Assembly: GCA_021732415.1 (NCBI GenBank)
Contig: JAKFVC010000161.1
Coordinates: 1 to 53,740, forward strand
Direction of reading: 5' to 3'
DNA: 53,740 nucleotides
Origin: Planctomycetaceae bacterium
GTDB taxonomy: Bacteria > Planctomycetota > Planctomycetia > Planctomycetales > Planctomycetaceae
Made by a program: the position numbers and the translations under genes. The notes beneath the pieces are model-generated. The model worked only from the letters and a program-made list of their open reading frames with translations, had not been told where the DNA came from and made no database searches. Shown here in pieces: positions 1-53,740 of this stretch (position 1 is the first letter of the stretch; every line of letters begins with the position of its first letter).

Positions 1-36
1 CGACCCCTCTCCCCGGAGTACCAGGGCGAGGGGAGC
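1..36. repeat. Dispersed 'ctcccctcgccctgg' repeat, copy at left edge
   Basis: The first bases read as a GC-rich palindrome-like element. Its reverse complement contains cgctcccctcgccctgg, which recurs at about 36256-36274, and a one-mismatch version occurs in opposite orientation at the right edge (53719-53740). The copy is probably truncated by the window boundary. Confidence 0.6.
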
Positions 37-81
37 GAAGTCACTCGAAGATTGCAGAGTCTGACTTCGCATGACGATTCA

Positions 82-945
82 TCACTTCTTCAGCGCATTC
101 TCGACGAACTCAGCCAACGCTTTGGTTCCCGGATCCTCGGGGAGCCCCAGATCGTTGTTGATCTTGCTATGCGTCGTCTCTTTGCCGCTGTACAACGTCG
201 CCGGCACTCCGGCTTCCTTCAAGGCATTGGCGAGACGTACGGCTTGTGCCGTCGTGTCGGGATGGCCGGATACGTGGAGGATCAAGAACGGCGAAATCCC
301 TTTGCCCTTGGCAACGTGCGTCACCGCCGAAAAGTCCTTATGCTTTGCGGGACTGTTACCGAACTTTTCCCGATGACCAAACTTGGAGGGGGGCAGATTG
401 TGGGTGCGCCAGCGGGTCTCGGCGACTTCGATGATGGCTGGCACGTCGTAGGTGTCTCCATCGACCGGAACGCAGCCCTTAATGATCGCCAGTGACAAGC
501 CTTCGGCCTTCAGATAACGCTCATCAACACAAATCAGCGCGGCCAATTGAGCTCCCGCGGAATGACCTCCGACGATGATTCGTTCGGGATCGCCGCCGTA
601 TTCTGCAATATGGTCGTGGACCCAGTGAATCGATTTCGCGATGTCTTGAAAGATCGTCTCCATCTCCACTTTGGGCAGCAACCGATAGTTCGTGGAAACA
701 AACACGAAGCCCTTATCGACAAAAAACTTCGGCTTGAGTTGAACGTCAGACTTGTCTCCCGCCTGCCAGCCACCCCCATGAATCCAGAAGACCACCGGCA
801 GCTTCTTGGCACCCTTCGGCGAATAGACATCCAGCACCTGCCGCTCGAGAGCCGGCGTGGCGTAGGGGATGTCGCGTTTGACTTCCTGAGCCTGAACTTC
901 AGACAGCAGAGCGAGGACAGCGAACAGACACGCGAAGCGCTTCAT
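82..945 (-). CDS. Secreted alpha/beta-hydrolase (esterase/lipase-like, BD-FAE type)
   Basis: The 287-residue protein begins with a Sec signal peptide ([19 protein letters not shown]), so it should act in the periplasm or outside the cell on an ester substrate that cannot be named from sequence. It has the family's HGGGW oxyanion-hole motif at residues 56-60 and a GGHSAG nucleophile elbow with Ser129. Asp230 and His259 are well placed to complete the triad. The reading frame extends 109 codons upstream, but that part runs through an intergenic palindrome (1046-1115). ATG 945 is preceded by a good ribosome-binding site (aaggataa) and places the signal peptide at the N terminus, so I chose it. 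It is divergent from the DUF2306 gene. The fold is secure; the substrate is not. Confidence 0.88.
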
Positions 946-1045
946 GGTAGTTATCCTTAGCTGGAGATGCGTCGCCGAGGCCGGAGGTTCCGGCTGGCGT
1001 GTCCCCATGATAACCGTGTGCGCGCTTGTCGACGAGCGTGAGCCG

Positions 1046-1115
1046 CCGTAGCCCGACTCTCTGAGTCGGGTGCATTGAGAGCCAAAATCACCCGACTCGG
1101 AGAGTCGGGCTACGG
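1046..1115. repeat. Inverted repeat, family A (gtagcccgactctctgagtcggg)
   Basis: Two arms, ccgtagcccgactctctgag and its near-perfect complement ending ggctacgg, flank a loop of roughly 15-20 nt. A related element with three arms lies at 26071-26168. It sits in the 312-nt gap between two divergent genes, in which I see nothing else I can name. Confidence 0.85.
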
Positions 1116-1257
1116 AATTCGAATTCCTGCATCTGTCCAGCAACCGCGAGATCGCCGTGTTATAGTGAGAAGCTGGCGACTCTATTCGCCATCTGGAAGT
1201 CATTTCCCATCGATTCCACAAATCTGAACATTGCCGATTCGAACTGATCTCCGCGCC

Positions 1258-1935
1258 ATGCAGCAGAATCACTCCACATTACTGCGTGTGTTGACACTGG
1301 TGGCCGGTCTGCTGGTCCTCAAGGTCACTACCGAAGTGATCGTGGGCTATCGCAATTACTTCCCACCCAATTTCGATTCGGATTTCTTAACGGGTCGGCA
1401 GTCCTATTTCTTCGGCCGTTATCAGTGGGCGTTCTATATCCACATTGCCACAGGCCCCTGCGCCATCCTGTTGGGAATGATCCTGATCAGCGAACGATTC
1501 CGACTGCGGTTTCCGAAATGGCATCGGTTCCTGGGGAAAATCCAGGTCTTTTCCATCTTGTTCCTGGTAACTCCCAGCGGCTTGTGGATGGCCAATTACG
1601 CCGCGTCGGGCCCGATCGGTGGACTGGGTTTGGCCACCCTGGCGATCCTCACGGCCACCTGTGTGGCACTCGGCTGGAGGGCGGCAGTCCAGAGGCGATT
1701 TGCCGATCATCGCCGCTGGATGTGGCGCTGCTTTCTCTTATTATGTTCGGCGGTCGTGCTGAGGGTGATCGGCGGATTCGCAACGGTCACCGGCATCCAC
1801 GCCCTCTGGTTTGATCCTCTGGCGAACTGGATCAGTTGGCTGGTGCCGTTGACGGTATTTGAATTGTACAGCTTAAGAAACCGACTGTTCGTACGCAGGT
1901 CATCGACAGCGGCGATATCCATTCGTAGTTCCTGA
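1258..1935 (+). CDS. DUF2306 family membrane protein
   Basis: The 225-residue integral membrane protein has several hydrophobic segments (about residues 10-28, 60-80, 95-115, 125-145, 165-185 and 195-212). It carries the DUF2306 pattern: an aromatic-His-Ile segment ([15 protein letters not shown]), an Arg-rich loop ([15 protein letters not shown]) and a later [10 protein letters not shown] motif. The function of the family is not established. The frame opens at a TTG at 1231, but ATG 1258 gives a conventional N terminus just ahead of the first membrane segment, so I prefer it; neither has a strong ribosome-binding site. It is followed by convergent DUF1559 genes. Confidence 0.75.
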
Positions 1936-2026
1936 GCGTGCGGGATTCGGAACCGGATCGCAGCCAGCGACCTATTGGCAATGTGGTCTACCCTACGCAA
2001 TTACGGCCGATATGAATCACGGACCT

Positions 2027-2788
2027 TTAGAAGTCATCACACAACACGTCGCCCCCTGCCGCAGAAATCAAATATCGCAGCGTATCTGGGGCTATCTTGG
2101 ATGAAATGAATCGCACTTTGCCGTCGGCGAGCAATGCGTGTACTCCGCCGGAATGCGGCAAATGGGCGTCCTGTCCGAATTTCAACACGACACTTTCACC
2201 AGCATCCAGCGGCGACATCCAGTGAACGGCATGGTTGTCCGGTACTTCCATCACCAGGATGGTATTTCTCCGGCCATCGGTGATCTGCGAAAGCGTCCTG
2301 GAAACGCCAACTCGGATGCAAGTACCCGGGTTCACAATTGCCGAATAGTTCGTATTCGTGTAAGGCCCATGGGACGAACACGCGTAGGCCCGCACGGGCG
2401 TCGCGTACGCATTCGCGTTTGCCGGATCATTCCACGGCTTCGACAGGTCGATCGTCTGGTACAGCGCAAGTTCATCCAGATACGGCAGAATCAACGTCCG
2501 CCAACTGTGCAATGGCTCGCCGTTCGCATCGACTGTATAGGCCGGGGGCAAGACCTTGAATGCTTCATGGTACATGTGCAATGCCCGCCCGATTGCCTCG
2601 AGATTGTTTTTACAATGTGAACGGTGTGCCCCCTCCCTGAACTGCTGAATTTGGACCACCACCATGTAGATCACCAGCACGGCCATCGCCATGCCCGTCA
2701 TGAGCGGGACAATCTCATATTTGCGGACTTTTTTCGGCCTTGAGGGCTCATCGGGAGCCTCCAAAAGGGTATCGGGCGTGTCACTCAT
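2027..2788 (-). CDS. DUF1559 protein without prepilin signal (tandem copy 1)
   Basis: The 253-residue protein is last in a row of four paralogues read right to left. A Pro/Lys-rich N-terminal tail (about 28 residues) is followed by one membrane segment, then CKNNLEAIGRALHMYHE. The C-terminal H-X9-DG motif typical of planctomycete DUF1559 proteins is present (HSGGVHALLADG). The prepilin peptidase motif (FTLIELLV) seen in the DUF1559 proteins at 21610 and 41734 is missing, so the protein should stay as a single-pass membrane protein. It is the most diverged of the four: VQIQQFREGAHRSHC replaces the usual LLPAVRQAREAARRSQC. Its upstream leader matches that of the next copy, evidence of segmental duplication. 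Confidence 0.88.
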   Translation of the reverse strand: MSDTPDTLLEAPDEPSRPKKVRKYEIVPLMTGMAMAVLVIYMVVVQIQQFREGAHRSHCKNNLEAIGRALHMYHEAFKVLPPAYTVDANGEPLHSWRTLILPYLDELALYQTIDLSKPWNDPANANAYATPVRAYACSSHGPYTNTNYSAIVNPGTCIRVGVSRTLSQITDGRRNTILVMEVPDNHAVHWMSPLDAGESVVLKFGQDAHLPHSGGVHALLADGKVRFISSKIAPDTLRYLISAAGGDVLCDDF

Positions 2789-2871
2789 GAGATCGATTCC
2801 AAGGCCAATGTGTCGTGCTAGTTCGATGGTGATTGATCAATTCGAACGAATGAATATTGCATCAAGGCACT

Positions 2872-3633
2872 TCAAAACTCCCCGACTGTCTCGTTTCCGG
2901 ACGCGGACATCAGAGCCCGGCGGGTATCGGCTGCTAAATTTACCGAAAGAAATCGCATCGTTCCGTCACCGAACAGTGCATGCATCCCCCCAACGTGATC
3001 GAGTTTTGCTTCCTTTCCGATACTCAACACTGGATTCTCGTCAGCATCTTGTGGCGACATCCAGTGGACTGCGCGATCCTGGGGCACTTCGATTGCCTGC
3101 AACGTATTGCTGCGTCCGTCGGTGATGTCGGAATATCGCCGGGGAGCGCCAGGGCGAATGATGCTGTTCGGCGTGACGACTGCCAGGTAGGTGGTATGGG
3201 TGGCGGGAACTTGCGAGGACGGACATTCATAAACCGAGACCCTGGTCGCGTACGCTTTCGCATTCACCGGGTCGTCCCACGGTTTCGACATGTCGATGGT
3301 ATTGTACAGGGCGAATTGGTCGAGAAAGGGCAGAATCATCGTCCGCCAACTATGCAGTGGCCTGCCATTCTTATCGGGCATGTACGCCGGAGGCAGGGCA
3401 CCGTAAGTGTCATGGTAATTTTGTAATGCCATCCCAATTTGCTTGAGATTGTTTTTGCATTGCGAACGCCGAGCCGCTTCTCGATTCTGCCGCACGGCGG
3501 GGAAGCTCATCGCCCACAACGTCGTGACGATTCCCAGTGCAAACAGCACCTGGACAATCCGATATGTCCAGCTCGTCTTTGGTGCGGACGGAGGGGCGAG
3601 TGAGTCCAAGTCACTATCGGGCGTGTCGCTCAT
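2872..3633 (-). CDS. DUF1559 protein without prepilin signal (tandem copy 2)
   Basis: The 253-residue paralogue has the same plan: a short acidic tail (MSDTPDSDLDSLAPP), one membrane segment (about residues 24-45), FPAVRQNREAARRSQCKNNL, and the H-X9-DG motif (HVGGMHALFGDG). The frame runs 13 codons further upstream, but MSDTP at 3633 matches the starts of the neighbouring copies and lies beside the conserved leader catgagatcgattccaagg (as seen on the + strand), so I start there. It lacks a prepilin cleavage site. The gaps to its neighbours are 83 and about 80 nt, so cotranscription is plausible. Function unknown. Confidence 0.88.
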   Translation of the reverse strand: MSDTPDSDLDSLAPPSAPKTSWTYRIVQVLFALGIVTTLWAMSFPAVRQNREAARRSQCKNNLKQIGMALQNYHDTYGALPPAYMPDKNGRPLHSWRTMILPFLDQFALYNTIDMSKPWDDPVNAKAYATRVSVYECPSSQVPATHTTYLAVVTPNSIIRPGAPRRYSDITDGRSNTLQAIEVPQDRAVHWMSPQDADENPVLSIGKEAKLDHVGGMHALFGDGTMRFLSVNLAADTRRALMSASGNETVGEF

Positions 3634-3713
3634 GAGATCGATTCCAAGGCCAACGTTTCGTGCTGTTTCCATCCCGGCTGATTAATTCGAACCGGCCAAT
3701 TGCATCCAGGCAC

Positions 3714-4469
3714 TCAAAACTCCCCAACCGTCTCGTTTCCCGTCGCTGACATCAGCGCCCGGCGAGTCTCTGCCGGCAAGTTCACGGACAGGAATCGAAC
3801 GGATCCGTCACCCAGCAGTGCATGAACGCCGCCTGAATGGTCCAGTTTTGTTTCTGGTCCGAAATTCAAGACCAGACTCTCGTCGGCGTCTTGTGGCGAC
3901 ATCCAGTGGACCGCGCGATTCGCAGGTACTTCGATCACGAACATGGTGTTGCTCAATCCGTCCGTGATCTCGGACATTTTGCGACCTTCAACCGGGCGCA
4001 TGGCGCTATTCGATGTCACAATCGCCAGATACGAGGTCTGGGCCGCTGAAAACTTGGGAGAAGGGCATTGATATACGGGTATCGCAGTCACGCAGGCCTT
4101 GGCGTTCGCTGGATCATTCCAGGGCTTGGACAGGTTAATGGTGTTGTAGAGTGGCGCCTGATCGATATACGGTAAAATCAACGTTCGCCAACTGTGCAGC
4201 GGTTTGCCGTTCTCATCTACGGTGTAAGCCGGCGGAAATTGACCATGCGCTTCATGGTAGTTGTGCAAGGCCAGTCCGATTTGCTTCAGGTTATTCTTAC
4301 ATTGCGATCGGCGTGATGCTCCGCGGGGCTGTCGTACGGCGGGCAACAAAAACGCCACCAACACTACAACGGTTCCGAGAGCTAAGATCGCGTCCCAAAT
4401 TGACAAGCTCCTTTTCTTTTTGGAAAGATCGCCGAGAGAGTGCACGATGTTATCCGGTGTGTCGGTCAT
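3714..4469 (-). CDS. DUF1559 protein without prepilin signal (tandem copy 3)
   Basis: This is a 251-residue paralogue. Its N-terminal tail ends KKKRSLS, followed by a hydrophobic segment and LLPAVRQPRGASRRSQCKNN, the remnant of a pseudopilin helix without the Gly-Phe-Thr-Leu-Ile-Glu cleavage region. H-X9-DG is intact (HSGGVHALLGDG), and the C terminus SATGNETVGEF nearly matches copy 2. The start at MTDTPDN (4469) has gggag about 10 nt upstream and aligns with the other copies; the frame itself opens nine codons earlier. Function unknown. Confidence 0.88.
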   Translation of the reverse strand: MTDTPDNIVHSLGDLSKKKRSLSIWDAILALGTVVVLVAFLLPAVRQPRGASRRSQCKNNLKQIGLALHNYHEAHGQFPPAYTVDENGKPLHSWRTLILPYIDQAPLYNTINLSKPWNDPANAKACVTAIPVYQCPSPKFSAAQTSYLAIVTSNSAMRPVEGRKMSEITDGLSNTMFVIEVPANRAVHWMSPQDADESLVLNFGPETKLDHSGGVHALLGDGSVRFLSVNLPAETRRALMSATGNETVGEF

Positions 4470-4513
4470 GAGGCGGAATCTCCCGGTGCTACACACAAGA
4501 TCTTGAGGCGTGT

Positions 4514-4577
4514 CGCCACGCTCGCCAGAGCGTGGGAATCTATGGTAAATCGCCCACGTTCTGGCGAACGTGGCTAC
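4514..4577. repeat. Inverted repeat between tandem DUF1559 copies (gccacgctcgccagagcgtgg)
   Basis: The arms gccacgctcgccagagcgtg (4515 onward) and cccacgttctggcgaacgtg (4554 onward) are complementary with two paired changes that preserve pairing. Each arm is itself a small palindrome around cgccag. It lies in the gap between copies 3 and 4. Confidence 0.8.
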
Positions 4578-4582
4578 GGCTG

Positions 4583-5344
4583 CTAATAGTCCCCAATGAC
4601 TTCGCCTCCTGCGACCGAAATGAGGGCTCGACGGACATCAGGCTTCATTTCCGCGGAAATAAAACGAACGACTCCGTCGCAGAAGAGTGCATGGACGCCA
4701 CCAACATGATCCAGTTTTGTTTCTGGTCCGATTCCCAGGACAAGATCCTCGTCGGCATCGAGCGGCGACATCCAGTGGACGGCGTGCTCGACGGGGACTT
4801 CGATCACCATCATCGTATTTCCCGGACCGTCGGATATTTCTCGTAGCTGTCGGCCTTCGGTTGGACGCAGGCAACTGTTCGATGTCACGATCGCCAGATA
4901 GGTTGTGTTTGTTTCCGACAATTTGGATGACGGGCACTGGTAAGCCCCGATCCGAGTTGCGAAGGCTTTCGCATTGGCCGGGTCATCCCAGGGTTTCGAC
5001 AAATCGAAGGTCTCGTAAAGTGATGCTTGATCGAGAAATGGCAGGATCAAAGTCCGCCAACTGTGTAGCCGCTTGCCATCCGCATCGACTATGTAAGCCG
5101 GAGGGAAGGCATTGTAAGTGTCATGATAGTTGTGTAATGCCAGCCCGATTTGCTTGAGATTGTTTTTGCACTGCGACCGGCGTGCAGGTTCTCGAGCCTG
5201 TCGTACGGCCGGCAACAGTAGCGCGCCCATCACCGCGATGATGCTGAGAATTGCCAGCACCTGGAAGAGCGGGAACTTCCAGCTCTTCTTCTGCTTGGAC
5301 GGATCGCCAAGCGAGTCCAGGATGTGATTGGGCGTGTCGCTCAT
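4583..5344 (-). CDS. DUF1559 protein without prepilin signal (tandem copy 4, first in order)
   Basis: The 253-residue protein is the promoter-proximal member of the four-gene row. Its tail is MSDTPNHILDSLGDPSKQKK. The membrane segment covers about residues 24-45 and is followed by LLPAVRQAREPARRSQCKNN. The C-terminal H-X9-DG motif is intact (HVGGVHALFCDG). In ordinary planctomycete DUF1559 proteins the region before the helix is a type IV prepilin leader; here it is a charged tail with no cleavage motif. All four copies share the context LHSWRT and a single internal Cys-Pro/Ser site (QCPSS here). Function unknown. Confidence 0.88.
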   Translation of the reverse strand: MSDTPNHILDSLGDPSKQKKSWKFPLFQVLAILSIIAVMGALLLPAVRQAREPARRSQCKNNLKQIGLALHNYHDTYNAFPPAYIVDADGKRLHSWRTLILPFLDQASLYETFDLSKPWDDPANAKAFATRIGAYQCPSSKLSETNTTYLAIVTSNSCLRPTEGRQLREISDGPGNTMMVIEVPVEHAVHWMSPLDADEDLVLGIGPETKLDHVGGVHALFCDGVVRFISAEMKPDVRRALISVAGGEVIGDY

Positions 5345-5552
5345 GAGGCGGACTCTTGGTTCAACGAGTGGAGTGTGGACGCGATTGCGATCGACGAGGT
5401 GTTACGAATTGATTTTATGCGTCCACTGAAGATAAGAACATGCCAAACGCTGTTTCCGCATTTTTAATGCAGGATTACTCATCCCGAAACGCATCAGGCA
5501 ATTGGGTGATATCTCTTGTTCGCAATTATCCCGGAGGGATTAAAGAGAGTAG

Positions 5553-5735
5553 CCGGTGGTTGAGCGCAGCGACACCACCGGAATGCGTATCATCAAGGAA
5601 TTTCGACCCTGGAGGGGTCGCAGAACAACCTTTCTGCGACCCCTCCAGGGTCGAAAACACGAAATGCCACCATCCGGTGGTGTCGCTGCGCTCAACCACC
5701 GGCCACCCTCTGCGACCCCTCCGGGGTCAAGAAAT
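5553..5735. repeat. Nested palindromic repeat (ccggtggttgagcgcagcg / gaccctggaggggtcgcag)
   Basis: Outer arms at 5553-5581 and 5674-5702 (ccggtggttgagcgcagcga and its complement) enclose an inner hairpin at about 5600-5655 (gaccctggaggggtcgcag and complement). A further half-arm, ctctgcgacccctccggggtc, follows at about 5707-5728. Each arm has internal dyad symmetry (ccggtgg...ccaccgg). The structure is non-coding. Confidence 0.85.
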
Positions 5736-7114
5736 GACATCTCAACTTTTGGTCAATTCAATTATTTGGACAAGACAATTCATGTGTCACTCCTTACCGC
5801 GAAAGAGCTAGTTCAATCCATTCGCAAGACTCGAACAATTTGCAAGGACACTACGAGTAGTGTACGCCATCTCGAATTGCTCAGAGTCGACCTGCAAAGT
5901 CCGCCGTTCGAGCGCTCAGCGAGCGAAACTGACCTCCCCGGCGCGGGACAAGGTGCAACCAGAAAACAGCAGATCATTCTGCTGCGGTGACGCGTAACAG
6001 GTCCAACAGCGATCCTCTGCCAGAAGTCGTCGACCATGTTCGTCAGGCACATTGTGATGATGTCCGCTGGCCGCAGAGCCAGACGCCGGGTCGTTCTCCA
6101 GTCGTGCCATTTCTGACGTCGACAACGGCCCGCGAGGCCCCATTGGTGGCACTTCTGAAACAGTTGTGCGTGATCCGCAAGCGTGATGCCCAAACGCACC
6201 CAAGGTAAATCCCTCCTGTCTTGAAAGTCGATTTCTTCGCGCTTGCGAACGGTTCTACGACGTCCTATAACGGTTGCGTAGACCTGAACATCGACGGACA
6301 TTCCTGGAAAACGAGTTGCGTCAACTGGGAAAGCTTTTCGCAAAAGGCGAGAAATACGTCGGTGTACACTGGGTGTGCAGGTTGCCTTAGATTCCAAAGA
6401 GTGGGGGCGGTGAGTTCTTGCCTCATTGGACCGGATCAGTCGAAAGGGTCTTGCCGCGCAATGCTGTCGGTTCGCCGACGAGCTGTGGGAGCTGATTCGG
6501 GCGTGCGGTAAGGGCTGCGTCAAATCTGTCTGCGAGGGATTGTGACGCGTGATTAGGACTCTATAGCAACTGTTGACGCGTTGACAACTTAAGTGCTTCT
6601 GGGACGCAATCGGGCCGATTGCAGTCAGCTTGACGGAGTGTCGTCAGTTCGGGTCTCTGGACCGCGAGCTGACCTGACGCTAAGCGTTGTATTAGGGCTC
6701 GTCTGAGCCTTAGTGTCGCGCCTTAGTGTTGTTTCGTTGAGTGGATTGAAATGCATCAACTATGTGGGCGACTGTCTGCCCAGTTCAAGGTGCTCACAGC
6801 CATTTGCGAGATCTGACATTCGCTCTATCACTGCACTGATCACGAGACATTTTCCGCGGTTACCACGTGTCCTGGCGTGTGTGTCCGGATGTGTCATCCC
6901 GTGTTGTGTCTCCCCGTCGTTCGGATCTGCCCGAGAGTGGATCTGGCTTTCCCTCAGTCGTTCGCACGTGGGGGCTGATCCCCCTTCCTGAAGACGTCTG
7001 GCACTCTGTCGGACAGGCCACTCGTTATTTGACCAACAGATTGATTCTGCGTGGAAGTTCCCTGCCTGGCTGGGATTTTCAAACCAACATCCTTGATAGA
7101 CTCGAGACGATAAT
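5736..7114. other. Long region without a convincing gene, upstream of the giant protein
   Basis: About 1.38 kb holds no gene I can support. A 236-codon minus-strand open frame at 5813-6523 has no recognisable motif, unusual composition (rich in Arg, Ser, His and Cys) and no clear ribosome-binding site. Short plus-strand frames are equally featureless. Toward the 3' end there is a TTGACA-like hexamer near 6579 and a duplicated ccttagtgt word near 6710-6728, neither strong enough to call a promoter. The stretch may be a long leader or regulatory region for the giant gene, or decayed sequence. Confidence 0.4.
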
Positions 7115-10100
7115 ATGCTGCTCACATCATGGCTTTCGGCGTTCAAAACTCTGGGTTCCTGGAATCGGCCGGTTCGGCGGGCACGGAAAGTGAATCTGGC
7201 GTCGGGGCTGATGGAGCACCTGGAGGACCGGTGCCTGCTGTCTTCATTCTATGTGGCACTGTCTGGTGACGACGCCAATGACGGTTCGGCTGGTACACCC
7301 TATAGAACTGTCCAAAAGGCGATCGATGCGGCGGCGGCCGCGAATGACGGCGACGATTTCGTGAAGGTTGCGGCGGGAACGTACAATACGCTGGCGGATA
7401 TCGGATGGACGGTCGCGGACTCTACGAACATCACGAATCTGTCGATTACCGGCGGCTGGGATCCGACGTTCTCGACAAGCACACCGCTGTCGACGATCTG
7501 GGCACCCGGTGCCTATCTGAACGCTCCGACAACGGGTTCGCAGGGCGATATTAATCTCATTGATGCCAATACGACGATCGATAACTTCTACTTCGCGTTC
7601 GATGGTGATGGTGTCGGCGGGACCGGTGGAACCCGTATCAGCGGCGGCCTCGTTGTCCAAAACACGGGGATTACGATCAGCAATAATGCGATCGAAGTCG
7701 GCAGCAAGGCAGCCGCCCCCACCAGTCCACGGTCGACTGGTATCCAGACCTCGGGTGCTGATACTTCGAACTTATTGATCAGCGGCAATACTTTTACCGC
7801 CGAGGGTGTGATTCAGGCGCAGGGGATCTTCTTGAATCCAGGCGTCGGTACCAACACCCAGATCACGGGAAATACGTTCTCTGGGTCACGGTTTGCCGGG
7901 GTGGTCACCATTAAAGAACGAGGTGACGTCGCGGTTACTAACAACGTCTTCACATCCGTTACCGGATTCCAGACGATTGATGTCCGCACGGCAAACAGTG
8001 CCACACCGATTACCAACTTGTCGATTACCGGCAACACGCTCGATGGTGGTGGGACTGGTCTCGGTATCCACATCGGTGATGGGACGGGGACTCAAGCCAT
8101 TACTGGCTTCGTGATCTCCAACAATGTCATTACGAACCACGGGGCGACGGGATATGGGATCTACATCGGTCCGGGTACGACTCAAGCTGGCGCCATTAGC
8201 GGTACGATTTCGTTCAATTCGATTACGGAAGTCGGGACCGGCATTAACCTGACGACACTCGGAGCCGGCAGCGACACGATCGATGCCAGCCGCAACTGGT
8301 GGGGAGATGTGTCGGGTCCCACGCTGGCTGCCAACGCCGGTGGTCTGGGGTCTAAGATCACGGGCACTCCCAGCATCAAGTTCGCTCCCTGGCTGATCTA
8401 CAGCCCCGATACCAATCCCGCTGTGGCTGGTGTGCAACTGCCGACGACCGTCACGGTTACTCCCGGGAGCGACACCAGCGCGGCCGATAACGACTTCACC
8501 CGATTGCAGAATGCGATTGGAGCCGCGACGACAGGGCAGACGATCGACATCAAGGGGCTCTATAACTGGAACTCGACGAACTCCGGTGCCGCTTATCTGG
8601 CGAGTCTCAACACCAGTGCATTGGGTGATATTCGGGGCTTAGCGCTTCCCGGAGGCGCTGACAACCTGACCATCACGAGTTCTGATTCTTCCGCTCACAT
8701 CATTGGGCAGGGGGATCTCCTCGACGGCAACTATGACTCGTTCCTCTTTAATGCAGGCGGGACGGTCGCGGTCAATGCGAATCTCACCGTTGAAAAGCTG
8801 AACATCGACGACTTCGAGAATGCCGTCGCATTTGATTGGGACGGTGCCGTCGGTCCGATCAATGGTACCAAGATTCAGAACAACCAGATTACCATCGGAG
8901 GCGACAACGAAGGGACGCAGAACATCGCGTTCTACTTCACTGCCGGCACGAATCAGCACATTACGGGTAATACCGTCACTTTCCAGGCGGACGGAGCTCT
9001 GGGCACCGCCGGCCGGTCCTATGGCTTCCAGAACGACACGATCGGCGGTACTGCGTACGACGGCCTGCTGATCGACAGCAACACGTTCCAGATCGCCGGC
9101 ACGGCCAATGGCGAAATCGTCACGGGTGTGCGGGAAAATTCGCACAATGATGATAATGCCTCCGACATTTCGATTACTCAGAATCAATTCCTGGGAATTC
9201 AGGGCGTTCGGGATTTCGATCGTGGTTTGATGTTGACGTCGCAGACAACCGGCTTGATCGTTGACGGCAACATCTTCACTGATGTGGATGATGTGTTCTT
9301 CGCTCGTGATGCCGGCGGCGGAACTGATCCTGGAGATCGGTTTACGTTCACGAATAACGTCCTGACCCGAGTGGGCGGGGCCGATGGAATCTTCTTGCGG
9401 AATGTCACGACCGATGCGACTCCGACGCATGTGGTCGTCAACTGGAATATCAACAATACTGTGGACGGCTTCACCAGCGTCCGTGGACTCAATGAATTGT
9501 CGGTGAATGCCGCCGCTACCAGTCGCCCCTTGACTGGTGCCTCGGATCTGAACAGCGTCAATGCGATCGGTGCGAAGGCCGCCGTCTATGTCGACGACAA
9601 TTCTGTTGGCGCGGCGCGTTTTAGCGATCCAGATGGCATCGGCACGGGAGTCGGACCGATTGCGTTCGGCTTCAACGCGTTCGGCACCATCACCGCAGGT
9701 ATCGCCGCGGTTGATTTAGGCGGCACCGTGAATGTCTCGGCAGGCACCTATAAGGAAAATCCGACGGTCAATCGCGCGATGACGATCTCTGGACCGAACA
9801 CAGGGATCAGCGGTGCGGGCGCTCGTGGTGCGGAAGCACATGTCATAACGAACTCGACGAGCGGCTTCCAGAATGCAGTGTTCACGGTAACAGTAAACAA
9901 TGTGACGGTTCAAGGTTTGGAAATCGACGGCAATGATCCGCTGGTGACGAACTTCACCTTGACTAGCGGTGCGGATACTAACGCCTCGTACGCCGTGCTG
10001 ACTACCACCAACTCCGTCACCGGAGGCCTGATCGTTCGCGATAACATCGCCGAAAATGTCTTTATCGGTGTTCGCGGAGACGGACCGTCCCAAAACAACT

Positions 10101-13100
10101 TGATCGACAGCAACTGGTTCCACGATGTCGGAATCTTCGACTTTGGATATGGCGTAACGCTCCGTAACAATTTCTACGCTGATATCACGAACAACCTGAT
10201 GACGAAGACGCATCTGGGCATACATACAAACAATATGTCTGCGGCAGGTGGCCCTGCGGCCTGGAACGTCACGGGGAATGAGTTTCACACCTATGCGGGC
10301 GGCATCTGGGACAACCAGCAATATAGCTCGGCGACCCCGATGACGATCGACAACGATCAGTTCTTCGCGGAAGCGGGTGCCCTGACCAACAACTTCGGTA
10401 TCCAATTGGTCGGTTTGCAGACTAACGGTGGTGTGAAGATCACTAATACGACCATTACCGGCACTGACTACGGGATCATTGCCTGGGCCGATTCACCGAC
10501 CAACACGGTGACTCTGGGCAGCACGGTGTCGATCGTCAATACGAAGGTCGGCGTCTATGCGACCAATAACCTGGCGTTCAATGCGGTTGGTACCACAGTG
10601 TTTGGAGTTACTGGCGGCCCGACCAACCTGATTCTGGACGGTGTGAGTATCACTGGCTCCACGCAGCAGGCCGTCAGCGTGTTTGGTCAAACGAGTGGCG
10701 GTGCGGTGAATGTGACTGTGCAAAGTGACACGGAACTCAGCGGTTCCGCGAGTGCGACCGACACCGGTATTCTGGTGAGCGGCTCCAAGGCGACCGCGAC
10801 GATCCAGAACAACGATGCCTCGATTCACGGGTTCAATATTGGAATCGATGTGGATGCGGGTGCGGCCACCATCACGAACAATCACATTTACGATAACACG
10901 ACCGGCATCCGGTTTACCAGCGGCGGCAACGGCAGCGTCACGGCGAACAACTTTGACGGCCTTGTTGATAACGGGACCGATCTGCGGCTGGATGCCACTG
11001 CGGGAACGGTGGCGATTGGGGCCGGCAACATCTTCGCCGGGGACTCGCTGTTTATCGACAATCGCACCGGCCAGGCTTACGACCTGACCGCCTACACTTC
11101 GACCAACTGGGAAGGTCTGATTGATCCGTTCCTGATTGAAGACAAGATCGTCCATGCTCCCGACACGGGTACGACCGGTCTGATTCGAGTCATCGCTGGG
11201 CATGTGTATGTGACCTCGCCGGGGACTGGTCCGACCGACGAATCCATTCAAGCGGCCATTAATGCCGCATCTTCCGGTGACACGATCAACGTTGCGTCGG
11301 GCACGTTTGTTGGCAACCTGATCGTGGACAAATCTCTTAACCTGGTCGGGCCGAATGCGGCCATCGATCCCAATACGGGGACGCGTGCTGGCGAAGCCAT
11401 CCTGTTGCCGGGTGTGACCGAAACATCAGTTCAACTTTCAACATCAGGTGTGATCGTTCGCGTGGGAACTGGCGCGGGGCATGTCGATGTCACCGTGAGC
11501 GGCTTCACCATTGATGGGCATAATGGCGCGCTGTCCGGCGGACGGACCCTGAATGGTGTGGAAGTTAACACGGGTGCCGGTATCGCCAACAGTATCGGCT
11601 CGTTCGATACCAATCCGGGTGGCTATGATGCCACCCTGAATGTGCAGAACAACATCATTCAGAACCTGGAACGGTACGGTGTGCTGGTTGATGGAGTGAA
11701 TAGCCCCGGCTTTGCAGCTGCGGGCAACGATATCAGCCACAATAAGATCGACAACTTGCCCTCCGGCAATAACTTCGGCGGGGATCGAGGCCGCGCCATG
11801 GCGTTTGAAGTGAACGTCTACGGGACGGTCTCCTACAACGTCGTGACACGAGTCAACGTCGGCTGGCAGGATGACAATTACACGGTGGCCTCACCGGGTG
11901 CCGGGACGCTGGTCGATCACAACACGATCTCGACCTACCACCGCGGCGTTTTCCACAATCTGGCGTACGCGGCGGCGTCCGACATCACGATCTCCAACAA
12001 TACGATTTCCGTTGAAACCAGCGGAGATTTCCCGGCCACGACGACGAACTTTGGTATCGAGCTGGCATCCATCGGTGGGACCGTGGGTGGCTCGGTCACG
12101 GACAATACGATCTCGGGAATGGTCTATGGAATCCTGCTCTGGGGCACCACAACGACTGGCGCTGTGAACGTGTCCGGTGGAACTCTGACTGGTAATCAGT
12201 ACGGAATTCTGGTGACCAACCAAGACCCGCAGTTCGGTCCCGCCCCTTCCAGCCAGGGTACGATCAGTGACGTCACGATTGTGAACTCGACCGTGGCCGG
12301 CATCGCCATTGATAGTTCGGCGAATTCCGGCCCTGTCGCCCTGTCGATTGGCAGCGGCAACAGCGTGACTGGCGGCCCGGTGGGCTTGCTGGTCAACGGC
12401 CCGGATACCGAGATCGTCGGCGATACTCTGAGCGATCTCGAGCTGTCTGGCCAGAGCGGCAACTACATTACGTTGGAAGATGGGGCGCTCGACAACGAGA
12501 CCATCAATGCCACTGGTGTCAAGTTTAACGGTGTGCTGCCGGCGGACATGAGTATTGCTCAGAAGTTCGCCACTGAAGCCAAGATCCAGGATCAGTATGA
12601 CGATGCGACACTCGGTCTGATTCAGCTTACGGCCGGGGCTTACTATGTCACTCCAGCCACTTCTCCGACCGCGACGGACAACGACTACACGCGGTTGGCG
12701 AACATCATGAATGTCATTGCCGATGGCGACACCGTGGTGCTGAATGGCACGTTTGACTGGTCGGAACCCAATGCCGCCGCGAGCTGGGCCAAGGGTAACG
12801 ATGGAGTCGCCGGCGGCTTCGATGACTACAGCCTGTATGTTCCAAACAATGTCGATGATGTGACCTGGACGTCCGCGTCGCTGGGTGCGGCTCGCATTCA
12901 AGGCCCGGGCGATCTGGCGGCGGCCAATCTGGAAGGTGTGTTCGTCTTCGATGGGACCGATAGTCATGGCTGGACGATCTCGAATCTGGAGATCTTCGAC
13001 TTCGACTTGTCGATCGGTATGTTCTTCGGTGGCGGACCCGACGAGTACGCCGGCACAACCATTACGAACAACCATATCCGGGTTCCTGCCGACTTGAATA

Positions 13101-16100
13101 CGACAGTCGCACCGGACGATGTGAACCAGAATATCGCGATTCACTACTCATTCGGTACCGACCAGACCATCTCGAACAACATCATTGATATCGATGGTTC
13201 GGGGGTGAGCGATGGAGCCAACTTATCCAGTTCAGTCGCCATGCAATCGAACTCGGGTGGAGCGACCTCCTATGATGGCTTGCTGATCGACAACAACACC
13301 GTCAATGTGACGGGCACACTGAACGCACAGCAGGCGTCGTTCCGGGGTATCTGGGAAAACGGCAACTCGAGCCTCAGCGATATCACGGTCAGCAACAATC
13401 ACTTCAACAATCTGACTGGCTCCAATGGGGCCACGAACCTGATGCGAGCGTTCATCATTACGTCGCATTCCAGTTCGGGCACAACGGTACTCTACAGCGA
13501 TAACACCGTCAGCCGCGCGAACGTGGGCTTCCAATGGCTGAGTGGTGGCAATTTTGCCGGCAACGAGGCCGTGCTGTTGAACAACAACACGACGACCGGC
13601 ACTCAAACCAGCGTCCAGATTCAATCGAATGGATCTGCCGTCTTGACTGGCAACACATTTGATGGCATCGGCGGGACCAGCATCGGCGTGGATATTGCCG
13701 CTGGCTCATTGGGCACCGTGAATCAGAATGACATTTCGGGCACGAGCATCGGTGTCAACAATAGCGGTACATTGAGTGCCGCAAGCCAGAACTACATCCA
13801 CGATAATATCGGTGACGGGATTCGGTTGAATGTTGGTACCACATTTGTCGGTCCGATTTTTAACAACGATTTGTCTGGCAACTCAGGCTTTGCGATCAAC
13901 AACTTGACCGGGGGCGCGGTCAACGCGTCGGGTAATTACTACTTCTTCACCACGCAGGCAACAGTCGCCGCGAAGATTAACGGTATCGTCGACTACTCTC
14001 CGTGGCTGAATTTCAGCACAGACACGGAGCCGTTGTCGGCCGGTTTCCAGGGTGACTTCTCGTCGCTGAGCGTTTCTCAAAGCTCGCCGCAGCTCGGCGC
14101 GACCGGATTGATCCAGGAAGCCGTGAACCTGCTCGCCAATGGCGCGTTGACGGGCACCGCCCGAACGATCAAGGTTGATGGCGGAATCTACCTCGACGCG
14201 GCGAATCTGAATGTGCCGCTGACGATGGTTCTGGGCGGCAATGTCCGAGTTCCCGGTCTCGACAGCATTGTCGGCACGATTATTGACTTGCAATCCAATA
14301 CATTGACTCTGGGCGCGGGCAATGTTGACAACACATTGGCTGGGAACATTCAAGGGAGCGGTGGTCTGGTCAAACAGGGGTCGGCGATCCTGACGTTGAC
14401 CGGCACTGATACCTACACGGGAACCACTGCCGTCAACACCGGGACATTGCAGGTCGATGGTTCGACGACCTCGCCCACGTCGGTGTTTGGTACCTTGACT
14501 GGCTCCGGAACGATTGCGGCGGCCGTTTCGATTGAAAATGGCGGCGGCACGGTTTCTCCAGGAGGCAGCGGTACCGCCGTTCTCCATACTGGAGCATTGA
14601 CCGTCAGCATCGGGGCGACGTTTACCGCTCAAGTGAATGGGCGGATTGCCGGCACTCAGGCGGATCAGATTGCCACGACCGGTGTGGTGGATATCACCAA
14701 TGCGACCCTGGACGTGTCCGGCACCATTACCAGCCTGATCGGTCAGGTCATCACGCTGATCGACAACGGCAGCGGTAGCGCGGTGGTCGGGGAATTCAAT
14801 GGACTGCCTGAGGGTTCGACGGTGAACATCAACGGTGTTGATTTCACCCTGTCGTACCACGGGGGGACGGGGAATAATGACGTCACCCTGACGGAACCGC
14901 CGCTGGTCGTCAGCATCGACGATGTCTCCGTGAGTGAATCTGCGGGGAATATGGTCTTCAATATCAGTCTCGACAAGCCGCTGGATATTGACTTCACCCT
15001 GGATGTGACCTTCCAGGACGGAACGGCCACGGGCGGCGGTACCGACTACACCAGCACGACCCAGCACATCTTGATTACGGCCGGTGCTACGAGTGCCCAA
15101 GTCACAGTGCCCGTCACCAATGATGGCATTGTGGAAGGGACCGAAGACTTCACCGTGCATCTGAGCACGGCGACTGATCTGGGCGGGCGCGGTATCGATT
15201 TCAGCGATGTCGGAGAGGGTACGATCACCGACGACGATTTGGCAACCGTCTCGATTGCCAAGACGTTTGATGGAGCAGAAGGTGTAGTGCCCGTAAATGG
15301 GCAATTCACGGTCAGCCTCACCGCGGTCAGCTCGACCGACACCATCGTCACTTACGATATCAGCGGGACGGCCACGCCGGGTGCCGGGAACGACTACTCG
15401 GCTTTGAGCGGGTCAGTCACGATTCCCGCAGGACAGCTCAATGCAGTCATCAACGTGCCGGTTCTGAACGACACCATCGTGGAGGGAACTGAATCGGTCA
15501 TCGTCACTTTGACCGGATTCGGAGCACACGATCCCCAAATCACGTTGAGTGCCGCCACTTCTGACACAGTGAACCTCACGGACGATGACACCAATACGCT
15601 GCAGATCAACAGTCCCACGGTGACCGAAGGCGATGCGGGAACGAAAACGCTGACGTTTATCGTGACTTCGCCGACTGCGGTGGCTGGCGGCTTCACGGTC
15701 GCCTTCAATGTCGCGAACGTGAACACCAACGGCAGCGACTACACTGTCGTCACCAGCAGCCCGCTGTCGTTCACTGGAACGGCGGGTGAAACGCACTCGA
15801 TCACGATTAATGTGAATGGCGACACGATCGTTGAAGGGGACGAGACGCTCTCGGTCACTTTAAGTACCGTGACGCCGGTGGCCCCGGTTCCGGCCAGCAG
15901 CATTGTCACAGGTGCCGTGGGAACGGGCACGATTACGAACGACGATTCCAATACGCTGACGATCAGCAGCCCCATCATGGCTGAGGGGAATGCCGGGATG
16001 ACCACGATGACCTTTACGGTGACTTCGCCGACTGCGGTCCAAGGTGGATTTACGGTGGCCTTCAATGTGGCCAACGTCAGTACGGATGGAGCGGATTTTA

Positions 16101-19100
16101 CCGTCGTCACCAGCAGCCCGCTGACCTTCACAGGTGCGGCCGGCGAGACGCAAACGATCATCGTGAATGTCAACGGCGATACGATTGTGGAAGGGGACGA
16201 GACCTTCAGTGTGACCTTGGACACGGTCACTCCCGTCGCTCCGGTCCAGGCCGCGAGTATCGTCACGGGGGCCGTCGGCACCGGGACGATCACGAACGAT
16301 GACTCGGACACGCTGACTATCGACAGTCCCATCATCACCGAAGGCGATGCTGGAACGACCACCATGACGTTCACGGTCACTTCGCCGAATGCGGTGGCGG
16401 GTGGCTTTACGGTCGCCTTCAACGTCGCCAATGGCACTGCGAGTGCTTCCGATTATACGCTCGTCACCAGTAGTCCGTTGACGTTCTTGGGGAATGCCGG
16501 TGAAACCCAGTCCATTACCATCAATGTGACTGGTGATTTGATTGTCGAAGCGAACGAGACGTTGACCGTGACCTTGGGAACGGTTACTCCAGTCACACCT
16601 GTCGCGGCCGCCAGCATTGTGACGAGTGCGATCGGGACCGGTACCATCACCGATAATGATTCAGCGACCGTTTCGGTCGCGAAGATCACCGACGGTGCCG
16701 AGACCAACACGCCGACCAACGGCAAGTTTACGGTCACGCAGTCGGCGGTCAGCAGTACCGACACGATCGTCAGCTACTCGATCACGGGCACGGCAGCAGC
16801 CGGCAGCGATTATACGTCGCTCTCCGGAACTGTGACGATTCCCGCCGGTCAGACTTCTGCCGATATCAACGTTGCCGTCCTGACCGACAACATCGTCGAG
16901 GCGACCGAGACTGTCATCGTGACTCTCACGGGAATCAGCGCTGGTGACCCGCAGATTACGGTGAATGCGACTCCGGCTACCGTGAATATCACCGACAACG
17001 ACACCGCGACGTTCACCATCGACAATGTGACGGTGAATGAAGCGGCGGGGACCATGGTCTTCACTCTGGCGACCGACAAGGCCCTCGACATCGATGTCAT
17101 CATCAACGTGACATTTAGTGGAGGCACGGCGACGGGTGGCGGGACCGACTACGTGAGCACCACGCAGTCGATCACCTTCCTGGCGGGCCAGCTCAGCAAG
17201 CAAGTCAGTGTCGCCATCACGGACGACAACATTGTTGAAGCGACCGAAACGTTCGGTGCGACGCTCAGTACCAATGCAGTGTTGGGTGGCCGCAGCGTCA
17301 ATCTCAGTGATACCGGCACGGGAACCATCACCGACAACGACACGGCGAACTTCACGATCAACAACGTGACGGTCGGTGAAGGAGCGGGGACGCTGGTCTT
17401 CGATCTGGTGACCGACAAGGCTCTGGATATCGATGTGACCATCACCGTCACGTTTGCCGATGTCACGGCCACCGGTGGTGGTACAGACTACACCAGTACG
17501 ACTCAACAGATTACCTTCCTGGCCGGTCAGCTGAGCAAGCAGGTCAGTGTCGCGATCAGCAACGATAGCCTGGTGGAAGGGACCGAATCCTTCACCGCGG
17601 CACTCAGCTCCACAACGCCGCTGGGTGGTCGAGTGATCAACGTCGCCGACACCGGCACGGGAACGATCACCGACGATGACACAGCGACGGTGACGATTGC
17701 CAAGATCACCGACGGGACCGAAACGCCGACCAATGGCAAGTTCACGGTGACCCAGTCCGCGGTCAGCACGACCGACACGATCGTGACCTACTCCATCACG
17801 GGAACGGCGACCGCCGGCAGCGATTACACGACGCTGACGGGAACCGTAACGATTCCCGCCGGCCAGACAACCGTTGACATCAATGTTGCCGTGCTGACCG
17901 ACAACGTCGTTGAAGCGACCGAGACGGTCATTGTGACTCTTACGGGGATCAGCTCGGGTGATCCGCAGATCTCTGCGGATGCCACGCCTGCCACTGTGAA
18001 TATCACCGACAACGACACCGCCACATTCACCATCGACAGTGTCACGGTGAATGAAGCGGACGGAACGCTGGTCTTCACTCTCACCACCGACAAGGTGCTG
18101 GATACCGATGTCACGATCGACGTGACGTTCGGCAGCGGCACCGCAACGGGTGGCGGAACGGACTATGCCAGCACGACGCAGTCGATCACCTTCCTCGCTG
18201 GTCAATCCAGCAAGCAGGTGAGTGTCGCCATCACCAACGACAACATTGTCGAAGGGACCGAAACGTTTGCCGCCTCACTGAGCACCGCGACGCCGTTGAA
18301 TGGCCGCAGTGTCAACTTGAGCGATACCGGAACCGGGACCATCACCGACAACGACACCGCCACCTTCGCGATCAACAATGTCACGGTTGGCGAAGGGGAC
18401 GGGACGCTGGTCTTCGATCTGGTCACCGACAAGGCGTTGGATATCGACGTGACGATTAACGTCACGTTTACCGATGTTTCAGCGACTGGCGGCGGAACCG
18501 ATTACACCAGTACGACTCAGCAGATCACGTTCCTGGCCGGCCAGACTTCGAAGCAAGTATCGGTCGTCATCAACGACGATAATCTTCTGGAAGGGACCGA
18601 AACCTTCACTGCGGCACTCAGTTCGACAACGCCGCTGGGTGGCCGAGTGATTGATGTCTCCGATACCGGCACGGGAACGATCACCGACAACGACACGGCG
18701 ACGGTTTCCATCGCCAAGGTCACTGACGGAACGGAATCCAATTCGCCGACGAATGGCAAGTTCTCCGTCACGCTGAGTGCCCCCAGTTCCACTGATACTG
18801 TGGTGAATTACACCGTCACGGGGACAGCGACCTCCGGGACTGATTACACGGCACTGACGGGATCGGTCACGATTCCCGCCGGCCAGACGACGGCCGATAT
18901 CGATGTGGCGGTTCTCAATGACGGGGACGTCGAAGATCTCGAAACCGTCATCGTGACGCTGGATGGCCTCGGGGCTCACGATTCCGACATCACGCTGGAT
19001 GCGAACCCGACAGCGACGGTCAGCATCTCTGACGACGATCAACTGGTCATCACCAGTGTGCCGTCGGCGAGTGTCCCCGAAAACACGCTGACTTCGACAG

Positions 19101-20137
19101 TGGTTCTCAATGTGGATGCGGATCCGGTTGCGGGCCACTCGCTGACCTACAGCTTGTCGGGTCCCGATGCGGCACGGTTCAACATCAATCCGGTCACGGG
19201 CGAAATCACTTTCGTCAGCAGCCCGAACTTCGAAGCACCGGCTGATGCTGGAGCAGACAACGTTTACAACGTAACGGTGTCGGTCACGACGGATATCACT
19301 CCGACACGTACGACCTCGCAGGATCTGACCATTACGGTCACTCCGGTGAATGACGTGATCCCCGTGTTCAACAATGCCTCACCGACGTTCTTGATTCCCG
19401 AGAATTCTCAGGTGGGAACTGTAGTGGGCACTGCCTCGGCAACGGATGGCGACCTGCCAGCCCAGTCCTTGACGTACTCGATCGTTAGCGGCAACGCGAG
19501 CGGCGCGTTTGCGATCAATCCCACCACGGGACAGATCACAGTGGCCGATGCGACTCCGCTGGACTTTGAGGTGACACCAAGTTTCAGCTTGCAGATTCGC
19601 GTCACCGACAACGGCAGTCCGACGCCACTGACGGCCGATGCGACGGTCGAGATCAATTTGGGCGACGTAGGGGAAGAGCCGACGATTACGCTGCCGAGTA
19701 CCCCGGCGACGTACACTCTCCACTCCGATCCGTTGGTCGTGGCCCCGTCGGCGACCTTCGACCTGAATGGAATTACCAATCCGAACTTCTCCGGTGCGAA
19801 GTTGACCGTCTCGATTACTGCCGGCCGCGATAAGAAAGATCGCCTGGCAATCATCAAGAAGGGTGCTGACGCCAATGACATCCATCTCAAGGGCAAAAAG
19901 GTGCTGGCCGGTGACGTTCAAATTGGAACGGTGGCGGGTGGCAAGGGCAACAAAACTCCGAACCTGGTTGTGACTCTCAACAGCAGCGCCACTCAGGCCA
20001 TTGTGGAGCGTCTGATGGAACGCGTGACCTTCCAGGCCAAGGGCGGTTCGGGAATCACTCGTACTGTCAGCATGCTGGTCACCAATGTCAGCGGGGTCAA
20101 CAGCACGATCGGGACCCGCAACATCAATGTGAACTAA
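7115..20137 (+). CDS. Giant secreted beta-helix / Calx-beta / cadherin-like protein
   Basis: The 4,340-residue protein is probably a cell-surface or matrix adhesin. The N terminus is short and basic, ending in LEDRCLLS at residues 36-43, a motif common at the start of large exported planctomycete proteins. Residues about 45-2330 form right-handed parallel beta-helix modules starting near 45, 450, 862, 1372 and 1850. The modules at 450 and 1850 (DNDFTRL / DNDYTRL) resemble each other, as do those at 862 and 1372 (NVSAGTY / NVASGTF). A beta-strand repeat like those of autotransporter passengers lies near 2400-2450 (LTLTGTDTYTGTTAVNTGTL). Twelve Calx-beta domains span about 2595-3975, many ending GTGTITDNDT. 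Two cadherin-like domains follow (about 3976-4190), then a 150-residue C-terminal domain containing a Lys-rich stretch. No PEP-CTERM, dockerin or LPXTG signal is seen. The Asp-rich Calx-beta and cadherin loops suggest Ca2+ binding (inference). ATG 7115 has a weak upstream gagacga. Confidence 0.92.
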   Translation: MLLTSWLSAFKTLGSWNRPVRRARKVNLASGLMEHLEDRCLLSSFYVALSGDDANDGSAGTPYRTVQKAIDAAAAANDGDDFVKVAAGTYNTLADIGWTVADSTNITNLSITGGWDPTFSTSTPLSTIWAPGAYLNAPTTGSQGDINLIDANTTIDNFYFAFDGDGVGGTGGTRISGGLVVQNTGITISNNAIEVGSKAAAPTSPRSTGIQTSGADTSNLLISGNTFTAEGVIQAQGIFLNPGVGTNTQITGNTFSGSRFAGVVTIKERGDVAVTNNVFTSVTGFQTIDVRTANSATPITNLSITGNTLDGGGTGLGIHIGDGTGTQAITGFVISNNVITNHGATGYGIYIGPGTTQAGAISGTISFNSITEVGTGINLTTLGAGSDTIDASRNWWGDVSGPTLAANAGGLGSKITGTPSIKFAPWLIYSPDTNPAVAGVQLPTTVTVTPGSDTSAADNDFTRLQNAIGAATTGQTIDIKGLYNWNSTNSGAAYLASLNTSALGDIRGLALPGGADNLTITSSDSSAHIIGQGDLLDGNYDSFLFNAGGTVAVNANLTVEKLNIDDFENAVAFDWDGAVGPINGTKIQNNQITIGGDNEGTQNIAFYFTAGTNQHITGNTVTFQADGALGTAGRSYGFQNDTIGGTAYDGLLIDSNTFQIAGTANGEIVTGVRENSHNDDNASDISITQNQFLGIQGVRDFDRGLMLTSQTTGLIVDGNIFTDVDDVFFARDAGGGTDPGDRFTFTNNVLTRVGGADGIFLRNVTTDATPTHVVVNWNINNTVDGFTSVRGLNELSVNAAATSRPLTGASDLNSVNAIGAKAAVYVDDNSVGAARFSDPDGIGTGVGPIAFGFNAFGTITAGIAAVDLGGTVNVSAGTYKENPTVNRAMTISGPNTGISGAGARGAEAHVITNSTSGFQNAVFTVTVNNVTVQGLEIDGNDPLVTNFTLTSGADTNASYAVLTTTNSVTGGLIVRDNIAENVFIGVRGDGPSQNNLIDSNWFHDVGIFDFGYGVTLRNNFYADITNNLMTKTHLGIHTNNMSAAGGPAAWNVTGNEFHTYAGGIWDNQQYSSATPMTIDNDQFFAEAGALTNNFGIQLVGLQTNGGVKITNTTITGTDYGIIAWADSPTNTVTLGSTVSIVNTKVGVYATNNLAFNAVGTTVFGVTGGPTNLILDGVSITGSTQQAVSVFGQTSGGAVNVTVQSDTELSGSASATDTGILVSGSKATATIQNNDASIHGFNIGIDVDAGAATITNNHIYDNTTGIRFTSGGNGSVTANNFDGLVDNGTDLRLDATAGTVAIGAGNIFAGDSLFIDNRTGQAYDLTAYTSTNWEGLIDPFLIEDKIVHAPDTGTTGLIRVIAGHVYVTSPGTGPTDESIQAAINAASSGDTINVASGTFVGNLIVDKSLNLVGPNAAIDPNTGTRAGEAILLPGVTETSVQLSTSGVIVRVGTGAGHVDVTVSGFTIDGHNGALSGGRTLNGVEVNTGAGIANSIGSFDTNPGGYDATLNVQNNIIQNLERYGVLVDGVNSPGFAAAGNDISHNKIDNLPSGNNFGGDRGRAMAFEVNVYGTVSYNVVTRVNVGWQDDNYTVASPGAGTLVDHNTISTYHRGVFHNLAYAAASDITISNNTISVETSGDFPATTTNFGIELASIGGTVGGSVTDNTISGMVYGILLWGTTTTGAVNVSGGTLTGNQYGILVTNQDPQFGPAPSSQGTISDVTIVNSTVAGIAIDSSANSGPVALSIGSGNSVTGGPVGLLVNGPDTEIVGDTLSDLELSGQSGNYITLEDGALDNETINATGVKFNGVLPADMSIAQKFATEAKIQDQYDDATLGLIQLTAGAYYVTPATSPTATDNDYTRLANIMNVIADGDTVVLNGTFDWSEPNAAASWAKGNDGVAGGFDDYSLYVPNNVDDVTWTSASLGAARIQGPGDLAAANLEGVFVFDGTDSHGWTISNLEIFDFDLSIGMFFGGGPDEYAGTTITNNHIRVPADLNTTVAPDDVNQNIAIHYSFGTDQTISNNIIDIDGSGVSDGANLSSSVAMQSNSGGATSYDGLLIDNNTVNVTGTLNAQQASFRGIWENGNSSLSDITVSNNHFNNLTGSNGATNLMRAFIITSHSSSGTTVLYSDNTVSRANVGFQWLSGGNFAGNEAVLLNNNTTTGTQTSVQIQSNGSAVLTGNTFDGIGGTSIGVDIAAGSLGTVNQNDISGTSIGVNNSGTLSAASQNYIHDNIGDGIRLNVGTTFVGPIFNNDLSGNSGFAINNLTGGAVNASGNYYFFTTQATVAAKINGIVDYSPWLNFSTDTEPLSAGFQGDFSSLSVSQSSPQLGATGLIQEAVNLLANGALTGTARTIKVDGGIYLDAANLNVPLTMVLGGNVRVPGLDSIVGTIIDLQSNTLTLGAGNVDNTLAGNIQGSGGLVKQGSAILTLTGTDTYTGTTAVNTGTLQVDGSTTSPTSVFGTLTGSGTIAAAVSIENGGGTVSPGGSGTAVLHTGALTVSIGATFTAQVNGRIAGTQADQIATTGVVDITNATLDVSGTITSLIGQVITLIDNGSGSAVVGEFNGLPEGSTVNINGVDFTLSYHGGTGNNDVTLTEPPLVVSIDDVSVSESAGNMVFNISLDKPLDIDFTLDVTFQDGTATGGGTDYTSTTQHILITAGATSAQVTVPVTNDGIVEGTEDFTVHLSTATDLGGRGIDFSDVGEGTITDDDLATVSIAKTFDGAEGVVPVNGQFTVSLTAVSSTDTIVTYDISGTATPGAGNDYSALSGSVTIPAGQLNAVINVPVLNDTIVEGTESVIVTLTGFGAHDPQITLSAATSDTVNLTDDDTNTLQINSPTVTEGDAGTKTLTFIVTSPTAVAGGFTVAFNVANVNTNGSDYTVVTSSPLSFTGTAGETHSITINVNGDTIVEGDETLSVTLSTVTPVAPVPASSIVTGAVGTGTITNDDSNTLTISSPIMAEGNAGMTTMTFTVTSPTAVQGGFTVAFNVANVSTDGADFTVVTSSPLTFTGAAGETQTIIVNVNGDTIVEGDETFSVTLDTVTPVAPVQAASIVTGAVGTGTITNDDSDTLTIDSPIITEGDAGTTTMTFTVTSPNAVAGGFTVAFNVANGTASASDYTLVTSSPLTFLGNAGETQSITINVTGDLIVEANETLTVTLGTVTPVTPVAAASIVTSAIGTGTITDNDSATVSVAKITDGAETNTPTNGKFTVTQSAVSSTDTIVSYSITGTAAAGSDYTSLSGTVTIPAGQTSADINVAVLTDNIVEATETVIVTLTGISAGDPQITVNATPATVNITDNDTATFTIDNVTVNEAAGTMVFTLATDKALDIDVIINVTFSGGTATGGGTDYVSTTQSITFLAGQLSKQVSVAITDDNIVEATETFGATLSTNAVLGGRSVNLSDTGTGTITDNDTANFTINNVTVGEGAGTLVFDLVTDKALDIDVTITVTFADVTATGGGTDYTSTTQQITFLAGQLSKQVSVAISNDSLVEGTESFTAALSSTTPLGGRVINVADTGTGTITDDDTATVTIAKITDGTETPTNGKFTVTQSAVSTTDTIVTYSITGTATAGSDYTTLTGTVTIPAGQTTVDINVAVLTDNVVEATETVIVTLTGISSGDPQISADATPATVNITDNDTATFTIDSVTVNEADGTLVFTLTTDKVLDTDVTIDVTFGSGTATGGGTDYASTTQSITFLAGQSSKQVSVAITNDNIVEGTETFAASLSTATPLNGRSVNLSDTGTGTITDNDTATFAINNVTVGEGDGTLVFDLVTDKALDIDVTINVTFTDVSATGGGTDYTSTTQQITFLAGQTSKQVSVVINDDNLLEGTETFTAALSSTTPLGGRVIDVSDTGTGTITDNDTATVSIAKVTDGTESNSPTNGKFSVTLSAPSSTDTVVNYTVTGTATSGTDYTALTGSVTIPAGQTTADIDVAVLNDGDVEDLETVIVTLDGLGAHDSDITLDANPTATVSISDDDQLVITSVPSASVPENTLTSTVVLNVDADPVAGHSLTYSLSGPDAARFNINPVTGEITFVSSPNFEAPADAGADNVYNVTVSVTTDITPTRTTSQDLTITVTPVNDVIPVFNNASPTFLIPENSQVGTVVGTASATDGDLPAQSLTYSIVSGNASGAFAINPTTGQITVADATPLDFEVTPSFSLQIRVTDNGSPTPLTADATVEINLGDVGEEPTITLPSTPATYTLHSDPLVVAPSATFDLNGITNPNFSGAKLTVSITAGRDKKDRLAIIKKGADANDIHLKGKKVLAGDVQIGTVAGGKGNKTPNLVVTLNSSATQAIVERLMERVTFQAKGGSGITRTVSMLVTNVSGVNSTIGTRNINVN
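14896..19040 (+). repeat. Twelve tandem Calx-beta repeats inside the giant gene
   Basis: Twelve consecutive units of about 338-357 nt each encode one Calx-beta domain. Unit starts lie near 14896, 15241, 15597, 15953, 16310, 16664, 17003, 17341, 17684, 18021, 18361 and 18698. Three subtypes are visible: 'ATVSIAK' units, 'NVTVNE/NVTVGE' units with TATGGGTDY, and 'TLTIDSP' units with FTVAFNVAN. Three TLTIDSP-type units sit consecutively at 15597-16663. Confidence 0.85.
16664..18697 (+). repeat. Higher-order tandem duplication of a three-domain block
   Basis: The block ATVSVAKITDG - NVTVNEA - NVTVGEG starting at 16664 is repeated from 17684 (period 1,020 nt, 340 codons). The first unit type occurs again at 18698 (period 1,014 nt, consistent with a two-codon deletion in the ETPTNG loop). 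Similarity within the same position of the block is clearly higher than between positions, so the block was copied as a unit. Confidence 0.8.
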
Positions 20138-20167
20138 TCAGCCGAGTGAGATGCGGCGAGTAAATCG

Positions 20168-20210
20168 AGCCGGCCTGCGTGACTATGTGAGTCATGCAGG
20201 CCGGCTTTTT
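20168..20210 (+). terminator. Rho-independent terminator of the giant gene
   Basis: A perfect 11-bp stem (agccggcctgc / gcaggccggct) is extended by an inner tgact/agtca stem and followed by ttttt. It starts about 30 nt after the stop codon of the giant gene. Confidence 0.9.
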
Positions 20211-20277
20211 GTTGATAAACAACCGACTAGGCGAGCCGGGTGCCGTTGATAGCGTGGCCGAATCGCGCCGTCGTCAT

Positions 20278-20300
20278 GACAGGCAGGATGTCTATCCTAC
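20278..20300. repeat. Short dispersed repeat (gacaggcaggatgtctatcc)
   Basis: One of four copies of a 23-nt unit with consensus gacaggctggaagcctatcc + tac. The others are at 30671-30693 (opposite strand), 31088-31110 and 42966-42988. This copy supplies the TAG stop codon of the convergent isomerase gene (complement of 20297-20299). Confidence 0.75.
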
Positions 20301-21223
20301 AATCGCTGATCCGCGATGAAATTGCGGAGATAGACGGCACTCTGTTTCAACGCCGTCTTGCGCGCTTCCAGCGAATGTTCGTAGGTCCGATCTTCGACCT
20401 CCACACAAACCGGCCCGCGGTATCCGACCTCTCCGAGCACCGAGAAAAACTTGCCCCAGTTGACCTCACCCAGGCCCGGGAGCTTGGGGATGTGATACTG
20501 CAGCGGATGGGCCAGCGATCCGACATCGTTCAGACGGTCCTGATCAAGTCGCACGTCTTTGGCGTGTACATGATGCAGCCGGGACGCGAACTCCTGCATC
20601 GGCTTGAGATAGTCCATGTGTTGCCACACCATGTGGGACGGATCGTAGTTCAAGCCAAAATTCGGACTGGGGATCTCATCGAACATGCGTCGCCAGATGG
20701 CCGGCGTGGTGGCGAGATTCTTCCCCCCCGGCCACTCGTCTTTGGAGAACAGCATGGGGCAGTTTTCGATGCCGACCTTCACCCCGTGATCCTCGGCAAA
20801 CTTGATCAGCGGCTTCCAGACCTCACAAAAGCGGGGCCAGTTGTCGTCGACGGAGCGGGTCCAGTCGCGGCCGATGAAGGTGTTCATCCGGCCGACTCCC
20901 AACAGGGACGACGCGGCAATGACCTTCCTGATCTGGGCGATGGCCCTCTCGCTCTCTTCGACATTCGGGGCGAGGGGATTGGGGTAGTAACCCAGCCCGC
21001 TGATCTGGACCCCGGCGTCAGCCATAACGCCGTTGACTTCTGCGGCCTGCCCCGCATCAAAATCAGTGACGTCCACATGAGTGACGCCGGCATAGCGACG
21101 CTCGGCACGGCTGGGGGGCCAGCACATGAGTTCCACGCAGGAGTACCCCATCTGGGCCGCAACTTGAGCGACTTCAGGCAGTGTGAGATCGGGCAGAATG
21201 GCGCTGACAAAACCGAGTTGCAT
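20297..21223 (-). CDS. Sugar phosphate isomerase/epimerase (xylose-isomerase-like TIM barrel)
   Basis: The 308-residue cytoplasmic protein (no signal peptide) belongs to the AP endonuclease 2 / xylose isomerase-like TIM-barrel family. Candidate metal ligands follow the family pattern: Glu in VGIENCP, Asp and His in NYDPSHM, His in HHVHAKD and Glu in CVEVED. The family interconverts sugars or inositol derivatives; the substrate here is unknown. The start at [10 protein letters not shown] (21223) has an excellent ribosome-binding site (aaggaga, 5-6 nt upstream). The 24 extra upstream codons in the frame come from an intergenic repeat and are not used. The stop codon lies inside a dispersed repeat. 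The gene is monocistronic. Confidence 0.9.
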
Positions 21224-21246
21224 GCCGTCTCCTTCGTGAGTTGGTC

Positions 21247-21398
21247 GCGTCCGGCGTAAGCCCCCGGATGCCTTTCGATACAGATTTGGAAACACAGAGG
21301 CACAGAGAACACAGAGGAATTGTCATATCTCTGTGTTCTCTGTGCCTCTGTGTTTTAGAAATGGCCTGAAGAATCCGGGGGGCTTACGCCGCCCGGCT
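21247..21398. repeat. Nested inverted repeat: ggcgtaagcc arms around a 'cacagag' hairpin
   Basis: Outer arms gcgtccggcgtaagcccccg (21247-21268) and ccggggggcttacgccgccc (21375-21398) enclose inner arms made of the word acacagag repeated with small variation (21290-21316) and its complement (21329-21355). The outer arms resemble those of the element at 49285-49484. It occupies much of the 386-nt gap upstream of both flanking genes. The remainder (21399-21609) holds nothing I recognise. Confidence 0.88.
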
Positions 21399-21609
21399 CA
21401 CCTATTCATTTTCTGATGCGTTTTCACTTTAGCATGGAGGAAATCGTACCGTAACGCCCGCCAGAAATCTCGCTGGTCGCGCGGCGGTCCATAAATCTGT
21501 CTGCGACATGTCTTGGCACGATCGACGATTGCGTTTTATGGATAGCATCACTCGGACCATTCGGTCCAGTCACGGCGATTCCGCCAGAGTTGAATCAAAG
21601 GGCCAAAAC

Positions 21610-22749
21610 ATGAATCCATTTGCACCGGTGGGCCTGCGCCGTCCGGCGTTCACGCTGATTGAATTGCTGGTTGCGATTACGGTGATTTCCATTTTGATCG
21701 CAATCATTCTGCCGGCCGTGCAGCAAGCTCGCGAGGCCTCGCGACGCCTGCAGTGCCGCAATAATCTCAAACAGATTGGGATCGCTCTGAGCAACTACAT
21801 TCAGTTGCGGAGCGTCTATCCGCCGGGTTATGTCTACAATCCCATCGCCCGGGCCCCGTTTATGGGGTGGAGCTGGGAGACGATGCTGCTCCCCATGCTG
21901 GATCAAGCACCGCTCTATAATTCGCTGACGTCGCAGTTCGATCCGGGCGTCCCGGCCACCGGTTGGAGTTTATCGCAGAGCGAACTGGCCAGTTTTCGCT
22001 GCCCGTCGGATGTCGGCGATAGCCTGATTGCCGGCATCGACATTCCCACGGTGAACAGCGCGACCGGCCAGCCGGGCGTCACCTCCACGGCAGACATCGC
22101 TTTCGGCCGCTCCAATTATTTTGGAGTCGCCGGCTACTGGGACAACGCGGGAGTCATCACCGGACTGAATGCGTCAGGCACCGCCGGCATCGTCTCCACG
22201 AAGACGTTTCGCGGCACCTTTGGCGAGAACAGCAGTATCCTGTCCGGCCAAATCCGCGACGGCAGCAGTAATACGATTGTCGTCGGCGAGCGATACTCAC
22301 CCGTGCCTTCGTCCGCGGTCAGTGTCACGACGAACGCCACCACCACGACCACGTCCGACACCACCGGCGGAAACTGCCCCAAGGACGGCGGCACGGAGAC
22401 CACTTCCCCAGGCACGACAACGACCGTGGAGACGGGCTCCGCTACGACGGGAGATGGCATCTGGCTGGCCGCAGTCAGCCGCGCGAATTCCACATCGGGT
22501 GCCGTCGTCACAGGGCAGGCGTACGTTTTGGGAGACACGGCCGCGAGCGGCATTCCGGCGACTTCGCTGGCACAGAACGGTAACCAGTCTCAACGCGGCC
22601 TGACGACCGGATTCGGCAGCCTGCACACCGGCGGTGCGTTCTATCTGATGGGCGATGGCTCCGTGCGGTTTGTCAATGACAGTATCGATCTTGCCACTTA
22701 CAGGAGTCTCGGAGCGATTAACGACGGTGCGCCGATTTTTGATTTCTGA
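21610..22749 (+). CDS. DUF1559 pseudopilin-like protein (canonical prepilin N terminus)
   Basis: The 379-residue protein has a type IV prepilin leader (MNPFAPVGLRRPAFTLIELL): cleavage would fall before Phe-Thr-Leu-Ile-Glu, leaving a hydrophobic helix ending LPAVQQAREASRRLQC. The C-terminal H-X9-DG motif is present (HTGGAFYLMGDG). These proteins are abundant in planctomycetes and are thought to be pseudopilin-like exported proteins of unknown role. Residues about 235-285 contain a Thr/Ser/Gly-rich low-complexity segment with one Cys, absent from the shorter paralogues. The start is taken at 21610; the frame opens 34 codons earlier, but the leader must be near the N terminus. The gene stands alone. 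Confidence 0.9.
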   Translation: MNPFAPVGLRRPAFTLIELLVAITVISILIAIILPAVQQAREASRRLQCRNNLKQIGIALSNYIQLRSVYPPGYVYNPIARAPFMGWSWETMLLPMLDQAPLYNSLTSQFDPGVPATGWSLSQSELASFRCPSDVGDSLIAGIDIPTVNSATGQPGVTSTADIAFGRSNYFGVAGYWDNAGVITGLNASGTAGIVSTKTFRGTFGENSSILSGQIRDGSSNTIVVGERYSPVPSSAVSVTTNATTTTTSDTTGGNCPKDGGTETTSPGTTTTVETGSATTGDGIWLAAVSRANSTSGAVVTGQAYVLGDTAASGIPATSLAQNGNQSQRGLTTGFGSLHTGGAFYLMGDGSVRFVNDSIDLATYRSLGAINDGAPIFDF

Positions 22750-22771
22750 GGGGAATGAAATGGGGACTGGG

Positions 22772-23121
22772 CAGCGTATTAAAAGAGGCAGCGAATTTGG
22801 CATTTTCGAGTAGAGAAATTGGATGGATAGTTTCTGTTTGAGAGTGCCTGACGCTGGCGGATTGCAGGTGCGAGTATTCGTCGGCCCTGCGGTGAAATCA
22901 TCATAAAGTGGGATTTAGCCACAGAATGACACAGAAGAAACACAGAAAAGGACAGTTTCTACTTCCTGGATTCTGTGTTTCTTCTGTGTTCTTCTGTGTT
23001 CTTCTGTGGCCAAAAAGCCGGACGCCAGTCGCCAACATATTCTCCCTGTCATACCCTCACTGGCGATTTCTAAATCGCTCCAATAAGGACCGACCAATTC
23101 GCTGCCTCTTTTAATTCGCTG
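22772..23121. repeat. MITE-like nested inverted-repeat element of about 350 bp
   Basis: Terminal arms of about 28 nt (cagcgtattaaaagaggcag at 22772-22800 and its complement at 23094-23121) flank a second hairpin. Its arms are made of repeated cacagaag words (22915-22948) and ttcttctgtg words (22971-23014). No open frame of interest lies inside. The following 23122-23377, up to the sugar transferase, contains nothing I recognise. Confidence 0.8.
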
Positions 23122-23377
23122 CCGATTCTACCGCATTGGGTGTTCCTTCCGATTCTGCCGAATATTCAACGTTCCAAATTCGTAATTTCGCCGAATTTGG
23201 CTCTCAACACGGCCTCAAAATCGTCGCCATTGGCATCGCAAGATCGTCGATTTTCCGATTCCCACGATCATCGTCTCCCGACAGACACCGCTGGGGTCTA
23301 TGTTTTCAGCGGAGCTTGTCGTATTTGGGAAACGTTGGCGGACTCCGCCGCGCTTGTAGGAATCGTGATCACAAACT

Positions 23378-24229
23378 ATGGCCACAGAAACGACTCTTCC
23401 GTCCGCTCAGACCGCCGTCGCCCCCAGCGACTTGAGCGATCTCGTATTGGATTACGCCGACCTGGCAGGGTTACCGCCGACCGACTGGCTGACACGTCTC
23501 AAGCTGCAACGGCCGCGGCGTGATGTCCGCAGCCTGAGCGAAGGGACGCGCCTCGCCAAGCGGCTGACCGATATCGTGATCTCCAGCATCATGCTGGTCT
23601 GTTTACTGCCGCTGATGATCCTCGTCGCGATTGCCGTGAAGCTGACGTCACCCGGGCCGATGATCTTCTCGCAGTTGCGAGTGGGCCTTAACTTTCGCAA
23701 GCCCCGGCCCGATCGCCGGAAACGCAACAACGATCTGCCCGCAGCACTTTCGGATAATCGACGCCAATCCTCTCGCCGCAGCGATACCGGCTACGGTCGT
23801 CCGTTTGTGTTGTACAAGTTCCGCACGATGCGGACTGATGCCGAAAAGAATGGAGCCCAGTTCGCGCAGAAGAATGATCCGCGAGTCACATCCATCGGTC
23901 GCTTCATGCGGAAGACTCGTCTGGACGAGTTGCCGCAACTGTGGAACGTGTTGAAGGGCGATATGTCGCTGGTCGGCCCGCGCCCCGAACGGCCCGAGTT
24001 CATCGAAAAGCTGTCGGCGGAGGTACCGGGTTACTTGCACCGTCTGGGCCTGAAACCCGGGCTCACCGGCATTGCTCAAGTGGTGAATGGATACGACAAC
24101 AACATCGAGAGCTTCAAACGCAAGGTCGCACTCGACCTGTTGTATCTGCAGAACTGCTGCTTCTGGAACGATCTGAAGATATTGTTCCGGACCATTCGCG
24201 TGGTCCTGACCGGCAGCGGGGCGTTATAG
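23378..24229 (+). CDS. Sugar transferase (undecaprenyl-phosphate hexose-1-phosphate transferase family)
   Basis: The 283-residue protein is a bacterial sugar transferase that would start a surface polysaccharide by moving a sugar-1-phosphate onto undecaprenyl phosphate at the inner membrane. A membrane helix lies at residues 66-90, followed by SPGPMIFSQLRVG, KFRTMRTDAE (148-157), the basic/acidic catalytic region RLDELPQLWNVLKGDMSLVG (181-200) and PRPERPEF. The C terminus KPGLTGIAQV...LDLLYL is typical. It lacks the extra N-terminal membrane helices of WbaP-like members, having only a 60-residue soluble extension. An Arg-rich insertion of about 37 residues (104-140) separates SQLRVG from YKFRTM. 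No other glycosyltransferase is nearby. The ribosome-binding site is weak. Confidence 0.92.
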   Translation: MATETTLPSAQTAVAPSDLSDLVLDYADLAGLPPTDWLTRLKLQRPRRDVRSLSEGTRLAKRLTDIVISSIMLVCLLPLMILVAIAVKLTSPGPMIFSQLRVGLNFRKPRPDRRKRNNDLPAALSDNRRQSSRRSDTGYGRPFVLYKFRTMRTDAEKNGAQFAQKNDPRVTSIGRFMRKTRLDELPQLWNVLKGDMSLVGPRPERPEFIEKLSAEVPGYLHRLGLKPGLTGIAQVVNGYDNNIESFKRKVALDLLYLQNCCFWNDLKILFRTIRVVLTGSGAL

Positions 24230-24280
24230 AATTCGGTGGCCCTCCAACAACGCCGTCAATGAGATTTCGACGCCATGGGA

Positions 24281-24377
24281 GGGTGAGGGACCCAGAGGGT
24301 ACCCCGCCGAACCGCAAGCGTTTATCGACCCTCGCCAGACTATGCGGTTCGGCGGGGTACCCTCTGGGTCCCTCACC
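24281..24377. repeat. GC-rich inverted repeat between convergent genes (variant of family J)
   Basis: The arms gtgagggacccagagggtac (24283-24316) and its complement (24343-24376) pair for about 34 nt around a 26-nt loop. It lies between the stops of two convergent genes and may terminate transcription from both. The gagggacccagagggtaccc arm recurs within the element at 36437-36575. Confidence 0.88.
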
Positions 24378-24425
24378 CACCCATCGACCCGAATCACAAA
24401 TTGCACCTGACCTCTTCGAAATCCT

Positions 24426-26054
24426 TCACGGCTTCTTGATCACGGTCAGCCATAACTGATCCGTTTCCGTGTGATACGGAATCAGCTTATAACTTGGCTT
24501 GCGGACCAACTTGGGTTCCCCAACCGATGTGGCGACGATCTGCAGCGCCCCGGAAAAGGGTGCCGGATTCCCAGAGATCACGAGTTTCACCAACTTGGAT
24601 GTGTCGCCTTCGGCCAGCGATTTGACGGGCGCGGCGGTCACGCCGTCGGGCAGGCCCGTTACGCTGAATTCGACCTCGCCTTTAAAGCCACTCAACCGTT
24701 CGACGGTCACGGGGATCTCCAGCGGTTTGTCGAGCGCTAATGTAAAACTGTCGGCGGCAACGGTCACCTTGTAGTCCGGCGTATGTGGCGTGATGCTGGC
24801 ATGGTAGTAGAACCGCAGTCCACCTCGGCCGTGCAGGTCCTTGACCGTCAGCAAGTAGTCTCCGTCAGCCGGCGGGTTCCAGTTGAATTCGGGATCTGGC
24901 TTGTCGCCCTGATCGTCAACTCGCTGCAGTTGCTTGCCCTCGGCGTCCAGGATTAAGACCACCGGGTCGATCAACGAACCTTGCGAGCGACCGACCACTT
25001 TCACTAACAAAGTCTGTCCCTTCTTCGCGGGAAAACGGAAGAAGTCGGCATCGTCTGGTGTCGAGACAATTCCGCTGACGTCGACCGGCATCGGGATGAC
25101 GTTGGGCTGCGCCTGCAAATTCGGTTCTTGCTCCACGAGAACCGCAAACGGCACAGTAGGCACTTTGATCACGTTGCCACTCTGCGGAACGAGGATTGTG
25201 ATGTCATCGGTATCCGACGCGGGAATGGCCGTCTTGACGGGTTCAGCACCCAGATTCCAACCGCGGGCTTCGACCTCAGCGGCCGTCCCGCGTGTGACCG
25301 CCAGCGGCAGCACGAAATCGGTGAAGCGGTCGGTCGTAATCGTGAGTCGATAGAGCCAGCTGGCACCTCCCGCAAAGTTGACGGAGGAGTCCGTCTGAGC
25401 GGGAAACGCGAACGTCCGCACGTAGTATTGTCCGTCCGAGGGAACGGTGAAGGCGATGCGGGGATCAAGTCCCTGGTCGTCATCGTTTTGTTCGAGCACG
25501 AAGCCCTGGGATGAGACTAGTTGCAGGACTCCGTCGGAGGGAGCTCCCAACGTGCGATGTCCATCGAGGTCCGCGACGATCGTCTGGCCGGCCTTCAAGG
25601 TGACGGCATAGACATCGACATCGTGCGCAGCCTGGTGCTTGCCTTGCACAACCATCGAAGTGCTGGCTAATACCTGGGCCTTTGTCAGATCATTATTGGG
25701 TTCGACTTCTTCCACCTCGGGCAGCGTACCAATTACAAAGGGACGCAGCGTGGATGCGCCCTCGGCATTATGAAGTCGGAGCCAGGCCACACCGGGGAGG
25801 GACTCGGCAGGGATGGTGATGGCGAGTTTGCCCTTTTCCTCGAGCACTTTGATCTGCAACTCGGGCCGGCTGCACCAGACTTGGACGGGCCAGGGATCTA
25901 CGGCCCCGGTCAGCGTCACATTGACGGTGGCGCCGCGACTGCCGCCGGCGGGGAAGAGGATATCCATCTTCGGCGCGGCCGCATGGGCATCAGCCAGATG
26001 CCCGAGTACCAGGAACGCAGCCAACAGGATCGCGGGCAGGACTTGTCGAGTCAT
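24426..26054 (-). CDS. Secreted protein with two PPC (pre-peptidase C-terminal) domains
   Basis: The 542-residue exported protein has a signal peptide (residues 1-25, ending ADAHA). PPC-type beta-sandwich domains lie at about 110-235 (VEPNNDLTKAQ...DVDVYAVTLKAGQ) and 320-430 (DDADFFRFPAKKGQ). A further Ig-like region at about 440-520 contains FKGEVEFSVTGLPDGV. In planctomycetes such proteins often accompany DUF1549/DUF1553 or DUF1501 genes. Here the DUF1549/DUF1553 gene is directly upstream, 135 nt away and on the same strand, with a three-armed palindrome in the gap. No catalytic domain is visible, so it may be a binding or accessory protein. Confidence 0.85.
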   Translation of the reverse strand: MTRQVLPAILLAAFLVLGHLADAHAAAPKMDILFPAGGSRGATVNVTLTGAVDPWPVQVWCSRPELQIKVLEEKGKLAITIPAESLPGVAWLRLHNAEGASTLRPFVIGTLPEVEEVEPNNDLTKAQVLASTSMVVQGKHQAAHDVDVYAVTLKAGQTIVADLDGHRTLGAPSDGVLQLVSSQGFVLEQNDDDQGLDPRIAFTVPSDGQYYVRTFAFPAQTDSSVNFAGGASWLYRLTITTDRFTDFVLPLAVTRGTAAEVEARGWNLGAEPVKTAIPASDTDDITILVPQSGNVIKVPTVPFAVLVEQEPNLQAQPNVIPMPVDVSGIVSTPDDADFFRFPAKKGQTLLVKVVGRSQGSLIDPVVLILDAEGKQLQRVDDQGDKPDPEFNWNPPADGDYLLTVKDLHGRGGLRFYYHASITPHTPDYKVTVAADSFTLALDKPLEIPVTVERLSGFKGEVEFSVTGLPDGVTAAPVKSLAEGDTSKLVKLVISGNPAPFSGALQIVATSVGEPKLVRKPSYKLIPYHTETDQLWLTVIKKP

Positions 26055-26070
26055 AGATTTGACGATTTCT

Positions 26071-26168
26071 GTAGCCCGACTCTCTGAGTCGGGTGTGTTG
26101 TGTAGCCTGACTCTCTGAGTCGGGAGTATTTAGAGCGGAATGCACCCGACTCTGAGAGTCGGGCTACG
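26071..26168. repeat. Three-armed repeat, family A
   Basis: Two arms in the same orientation (gtagcccgactctctgagtc and a one-base variant, gtagcctgactctctgagtc) are followed by one complementary arm ending cgggctacgg. Either of the first two arms could pair with the third. It belongs to the same family as 1046-1115 and lies between two genes of one transcription unit. Confidence 0.85.
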
Positions 26169-26189
26169 GTTCGGCTGACGCCTCACCCA

Positions 26190-28379
26190 TCAATCCTTGA
26201 AGACAAACTCCGGCGTGTTCATCAAGGCCCACAGCAGGTCTTCAATCGCCTGGCGGCGGGTTACGTTCGCCTGGGCGAAAACGGCCTGCCCGACTTGAGA
26301 CTCTTCCGCACTTGGCAGTCGAGAATAGGCCAGCAAGTACAACTCCTCAACGATGGCAGCCGGTGTTTTATCGCTGGCAGTCAGATCGGTCACGCGGCCT
26401 TTTTCGGCTGTCAGTTTGCGATGCAGGCCAGGTGAGTTCATCAAGTGCAGGGCTTGTACGACGGTCGTGTCGGAGGTTCGTTCGCAGGGGGGATCTTGAT
26501 TCGGATCCGGTCGGCCGAAGGAATCCAGGAAGAGTGAATCAATGCGTGTCGTCCAGATCATCGTGGACCGCGACCCCGGTGGCGTGGCCTCAAAGTTCTC
26601 TGGCACCTGCGTGATATCGCACGCGGCGTCGAACATGGTCTCGGCCCGCAGGCGTTGCCGGTAATGCCGCGAGTAATTTCGCGTGTCCGAGACGTTTCGC
26701 TCTGTCGGTTCTGATGACAGTCCATAGACGTACGAAGTCGTGATGGATCGAATCAACTGCTTGATGTCGAATTTCTGTTGCCGGAAGTTGTCTCCTAAAG
26801 CCTTCAACAGCGCACCATTCGAGGGGGGATTCGTGGCTCGCAAATCGTCGACCGGTTCGACCAGTCCGCGACCCATCAGATCGGCCCAGACTCGGTTGGC
26901 CATGACTTCCGCAAAGTAATGATTTTCGGGTGATGTCAACCAGTTGGCCAGCACTACTCGCGGGTCATCGTTTTCGCCCACGGGGGCCAATCCGAACAAC
27001 GGTTTGGGCTTCAAGACTTGGCCGGTAATGGGATGAGTCACCTCTCTTCCCGGCCCGGTGAAGATGATTTCCTCGCCACCGGAAATCGGCGGTGACAGGC
27101 CGACTCCCTTGTGGCCGATCTTCGAGAAGTAGGCCGCCAATCCGTAGAAATCTTCCTGGCCGAGAGCCTCAAACGGGTGATGGTGGCACTTGGCACATTC
27201 CAGTCGCACTCCCAGAAAGAGCTGGCTGGTGATCGTGGTGAGTTCATCCGGTTCGCGACGGTCGCGGAAATAGGTGACTGCACCATTTCGCCACGTGCTC
27301 CCCTGGGCGGTCAACAGTTCGCGAACGTATTGGTCGTAAGGCACATTGCGGCGGAATTTATCACGAATCCAGGCGTCGTAGTTGAATGTTGCCTTGATCC
27401 CCACGCGGTAGGGATTCGGCCGCAGCAGGTCCATCCATTTGTTGGCCCAGAAGTCCCCGTATTCCGGACGAGTCAGCAGCGAATCAATGAGCTTGACCCG
27501 TTTGTCGGTGGACGAATCGGCCAGAAAGGCTCGCGATTCTTCCGCCGTTGGTAGCCTGCCAATGACGTCCAGATGAGCCCGACGCAAGAACGTCGTGTCC
27601 GAACAGGGGGCCGAAGGTGTCAGCCCCAGTCGCTGCAGTTTGTCCCACACGAGACCATCAATGAAATTGTATCGCGGCAGACTCGCATAGGTTGCGGGCG
27701 GAACGGAGCCCTCCAGCGGAATGCTGAGCGTGGAGATGGCAATCTGCCCCATGAAGCGGGCCATGATCGCCGCTTCACCGGGAATCGGCCCGGCCTTGGC
27801 CAGTCCGTTCGGATCGACCGCCACAATCCCCGATTCATTCGATTGAAAGGCCGCCCACGCCGTGACGTCACGCGTGGCGCCATCTGAATAGTGCCCCGTC
27901 ACCTTCAGCTGCACACTCGCGTCGCGGGGCAGCGGTTTCTCGCTGGGTTCGACAGTGACTTTGGACAGAGTCGGTTCGTTGGGAATCCGTCGCGCCAAAC
28001 CTTGCGCGATCCAGTCGCGAATCAAGACATAGCTGGGGCCGTTGGGATCCAGTCGCTTCCCGCCGCCATGCGGCAATTGCCCCGACGCCTTCATCAACAG
28101 CAGGCTGGCATCAGGAGACGGTGGGAAGACTCGTCGGCCACGAGCCTCTTGCGTGAGCGTCATGTAATCGAAGTCGGGAAAGAACCCCAGCAACGACAGT
28201 TGAAACCCATTCTGCCCCCGAGATTTCCCGTGACACGCGCCCGCATTGCAGCCCAAACGCGTCAGAATCGGTTGCACATCCAGTTCAAAACTGATGGGAC
28301 GTGCGGCCTCGGCAGCTTGAGTGGGTTGTAATCCAAAGCAACCACACACGGTCAGTCCAACAAGCATCCACCTTATCAC
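26190..28379 (-). CDS. DUF1549/DUF1553 planctomycete cytochrome-like protein with Big2-like domain
   Basis: The 729-residue exported protein has a signal peptide ending PTQA (residue 22). It carries a non-standard haem motif C44-x4-C49-H50 (GCNAGACHG), a bacterial Ig-like domain at about 160-230 (YSDGATRDVTAW...SNESGIVAVD), a DUF1549 region (FIDGLVWDKLQRLGL...FLRRAHLDVIGRLPT), a standard C395-x2-C398-H399 haem site (ECAKCHHHPF) and a C-terminal DUF1553 region (VMANRVWADLMGRGLVEP). The family is frequent in planctomycetes and its enzymatic role is unproven; an extracellular redox role is inferred from the haem motifs. I place the start at GTG 28379 because aagggag lies 8 nt upstream and the signal peptide then starts correctly. 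ATG 28367 is the alternative. Confidence 0.9.
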   Translation of the reverse strand: MIRWMLVGLTVCGCFGLQPTQAAEAARPISFELDVQPILTRLGCNAGACHGKSRGQNGFQLSLLGFFPDFDYMTLTQEARGRRVFPPSPDASLLLMKASGQLPHGGGKRLDPNGPSYVLIRDWIAQGLARRIPNEPTLSKVTVEPSEKPLPRDASVQLKVTGHYSDGATRDVTAWAAFQSNESGIVAVDPNGLAKAGPIPGEAAIMARFMGQIAISTLSIPLEGSVPPATYASLPRYNFIDGLVWDKLQRLGLTPSAPCSDTTFLRRAHLDVIGRLPTAEESRAFLADSSTDKRVKLIDSLLTRPEYGDFWANKWMDLLRPNPYRVGIKATFNYDAWIRDKFRRNVPYDQYVRELLTAQGSTWRNGAVTYFRDRREPDELTTITSQLFLGVRLECAKCHHHPFEALGQEDFYGLAAYFSKIGHKGVGLSPPISGGEEIIFTGPGREVTHPITGQVLKPKPLFGLAPVGENDDPRVVLANWLTSPENHYFAEVMANRVWADLMGRGLVEPVDDLRATNPPSNGALLKALGDNFRQQKFDIKQLIRSITTSYVYGLSSEPTERNVSDTRNYSRHYRQRLRAETMFDAACDITQVPENFEATPPGSRSTMIWTTRIDSLFLDSFGRPDPNQDPPCERTSDTTVVQALHLMNSPGLHRKLTAEKGRVTDLTASDKTPAAIVEELYLLAYSRLPSAEESQVGQAVFAQANVTRRQAIEDLLWALMNTPEFVFKD

Positions 28380-28425
28380 CAGTGGTTCTCCCTTAAATAC
28401 CAATTTCGATAGCAGAAGACTACCT

Positions 28426-28553
28426 GGGAGGGCGAGGCTCCCGCCGAGCCTAAAGCGACCGTCAGGTCGGAGTCCGCCGGAGGCAAAATTAGCAGCCTCC
28501 GGCGGTCGCCGAGCTAAAGCTCGTCTTAGGCTCGGCGGGAGCCTCGCCCTCCC
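28426..28553. repeat. GC-rich hairpin family J, copy 1
   Basis: The arms gggagggcgaggctcccgcc...gagcctaaagcgacc and their complement enclose internal pairing arms around gtccgccggaggc. The same element recurs at 34494-34620, 36437-36575, 43445-43559 and 45091-45217. It lies in the gap between two divergent genes. The stretches 28554-28685 and 28777-29016 show nothing I can name. Confidence 0.92.
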
Positions 28554-28685
28554 ATTGCGCTCACAAACTGAGCCACGGACCCATCCGTGTCGGTTTATAT
28601 TTGATTCTACCTCAAGGAGTTACGTTTTTGAACCGCGATTTGAGCCGATTTTCGCCAGTGACTTGATCCCGGCAACTGGGGAGTA

Positions 28686-28776
28686 ATCTCGCGCAAAGGC
28701 GCCAAGGCGCAAAGTTCAACTACTCAACCGAGCAGTAACTGAATCTTCTTTGCGCCTTGGCGCCTTTGCGTGAGAT
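28686..28776. repeat. Inverted repeat built of 'gcgcaaag/gcgcc' words
   Basis: The arms ctcgcgcaaaggcgccaagg (28686-28714) and the complement ctttgcgccttggcgccttt (28748-28776) lie around a 33-nt loop. Each arm is made of short words repeating every 9-10 nt. Confidence 0.88.
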
Positions 28777-29016
28777 ATTCTGAATTCTTCGCATCACATG
28801 TATCGCGACTTTGAAGAGCGCAAACGAGTACAGACCCCATCAACTACCGTGAAATGCACTCACTTGTGCTTCGGGGGAGTATGAAGATTGACATCCTCAA
28901 TCATTAAGTCGCTGGAAAAGCGGCCACAGACAACGTAACTTGGGATGCTGACAGGACAACATTGAGGAGAGGCTTTGGGCCACTCTTTCGAACTGCGTCT
29001 GGTTGATGAGTACGAC

Positions 29017-30666
29017 ATGCCATTGCGACATAAGTTATTGAAGCTGAATGTGTTATTGGCAATCTTGGCATTCGGATGCCAGGGTGAAAAGCCCGCTGCT
29101 CCGGTCGACAAGCCGGCCTCGCCGACCGCACCGAAGGCAGAAACGAAGGGTTCTGAAACGGATAAGACGGCTGGGGGAAAGACCGCACCGGCTCAACCGA
29201 CTGCTCCCGGTGCTGACTACGCCGAACAATTCAAACTGGGTGCGGCGCTGATCGCGAAGCAGGACTTCGATGCGGCTCAGCAGAAGATCGAAGGCTTGGA
29301 CGCCGCCGCCAGTAAGCTCACCCCCGAGCAAGTCAAACAACTCGCTGATCTGAAAGAAAAATTCGAAGACGAGCGGCAGTTGCACGAAGACAAACTGCGT
29401 GAGCAACAACTCACGCTGGCCAAAAAATCCATTTCGGACGGCAAGCTAGATGATGCTGCCACCGCTCTTGAGGCATTACTCGCTGCCGGACCGACGACAG
29501 AGCAGGGCGACCAGGCCCGCGAACTGCAAACGAAGATCGAAACGCATCGGACCATTCGTCGCCGATTGCGTTCTGGAATGGACTTGTTGGCCTCGAAAGA
29601 CCGCGGCCGTGCGAAGGAAGCTCAGGAGATTCTCTGGGAGCATCAGGAAGTCGCCTTCCCCTTGCTGTTGGAATCCCTGCAGTCTGACGACACGGTACTC
29701 GTCACGAACACGCTGGAATTGCTGAGGAAGTTCAATCAGCCCGCTCGGACCTTGCCGGCGATGATTGCCATCCTCGGTCGCGAAAAGCAGGCCGCCATCT
29801 GGCCGTCGGCGATTAAAGAGCTCCAGAAAGTTCAGCAGCCCGGTGGTGGGCCCCCTTTGCTGAAGCTGGCCTTGGAATCCCCGACCCCCGAACGTGCCGC
29901 TCCGTTGCTGAATGCTCTCGCTGGAATCACCGATCCGCCACCGGAGACATTGATCTCGTTGTTGCCGCAGATTTATCAAGATACCCCGGCACTGGCCTCG
30001 GCCTTGTCTGCTGCCTATCGGGCCATCACGATCAATCACCAGGCCGACGTCCTGACCCGACGCGGATTGGACAGCGAAGTCACTCCAGAACAAGACAAGC
30101 AGTTGAACGGTCTCGGCGATCGCTTGCAGGCGATTATCGCGGCTGGAGCCAAGAAGCCCGACATGGCCGAAGCCGCCTGGGCCGCCGAGCGTCTGGCCAT
30201 CGCCATGCGGTTGATGCCGCCCACAGCTCTGCCCGGCGTCAAGGTTCTCCGAGCCACCGCCGAATCCCCTGAGGGGCCTGCGGTCGCGGTACTCGACAAG
30301 GTCTGGAATTCGGTCGAACTGAAGACCATGTGGCGGCACCCCTCCAAACGCTTGACGACCCTGGTCCTCGACTTGGGTGCCGAGCGAACCGTCACGGGAA
30401 TTCGGATCTGGAACTGCAACGAAGCCTCGGGAACTCATCGCGGCTGGAAAGATCTCGAGATCTACGTCAGCAGTGATTCCTCACCGACAGTTCCCGTCGC
30501 CGTCGGTGTCGTCCCCCCGGCCCCCGGATTGCCCGACACTCCCGATTACGGAGCCGTCATGCAAGTCCCGTTCGCCAAGGGACGCTTCGTCAAATTGCAG
30601 TTGATGAGCGTCTGGCGCGACGACGGAATTGCTGGGATTTCCGAGTTGGAAGTGCTGGGCTATTAG
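29017..30666 (+). CDS. Lipoprotein with TPR/HEAT-like middle and F5/8 type C-like (discoidin) C terminus
   Basis: The 549-residue predicted lipoprotein has a basic start (MPLRHKLLK), a hydrophobic stretch and the lipobox LAFGC with Cys21. A Pro/Lys/Thr-rich linker (22-70) is followed by a charged helical region (about 75-180) with TPR-like character, HEAT-like helices (about 185-330), and a C-terminal jelly-roll region (about 415-549) containing TLVLDLGAERTVTGIRIWN and GRFVKLQLMSVW, typical of discoidin-like carbohydrate-binding modules. A TTG at 28975 has a stronger ribosome-binding site (gaggag), but it would add an acidic 14-residue extension ahead of the lipoprotein signal, so I prefer ATG 29017. 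Ligand and role are unknown. Confidence 0.82.
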   Translation: MPLRHKLLKLNVLLAILAFGCQGEKPAAPVDKPASPTAPKAETKGSETDKTAGGKTAPAQPTAPGADYAEQFKLGAALIAKQDFDAAQQKIEGLDAAASKLTPEQVKQLADLKEKFEDERQLHEDKLREQQLTLAKKSISDGKLDDAATALEALLAAGPTTEQGDQARELQTKIETHRTIRRRLRSGMDLLASKDRGRAKEAQEILWEHQEVAFPLLLESLQSDDTVLVTNTLELLRKFNQPARTLPAMIAILGREKQAAIWPSAIKELQKVQQPGGGPPLLKLALESPTPERAAPLLNALAGITDPPPETLISLLPQIYQDTPALASALSAAYRAITINHQADVLTRRGLDSEVTPEQDKQLNGLGDRLQAIIAAGAKKPDMAEAAWAAERLAIAMRLMPPTALPGVKVLRATAESPEGPAVAVLDKVWNSVELKTMWRHPSKRLTTLVLDLGAERTVTGIRIWNCNEASGTHRGWKDLEIYVSSDSSPTVPVAVGVVPPAPGLPDTPDYGAVMQVPFAKGRFVKLQLMSVWRDDGIAGISELEVLGY

Positions 30667-30670
30667 ACCC

Positions 30671-30693
30671 GTAGGATCGGCATCCTGCCTGTC
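30671..30693. repeat. Short dispersed repeat, reverse copy (gtaggatcggcatcctgcct)
   Basis: This is the reverse-complement copy of the 23-nt unit seen at 20278, 31088 and 42966. It begins 5 nt after the stop codon of the lipoprotein gene. Confidence 0.75.
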
Positions 30694-30776
30694 ATTATTG
30701 AGCGCGACCGTCGCCACCCGTTACCGACCACCAAGTGAATCCGCGCACAAATAACAGGTTGGCTCGCGCCAGGACT

Positions 30777-30853
30777 TATTCGTGTCATTTGTGTGATTCG
30801 TGGTTCCTCTGCTAGGAATTTCTCAACCACGAATCACACAAATGACACGAATA
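30777..30853. repeat. Inverted repeat of 'cacgaat/cacaaat' words
   Basis: The arm ttattcgtgtcatttgtgtg (30777-30806) and the complement aaccacgaatcacacaaatg (30825-30853) pair almost perfectly around an 18-nt loop. Confidence 0.88.
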
Positions 30854-30904
30854 GGAATTGAGAAATCGCGGGACGAGAGGTTTTGTTGGGGGCACTAATT
30901 AGGA

Positions 30905-30993
30905 ATTTATTATCCACAGATTTCGCAGATTGACGCAGATTAGGGAATTGGAATTCCTCTGCGTCAGTCTGCGAAATCTGTGGATAAATAAAT
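30905..30993. repeat. Inverted repeat of 'cgcagattga' words
   Basis: The arm tatccacagatttcgcagat (about 30910-30939) and its complement tctgcgaaatctgtggataa (to 30993) pair closely. The repeated word cgcagattNa recurs every 10 nt. Together with the two repeats before it and the copy at 31088, it fills most of the 450-nt gap between two convergent genes. Confidence 0.88.
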
Positions 30994-31087
30994 AGATGTT
31001 CTCTCTGCGGCTCAACTCTTTGATCTCTTGATTAAGTTCGCATTCGTGAAGTGATTCAGCACGATACTCACTCTGCATTCGTCGCAG

Positions 31088-31110
31088 GACAGGCTGGAAG
31101 CCTATCCTAC
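31088..31110. repeat. Short dispersed repeat (gacaggctggaagcctatcc)
   Basis: This copy is identical over 23 nt to the one at 42966-42988. It lies 6 nt beyond the stop codon of the minus-strand gene ending at 31117. Confidence 0.78.
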
Positions 31111-31116
31111 GCAACC

Positions 31117-32034
31117 CTACTTCCGCGGCTTGGCTTGGCGCAGCCCGCTGACTTTGTGTCCTCTAGTCGTCTTTCCCTTGAGAATTTCCCCAGAGGGATC
31201 GAGTTCTAATCGCGCCGTCGCACCCTTGGGCAGCGTGAGCACATAACGCCCATCTCCGAGCTTCCTCCAAGTCGATTTGATATTGGTCCTGCCCGCCTCG
31301 CGAAGGATCGCGTTGATGATCACATCTTTCTTCTTGGGGACTTTGATGATGATCCTCCACGCCCCCAGGATCGGGTCATTGCGGACAGCCTTCTTGGCAT
31401 CTTTGGCCGCGGCAGCCGCTTTCTCTTCCGCGTCTAACCGATCGGTCCAATGATTGACCGTCACGCCAGCCGTCGAAGCCAGGTTCAGTGCCTGTCGGGC
31501 ATCCTTACGATTTCCATGCTCGACCGTGGCCAGATACATGCCGAGGACATACCGATCTTCCTTCGACGTCGTCAGTTTCGACTGCGTCAGGTCGATCCAA
31601 CTGTGGTACTCCAGCTCTGTCAGCGATTTCTCAGTCGCAGTGGCGCTATTCGGCCCTTTCAGCAGCAGGCGGTCCCCTTCCGCATCGGAGATGAATTTTT
31701 CAATGGTGTAGGTGCTGCTTCCCTGTTTCAGGGTGGCTCCCGATTTCAATCCCGCGGCACTCTCCTTGACGAGTGTCGCAAAGCGTTGCAGCTCAGCGAG
31801 ATCCTTACTGTCGGTCTCAAGTTGCTTCTTAAAAGGAGCAAACTCCGGGTCGTCTTGTGCGTCTTCAATCAGTCCCGCGGCCGAACCATACTCGCGGTCG
31901 GCCAGTAGCTGGCTGACTTGCTGCCACAGGTTGTCATAAGGGTTGAGGGGCGGATCTTCATCGCCCGGTGCTCCCCAGGCGACGGCGAGCGACGCTCCCA
32001 AGAAGACCAGTCCGATCGATAGCGAGAGACGCAT
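31117..32034 (-). CDS. Secreted protein of unknown function
   Basis: The 305-residue protein has a clear Sec signal peptide (MRLSLSIGLVFLGASLAVAW, cleaved after about residue 21). Residues about 30-90 and 150-225 are charged and helical with an Ala/Lys-rich segment (EEKAAAAAKDAKKA). The C-terminal 75 residues look like a small beta-rich domain (ILGAWRIIIKVPKKKDVIIN...GDGRYVLTLPKG...LELDPSG), resembling lipocalin-like or DUF-type domains that follow a GxW pattern, but I cannot assign a family. The start has ggaga 8 nt upstream. It is divergent from the gene at 32239. Confidence 0.72.
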   Translation of the reverse strand: MRLSLSIGLVFLGASLAVAWGAPGDEDPPLNPYDNLWQQVSQLLADREYGSAAGLIEDAQDDPEFAPFKKQLETDSKDLAELQRFATLVKESAAGLKSGATLKQGSSTYTIEKFISDAEGDRLLLKGPNSATATEKSLTELEYHSWIDLTQSKLTTSKEDRYVLGMYLATVEHGNRKDARQALNLASTAGVTVNHWTDRLDAEEKAAAAAKDAKKAVRNDPILGAWRIIIKVPKKKDVIINAILREAGRTNIKSTWRKLGDGRYVLTLPKGATARLELDPSGEILKGKTTRGHKVSGLRQAKPRK

Positions 32035-32238
32035 GGGGTAGTCTCCAATCAGGATGCTTCCAGGTGGTCGTTGAGTGAATTGCGTAACCAGCGACCATTT
32101 CCGCGAGACGTGTCATCTTCGGATTTTAGTCATCCCCCACGCGAATTGCCACAGTTCACTGGTGCTCTTCGTGAGCAATCAATGAGACACCGTCCGACGT
32201 CATTGCCGATACATCATTGAGCTTGTATTCTGAATCGC

Positions 32239-34482
32239 ATGATGCCCGTTCTCTCTCGCTCCATGCAGTCTCGTCTGTTTTTTCTTTCCGGCTTCAGCGG
32301 TCTGGTCTATCAGATCGTCTGGCTGAGGTTGGCATTTGCCGCGTTCGGCGTGATCACGCCCGTCATCTCGCTGGTCTTGTCGGTCTTCATGCTCGGCTTG
32401 GGAGCCGGTTCGTGGCTCGCCGGGTCAATGCTGCGTCGGTGGACATGGTCGCGCCGGGGTGCTCTGCGAGCCTACGCTGCCGCCGAGTTCCTCATCGGTG
32501 TCGGAGCACTGGCGGTCCCCATGCTGTTCACCTGGGGTGAGAACCTGCTGTTACCCGCCGGGCAAACCGATTCTGTCCAGTATTTGGGATCCTCGGCCGC
32601 GATCATTTTGTTTGCGATGGTCCCGTTCTGCCTGTGCATGGGAACCACGTTCCCCTTCATGATGCAGGCCATTCGGGGAGACCGGGGCTCGGAAGGCGGG
32701 TTCAGCTACCTCTATCTGGCCAACGTTCTCGGCGCACTGGCGGGAACGCTCCTGACACCCGTCGCTCTCGTTGAACTGCTGGGCTTTCATGGTACTTTGG
32801 TGATTGGCATGCTCGCCAACTGGTGCGCGGCAGCGGTCGCTTTTCGATTGAGCCTGCAGCCCGACGACGGCGCGGTCGTCGAAGCCAAGCCGCAATTGCC
32901 GATCGTGTCCGATCCGCCACGAGATTCCTGCGGGATTTGCTCTCGCTTCGCATTGTCGATTCTGTTTACAACCGGCCTCGCCTCGATGGGGATGGAAGTC
33001 GTCTGGACTCGGGCCTTCGCGCCGATCCTGCTGACTCAGGTGTATTCATTCGCCGGTCTGCTGTTTGCGTATCTCCTCGCCACATGGTGCGGTTCGATGC
33101 TCTATCGGCGGCATCTGGCACGGCACAAGTTGGTATCGGATCACGTACTCCTCGCGCTCCTGGCACTGGCCGCCTTTGGTCAGATCCTGGCGGCAGATCC
33201 CCGCATCATATTGCCTCAATATTGGATGCGCATTGCGTGGCTGTTGCTCAGTATCGTCCCGTATTGTGCGATCCTCGGCTACCTGACTCCCAAGCTGATC
33301 GACGAGCACGCCCTGGGACGCCCGGATGCAGTCGGACATGCCTACGCAGTGAATGTCCTGGGCTGCATCATCGGACCATTGCTGGTCTCTTATGTCCTCC
33401 TGCCGATGTGCGGCTTGCAGTGGGCGGGCATCGTTCTGGCAATTCCGCTCTGGATGATGTCGGGCCGGTCGCTGGTATGGCTCAAGCAGGCTGTCAGCAG
33501 CGAACCGCGTCGATCGCAATGGTTACCGCGAATTGCCTGGTCGGCGGCCACCTTGTGCGGGATCGCCGCCGCCACCGTCGGCACCAGCTACGAAGATCGC
33601 TTCGCCGCCCAGGGAGCCCGGGTCTATCGCGATCATACGGCGACGGTCATTGCCGGATTTATCGATGGCCGCAAGGACCTGCTCGTCAACGGCAAGTCGA
33701 TTACCGCGTTCACCCCCAGCACCAAGCTGATGGCCCACCTGCCCCTCGCCCAGTTGCCGCATCAGCCCAAGTCGGCGCTCGTCATCTGCTTCGGGATGGG
33801 AACAACCTACCGGTCACTGCTGAGTTGGGGAATCGATACAACCGCCGTGGAACTTGTCCCCAGCGTCAGCGATGCCTTCGGCTACTATTTCCCCGATGCC
33901 GAGGAAGTCCGCCGCAATCCGCTCAGCCACATCGTGATCGATGACGGCCGACGCTTTCTGCGACGTACCAGCCAGCGGTTCGATGTAATCACTCTCGACC
34001 CGCCGCCCCCTGTGGAAGCGGCTGGCTCCAGCCTGTTGTACTCGCGCGAGTTCTACCAGCTAATCAAGCCGCGCCTCGCCGAGGGCGGCATCCTGCAGCA
34101 GTGGTATCCCGGTGGCGACTTCAAGACGCTTCAAGCCATCCTGCGCTCGGTTCTGGCCGAGTTCCCACATGTCCGGGTCACCCGCGCGTACGATCATTGG
34201 GGATACCACATGCTGTGCTCGATGCAGCCGCTCCCCGAACGCACAGGAAGCGAACTTTATGCACGCCTGCCAGAGGCGGCCCGACGGGATCTCGTCGAGT
34301 GGTCAACAGATCGCACTGGAGAATCGCTCCTGGATGCGGTGATCGCGTCGCCGGTTTCCGCGGCCGAAGTGATCAGCGATGATCCGCTGGTGATCATTAC
34401 CGACGATCGTCCCTATAACGAGTACTACTTGCTCCGCAGAATCTGGGAGTGGTGGACTGGGACTTACGTCATCGTGTTGTAA
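32239..34482 (+). CDS. Membrane-fused spermidine synthase-like protein
   Basis: The 747-residue protein has two parts. Residues about 10-490 contain around 14 hydrophobic segments, opening with FFLSGFSGLVYQIVWLRLAF, the usual start of membrane proteins fused to polyamine synthases. Residues about 510-690 form a Rossmann methyltransferase-like domain with a degenerate nucleotide-binding loop (VICFGMGTTYRSLLSWG), the acidic VELVPSV, IDDGRRFL and TLDPPPP near 587, then LYSREFY. These match spermidine-synthase-like domains, but the substrate may not be a polyamine. No speD or other polyamine gene is nearby. Two overlapping ATGs exist (32239 and 32242); no strong ribosome-binding site is visible. 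Confidence 0.85.
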   Translation: MMPVLSRSMQSRLFFLSGFSGLVYQIVWLRLAFAAFGVITPVISLVLSVFMLGLGAGSWLAGSMLRRWTWSRRGALRAYAAAEFLIGVGALAVPMLFTWGENLLLPAGQTDSVQYLGSSAAIILFAMVPFCLCMGTTFPFMMQAIRGDRGSEGGFSYLYLANVLGALAGTLLTPVALVELLGFHGTLVIGMLANWCAAAVAFRLSLQPDDGAVVEAKPQLPIVSDPPRDSCGICSRFALSILFTTGLASMGMEVVWTRAFAPILLTQVYSFAGLLFAYLLATWCGSMLYRRHLARHKLVSDHVLLALLALAAFGQILAADPRIILPQYWMRIAWLLLSIVPYCAILGYLTPKLIDEHALGRPDAVGHAYAVNVLGCIIGPLLVSYVLLPMCGLQWAGIVLAIPLWMMSGRSLVWLKQAVSSEPRRSQWLPRIAWSAATLCGIAAATVGTSYEDRFAAQGARVYRDHTATVIAGFIDGRKDLLVNGKSITAFTPSTKLMAHLPLAQLPHQPKSALVICFGMGTTYRSLLSWGIDTTAVELVPSVSDAFGYYFPDAEEVRRNPLSHIVIDDGRRFLRRTSQRFDVITLDPPPPVEAAGSSLLYSREFYQLIKPRLAEGGILQQWYPGGDFKTLQAILRSVLAEFPHVRVTRAYDHWGYHMLCSMQPLPERTGSELYARLPEAARRDLVEWSTDRTGESLLDAVIASPVSAAEVISDDPLVIITDDRPYNEYYLLRRIWEWWTGTYVIVL

Positions 34483-34493
34483 TTCGAGTCGAT

Positions 34494-34620
34494 GGGAGGG
34501 CGAGGCTCCTGCCGAGCCTAAGGCGACCGAAGGTCGGCGTCCGCCGGAGGCATTGCATCCAGCCTCCGGCGGACTCCGAGCTAAAGCTCGCTTTAGGCTC
34601 GGCGGGAGCCTCGCCCTCCC
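34494..34620. repeat. GC-rich hairpin family J, copy 2
   Basis: It fills the 158-nt space between two convergent stop codons and matches copy 1 closely over both arms (gggagggcgaggctcctgcc ... ggcgggagcctcgccctccc). The position suits a bidirectional terminator. Confidence 0.92.
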
Positions 34621-34640
34621 ATCCACTCGATCCCGCTCTG

Positions 34641-36371
34641 TTATTGCTTCGCTTCCTCGACGACCTTGCGTTCCACCAAGTCGTATTGTTTGCCGGATTC
34701 GAGCGAAACGCACTCCGGCATTCCTTCTGTCGATCGAACGCGGGTGTTGTAGAAGTGGGCCTTGTTCTTCCCCAAAACTTCCGCGGTTGAACCGGTCACA
34801 ATGATCGCCGTGGTTTCGTCGAGACCAATCCCGAGCAATTGCGGAAAAGCCGTCATCACCGACAACAAATCACCCTGCCGCTGGCGCTGAGTAAAATGCT
34901 GATCGATCGCCGTACCGGGTAGGAATCCGAACCCTCGCTCGTAACCTTCGGCCATCATTTCTTCGTTGCCCTGAGGGCTACCGCGGACAAGATATTCGCC
35001 TTGAATGGTCGCCCCCGCGGAACTGCCGCCGATCACTCCGCCCCGTTGTAACACGTCGCGAAAGGCCTCGAGGGCCGGAGTCTCGGCATAGGCATCGACG
35101 AACCGCCATTGGCGTCCGCCACCAAACCAGACCCCTTTGGCCTCCTTGATCTTCGCCAGAAATTCCGGAGACGAAACGTCAGCCAGGCTGGTCTCCGGCA
35201 AGACGACGACGTGCTTACACCCCGCCTTTTCCAGGAACCGTCCCTCGCGGGATGCTCCCTGCATCGGACCGGGATTAGCAGTGGGCAGAACAATGATCGT
35301 AGACTCGGGGCCGCCGGCGAGTTCTACGAATCGCGTCGCGACGTCAGCCGGCAGGCCACCTCCGCCCACAATGACCAGGCTCCCCGCCGCGACTTTCGGT
35401 TCGGCGGGTTGAGTCGCCGGAAACGCAGGAGATGTACGAGCCCTGGCGGCTAACCGCCAACGGGTCAGGTCGGTTTGTTGTCCCTCTTTGAATTCAATTT
35501 CTCGCGCTGGGCGGTTGGCTGACTTGGCGAGACTGATGGTGAGATGCCCCGATCCCACGACGTCAACGTTGCGTCCCCGAATGATGACCGCGGTGTCTTC
35601 ATCAAGCCCCATTCCGAAGAGTTCGGGATGCTTTTCGAGAACGCTCGCCAGTCGCGACTTCTGTTTACGTTCGATGAAATGCGGTTCGACGATCGTCCCG
35701 GCAAGAAGGTCCAGTCCTGGAAGAACCTCTCCCGAATCACCCTCGGCGATCAACATCCCGGACAACACGACGGCCCCCGCCGAGTTGCCGCCAATCACGC
35801 CTCCCCGCTGCAGGACTGCCGACGCTTCGCGTTCGACCAAAGTTCCGCGATAGGTTTCCAAGAGTGGCGATGGATCCCCTTCATCAAACCAGACCGCCGT
35901 CGCCTCTTTTAGCGGTTCGATGAGAGCGGCACCATTGGCTGCGTCTCGAGAACGCGTGTGTAACAGCACGGCCGATGCGGGTTTCGCTTCTTCCCAGGAC
36001 TTGAGTGAGGTCTCGCCCATTTCCAATGCGGCGTCATCTCGAGCGGTCGGAATGACGACGAGCTTGGCGTCTTTACCACCCGCGAGTTTGAGGAACTGCT
36101 CGCGCGCCTCGGCCGGGAGAGTTCCGCCGCCGCCCAGGACCAGTGAGCCTCGAATGCCTGCTGGATCAATCCGCGGGGCGGGTGGTTTGTCGTCCGCTGA
36201 CCACGCGGTGGCCGAACTTACGATGAGTACGGCGAGAAACGCCGCTGGTGAGATCTTCGCTCCCCTCGCCCTGGCCGGTAAACGAACCGGGCGGGGAGAG
36301 GTGCCGGGGGTGAGGGGATCTGCGAGCGTCATTGCCGCGGGCTTTTGCGATGGGCTTTTTCTTGCGATCAT
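34641..36371 (-). CDS. Exported two-domain cyanophycinase-like peptidase (S51 family)
   Basis: The 576-residue protein holds two S51 domains in tandem (about 75-300 and 330-555). Cyanophycinases are serine peptidases that cut Asp-Arg polymers. Each domain retains the expected triad: domain 1 has Ser197 in GGNSAGA, His in EPHF and Glu in GLDEDTA; domain 2 has Ser451 in GGSSAGA, His in DQHF and Glu in GLDETTA. The loop preceding the nucleophile differs: WFGGGRQWR in domain 2 is family-like, while domain 1 has WFDEGDPSP. The hydrophobic signal segment (AAFLAVLIVSSATAWSA) ends near residue 58. I chose ATG 36371 because ggag lies 5 nt upstream; the frame opens at 36428. The pre-hydrophobic region is encoded partly by a dispersed repeat. 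Substrate unproven; export argues against intracellular cyanophycin. Confidence 0.85.
   Translation of the reverse strand: MIARKSPSQKPAAMTLADPLTPGTSPRPVRLPARARGAKISPAAFLAVLIVSSATAWSADDKPPAPRIDPAGIRGSLVLGGGGTLPAEAREQFLKLAGGKDAKLVVIPTARDDAALEMGETSLKSWEEAKPASAVLLHTRSRDAANGAALIEPLKEATAVWFDEGDPSPLLETYRGTLVEREASAVLQRGGVIGGNSAGAVVLSGMLIAEGDSGEVLPGLDLLAGTIVEPHFIERKQKSRLASVLEKHPELFGMGLDEDTAVIIRGRNVDVVGSGHLTISLAKSANRPAREIEFKEGQQTDLTRWRLAARARTSPAFPATQPAEPKVAAGSLVIVGGGGLPADVATRFVELAGGPESTIIVLPTANPGPMQGASREGRFLEKAGCKHVVVLPETSLADVSSPEFLAKIKEAKGVWFGGGRQWRFVDAYAETPALEAFRDVLQRGGVIGGSSAGATIQGEYLVRGSPQGNEEMMAEGYERGFGFLPGTAIDQHFTQRQRQGDLLSVMTAFPQLLGIGLDETTAIIVTGSTAEVLGKNKAHFYNTRVRSTEGMPECVSLESGKQYDLVERKVVEEAKQ
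36253..36318. repeat. Dispersed 'ctcccctcgccctgg' repeat inside a coding region
   Basis: The sequence tcttcgctcccctcgccctgg, followed by cgggcggggagaggtgccgggggtgagggg, is the same repeat found at both window edges. A matching half (cccctcaccccca) lies at about 36400-36414. Here it encodes the Pro/Arg-rich stretch (LTPGTSPRPVRLPARARGA) between the start codon and the hydrophobic signal segment of the S51 protein. Confidence 0.75.
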
Positions 36372-36436
36372 CAGAACTCCAGGTCGATGGTTCATCGGGC
36401 CCCTCACCCCCAACCGCATGAAAGGCATGTCGTGAT

Positions 36437-36575
36437 GGGAGGGCGAGGGACCCAGAGGGTACCCCGCCGAGCCTAAAGCGAGCTTTAGCTCGGAGTCCGC
36501 CGGAGGCCGAATGTCATGCCTCCGGCGGACGCCGACCTGCGGTCGCTTTAGGCTCGGCGGGAGCCTCGCCCTCCC
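36437..36575. repeat. GC-rich hairpin family J, copy 3 (hybrid)
   Basis: The left end (gggagggcgagggacccaga) matches the 24281-24377 variant, while the rest (gagcctaaagcgagctttag ... ggcgggagcctcgccctccc) is ordinary family J. It separates two genes on the minus strand. Confidence 0.9.
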
Positions 36576-36583
36576 AACTAATA

Positions 36584-38815
36584 TCAGCCATCGCTGATCC
36601 CGAAATACTGACGCGAATCCACTCGCATCGCTGCGTCATGCGGGCACGCGTAAACACAAGACGGCCCGTGATCTCCCAGCGAACTGCACAGGTCGCAGAC
36701 GACCGCCTTCTGAGTGAATTCCTTGAGCACCACCCCGGTTTCCAGTTGAAACAAACTCGCCGGTTCCGAGTTCCCCAATTCCCGATCGCTCATATGAATC
36801 GAACCGTAGGGGCACTGATCGGCACACAACTGGCAACCGATGCAGTGATTGCGGATCCGAATTTCACCGTTGTCGCCACGGGAAATTGCGCCCACCGGGC
36901 AACCAATCATGCAGACGGGATCGAGACAACTCCGGCAGGTGACCGGCACGAGGTATTTGTCGAACCGCGGACCATCCAGATACAGCCGGTTGCGTCCGTC
37001 CGCGTGAGCGTCCACGCACGCCTCGACGCACGCTCCGCAGCGCGTACATTTCTCCAGATCGATCAACATCAATTGCTGACCTTGCACCAACCCCAGCTTC
37101 TCGAATTCGACCGTTTGACTCAGCAGCTTGCGAACGGGAGTGGCGCTGGGCGGACGGTTTTCTACCAGATTCGCGATGAGATCATCCACAATATCTTCTA
37201 GCGTGCGACGAAACGCGGGTGATACGGACGCCAGATCGTCCCGATCCAGCTTCACCAGTTCGACGCGGGACGGAGTCGCTTCCAGGTCCTGCTTGAGTTG
37301 CTCCTGGCCTCGGTCATGCTGATCAAACGCCAGGCACGAGGCACTACGCGGCTGGCCCTTCAGCAGGCCGATTTCCCCCAGGATCTCACCTTTTCCAAGA
37401 TATTTGAGAGTCCTGGCCGACTGGTGCTCGCGTCTGGGCAGCCCGTGCATGCTGGCCGCTTCCAACAGCAGGCGATGAAACAGGCGCGAACGCAACTGTG
37501 ACCAGTCTTTGACTTTCTCTGGAAAATCAGCGGTCGCTTCTTCAATCGCCAGAATATCCAGCGTGGCGACCATTGCAGACCGCTTCTCGCCGAACGCAGT
37601 GCTTAGCTCACCCGCGCTAATGAAGCGGTTGAGTTCCGCAACGATCCGTTTCTGAGTCGCCTCGTCAGCCTTGGTCCCGCTGGCGATGGAGGTCAGCAAC
37701 TCGCGAATCTCGGGCACCAATTTAGACCAGACCCGGCCGGTCAGCGATTGAGGACGTTTCTCGCCGGCGACCAATTCCTGGGCCAGGCTGTCCCAGGCGA
37801 TCCGTTTGCGTTCATCGGCGCTAAATAGGGCCGAGGCGTGCTTGACAACCTTAACCATGCCGCTACGGATCAGGTACATGCAGTCGGACTCTTCGTGCTC
37901 ATCAAAAATGATCTTGCCGGCTTGGAAATCAACCAATTCCAGACGGGGCTGCAGGTCTTGGAATTCCGCGTCCGAAAGCTCCTTAAAAACCGACAGTTGC
38001 CGGACCTGCTTGTCGAGGACTCGCGTACGGTAGATGGCGTCGTTCCGCGCCTTATACGTCGGATCCTTATAGAGCATGTCCAGGACATTGCGCAGAAACT
38101 CGAGCATGTAGCAATCTTGCTCGACGATGACCGTGGCTGAACGTGGTGCCCGGTTCAGGCAGCTCATCTCGCCGAAGATTTCCTTTTCATGCAGTGGCGC
38201 TTCGAGGGTCCGTGTATCGAGTGACATCATGCCGTCGACGGGAATGAAGGCGGGCGTTTCTTCTCCTTTGGCCGGACGTCGCAGCCAACTCGTCAGCCGA
38301 TGCAGCAATCCCCGGCGGGGGCGATCGGGATTCAGCGAAACCAGCAATTTGACCTTAGCGACGGTCGCCAGTTGATCGTGCTGAGTGGCGTCGGTGGCTT
38401 GAATGAGTGCCGCTTGACGCTTCGTAAACTTCTGAATCTCGTCCTGATACCGCTGTTGCAGCGACAGTAATCCGGGACGTGTCAGATTCTGAAAGCGTAC
38501 GGGAACATCAGCCGCTTCGCTGTCTTGTAACACTTTCTCGATAAAGTCGACTTGCTGTTGCCGCAACGCCACGACGTCATGTGCGCTCAGGATATAGAAG
38601 GCCGAAGCTCCCGCTTCCCCCTGTTGGCACATGATCTGATCGGGAGTGCATTTCCGCAGGACGGTAGCGCCTGGGAATTTGTATAGATTCGGAACTCGTT
38701 TCAAATCTTGAATGAGCGACAAGCAGCCCAATTCAGGATCGGTCAACCGTTCATCAAGCGGGCCAACCTCAAAAACTTCTTCCACCGGAAGATTAGCTTC
38801 ACGTACTGTGGCCAT
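36584..38815 (-). CDS. Cyclic nucleotide-binding / four-cluster ferredoxin fusion protein
   Basis: The 743-residue soluble protein joins two cNMP-binding folds to a DmsB/HybA-like electron-transfer domain. The first fold starts near residue 40 and reaches its phosphate-binding cassette at 214 (FGEMSCLNRAPRSAT). The second starts near 274 (LSVFKELSDAEF) with its cassette at 479 (LGEIGLLKGQPRSAS). Both keep the Glu and Arg needed for nucleotide contact, but each fold is interrupted by about 130 residues of helical insertion. From residue 590, four Cys motifs (CTRCGACVEAC, CRSCLDPVCMIGCP, CIGCQLCADQCP, CDLC-x10-CVYACP) would bind four [4Fe-4S] clusters. No signal peptide or catalytic oxidoreductase subunit is present. 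ATG 38815 has aaggga 7 nt upstream; a TTG two codons earlier is rejected. A role as a nucleotide-gated electron carrier or redox-sensing receptor is inference. Confidence 0.9.
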   Translation of the reverse strand: MATVREANLPVEEVFEVGPLDERLTDPELGCLSLIQDLKRVPNLYKFPGATVLRKCTPDQIMCQQGEAGASAFYILSAHDVVALRQQQVDFIEKVLQDSEAADVPVRFQNLTRPGLLSLQQRYQDEIQKFTKRQAALIQATDATQHDQLATVAKVKLLVSLNPDRPRRGLLHRLTSWLRRPAKGEETPAFIPVDGMMSLDTRTLEAPLHEKEIFGEMSCLNRAPRSATVIVEQDCYMLEFLRNVLDMLYKDPTYKARNDAIYRTRVLDKQVRQLSVFKELSDAEFQDLQPRLELVDFQAGKIIFDEHEESDCMYLIRSGMVKVVKHASALFSADERKRIAWDSLAQELVAGEKRPQSLTGRVWSKLVPEIRELLTSIASGTKADEATQKRIVAELNRFISAGELSTAFGEKRSAMVATLDILAIEEATADFPEKVKDWSQLRSRLFHRLLLEAASMHGLPRREHQSARTLKYLGKGEILGEIGLLKGQPRSASCLAFDQHDRGQEQLKQDLEATPSRVELVKLDRDDLASVSPAFRRTLEDIVDDLIANLVENRPPSATPVRKLLSQTVEFEKLGLVQGQQLMLIDLEKCTRCGACVEACVDAHADGRNRLYLDGPRFDKYLVPVTCRSCLDPVCMIGCPVGAISRGDNGEIRIRNHCIGCQLCADQCPYGSIHMSDRELGNSEPASLFQLETGVVLKEFTQKAVVCDLCSSLGDHGPSCVYACPHDAAMRVDSRQYFGISDG

Positions 38816-38939
38816 GAACAATCCCTTGGAGACTCGAACCGAGTGTGTTGTGACGGGTCGTCCGACATGCTCGCCATAAGAGCAAACGATATGGTCTCTA
38901 CATTTTCACAATTCTGCTTGTGAACGCAAGTTGCAAACC

Positions 38940-39022
38940 GTAGCCTGCGTAGCAGAACTCGCCAGGAGTTCTGGCCGCACTGGTCCCCCCCCGGAGTCTT
39001 GGCGACTTCGGCTACGCTACGG
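38940..39022. repeat. Palindromic sequence between cNMP/ferredoxin and hflK-like genes
   Basis: A short hairpin, cagaactcgccaggagttct, lies at 38953-38973, flanked by ccgtagcc and ggctacgctacgg, which are partly complementary. The distal arm overlaps the stop codon of the hflK-like gene (39017-39019). Confidence 0.55.
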
Positions 39023-39967
39023 ACGGTCCCTCCGTTGGATCGTCAAATCAATCGGCTTCTGGCCATCCACATAAATCTGCCGCGCGAGTTTCGGCAGCAA
39101 CTCTTCAAGGGTCGTCCAATACAACCGCTGCATGGTCATCTCGCGTACCTGGGCTCGAGCATCGGTTCCCGGCACGGCCGCCTTGTCGAATTGATCGACC
39201 AGTGCATCGAAACGGCTGGCCTCGGCCGTGGCGGCAGACAATGCCTGGGCTCGAGTCGATTCGGCCTGGTCTCGCAATTGGCTGGCTTGCGCGTTTGCCT
39301 GGGCGAGCAGCCGTTCGGACATCGTCTGGGCTTCGCTCATCAGGCGTTCTTTTTCGGCTCGGGCATTGGAGACATCCAGAAAGGCCTGTTTCACCGGGAC
39401 GGGCGGACGAACATCTGCCAGCGTGACGTCTTCCACGAAGACACCCAGCCCCTGGATGCCGGCCAGACGCCGGGCTTCCGCCGTCAACAATTGACGCAGG
39501 GCATTCAGCCCCAGCGGGTGGACATAATCCACGCCACTGCGGGCCACCACATCGGCAACCAGCGATTGTGTCAGGAACCGCAAATGCCGGTCGGGGCTCT
39601 CATGGTGCAGGAGAAATTGACGCGGATCATCAATCCGAAATTGCACGCTGATCTGTAAATTGAGAATGTTCTTGTCACCGGTCAGGTACTCGGACTGGCG
39701 ACTGGCGGCGGGCGGTTTCAAGAAATCGCTGTCGCTGACTTCGTCCGCGGTTCCCAATCCCACGGTGACCGTGCGGGTCTCGTTCAAGTTGACTCGATCG
39801 ACCTGACTCATCGGCCAGGGCCAGCCAAAATGGAGACCGCTGCCCACCAACTGCGACTGAGCCCGCCCGAACGAACGCACCACGGCCTGCTCGTTGCCGC
39901 GGACAACATAGAGACCGCTCAACGCATAGAGGCCAACCAACAAGCTCACCAGCAGAAGACGCTTCAT
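39017..39967 (-). CDS. hflK: HflK-like SPFH/band 7 membrane protein
   Basis: The 316-residue protein has an N-terminal membrane anchor (MKRLLLVSLLVGLYALSGLY) and an SPFH domain (about 25-200), then a coiled coil (ARAEKERLMSEAQTMSERLL ... ARAQALSAATAEASRFDALV) typical of HflK. In Escherichia coli, HflK and HflC form a large cage around the FtsH protease and modulate membrane-protein turnover; no ftsH is in this window. It lacks the long Gly/Pro-rich N-terminal tail of E. coli HflK. The frame opens 56 codons upstream, inside the preceding gene, but ATG 39967 has ggggag at 6 nt and starts the anchor directly. Its ATG overlaps the upstream gene's TGA (ATGA), implying coupled translation. Confidence 0.85.
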   Translation of the reverse strand: MKRLLLVSLLVGLYALSGLYVVRGNEQAVVRSFGRAQSQLVGSGLHFGWPWPMSQVDRVNLNETRTVTVGLGTADEVSDSDFLKPPAASRQSEYLTGDKNILNLQISVQFRIDDPRQFLLHHESPDRHLRFLTQSLVADVVARSGVDYVHPLGLNALRQLLTAEARRLAGIQGLGVFVEDVTLADVRPPVPVKQAFLDVSNARAEKERLMSEAQTMSERLLAQANAQASQLRDQAESTRAQALSAATAEASRFDALVDQFDKAAVPGTDARAQVREMTMQRLYWTTLEELLPKLARQIYVDGQKPIDLTIQRRDRP

Positions 39968-41043
39968 GGCGTGCTCCCCGTAACGGGAGCTTCTGTGGTA
40001 CGTGGCTTGGGCAGAGAATTCGTCTTGGACGGCAGGCCCTCGATCAACAATTTGAGGAATGGGCTGGATGCCGACAAGACCAGCGTCGTCTGATTCGTCA
40101 GGACTTTCTGGTAGCTCTCCAGGTTGCGGAGCCACGCGTAGAACTCGGGGTCGCGAGCGTGGGCCGTATTGCGAATCTGCAATGCCTCGGCCTCGCCCGC
40201 GGCGCGAATGGCGGCCGCTTCGCTGTTCGCCTTGGCCATGATTTCGGCACTGCGGCGCTTGGCCTGGCTTTCGATGACCACTTTTTCGGCCTCGCCGGCG
40301 CTGCGATACCGCTGGGCGATTTTGTCGCGTTCTTTCCGCATCCGTTCATAGACCGCGAACAGGTTGCCTTCAGGCAGATTGATCCGCTGAATCCCGATGT
40401 CCAGGATCTCGACCCCCAGCCGTGACGTCAGCGAGGCCGCTTCATCGGGCTCCTGCCGGACCTGTTTCTGAACGCGGTTCGTCAGATCGGCCAGCGGACT
40501 GGCACCTTGTGGGCCAGCTTCCGAATCGGTGGAGACCAGCAGGTCGCTCAACGCGAGACGGCCCATCTCTTCCGACATGACCGAACGCAGGCGGGTATCC
40601 AGGCGAGCTTCCGTCGTCGGAATTCCCCCCAGCCCGCGATAGAACTTGACCACGGGCCGATCGGCAAAGTTCTTGTCGGCCCCCGTCGAGGCCGCGATGC
40701 GCCAGCACAAGTACGTGTCGACAATGATGTTCTTGCGGTCGCGGGTAAACATCTCCCGGCCCCGCGGATCGAACAACTGCAGTCTCCGGTCGAACCGACG
40801 CACGGTTTCGACCGGCCACGGAAGCTTGAAGTGCAGCCCCCGGTCCGACTGTGCCAGATCGACCTGATCGTACACGGCAGTAATGACCCCAAACCGTTCC
40901 ACAATGACGAGTTCAGTTTCATCGACGAAGACGACAGACCCGACCACCAAAGCAATCAACAAACTGACAAATACGAACTGACCGATCACCTGCCAGGCAC
41001 GGGTGGAAATCAGAGGTCGAGTTTCGGCATCGGAAGCGGGCAT
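39964..41043 (-). CDS. hflC: HflC-like SPFH/band 7 membrane protein
   Basis: The 359-residue protein has one membrane helix (about residues 20-41), an SPFH domain (VDETELVIVERFGVI...GLHFKLPWPVETVRRFD) and the HflC signature LGVEILDIGIQRINLPEGN followed by VYERMRKERDKIAQRYRSAG and an Ala/Glu-rich coiled coil ending DPEFYAWLRNLESYQK. It is the upstream partner of the hflK-like gene (4-nt overlap), so the order is hflC-hflK, opposite to E. coli. A C-terminal tail of about 45 residues extends past the SPFH region. The start ATG 41043 has only a weak ribosome-binding site. Confidence 0.9.
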   Translation of the reverse strand: MPASDAETRPLISTRAWQVIGQFVFVSLLIALVVGSVVFVDETELVIVERFGVITAVYDQVDLAQSDRGLHFKLPWPVETVRRFDRRLQLFDPRGREMFTRDRKNIIVDTYLCWRIAASTGADKNFADRPVVKFYRGLGGIPTTEARLDTRLRSVMSEEMGRLALSDLLVSTDSEAGPQGASPLADLTNRVQKQVRQEPDEAASLTSRLGVEILDIGIQRINLPEGNLFAVYERMRKERDKIAQRYRSAGEAEKVVIESQAKRRSAEIMAKANSEAAAIRAAGEAEALQIRNTAHARDPEFYAWLRNLESYQKVLTNQTTLVLSASSPFLKLLIEGLPSKTNSLPKPRTTEAPVTGSTP

Positions 41044-41167
41044 GTCACGAACAATTTCTCAGCAGCGTCGATCAATAAAAATGGCCAGTCTCTCCAGAGT
41101 ACCGACCAGCCCGCGGGATGTCCAAGTCGAAGCTGACATTCACCTGCTGCGGGGGCATTTGGAAACC

Positions 41168-41402
41168 GCCCCCGTTGGGCTTGTCCCAACGGAGCGCTGA
41201 CTGGTCGGCTACCCAGCAACGAGTTTTGCAGAATTCTCAACCTTTACGTCTCCGCTGCCCCCTGCCGCCAGCCAGTCGCTGCTGTAACTGCGGTTCGCTC
41301 ACGGCGGCAGGGGGCAGCGGAGACCACGCGTTGAGGGTCCAGAACATTTCTCTCTAGTAGCTGGCCAGTCAGCGCTCCGTCGGGACAAGCCCAACGGGGG
41401 CG
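41168..41402. repeat. 235-bp palindromic element K, left copy
   Basis: The outer arms (gcccccgttgggcttgtccc ... acaagcccaacgggggcg) and inner arms (ctccgctgccccctgccgcc ... ggcggcagggggcagcggag) are complementary. Read in reverse complement, the copy at 42691-42924 aligns from end to end with this one, including non-palindromic parts such as gcgagttttgcagaattctc. The remaining 41403-41733 contains nothing I recognise. Confidence 0.88.
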
Positions 41403-41733
41403 ACAACAGGCGGTAATTCTGGGTTTCGCTGTTAAACAGTTACCCAGAATCTCGAAAATCATTCCCCTCCAAATAGCGGATGCACGCCACGCTGTGGATT
41501 ATGGTGAACGAAATTGACTTGCCGTGGCTACCGCGATAGATTCAATCGATCTTTACACAATCTTCTAAGAGGATCAGAACGGCACGTTCAGCGCCCGTTC
41601 TATCTGGGCAGAGTCCGTCCGGTCTATCAATTCGTCAGGTTCTTTGGCCAATTCTGCTTTTCTGATAATCCGATTTATCTGCACTGGCATTCTGGTGCCG
41701 CTGCCGTCATTTGTCGTTCGTAAGGCGCCGATT

Positions 41734-42660
41734 ATGAAAAATACGAGCGGATCTCGCAGGCAGGCGTTTACCTTGATCGAGTTGCTGGTCGTGATTGCGA
41801 TTATCGCGGTGCTGATCGCACTGCTGTTGCCGGCAGTGCAGCAGGCGCGTGAGGCCGCTCGTCGGACGCAGTGCAAAAACCACTTGAAGCAGTGGGGGTT
41901 GGCGCTGCACAACTACCACGACACCCACAGGGCGTTCCCGTTTGCCGCGACCAATATCCCACGGCACACGTACGTCGTCAGCCTGTGGCCCTACATGGAT
42001 CAGGCGGTGATGTCCAACCAGTACAGCTTCAATGTTGGTTTTTGGGAACCACCGAACTGCGTGAGCAACACGTTCAATGGCGTGGTGGCCAAGCAATTGG
42101 CGACGTACTTCTGCCCTAGCGACAAAAGTGGATTTTGGACGGCCGATCAATACTGGCGGTCGCGCGGCAGCTATGTCGTCAACTGGGGCAACGTCACTCG
42201 GCCCCAGATTGCGGCTCCCTCCAGTCTGGCGCCATTTGGTTACATCAACGATAATCCCGCAACTCCGCGAGTCGGACGGATCAACGAATTTACCGACGGG
42301 ACGTCGAATACGCTGATGATGTCGGAAATCCTGATGTCGAAGAATGACGGGGATTATGACGTTCGCGGAGATGTCCTCAATGATGACCCGAATTTCGTGT
42401 CTTTTCAGTTCATGACCGTCAATACGCCGAACAGCAAAAACCCCGACACGAACAACTACTGCAGCACGACGGCGATCGACTCGCGGATGCCTTGTGCGCC
42501 GGGCGGGAATCAACAGGCCATCGCCCGGAGCCGTCACGTCGGCGGCGTCCATGTCCTGATGGGCGACGGGGCAGTGCGGTTTGTCAGTGACAGTATCAGC
42601 TTCGTTACCTGGCAAGCATTGGGGTCGATGAACGGTGCCGAGACCTTCGGTGATTTCTAA
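41734..42660 (+). CDS. DUF1559 pseudopilin-like protein (canonical prepilin N terminus)
   Basis: The 308-residue protein has a type IV prepilin leader (MKNTSGSRRQAFTLIELLVV), the helix end LLLPAVQQAREAARRTQCKN and H-X9-DG (HVGGVHVLMGDG). Cleavage would fall just before Phe-Thr-Leu-Ile-Glu, placing the mature N-terminal helix in or across the inner membrane. The C terminus is GAETFGDF. The start at 41734 has aagg about 9 nt upstream; the frame opens at TTG 41644 but that would bury the leader. A small lipoprotein follows, a frequent partner of DUF1559 genes in planctomycetes. The gene is bracketed by two oppositely oriented copies of element K. Confidence 0.92.
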   Translation: MKNTSGSRRQAFTLIELLVVIAIIAVLIALLLPAVQQAREAARRTQCKNHLKQWGLALHNYHDTHRAFPFAATNIPRHTYVVSLWPYMDQAVMSNQYSFNVGFWEPPNCVSNTFNGVVAKQLATYFCPSDKSGFWTADQYWRSRGSYVVNWGNVTRPQIAAPSSLAPFGYINDNPATPRVGRINEFTDGTSNTLMMSEILMSKNDGDYDVRGDVLNDDPNFVSFQFMTVNTPNSKNPDTNNYCSTTAIDSRMPCAPGGNQQAIARSRHVGGVHVLMGDGAVRFVSDSISFVTWQALGSMNGAETFGDF

Positions 42661-42690
42661 GCAAAGTGGGGTAGGCTCGCGGCGTTTCCG

Positions 42691-42924
42691 GCCCCCGTCG
42701 GGCTTGTCCCGGCGGAGCCCTGACTGGTCTGCTACTGGGGAGAAACGAATTGGATCATCAACGCGTGGTCTCCGATGCCCCCTGCCGCCGTGAGCGAACC
42801 GTTGTAATAGCGGCGACTGGCCGGCGGCAGGGGGCATCGGAGATGTAACGGTTGAGAATTCTGCAAAACTCGCTGTTGGGTAGCTGGCCAGTCAGCGCTC
42901 CGTCGGAACAAGCCCGACGGGGGC
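42691..42924. repeat. 235-bp palindromic element K, right copy (inverted)
   Basis: This is the inverted copy of 41168-41402. It starts about 30 nt after the stop codon of the DUF1559 gene. Both the outer arms (gcccccgtcgggcttgtccc ... acaagcccgacgggggcg) and the inner arms (gatgccccctgccgccgtg ... ggcggcagggggcatcgg) are kept. Confidence 0.88.
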
Positions 42925-42965
42925 GATTCATCATCGGTTTTGTTAGAGATTCTTAGTCGAAGAAA

Positions 42966-42988
42966 GACAGGCTGGAAGCCTATCCTAC
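42966..42988. repeat. Short dispersed repeat (gacaggctggaagcctatcc)
   Basis: The copy ends 11 nt before the start codon of the small lipoprotein. It is identical to the copy at 31088-31110. Confidence 0.78.
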
Positions 42989-42999
42989 GGAAGAGATTT

Positions 43000-43437
43000 A
43001 TGCGCATGGCGAATGGTCGAGTTTTGGCGGTGATGGCTCTGGTGTGGGCCTGCGGACTGTCTGGTTGCGGTGGGGCCACCAACAACGGCCCCCCGACAAA
43101 GCTCGTCCAGGGAACGGTGAAACTCGGGGGCACGCCGCTCCTGGAGGGCTCGATCAGCTTCCAGGCCGTGAAGGGGGACGAGTCGCCCATGGTCGCAACG
43201 ATCAAGAAAGGTTACTACTCGATACCGGTGACACTGGGGGAAAAGCGGGTCTCAATCACCTCCCGCAAAGTGCTGCGAATGGAAAAGGCCTACAACTCCC
43301 CGGACAGCCCTATGAGACCCATCTATGGGGAACTCGTGCCGGCAAAATACAACACGCGGAGCGAACTTGCGCGGACAATTGACTCGGGCAAAATCAACGG
43401 TGATTTCGATTTGGAAGCGGAACCGGAAAAGAAGTGA
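43000..43437 (+). CDS. Small lipoprotein downstream of a DUF1559 gene
   Basis: The 145-residue predicted lipoprotein has a signal (MRMANGRVLAVMALVWACGL) ending in the lipobox LSGC with Cys23. The mature part begins with a Gly/Asn/Pro linker and continues VQGTVKLGGTPLLEGSISFQ, the usual pattern of the small Ig/carboxypeptidase-regulatory-like lipoproteins found beside DUF1559 genes. Function unknown. The ATG at 43000 has aagaga just upstream. The frame extends 20 codons further, but through a dispersed repeat. The C terminus is Lys/Glu-rich (LEAEPEKK), immediately followed by a family J hairpin. Confidence 0.82.
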   Translation: MRMANGRVLAVMALVWACGLSGCGGATNNGPPTKLVQGTVKLGGTPLLEGSISFQAVKGDESPMVATIKKGYYSIPVTLGEKRVSITSRKVLRMEKAYNSPDSPMRPIYGELVPAKYNTRSELARTIDSGKINGDFDLEAEPEKK

Positions 43438-43444
43438 CGCGGCT

Positions 43445-43559
43445 GGGAGGGCGAGGCTCCCGCCGAGCCTAAAGCGACCGCAGGTCGGCGTCCGCCGGAG
43501 GCCTCCGGCGGTCGCCGAGCTAAAGCTCGTGTTAGGCTCGGCGGGAGCCTCGCCCTCCC
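43445..43559. repeat. GC-rich hairpin family J, copy 4
   Basis: It begins 8 nt after the lipoprotein stop codon. This is the shortest copy, because its central spacer is lost: gtccgccggaggcctccggcgg is almost a perfect palindrome here. It likely folds into a long hairpin at the mRNA 3' end. Confidence 0.92.
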
Positions 43560-43671
43560 AGACTGGCCTCACCATGTCAATTGTTTCTTGCCTCACATAT
43601 GCAGGTGTGCGAGAATGCGTCAACAGGGTTTGATGCGTTTCCCGGCTTGGCGGTCACTTGAGGTGCTCGGA

Positions 43672-45039
43672 ATGGATCACGGCGAAGGTGCAGCTCGACG
43701 TCAACGATTGACGCGACGGCAAGTGTTGCAGGTGGGTAGCTTAGGGACGCTCGGCTTGACCTTGCCCGCGCTGTTGCAGGCTGAAGCACATCGTTCGCCG
43801 ACGGTCTCGGCCGCGGCTGACTCTTGCATCGTGATTTTTCTCAATGGTGGTCCCAGTCATCTTGATATGTGGGACATGAAGCCGCAGGCGCCGACGGGGA
43901 TCCGGGGAGAATTTAATCCGATCTCGACCAGTACTCCCGGAGTGCAGTTTTCGGAGCATCTGCCGCGGATGGCGCAGCACATGCACCGTTGCACGCTGAT
44001 CCGGTCTGCTCATCATGGAGTCAACAATTCTCATGCGGCGGCGGTTTATGCGGCGCTGACGGGCCATGATCGTGGAGAAGCCGGCGGCGGGACCAAGCCG
44101 ACCGACTATCCGGCGATTGGTTCGGTCACCGGTCACCTGCGGCCTCCCGCCGAACCGATCGTGCCGTTTGTGTGTTTGCCCTACATCACCAAAGAGGGTG
44201 CCGGTGGACCGCCGCAGCCGGGATTCTTCGGCGGCTGGATGGGGAAGCAGTTCGATCCGCTGTTTGTCCTGAAAGATCCGAACGCCGCCGATTTTTCGAT
44301 CCCCGAGTTGACTCGGCTGGTTGAAGTCTCGCCGCAGCGTCTGGTGCAGCGACGCGATCTGCAATCGACACTCAACACGCAATTTGCCGAGCGTGGTTCG
44401 AGCGTCATCAATGGGATGAATGGCTTTCAGCAGCGGGCTCTTGATCTGCTCAGTTCCGAAGCGGCTCAGAAAGCGTTTCAACTCTCGCTGGAGCCCGATC
44501 CCGTCCGCGACGCCTATGGCCGCAATATCTACGGACAAAGCACACTGCTCGCCCGCCGCTTGATTGAAGCCGGGACGCGCGTGGTGACCATTTCCTGGGC
44601 GCCAGATGCGAATGCGACGTGGGATACTCATGGCAACAACTTCGTCTCGCTGAAGGGGCGATTGCTGCCGCAACTCGACATGGCCGTCAGCAGTTTGCTG
44701 CAGGATCTGGCCGATCGCAGCTTGCTGAAGCGGACGCTGGTCTGCGTGATGGGCGAGTTTGGCCGGACTCCCAAGATCAACGCTGGCGCGGGCCGCGATC
44801 ATTGGAATTTCGGTTACAGTCTGCTGCTGGCGGGAGGCGGCATGAAGGGGGGCTATGTCTACGGCTCCAGCGACAAGATCGGTGGCGAACCGGCCAGCGA
44901 TCCCGTCGTGCCCGCTGAGATCGTGGCTACCATCTATCAATCGCTGGGGATCTCGCCGATTTCAGAGCTGTATGATTCGACTAATCGGCCTTACACCCTT
45001 GTCCCGTGGGGTGAATCGATCGATCGCTTGTTTGCGTAG
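43672..45039 (+). CDS. DUF1501 family Tat-exported protein
   Basis: The 455-residue protein belongs to DUF1501, an abundant planctomycete family with an alkaline-phosphatase/sulfatase-like fold. A Tat signal is present (LTRRQVLQVGSLGTLGLTLP, Arg15-Arg16). Family landmarks include IVIFLNGGPSHLDMWDMKPQ, NNSHAAAVYAALTGHD, WDTHGNNF and the metal-site-like VCVMGEFGRTPKIN...GRDHWN. The function is not established, though the conserved His and Asp residues suggest a metal-dependent hydrolase. I chose ATG 43672 (gagg 8 nt upstream, signal at the N terminus); ATGs at 43615 and 43633 are in frame. The usual DUF1549/DUF1553 partner is 15 kb away. Confidence 0.9.
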   Translation: MDHGEGAARRQRLTRRQVLQVGSLGTLGLTLPALLQAEAHRSPTVSAAADSCIVIFLNGGPSHLDMWDMKPQAPTGIRGEFNPISTSTPGVQFSEHLPRMAQHMHRCTLIRSAHHGVNNSHAAAVYAALTGHDRGEAGGGTKPTDYPAIGSVTGHLRPPAEPIVPFVCLPYITKEGAGGPPQPGFFGGWMGKQFDPLFVLKDPNAADFSIPELTRLVEVSPQRLVQRRDLQSTLNTQFAERGSSVINGMNGFQQRALDLLSSEAAQKAFQLSLEPDPVRDAYGRNIYGQSTLLARRLIEAGTRVVTISWAPDANATWDTHGNNFVSLKGRLLPQLDMAVSSLLQDLADRSLLKRTLVCVMGEFGRTPKINAGAGRDHWNFGYSLLLAGGGMKGGYVYGSSDKIGGEPASDPVVPAEIVATIYQSLGISPISELYDSTNRPYTLVPWGESIDRLFA

Positions 45040-45090
45040 CACCCAATTTCCCGTCGCTCACCCGAGAGCGAGTTTGAAAGTCCCGTTTTT

Positions 45091-45217
45091 GGGAGGGCGA
45101 GGCTCCCGCCGAGCCTAGTACGACCGCAGGTCGGCGTCCGCCGGAGGCCCGTCTTTATGCCTCCGGCGGACGCCGAGCTAAAGCTCGTGTTAGGCTCGGC
45201 GGGAGCCTCGCCCTCCC
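45091..45217. repeat. GC-rich hairpin family J, copy 5
   Basis: It lies between the DUF1501 and molybdopterin-protein genes. One arm has gagcctagtacgaccg where other copies have gagcctaaagcgaccg. The position after a stop codon matches the other copies. Confidence 0.92.
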
Positions 45218-45240
45218 ATGTCACGCCCTGAGAGTTCATC

Positions 45241-46506
45241 ATGCGCGACTTGGATTCGTTGTGGATGGAGCATCAAGGTCTGACCCGGCGCTATTTGTTG
45301 CGAATGGGAGCACTCGGGGCGATGGGTCTCGCGTTGCCGTCGGGGCGTGCCGTCTTCGCGGACGACAAGCCTGACCCGCTGGCTGAAGCCATCCGCAAGC
45401 TGGAATACTTCACGCAGCCCGAGGCGTTTGGCACGGTGGAACGCGGTACTCCGATACCCTATACGCATCCGGTTGAAAAGCTGCGTGAGGTGGGGATGAC
45501 TCGCGAGACGTGGAAATTGGAGGTCATCCCGGATCCCGATGCGCCGGCGAAGATGGATGCTCCGTTGTCGAAGGAGCTCAAGACGGCCCTGGATTTTGAC
45601 GGCTTGATGAAATTGGCGGAGAAGCACGCTGTGCGGTTTCCCAAGATCATGACCTGCAACAACGGCGGCAGTCCGTTGGGGATGGGATTGTGGGAAGGGG
45701 TGCCGCTGCGGACCGTCGTCTGGCTGGCCAAACCGCAGAGTGATTTGCGGCGGGTTTTTTATTACGGCTATCACAACGACGACCTCAAGCAGCGGTTTCA
45801 AAGTTCGTTGCCCGTCGGACGCGTCCTCGAAGATCCCCCTGGCGAGCATCCCGTCATTTTGTGCTACAAGCTCAACGGCGAGTTTCTCAGCGGCAAACGT
45901 GGCGGACCGGTCCGCATGGTGGTTCCCGAGGCCTACGGTTTCAAATCGGTGAAGTGGTTGCAGCGAATCATGCTGACCAATGCTCCGTATGCGAACGATA
46001 CCTATGCCAACGGCAACAACGACGTCGACAGTTGGATGAAGACTTTTGCCCGTTTCATCTCCCATCCCGCCACGGTCGCCGCAGATGCTTCGATTCCCAT
46101 TACGGGGCTGGCTCAGGTGGGGATTTCCGGGTTGAAGAAGGTGCAGGTCTGGTTGCATCCGGCGGAACAAGCGTTGTCTCCTGACGACCCTTATCTCAAT
46201 CAGGGAGCCTGGAGAGACGCAGAGATTCTGGCGCCCCCGAAGAACTGGGCGGGTGGGTTACCAGAGGGGAAATTGCCCGAGAACGTTCGCGGCTTTGATC
46301 CTAAGACCGGGGAGCCGCAAACGTGGCCGATGCGTTACGCGCTGGCTCATTGGGCGGTGGTGTTGAAGGATGTCGCGCCGGGGAAATATCACCTGCGTTG
46401 CCGCACGATCGATGCGAACGATGTCGCCCAACCGTTGCCGCGGCCGTTTGCCAAGTCAGGGCGGAATTCGATTCAGCAGGTGGACTTGATGGTGACTGCC
46501 AAATAA
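45241..46506 (+). CDS. Tat-exported molybdopterin oxidoreductase (sulfite-oxidase fold)
   Basis: The 421-residue protein has a twin-arginine signal (LTRRYLLRMGALGAMGLALP) and an oxidoreductase molybdopterin-binding domain. The cofactor is probably held through Cys139 in MTCNNGGSPLGMGLWEGVPL, equivalent to the Mo-ligating Cys of sulfite oxidases. A C-terminal dimerisation-like beta domain follows (about 270-415), with KKVQVWLHP and WAVVLKDVAPGKYHLRCR. No haem domain or separate cytochrome subunit is adjacent, so the electron acceptor is unknown. It would act in the periplasm; the substrate may be sulfite or another S/N-oxide compound, which sequence alone does not decide. It begins 24 nt after a family J hairpin and follows the DUF1501 gene. 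Confidence 0.88.
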   Translation: MRDLDSLWMEHQGLTRRYLLRMGALGAMGLALPSGRAVFADDKPDPLAEAIRKLEYFTQPEAFGTVERGTPIPYTHPVEKLREVGMTRETWKLEVIPDPDAPAKMDAPLSKELKTALDFDGLMKLAEKHAVRFPKIMTCNNGGSPLGMGLWEGVPLRTVVWLAKPQSDLRRVFYYGYHNDDLKQRFQSSLPVGRVLEDPPGEHPVILCYKLNGEFLSGKRGGPVRMVVPEAYGFKSVKWLQRIMLTNAPYANDTYANGNNDVDSWMKTFARFISHPATVAADASIPITGLAQVGISGLKKVQVWLHPAEQALSPDDPYLNQGAWRDAEILAPPKNWAGGLPEGKLPENVRGFDPKTGEPQTWPMRYALAHWAVVLKDVAPGKYHLRCRTIDANDVAQPLPRPFAKSGRNSIQQVDLMVTAK

Positions 46507-46688
46507 GAATTTAAGGTAGGCGCGCGGACAAAATGATTTAGGCGAGCCCGGTGGGCGGAAGCCCCGGGATTCTTCCACGCATTTACCCTTGGCGAGTGGT
46601 AAGGGATGAAATCGGAAGAATTCGCGTAACTGCGATGAGGCGTTTATCTATATCAAGGTATGAGGTTATCGCGAAACGTTTTCAGTCT

Positions 46689-46784
46689 GGGGTCGGGCGT
46701 TCAAATTTCAAAATTGGCCATTCCGTTAACCTTGAAGTCACGCTGGCAGACTGGCCAATTTTGAAGTTTGAACGCCCGACCCCC
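46689..46784. repeat. Inverted repeat (ggggtcgggcgttcaaattt)
   Basis: The arms ggggtcgggcgttcaaattt... (46689-46720) and the complement ending gaacgcccgaccccc (46752-46784) pair over 32 nt with one mismatch. The element lies in the 311-nt gap ahead of the G8-domain gene; the rest of the gap shows nothing else. Confidence 0.88.
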
Positions 46785-46817
46785 AATTCGATACTTCCCC
46801 CCACCGGAGACGACGAC

Positions 46818-49196
46818 ATGATAGGCAGCGCTCAACTGCATGACGTGTACAGGCAAACTTGGTTCCGCTGGCTGGCCATCCTCGTCACCGTGACGCTGTC
46901 GAATGGGGCTCTCGCGACGGCCGCCGACAAGCCGGAATGGATTCGTTCTGCGGGCAGTGGTCCGTGGTCGGCGGCGGCGACTTGGGAAGGGGCGAAGGTC
47001 CCGGCGGCTGGTGCTCGAGTTCACATTCGACCGGGGCACGCCGTCACGTATGACGTTAAGACGGACCAGGCGCTGCGAGCGGTTTATATTGGCGGCAAGT
47101 TGTCGTTTGCTGCTGATCGAGACACGCGTCTCGATGTCGGTGTCTTGAAGATCGAAGCGGGCGACGAACCCTCCGAAGACGGGTTTGATTGCAGTCTGCA
47201 TATTGAAGAGCCGGCGCCCGGGGCGACCGGGGATCGACCTGCACTGGAAGTCGGAACGGCTGAGCAACCAATCTCAGTGGGGCACACGGCCCTCATTCGA
47301 TTGATCGCTGCTCCCGGGCAGGATAAGCAATCGTGTCCCGCCCTGGTGTGTTGCGGCGGTCGGATGGACTTTCATGGGACACCGCTCAGTCGCACATGGG
47401 TCAAGCTGGGAGCGACCGCGGCCAAGGGGGACGGGGCTGTGACCTTGTCCGAGCCGGTGACGGGTTGGCGTGTGGGGGACCGCGTGATCGTCACGGCGAC
47501 TCGGCTGGGACGCGATAATGGCCAGGGTACGGAGTTGATGCAGACGGAGGAACGCCTCATCACGAAGCTCGACGGGACGTCCGTGGTCCTCGACAAGCCG
47601 CTCGTTCACGAGCACCTGGGGACCGGAGAATTCCGCGGCGAGATCGCGAATCTCAGCCGCAATGTGATCGTTGAATCGGGTGAGCCCAATGGCGAGCGCG
47701 GACATACGATGTATCATCGCGGCTCGGCGGGTTCGATCAGCTATGCCGAATTCCGTCACTTGGGAAAAGAGGGAGTGCTCGGTCGTTACAGCCTGCACTT
47801 CCATCTGATTGGCGACACGATGCGCGGCAGCTCGGTGGTCGGGGCGTCGATCTGGGATAGTCACAATCGCTGGTTGACGATTCACGGGACGAACTATCTG
47901 GTGGTGCGTGATTGCGTCGGTTTCCGCAGTATCGGCCACGGATTCTTCATGGAAGACGGGACCGAAGTTCAGAACGTTTTGGACCGCAATCTTGCCGTGC
48001 AGTCGATGCAGGGGAAACGGTTGCCGAAGCAAGTGCTGCCTTACGATCAAAACGAAGGCACCGGTTTCTGGTGGGCCAATTGTTTGAACACGTTCACGCG
48101 TAATGTGACGTGTGAAAACAACCTTTACGGGTACCGGTTCGAAGCGATCGAATCGAGTCAATTGTCGATGACCATGCCGGTGGCTCAGCCGGATGGCCAA
48201 CTCGTCGCGACCGATATTCGCACGCTGCCGTTCGTGCGTTTCGAAGACAACGAAGCCCATTGCGACGGACTCTACGGGATCAACTTGGGCGAAGGAGTCA
48301 AACGCGTGGGGCCTGATGACCGGCACCCGTTCGTAATGCGGAATACCAAGATCTGGGAGATCCACTACGCGTTTCGGCCAATGTCTCCTTCGTTGCTGGT
48401 CGAGAACTTGCAGATCCACAATGCGATCTACGGCGTCTATCATCCCAACTTCGACCGGCACGTGTACCGCAATGTTGCCATGAGTCAGGCGGCTCCTTCA
48501 GGCGATGCCGAGCCCTTCAATCGCGGCCATGATGATGACTCGATCCAGTATGGCATGTTGACCGTCGATGGGCTCACGTTTACTGGATTCCAGAATAGCG
48601 GGATGCCGTTGATTCAGATCAGCGATGACAACCCGACGGGCAAGGCGGAGTCCCATTTCCGCAATGTGCAGGTGACTGCGCGACGCGACAATAATAAGCG
48701 GTCGCTGGTCAATCTGGGGGGAGGGCCTCGGCCACAGCCGAAATCTCCGACCAGTGTTCCGATCTATGTCCATGACTATTACGGGAAGGGCAAAACAGCC
48801 CGGGTCGTCAGCGTGAAGTCGGGCGAAGTTCGCGCGCCGGAAGGCAAGGCCTACAAGTCCGATCTGCCGCTCACGGGTGATGAATCACGCGTGCTCGAAA
48901 CGGCCGAAGTCCCGTTCCCGCAACTGTTGAATCCCGTCGACGACCTGCCCCCGGTGACGGTCATTATCCAGATCTCGAAAGCGGGAAATGGTTGGAAGAT
49001 TACAGGAGTCGCTGCGGATAACAATGCCATTCAGAAGGTGGTCGTGAACGATCAACCGGTGAAATCGTTGCGGCCGAATTTCGCAGAATGGGAAATCGTT
49101 CTGGAGAAACTGCCCGCAGACGGCAAGATTACCTCGGTCGCGTTCGATGTGGCCGGGAATACCGAGAAGCGGCCTCATGTGAGCGTGATCAAATAG
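46818..49196 (+). CDS. Secreted G8-domain beta-helix protein (CEMIP/TMEM2-like)
   Basis: The 792-residue protein has a signal peptide (hydrophobic core WLAILVTVTL, cleavage near residue 36, ATA). It is followed by a G8 domain (about 42-130: SGPWSAAATWEGAKVPAAGA...RPGHAVTYD) and a right-handed beta-helix. RYSLHFHLIGD (His327) matches the conserved segment of CEMIP/KIAA1199 and TMEM2, animal proteins linked to hyaluronan breakdown. The C terminus has an Ig-like domain (about 710-792). A polysaccharide-binding or degrading role is inferred; no bacterial substrate is established. I chose ATG 46818 (ggaga 7-8 nt upstream). The open frame reaches back to 46551 through the inverted repeat, which I treat as non-coding. 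Confidence 0.85.
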   Translation: MIGSAQLHDVYRQTWFRWLAILVTVTLSNGALATAADKPEWIRSAGSGPWSAAATWEGAKVPAAGARVHIRPGHAVTYDVKTDQALRAVYIGGKLSFAADRDTRLDVGVLKIEAGDEPSEDGFDCSLHIEEPAPGATGDRPALEVGTAEQPISVGHTALIRLIAAPGQDKQSCPALVCCGGRMDFHGTPLSRTWVKLGATAAKGDGAVTLSEPVTGWRVGDRVIVTATRLGRDNGQGTELMQTEERLITKLDGTSVVLDKPLVHEHLGTGEFRGEIANLSRNVIVESGEPNGERGHTMYHRGSAGSISYAEFRHLGKEGVLGRYSLHFHLIGDTMRGSSVVGASIWDSHNRWLTIHGTNYLVVRDCVGFRSIGHGFFMEDGTEVQNVLDRNLAVQSMQGKRLPKQVLPYDQNEGTGFWWANCLNTFTRNVTCENNLYGYRFEAIESSQLSMTMPVAQPDGQLVATDIRTLPFVRFEDNEAHCDGLYGINLGEGVKRVGPDDRHPFVMRNTKIWEIHYAFRPMSPSLLVENLQIHNAIYGVYHPNFDRHVYRNVAMSQAAPSGDAEPFNRGHDDDSIQYGMLTVDGLTFTGFQNSGMPLIQISDDNPTGKAESHFRNVQVTARRDNNKRSLVNLGGGPRPQPKSPTSVPIYVHDYYGKGKTARVVSVKSGEVRAPEGKAYKSDLPLTGDESRVLETAEVPFPQLLNPVDDLPPVTVIIQISKAGNGWKITGVAADNNAIQKVVVNDQPVKSLRPNFAEWEIVLEKLPADGKITSVAFDVAGNTEKRPHVSVIK

Positions 49197-49231
49197 GTTG
49201 CTGAGCACGAAGAACTCAAACGCGACAAGTC

Positions 49232-49279
49232 AGCGAGTGCATTTCCGGTGTTGATCACGGAGATGCACTCGCTTTTTTT
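49232..49279 (+). terminator. Rho-independent terminator of the G8-domain gene
   Basis: The stem agcgagtgcat / atgcactcgct, with a loop of about 18 nt, is followed by ttttttt. It starts about 35 nt after the stop codon. Confidence 0.88.
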
Positions 49280-49284
49280 GTCGG

Positions 49285-49484
49285 TAAGGCGAGCGTCCGG
49301 CGTAAGCCGGATGGTTTTTGGCGACGTTATCGCACCATGCGACTTGACCTAAATCATCAGACTCACATCCGAAGCGATTTTCATCGAAGTCGTGCTGAGG
49401 ATCAGTCCACCCAATGTTTAGATCAACTTGTTTGGTTGCCGGAGGTCGGTAAAAACCATCCGGCTTACGCCGGACGCTCGCCTT
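49285..49484. repeat. 200-bp inverted-repeat element (ggcgagcgtccggcgtaagc)
   Basis: Terminal arms of about 35 nt (aaggcgagcgtccggcgtaa at 49285-49319 and its perfect complement at 49450-49484) enclose 130 nt with no coding potential. Each arm holds a smaller palindrome, tccggcgtaagccgga. The arms resemble the outer arms at 21247 and 21375. 49485-49684 shows nothing else. Confidence 0.9.
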
Positions 49485-49684
49485 GGCTGGCGCCTCACTT
49501 CGCCGTATGCCGTTTATGACGGTTATTCCTGAAAACCGTCGCACCATTCTGGCGGACATTTCACTCCGTTGGTGACTCTGAGCAACCGGCATGAAGAAAA
49601 TAACCTACGTTTCTCGTGTTCCATCTTTGTCGCAATTCTTTCAGTGCATACACGTTAGTTCACAGTTTTTGTCGGTCAATCAGC

Positions 49685-53647
<3,963 letters not shown>

Positions 53648-53718
53648 CCGTCCATCAGCCGCTGGGCGCTAGCCCACGGTTCGGAATCACAACCAGTGTG
53701 AAATCAGAGACCGAATCT

Positions 53719-53740
53719 GGCTCCCCTCGCCTTGGTACTC
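53719..53740. repeat. Dispersed 'ctcccctcgcc' repeat, copy at right edge
   Basis: ggctcccctcgccttggtac runs into the end of the window. In reverse complement it matches bases near 15-36 of the window with one mismatch. The stretch 53648-53718 holds nothing else. Confidence 0.6.

Follow-up and report, generated by a model that had tools for sequence, protein, structure and literature searches.

The window, which is the whole stretch of 53,740 nucleotides of planctomycete DNA that we analysed, carries on its minus strand a gene for a 743-residue protein that combines two cNMP-binding (CNB) folds with a four-cluster polyferredoxin. The reading frame starts with an ATG at 38815 and its stop codon ends at 36584; a TTG two codons before this ATG is also a possible start. 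From N to C terminus the parts run CNB1 part 1, insert 1, CNB1 part 2 with cassette 1, CNB2 part 1, insert 2, CNB2 part 2 with cassette 2, and ferredoxin (Table 1). Pfam assigns cNMP_binding to three stretches (E 3.6e-22; PF00027 score 78.6 bits, cut-off 27.5) and places several Fer4 models above their cut-offs. By hydropathy the protein has no transmembrane stretch, and by Pfam no output domain other than the ferredoxin. A CRP-like regulator was considered and rejected, since the Pfam matches up to E 0.1 include no HTH family and the C-terminus is the ferredoxin.

Table 1. Features of the CNB-ferredoxin gene, in window coordinates
Feature	Coordinates	Strand	Basis
Whole gene: tandem CNB (cNMP-binding) and four-cluster polyferredoxin, 743 aa	36584..38815	-	ORF, Pfam, hydropathy
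First CNB fold, part 1 (aa 45-76, first strands)	38588..38683	-	Secondary structure of the model
Insert 1 (aa 77-189), mostly helical; pLDDT 85-98 over aa 81-160, 56-75 over 161-200	38249..38587	-	Model, alignment
First CNB fold, part 2 (aa 190-250), with cassette 1	38066..38248	-	Pfam, model; dN/dS 0.007 and 0.008 (rough ratios)
Phosphate-binding cassette 1, FGEMSCLNRAPRSAT (aa 214-228; E216, R225)	38132..38176	-	Conservation in relatives
Second CNB fold, part 1 (aa 270-326)	37838..38008	-	Model, fold match
Insert 2 (aa 327-467), helical, pLDDT mostly 85-98	37415..37837	-	Model, alignment, tree
Second CNB fold, part 2 (aa 468-552)	37160..37414	-	Model, fold match
Phosphate-binding cassette 2, LGEIGLLKGQPRSAS (aa 479-493; E481, R490)	37337..37381	-	Conservation in relatives
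Four-cluster [4Fe-4S] ferredoxin domain (aa 580-735), 16 Cys	36611..37078	-	Cys conservation, PDB relative

The protein is single-copy in its own genome (9.87 Mb, 98% complete), where the one other match is weak and to the ferredoxin part (E 0.028). Its PDB relatives match the ferredoxin and the CNB folds separately, and among the 60 of 105 matches listed no best stretch spans both. A genome-collection scan found 447 related stretches; the best 80 or so were kept, and counts are given on 79 named loci (numbered L below). These are mostly from Planctomycetota, with a few from Verrucomicrobiota, Acidobacteriota and Gammaproteobacteria, as the taxa are labelled in the records. CNB-type and ferredoxin-type stretches share one ORF in most of the 79 loci and in several phyla, on which ground a chance fusion or assembly artefact was rejected. 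At L065 the gene is split in two ORFs, and the higher-scoring piece was used for residue conservation. L076 and L078 are matched by the ferredoxin part of the window protein only; the CNB folds of L076 are detected by Pfam. An earlier, sequence-only reading of this DNA had proposed two split cNMP folds fused to a four-cluster ferredoxin in one chain, and the ORF, Pfam and the structure model all bear it out, with both kinds of stretch in one ORF in most of the relatives.

The cysteine motifs lie at aa 590-600, 627-639, 658-668 and 707-724. Among the 79 relatives (best of the 447 related stretches), 14 of the cysteines are present in all and two in 78, and in the same set cassette 1 keeps E216 in 77 and R225 in 74; the scan patterns include E216 (in EKEIFGEM) and, in another pattern, two of the Fe-S cysteines, so these counts are slightly favoured and the Arg counts are unaffected. 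Cassette 2 is kept less well (E481 in 67/79, R490 in 66/79), the Glu being absent from 12 relatives and the Arg from 13. The Glu and Arg contacts predicted for both cassettes are thus present, in the window protein and in these proportions of its relatives. The cysteine pattern identifies the Fe-S part as a ferredoxin with a full set of four clusters. Its best PDB relative is HycB3 (7qv7_A, E 9.1e-17), and NCBIfam gives HydN (E 2.1e-15) and AegA (E 2.7e-16), both far below their cut-offs. The earlier assignment of four complete [4Fe-4S] motifs therefore stands, with all 16 cysteines, while its DmsB/HybA type gives way to relatives of the HycB/HydN/AegA kind.

The window gene was compared with two sister genes, those of L003 and L033, as dN/dS ratios that are only rough because several dS values exceed 1. 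These are 0.11 and 0.09 for the whole gene, 0.007 and 0.008 for the cassette 1 region (aa 190-250), the lowest of the seven stretches compared, 0.03 and 0.02 for the Fe-S domain, 0.12 and 0.11 for insert 2, and 0.21 and 0.12 for insert 1. The inserts are by these values also constrained, though less.

A structure model built from an alignment of 50 of the 80 family rows (79 relatives and the window protein) has a mean pLDDT of 81.7 and puts the strands of each CNB fold on both sides of its insert. CNB2 is modelled around its insert (about residues 258-557) and matches the CNB domains of CAP, HCN and SthK with Z 16-17 and rmsd 1.5-2.5 A over 122-132 residues; several of these structures are nucleotide-bound, for example cAMP-bound HCN2. 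CNB1 is covered in the fold comparison solely by tandem matches to PKA/PKG, and residues 219-221 of cassette 1 have pLDDT below 50. Since both folds align to the PKA/PKG tandem domains only at 9.9-15.6 A rmsd, the packing of CNB1 on CNB2 is either different or unreliable. The sequence-only reading had left to structure prediction whether the split folds close around a cassette: CNB2 does so in the model, and CNB1 is covered by the tandem matches. The genome of the window encodes class III cyclase domains (four matches above cut-off). Judged from fold and cassette residues, the tandem CNB folds likely bind cyclic nucleotide.

Both inserts are largely helical in the model. Insert 1 takes 113 columns in the window protein, where 24 of the 29 compact rows have 44-68 residues; this makes roughly 45-70 extra residues. 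Insert 2 takes 141 columns against 5-8 residues in the 29 compact rows, or about 136 inserted residues. An insertion of about 130 residues had been proposed for each fold; this holds for insert 2 and is too long for insert 1. In a tree of 79 rows, which includes the window protein and excludes L065, insert 2 is 131-299 residues long in 50 rows and 5-8 in the other 29. All 50 belong to a single 52-row group (SH-aLRT 99, midpoint root), and on this midpoint-rooted tree the history of the insert requires three changes, for example one gain and two losses. Many of the compact relatives keep the cassettes, so insert 2 is dispensable for the general role of the folds.

When the genes around the 79 loci were clustered, three families recurred, here called c1, c2 and c3. 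The c1 proteins are cytochrome c7-like, with 10 CXXCH motifs in 43 of 56 rows; the remaining rows are cut by a contig end or, at eight loci, split into a four-haem ORF and a six- or eight-haem ORF. The copy in the window genome has one N-terminal transmembrane stretch. The c3 proteins are of the cytochrome c554 type, with 4-5 haem motifs, or 3 in some compact lineages.

Family c2 is a membrane protein, about 270-310 aa in its compact form, with two H-X13-H pairs (H88/H102 in 51/52 rows, H574/H588 in 47/52) separated by a loop of very variable length. A model of a compact c2, built from 40 selected rows, has pLDDT 91.6 and places the two His pairs on two helices. It has no significant fold match: the best Foldseek E is 0.41, and in VIA-align STEAP scores Z 7.3 and cytochrome b561 scores Z 6.8, short of a meaningful level and lower than unrelated rows at Z 8-9. 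Pfam gives Ferric_reduct under its cut-off in one c2 (E 0.0011) and another (E 0.025), and not in two others. Given the outcome of the fold searches, c2 is described here as a probable dihaem cytochrome b, with two bis-His haems, on the strength of its His pattern, its helices and these weak Pfam hits.

The locus survey used the 66 of 79 named loci with at least 3 kb downstream, with flanks fetched up to 8 kb. Counted with profiles that derive from these very neighbours, c1 and c2 are both present in 56 of the 66, always on the strand of the CNB-ferredoxin gene, and the c2 ORF starts no more than 400 nt after that gene in 46. One other locus has c2 alone, one has c3 alone, and 8 have none of the three. 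Whole-genome searches of nine genomes lacking c2 at the locus (L003 and the eight partnerless loci) found c2 elsewhere in eight; at E 1e-10 it was not found in the acidobacterial genome of L074. The contig of L003 ends after the CNB-ferredoxin gene. For L046, which is from the same assembly as L044, the c2 found elsewhere may serve another copy of the gene.

Co-occurrence was examined in 150 genomes of the order. The CNB-ferredoxin protein is common there (72/150 at E<=1e-20); the genomes listed for it are all labelled as the same genus or the same family. At a looser E of 1e-10 (profile A1) 109/150 genomes match, and the extra matches inspected are weak and mostly to the ferredoxin part. At E<=1e-15, a cut-off set after inspection of the table, c2 is found in all 72 genomes with the CNB-ferredoxin protein and in one further genome (73/150), where it lies at a contig end adjoining c1. 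At E<=1e-10 the number is 79, of which six are weak (1e-12 to 1e-13) and lack the CNB-ferredoxin protein at 1e-20. The c1 search, with a profile from 19 rows, finds it at E<=1e-20 in 71/150 genomes, namely 70 of the 72 and the extra c2 genome. The sampled genomes are related, so this co-occurrence is strong yet not independent, and the Fisher value overstates independence. The two sister genomes in the sample, G131 and G135, are apparently those of L033 and L003 (their c2 places are identical), and they add no further evidence.

Other redox genes accompany some of the loci. At L078 a FAD/NAD/2Fe-2S reductase gene lies directly upstream of the CNB-ferredoxin gene, and the neighbour clustering found relatives of this reductase at four further loci, two of which have it on the opposite strand. 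An NDH-2 with a C-terminal CNB domain is within the fetched flanks of 7 loci; an eighth clustered NDH-2 gene, at L076, has no CNB domain. The window genome has a homologue of this NDH-2, aligned over residues 3-532 of 548. No gene for a molybdopterin or hydrogenase catalytic subunit is among the six Pfam-scanned neighbours in the window, and the recurrent families are the cytochromes and c2; a role as subunit of a molybdopterin oxidoreductase was rejected accordingly.

In the genus of the window the gene stands apart from its partners. Two SPFH (Band_7) genes are upstream on the same strand, the nearer about 200 bp from the CNB-ferredoxin gene, and an S51 peptidase gene is downstream. By eye, L003 also has an SPFH pair just upstream. 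In the window genome c2 and c1 adjoin each other on contig C256, and contig C296 has a c3 homologue close to its end; the orientation of the two contigs is consistent with adjacency in one c2-c1-c3 cluster. In 3/3 genomes of the genus c2 is on a different contig from the CNB-ferredoxin gene, in fragmented assemblies. The absence of a catalytic partner noted by the sequence-only reading is thus right for the window and wrong for the genome and the family, and the free soluble receptor that it envisaged is not supported: the family has conserved partners, c2 and the multihaem c1. It had also raised the case of homologues always encoded beside a classical oxidoreductase. This applies in part, in that there are recurrent redox partners, but they are electron-wire proteins and not a catalytic oxidoreductase.

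That the CNB-ferredoxin protein belongs to a module with c2 and c1 is well supported, and these conserved partners point to it as the electron-carrying subunit of a transmembrane module. Our preferred reading, which we think somewhat probable, is that it is the cytosolic subunit of a transmembrane electron-transfer module in which binding of cAMP or cGMP gates the flow. Cytosolic electrons would enter its four [4Fe-4S] clusters and pass to c2, whose two b-type haems would carry them through the membrane. From there they would reach the membrane-anchored decahaem c1 on the periplasmic side and, after it, the multihaem c3 cytochromes. The tandem CNB folds would bind cAMP or cGMP and, via the long helical inserts, switch on or off either the flow of electrons or the docking of the protein on its membrane partner. 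Haem binding by c2, the topology of the module and the direction of flow are all parts of this proposal, as are nucleotide binding and the gating itself. We favour outward flow with NAD(P)H as donor because the reductase gene precedes the CNB-ferredoxin gene in L078 and is nearby at four more loci, an argument that applies to those distant relatives only.

Gating would fall away if the CNB folds bound no cyclic nucleotide and served as docking or dimerisation modules, or bound another ligand, leaving an ungated carrier of the same module. The CNB folds of FNR, CooA and KCNH channels, which have other ligands or none, are a precedent; the twelve and thirteen relatives whose cassette 2 lacks the Glu or the Arg point the same way, and the long inserts could act as partner-docking arms. 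We nevertheless consider this rather unlikely in the face of the near-complete retention of the cassette 1 Glu and Arg (77 and 74 of 79), the lowest dN/dS of the seven stretches in that very region, and the cyclase domains encoded in the same genome. The signal could also run in reverse, with the redox state of the clusters altering nucleotide affinity, so that the protein would sense or buffer nucleotide under redox control and electron flow through it would not be essential. Clusters and CNB folds do share a single chain, and in the genus of the window the gene is away from the cytochrome genes and beside the two SPFH genes. Four complete clusters and a near-total genome co-occurrence with c2 and c1 speak instead for electron transport, and Pfam has the ferredoxin as the sole output domain, which makes this a distinctly improbable alternative. 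Because CNB2 closes in the model, both cassettes keep their contact residues and the ferredoxin is complete, gated electron flow is the likelier of the two options that the sequence-only reading had offered.

The separation of the gene in the genus of the window suggests one more explanation, restricted to that genus: that it now serves a different function alongside the SPFH genes upstream and has ceased to act with the b- and c-type cytochromes. The same-strand pair in the window and L003, and the placing of c2 on another contig in all three genomes, are what would be expected. Yet the window protein keeps all cassette and cluster residues, its genome still encodes c2, c1 and a c3 homologue, c2 is apart from the gene in other genomes too, and some 200 bp lie between the gene and the SPFH gene. 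We give this explanation little credence.

If the preferred reading, a nucleotide-gated electron-transfer module, is right, cAMP or cGMP would control a respiratory wire allosterically, which would tie second-messenger signalling directly to electron flow. In Shewanella the link of cAMP to anaerobic respiration is transcriptional, through Crp. More tentatively still, the family may represent a class of bacterial transmembrane electron wires switched by cyclic nucleotides at the protein level and not via gene expression. One messenger may even set electron entry and exit together, because several relatives and the window genome carry a CNB-fused NADH dehydrogenase of the NDH-2 type. The family is a ready target: each protein comes from one gene and has fixed partners, and each sensor offers two residues to test.

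Several known systems share parts of this arrangement. The ferredoxin subunits HycB, HydN, AegA and DmsB have the same sixteen cysteines in four motifs, the closest PDB relatives being HycB3 of the hydrogen-dependent CO2 reductase and subunit 2 of the E. coli formate hydrogenlyase. Unlike any of these, the window protein is fused to two CNB folds, and unlike the HycB/DmsB kind it has a membrane protein and multihaem cytochromes as recurrent partners, not a molybdopterin or hydrogenase subunit. With PKA/PKG regulatory subunits and CNB domains of the CRP/HCN type it shares the CNB fold and the cassette Glu and Arg, in tandem as in PKA/PKG; it differs in the helical insert that splits each fold and in its output, which is an electron carrier where those proteins have a kinase, a channel or a DNA-binding domain. 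The NDH-2 with a C-terminal CNB domain is likewise a redox protein fused to CNB, but it is a flavoenzyme with one CNB domain and, by Pfam, no Fe-S domain.

A further comparison is with the modules in which inner-membrane proteins feed electrons to periplasmic multihaem c cytochromes, namely CymA, CbcL/MtrH/MtoC and ImcH as described in the main text of PMC6295460, where the terms 'cyclic nucleotide' and '4Fe-4S' are absent. The main text of PMC5615132, on verrucomicrobial porin-multihaem clusters, has no word beginning 'cyclic'. In the literature searched, mostly open-access titles and abstracts, we found no description of CNB sensors in an electron-carrying subunit with b- and c-type cytochrome partners; three of the papers listed there (PMC12319191, PMC2206050 and PMC12419801) contain a cyclic-nucleotide term together with an Fe-S term. 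Like the CymA/CbcL/ImcH modules, the one proposed here would have a membrane protein (c2, which has two H-X13-H pairs and no significant fold or family match) pass electrons to a multihaem c1. It differs from them, as far as that main text describes them, in having its putative b-type part and its c-type part on separate chains, and in a cytosolic Fe-S subunit of its own that carries the predicted nucleotide sensors. Every part except c2 is of a known kind, and the combination appears new within the literature searched.

The gene for the tandem cNMP-binding (CNB) and ferredoxin protein forms a module with c2, a membrane protein that is probably a dihaem cytochrome b, and a multihaem cytochrome c. 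In the ferredoxin domain the gap between the third and fourth cluster regions is about 165-215 residues in nine relatives (at loci L036, L038, L040, L041, L049, L051, L052, L056 and L070); in the window protein only a short link joins the two. The c2 loop between the His-bearing helices ranges from about 120 to >600 residues (examples in the table), and in the window's genome is a repetitive Pro/Ala/Lys-rich linker.

Seven loci (L048, L050, L053, L054, L057, L059 and L064) encode, near the module, an NADH dehydrogenase of the NDH-2 type that carries a CNB domain at its C-terminus, and the window's genome has a homologue.

Immediately upstream of the window gene are two SPFH/Band_7 genes that overlap each other. 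By eye, such a pair is also seen at L003, the locus of a sister gene, and it may be a new operon partner in the window's genus.

A repeat search of the window found an inverted-repeat element of about 115-146 nt dispersed over at least five places, several copies sitting between ORFs taken as genes. Longer inverted-repeat arms stand on both sides of a DUF1559/N-methylation-motif gene, an arrangement that may represent a mobile element or a duplication. Two long direct-repeat arrays, with spacings that include about 340 and 845 nt, suggest large repeat proteins or duplicated genes.

Features and their coordinates (in the window unless a locus or contig is named)
Feature	Position	Remark
SPFH/Band_7 gene	39017-40069	minus strand; HflK/HflC-like by look
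SPFH/Band_7 gene	39964-41043	minus strand; HflK/HflC-like by look
Dispersed inverted repeat	28410-28555	
Dispersed inverted repeat	34477-34622	
Dispersed inverted repeat	36463-36577	directly past the end of the CNB-ferredoxin gene
Dispersed inverted repeat	43444-43561	
Dispersed inverted repeat	45074-45219	
Inverted-repeat arms	41164-41401 and 42691-42928	238 nt each; 87% complementary
DUF1559/N-methylation-motif gene	41755-42660	Pfam
Direct-repeat arrays	15211-19032 and 2030-5174	60-82% alike
Homologue of the CNB-bearing NDH-2	G000 C258:131-1714	window's genome
c2, loop-length example	L012 10287-12821	
c2, loop-length example	L117 1938-3740	
Multihaem cytochrome and barrel-like protein	L078 13765-16765	

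At L078, one of the module-holding loci, a multihaem cytochrome adjoins a protein resembling an outer-membrane barrel, for which a Pfam scan gave no match. Clustering by similarity groups genes of L071 and L076, which also hold the module, with these. The cytochrome and barrel-like protein may form a porin-cytochrome conduit.
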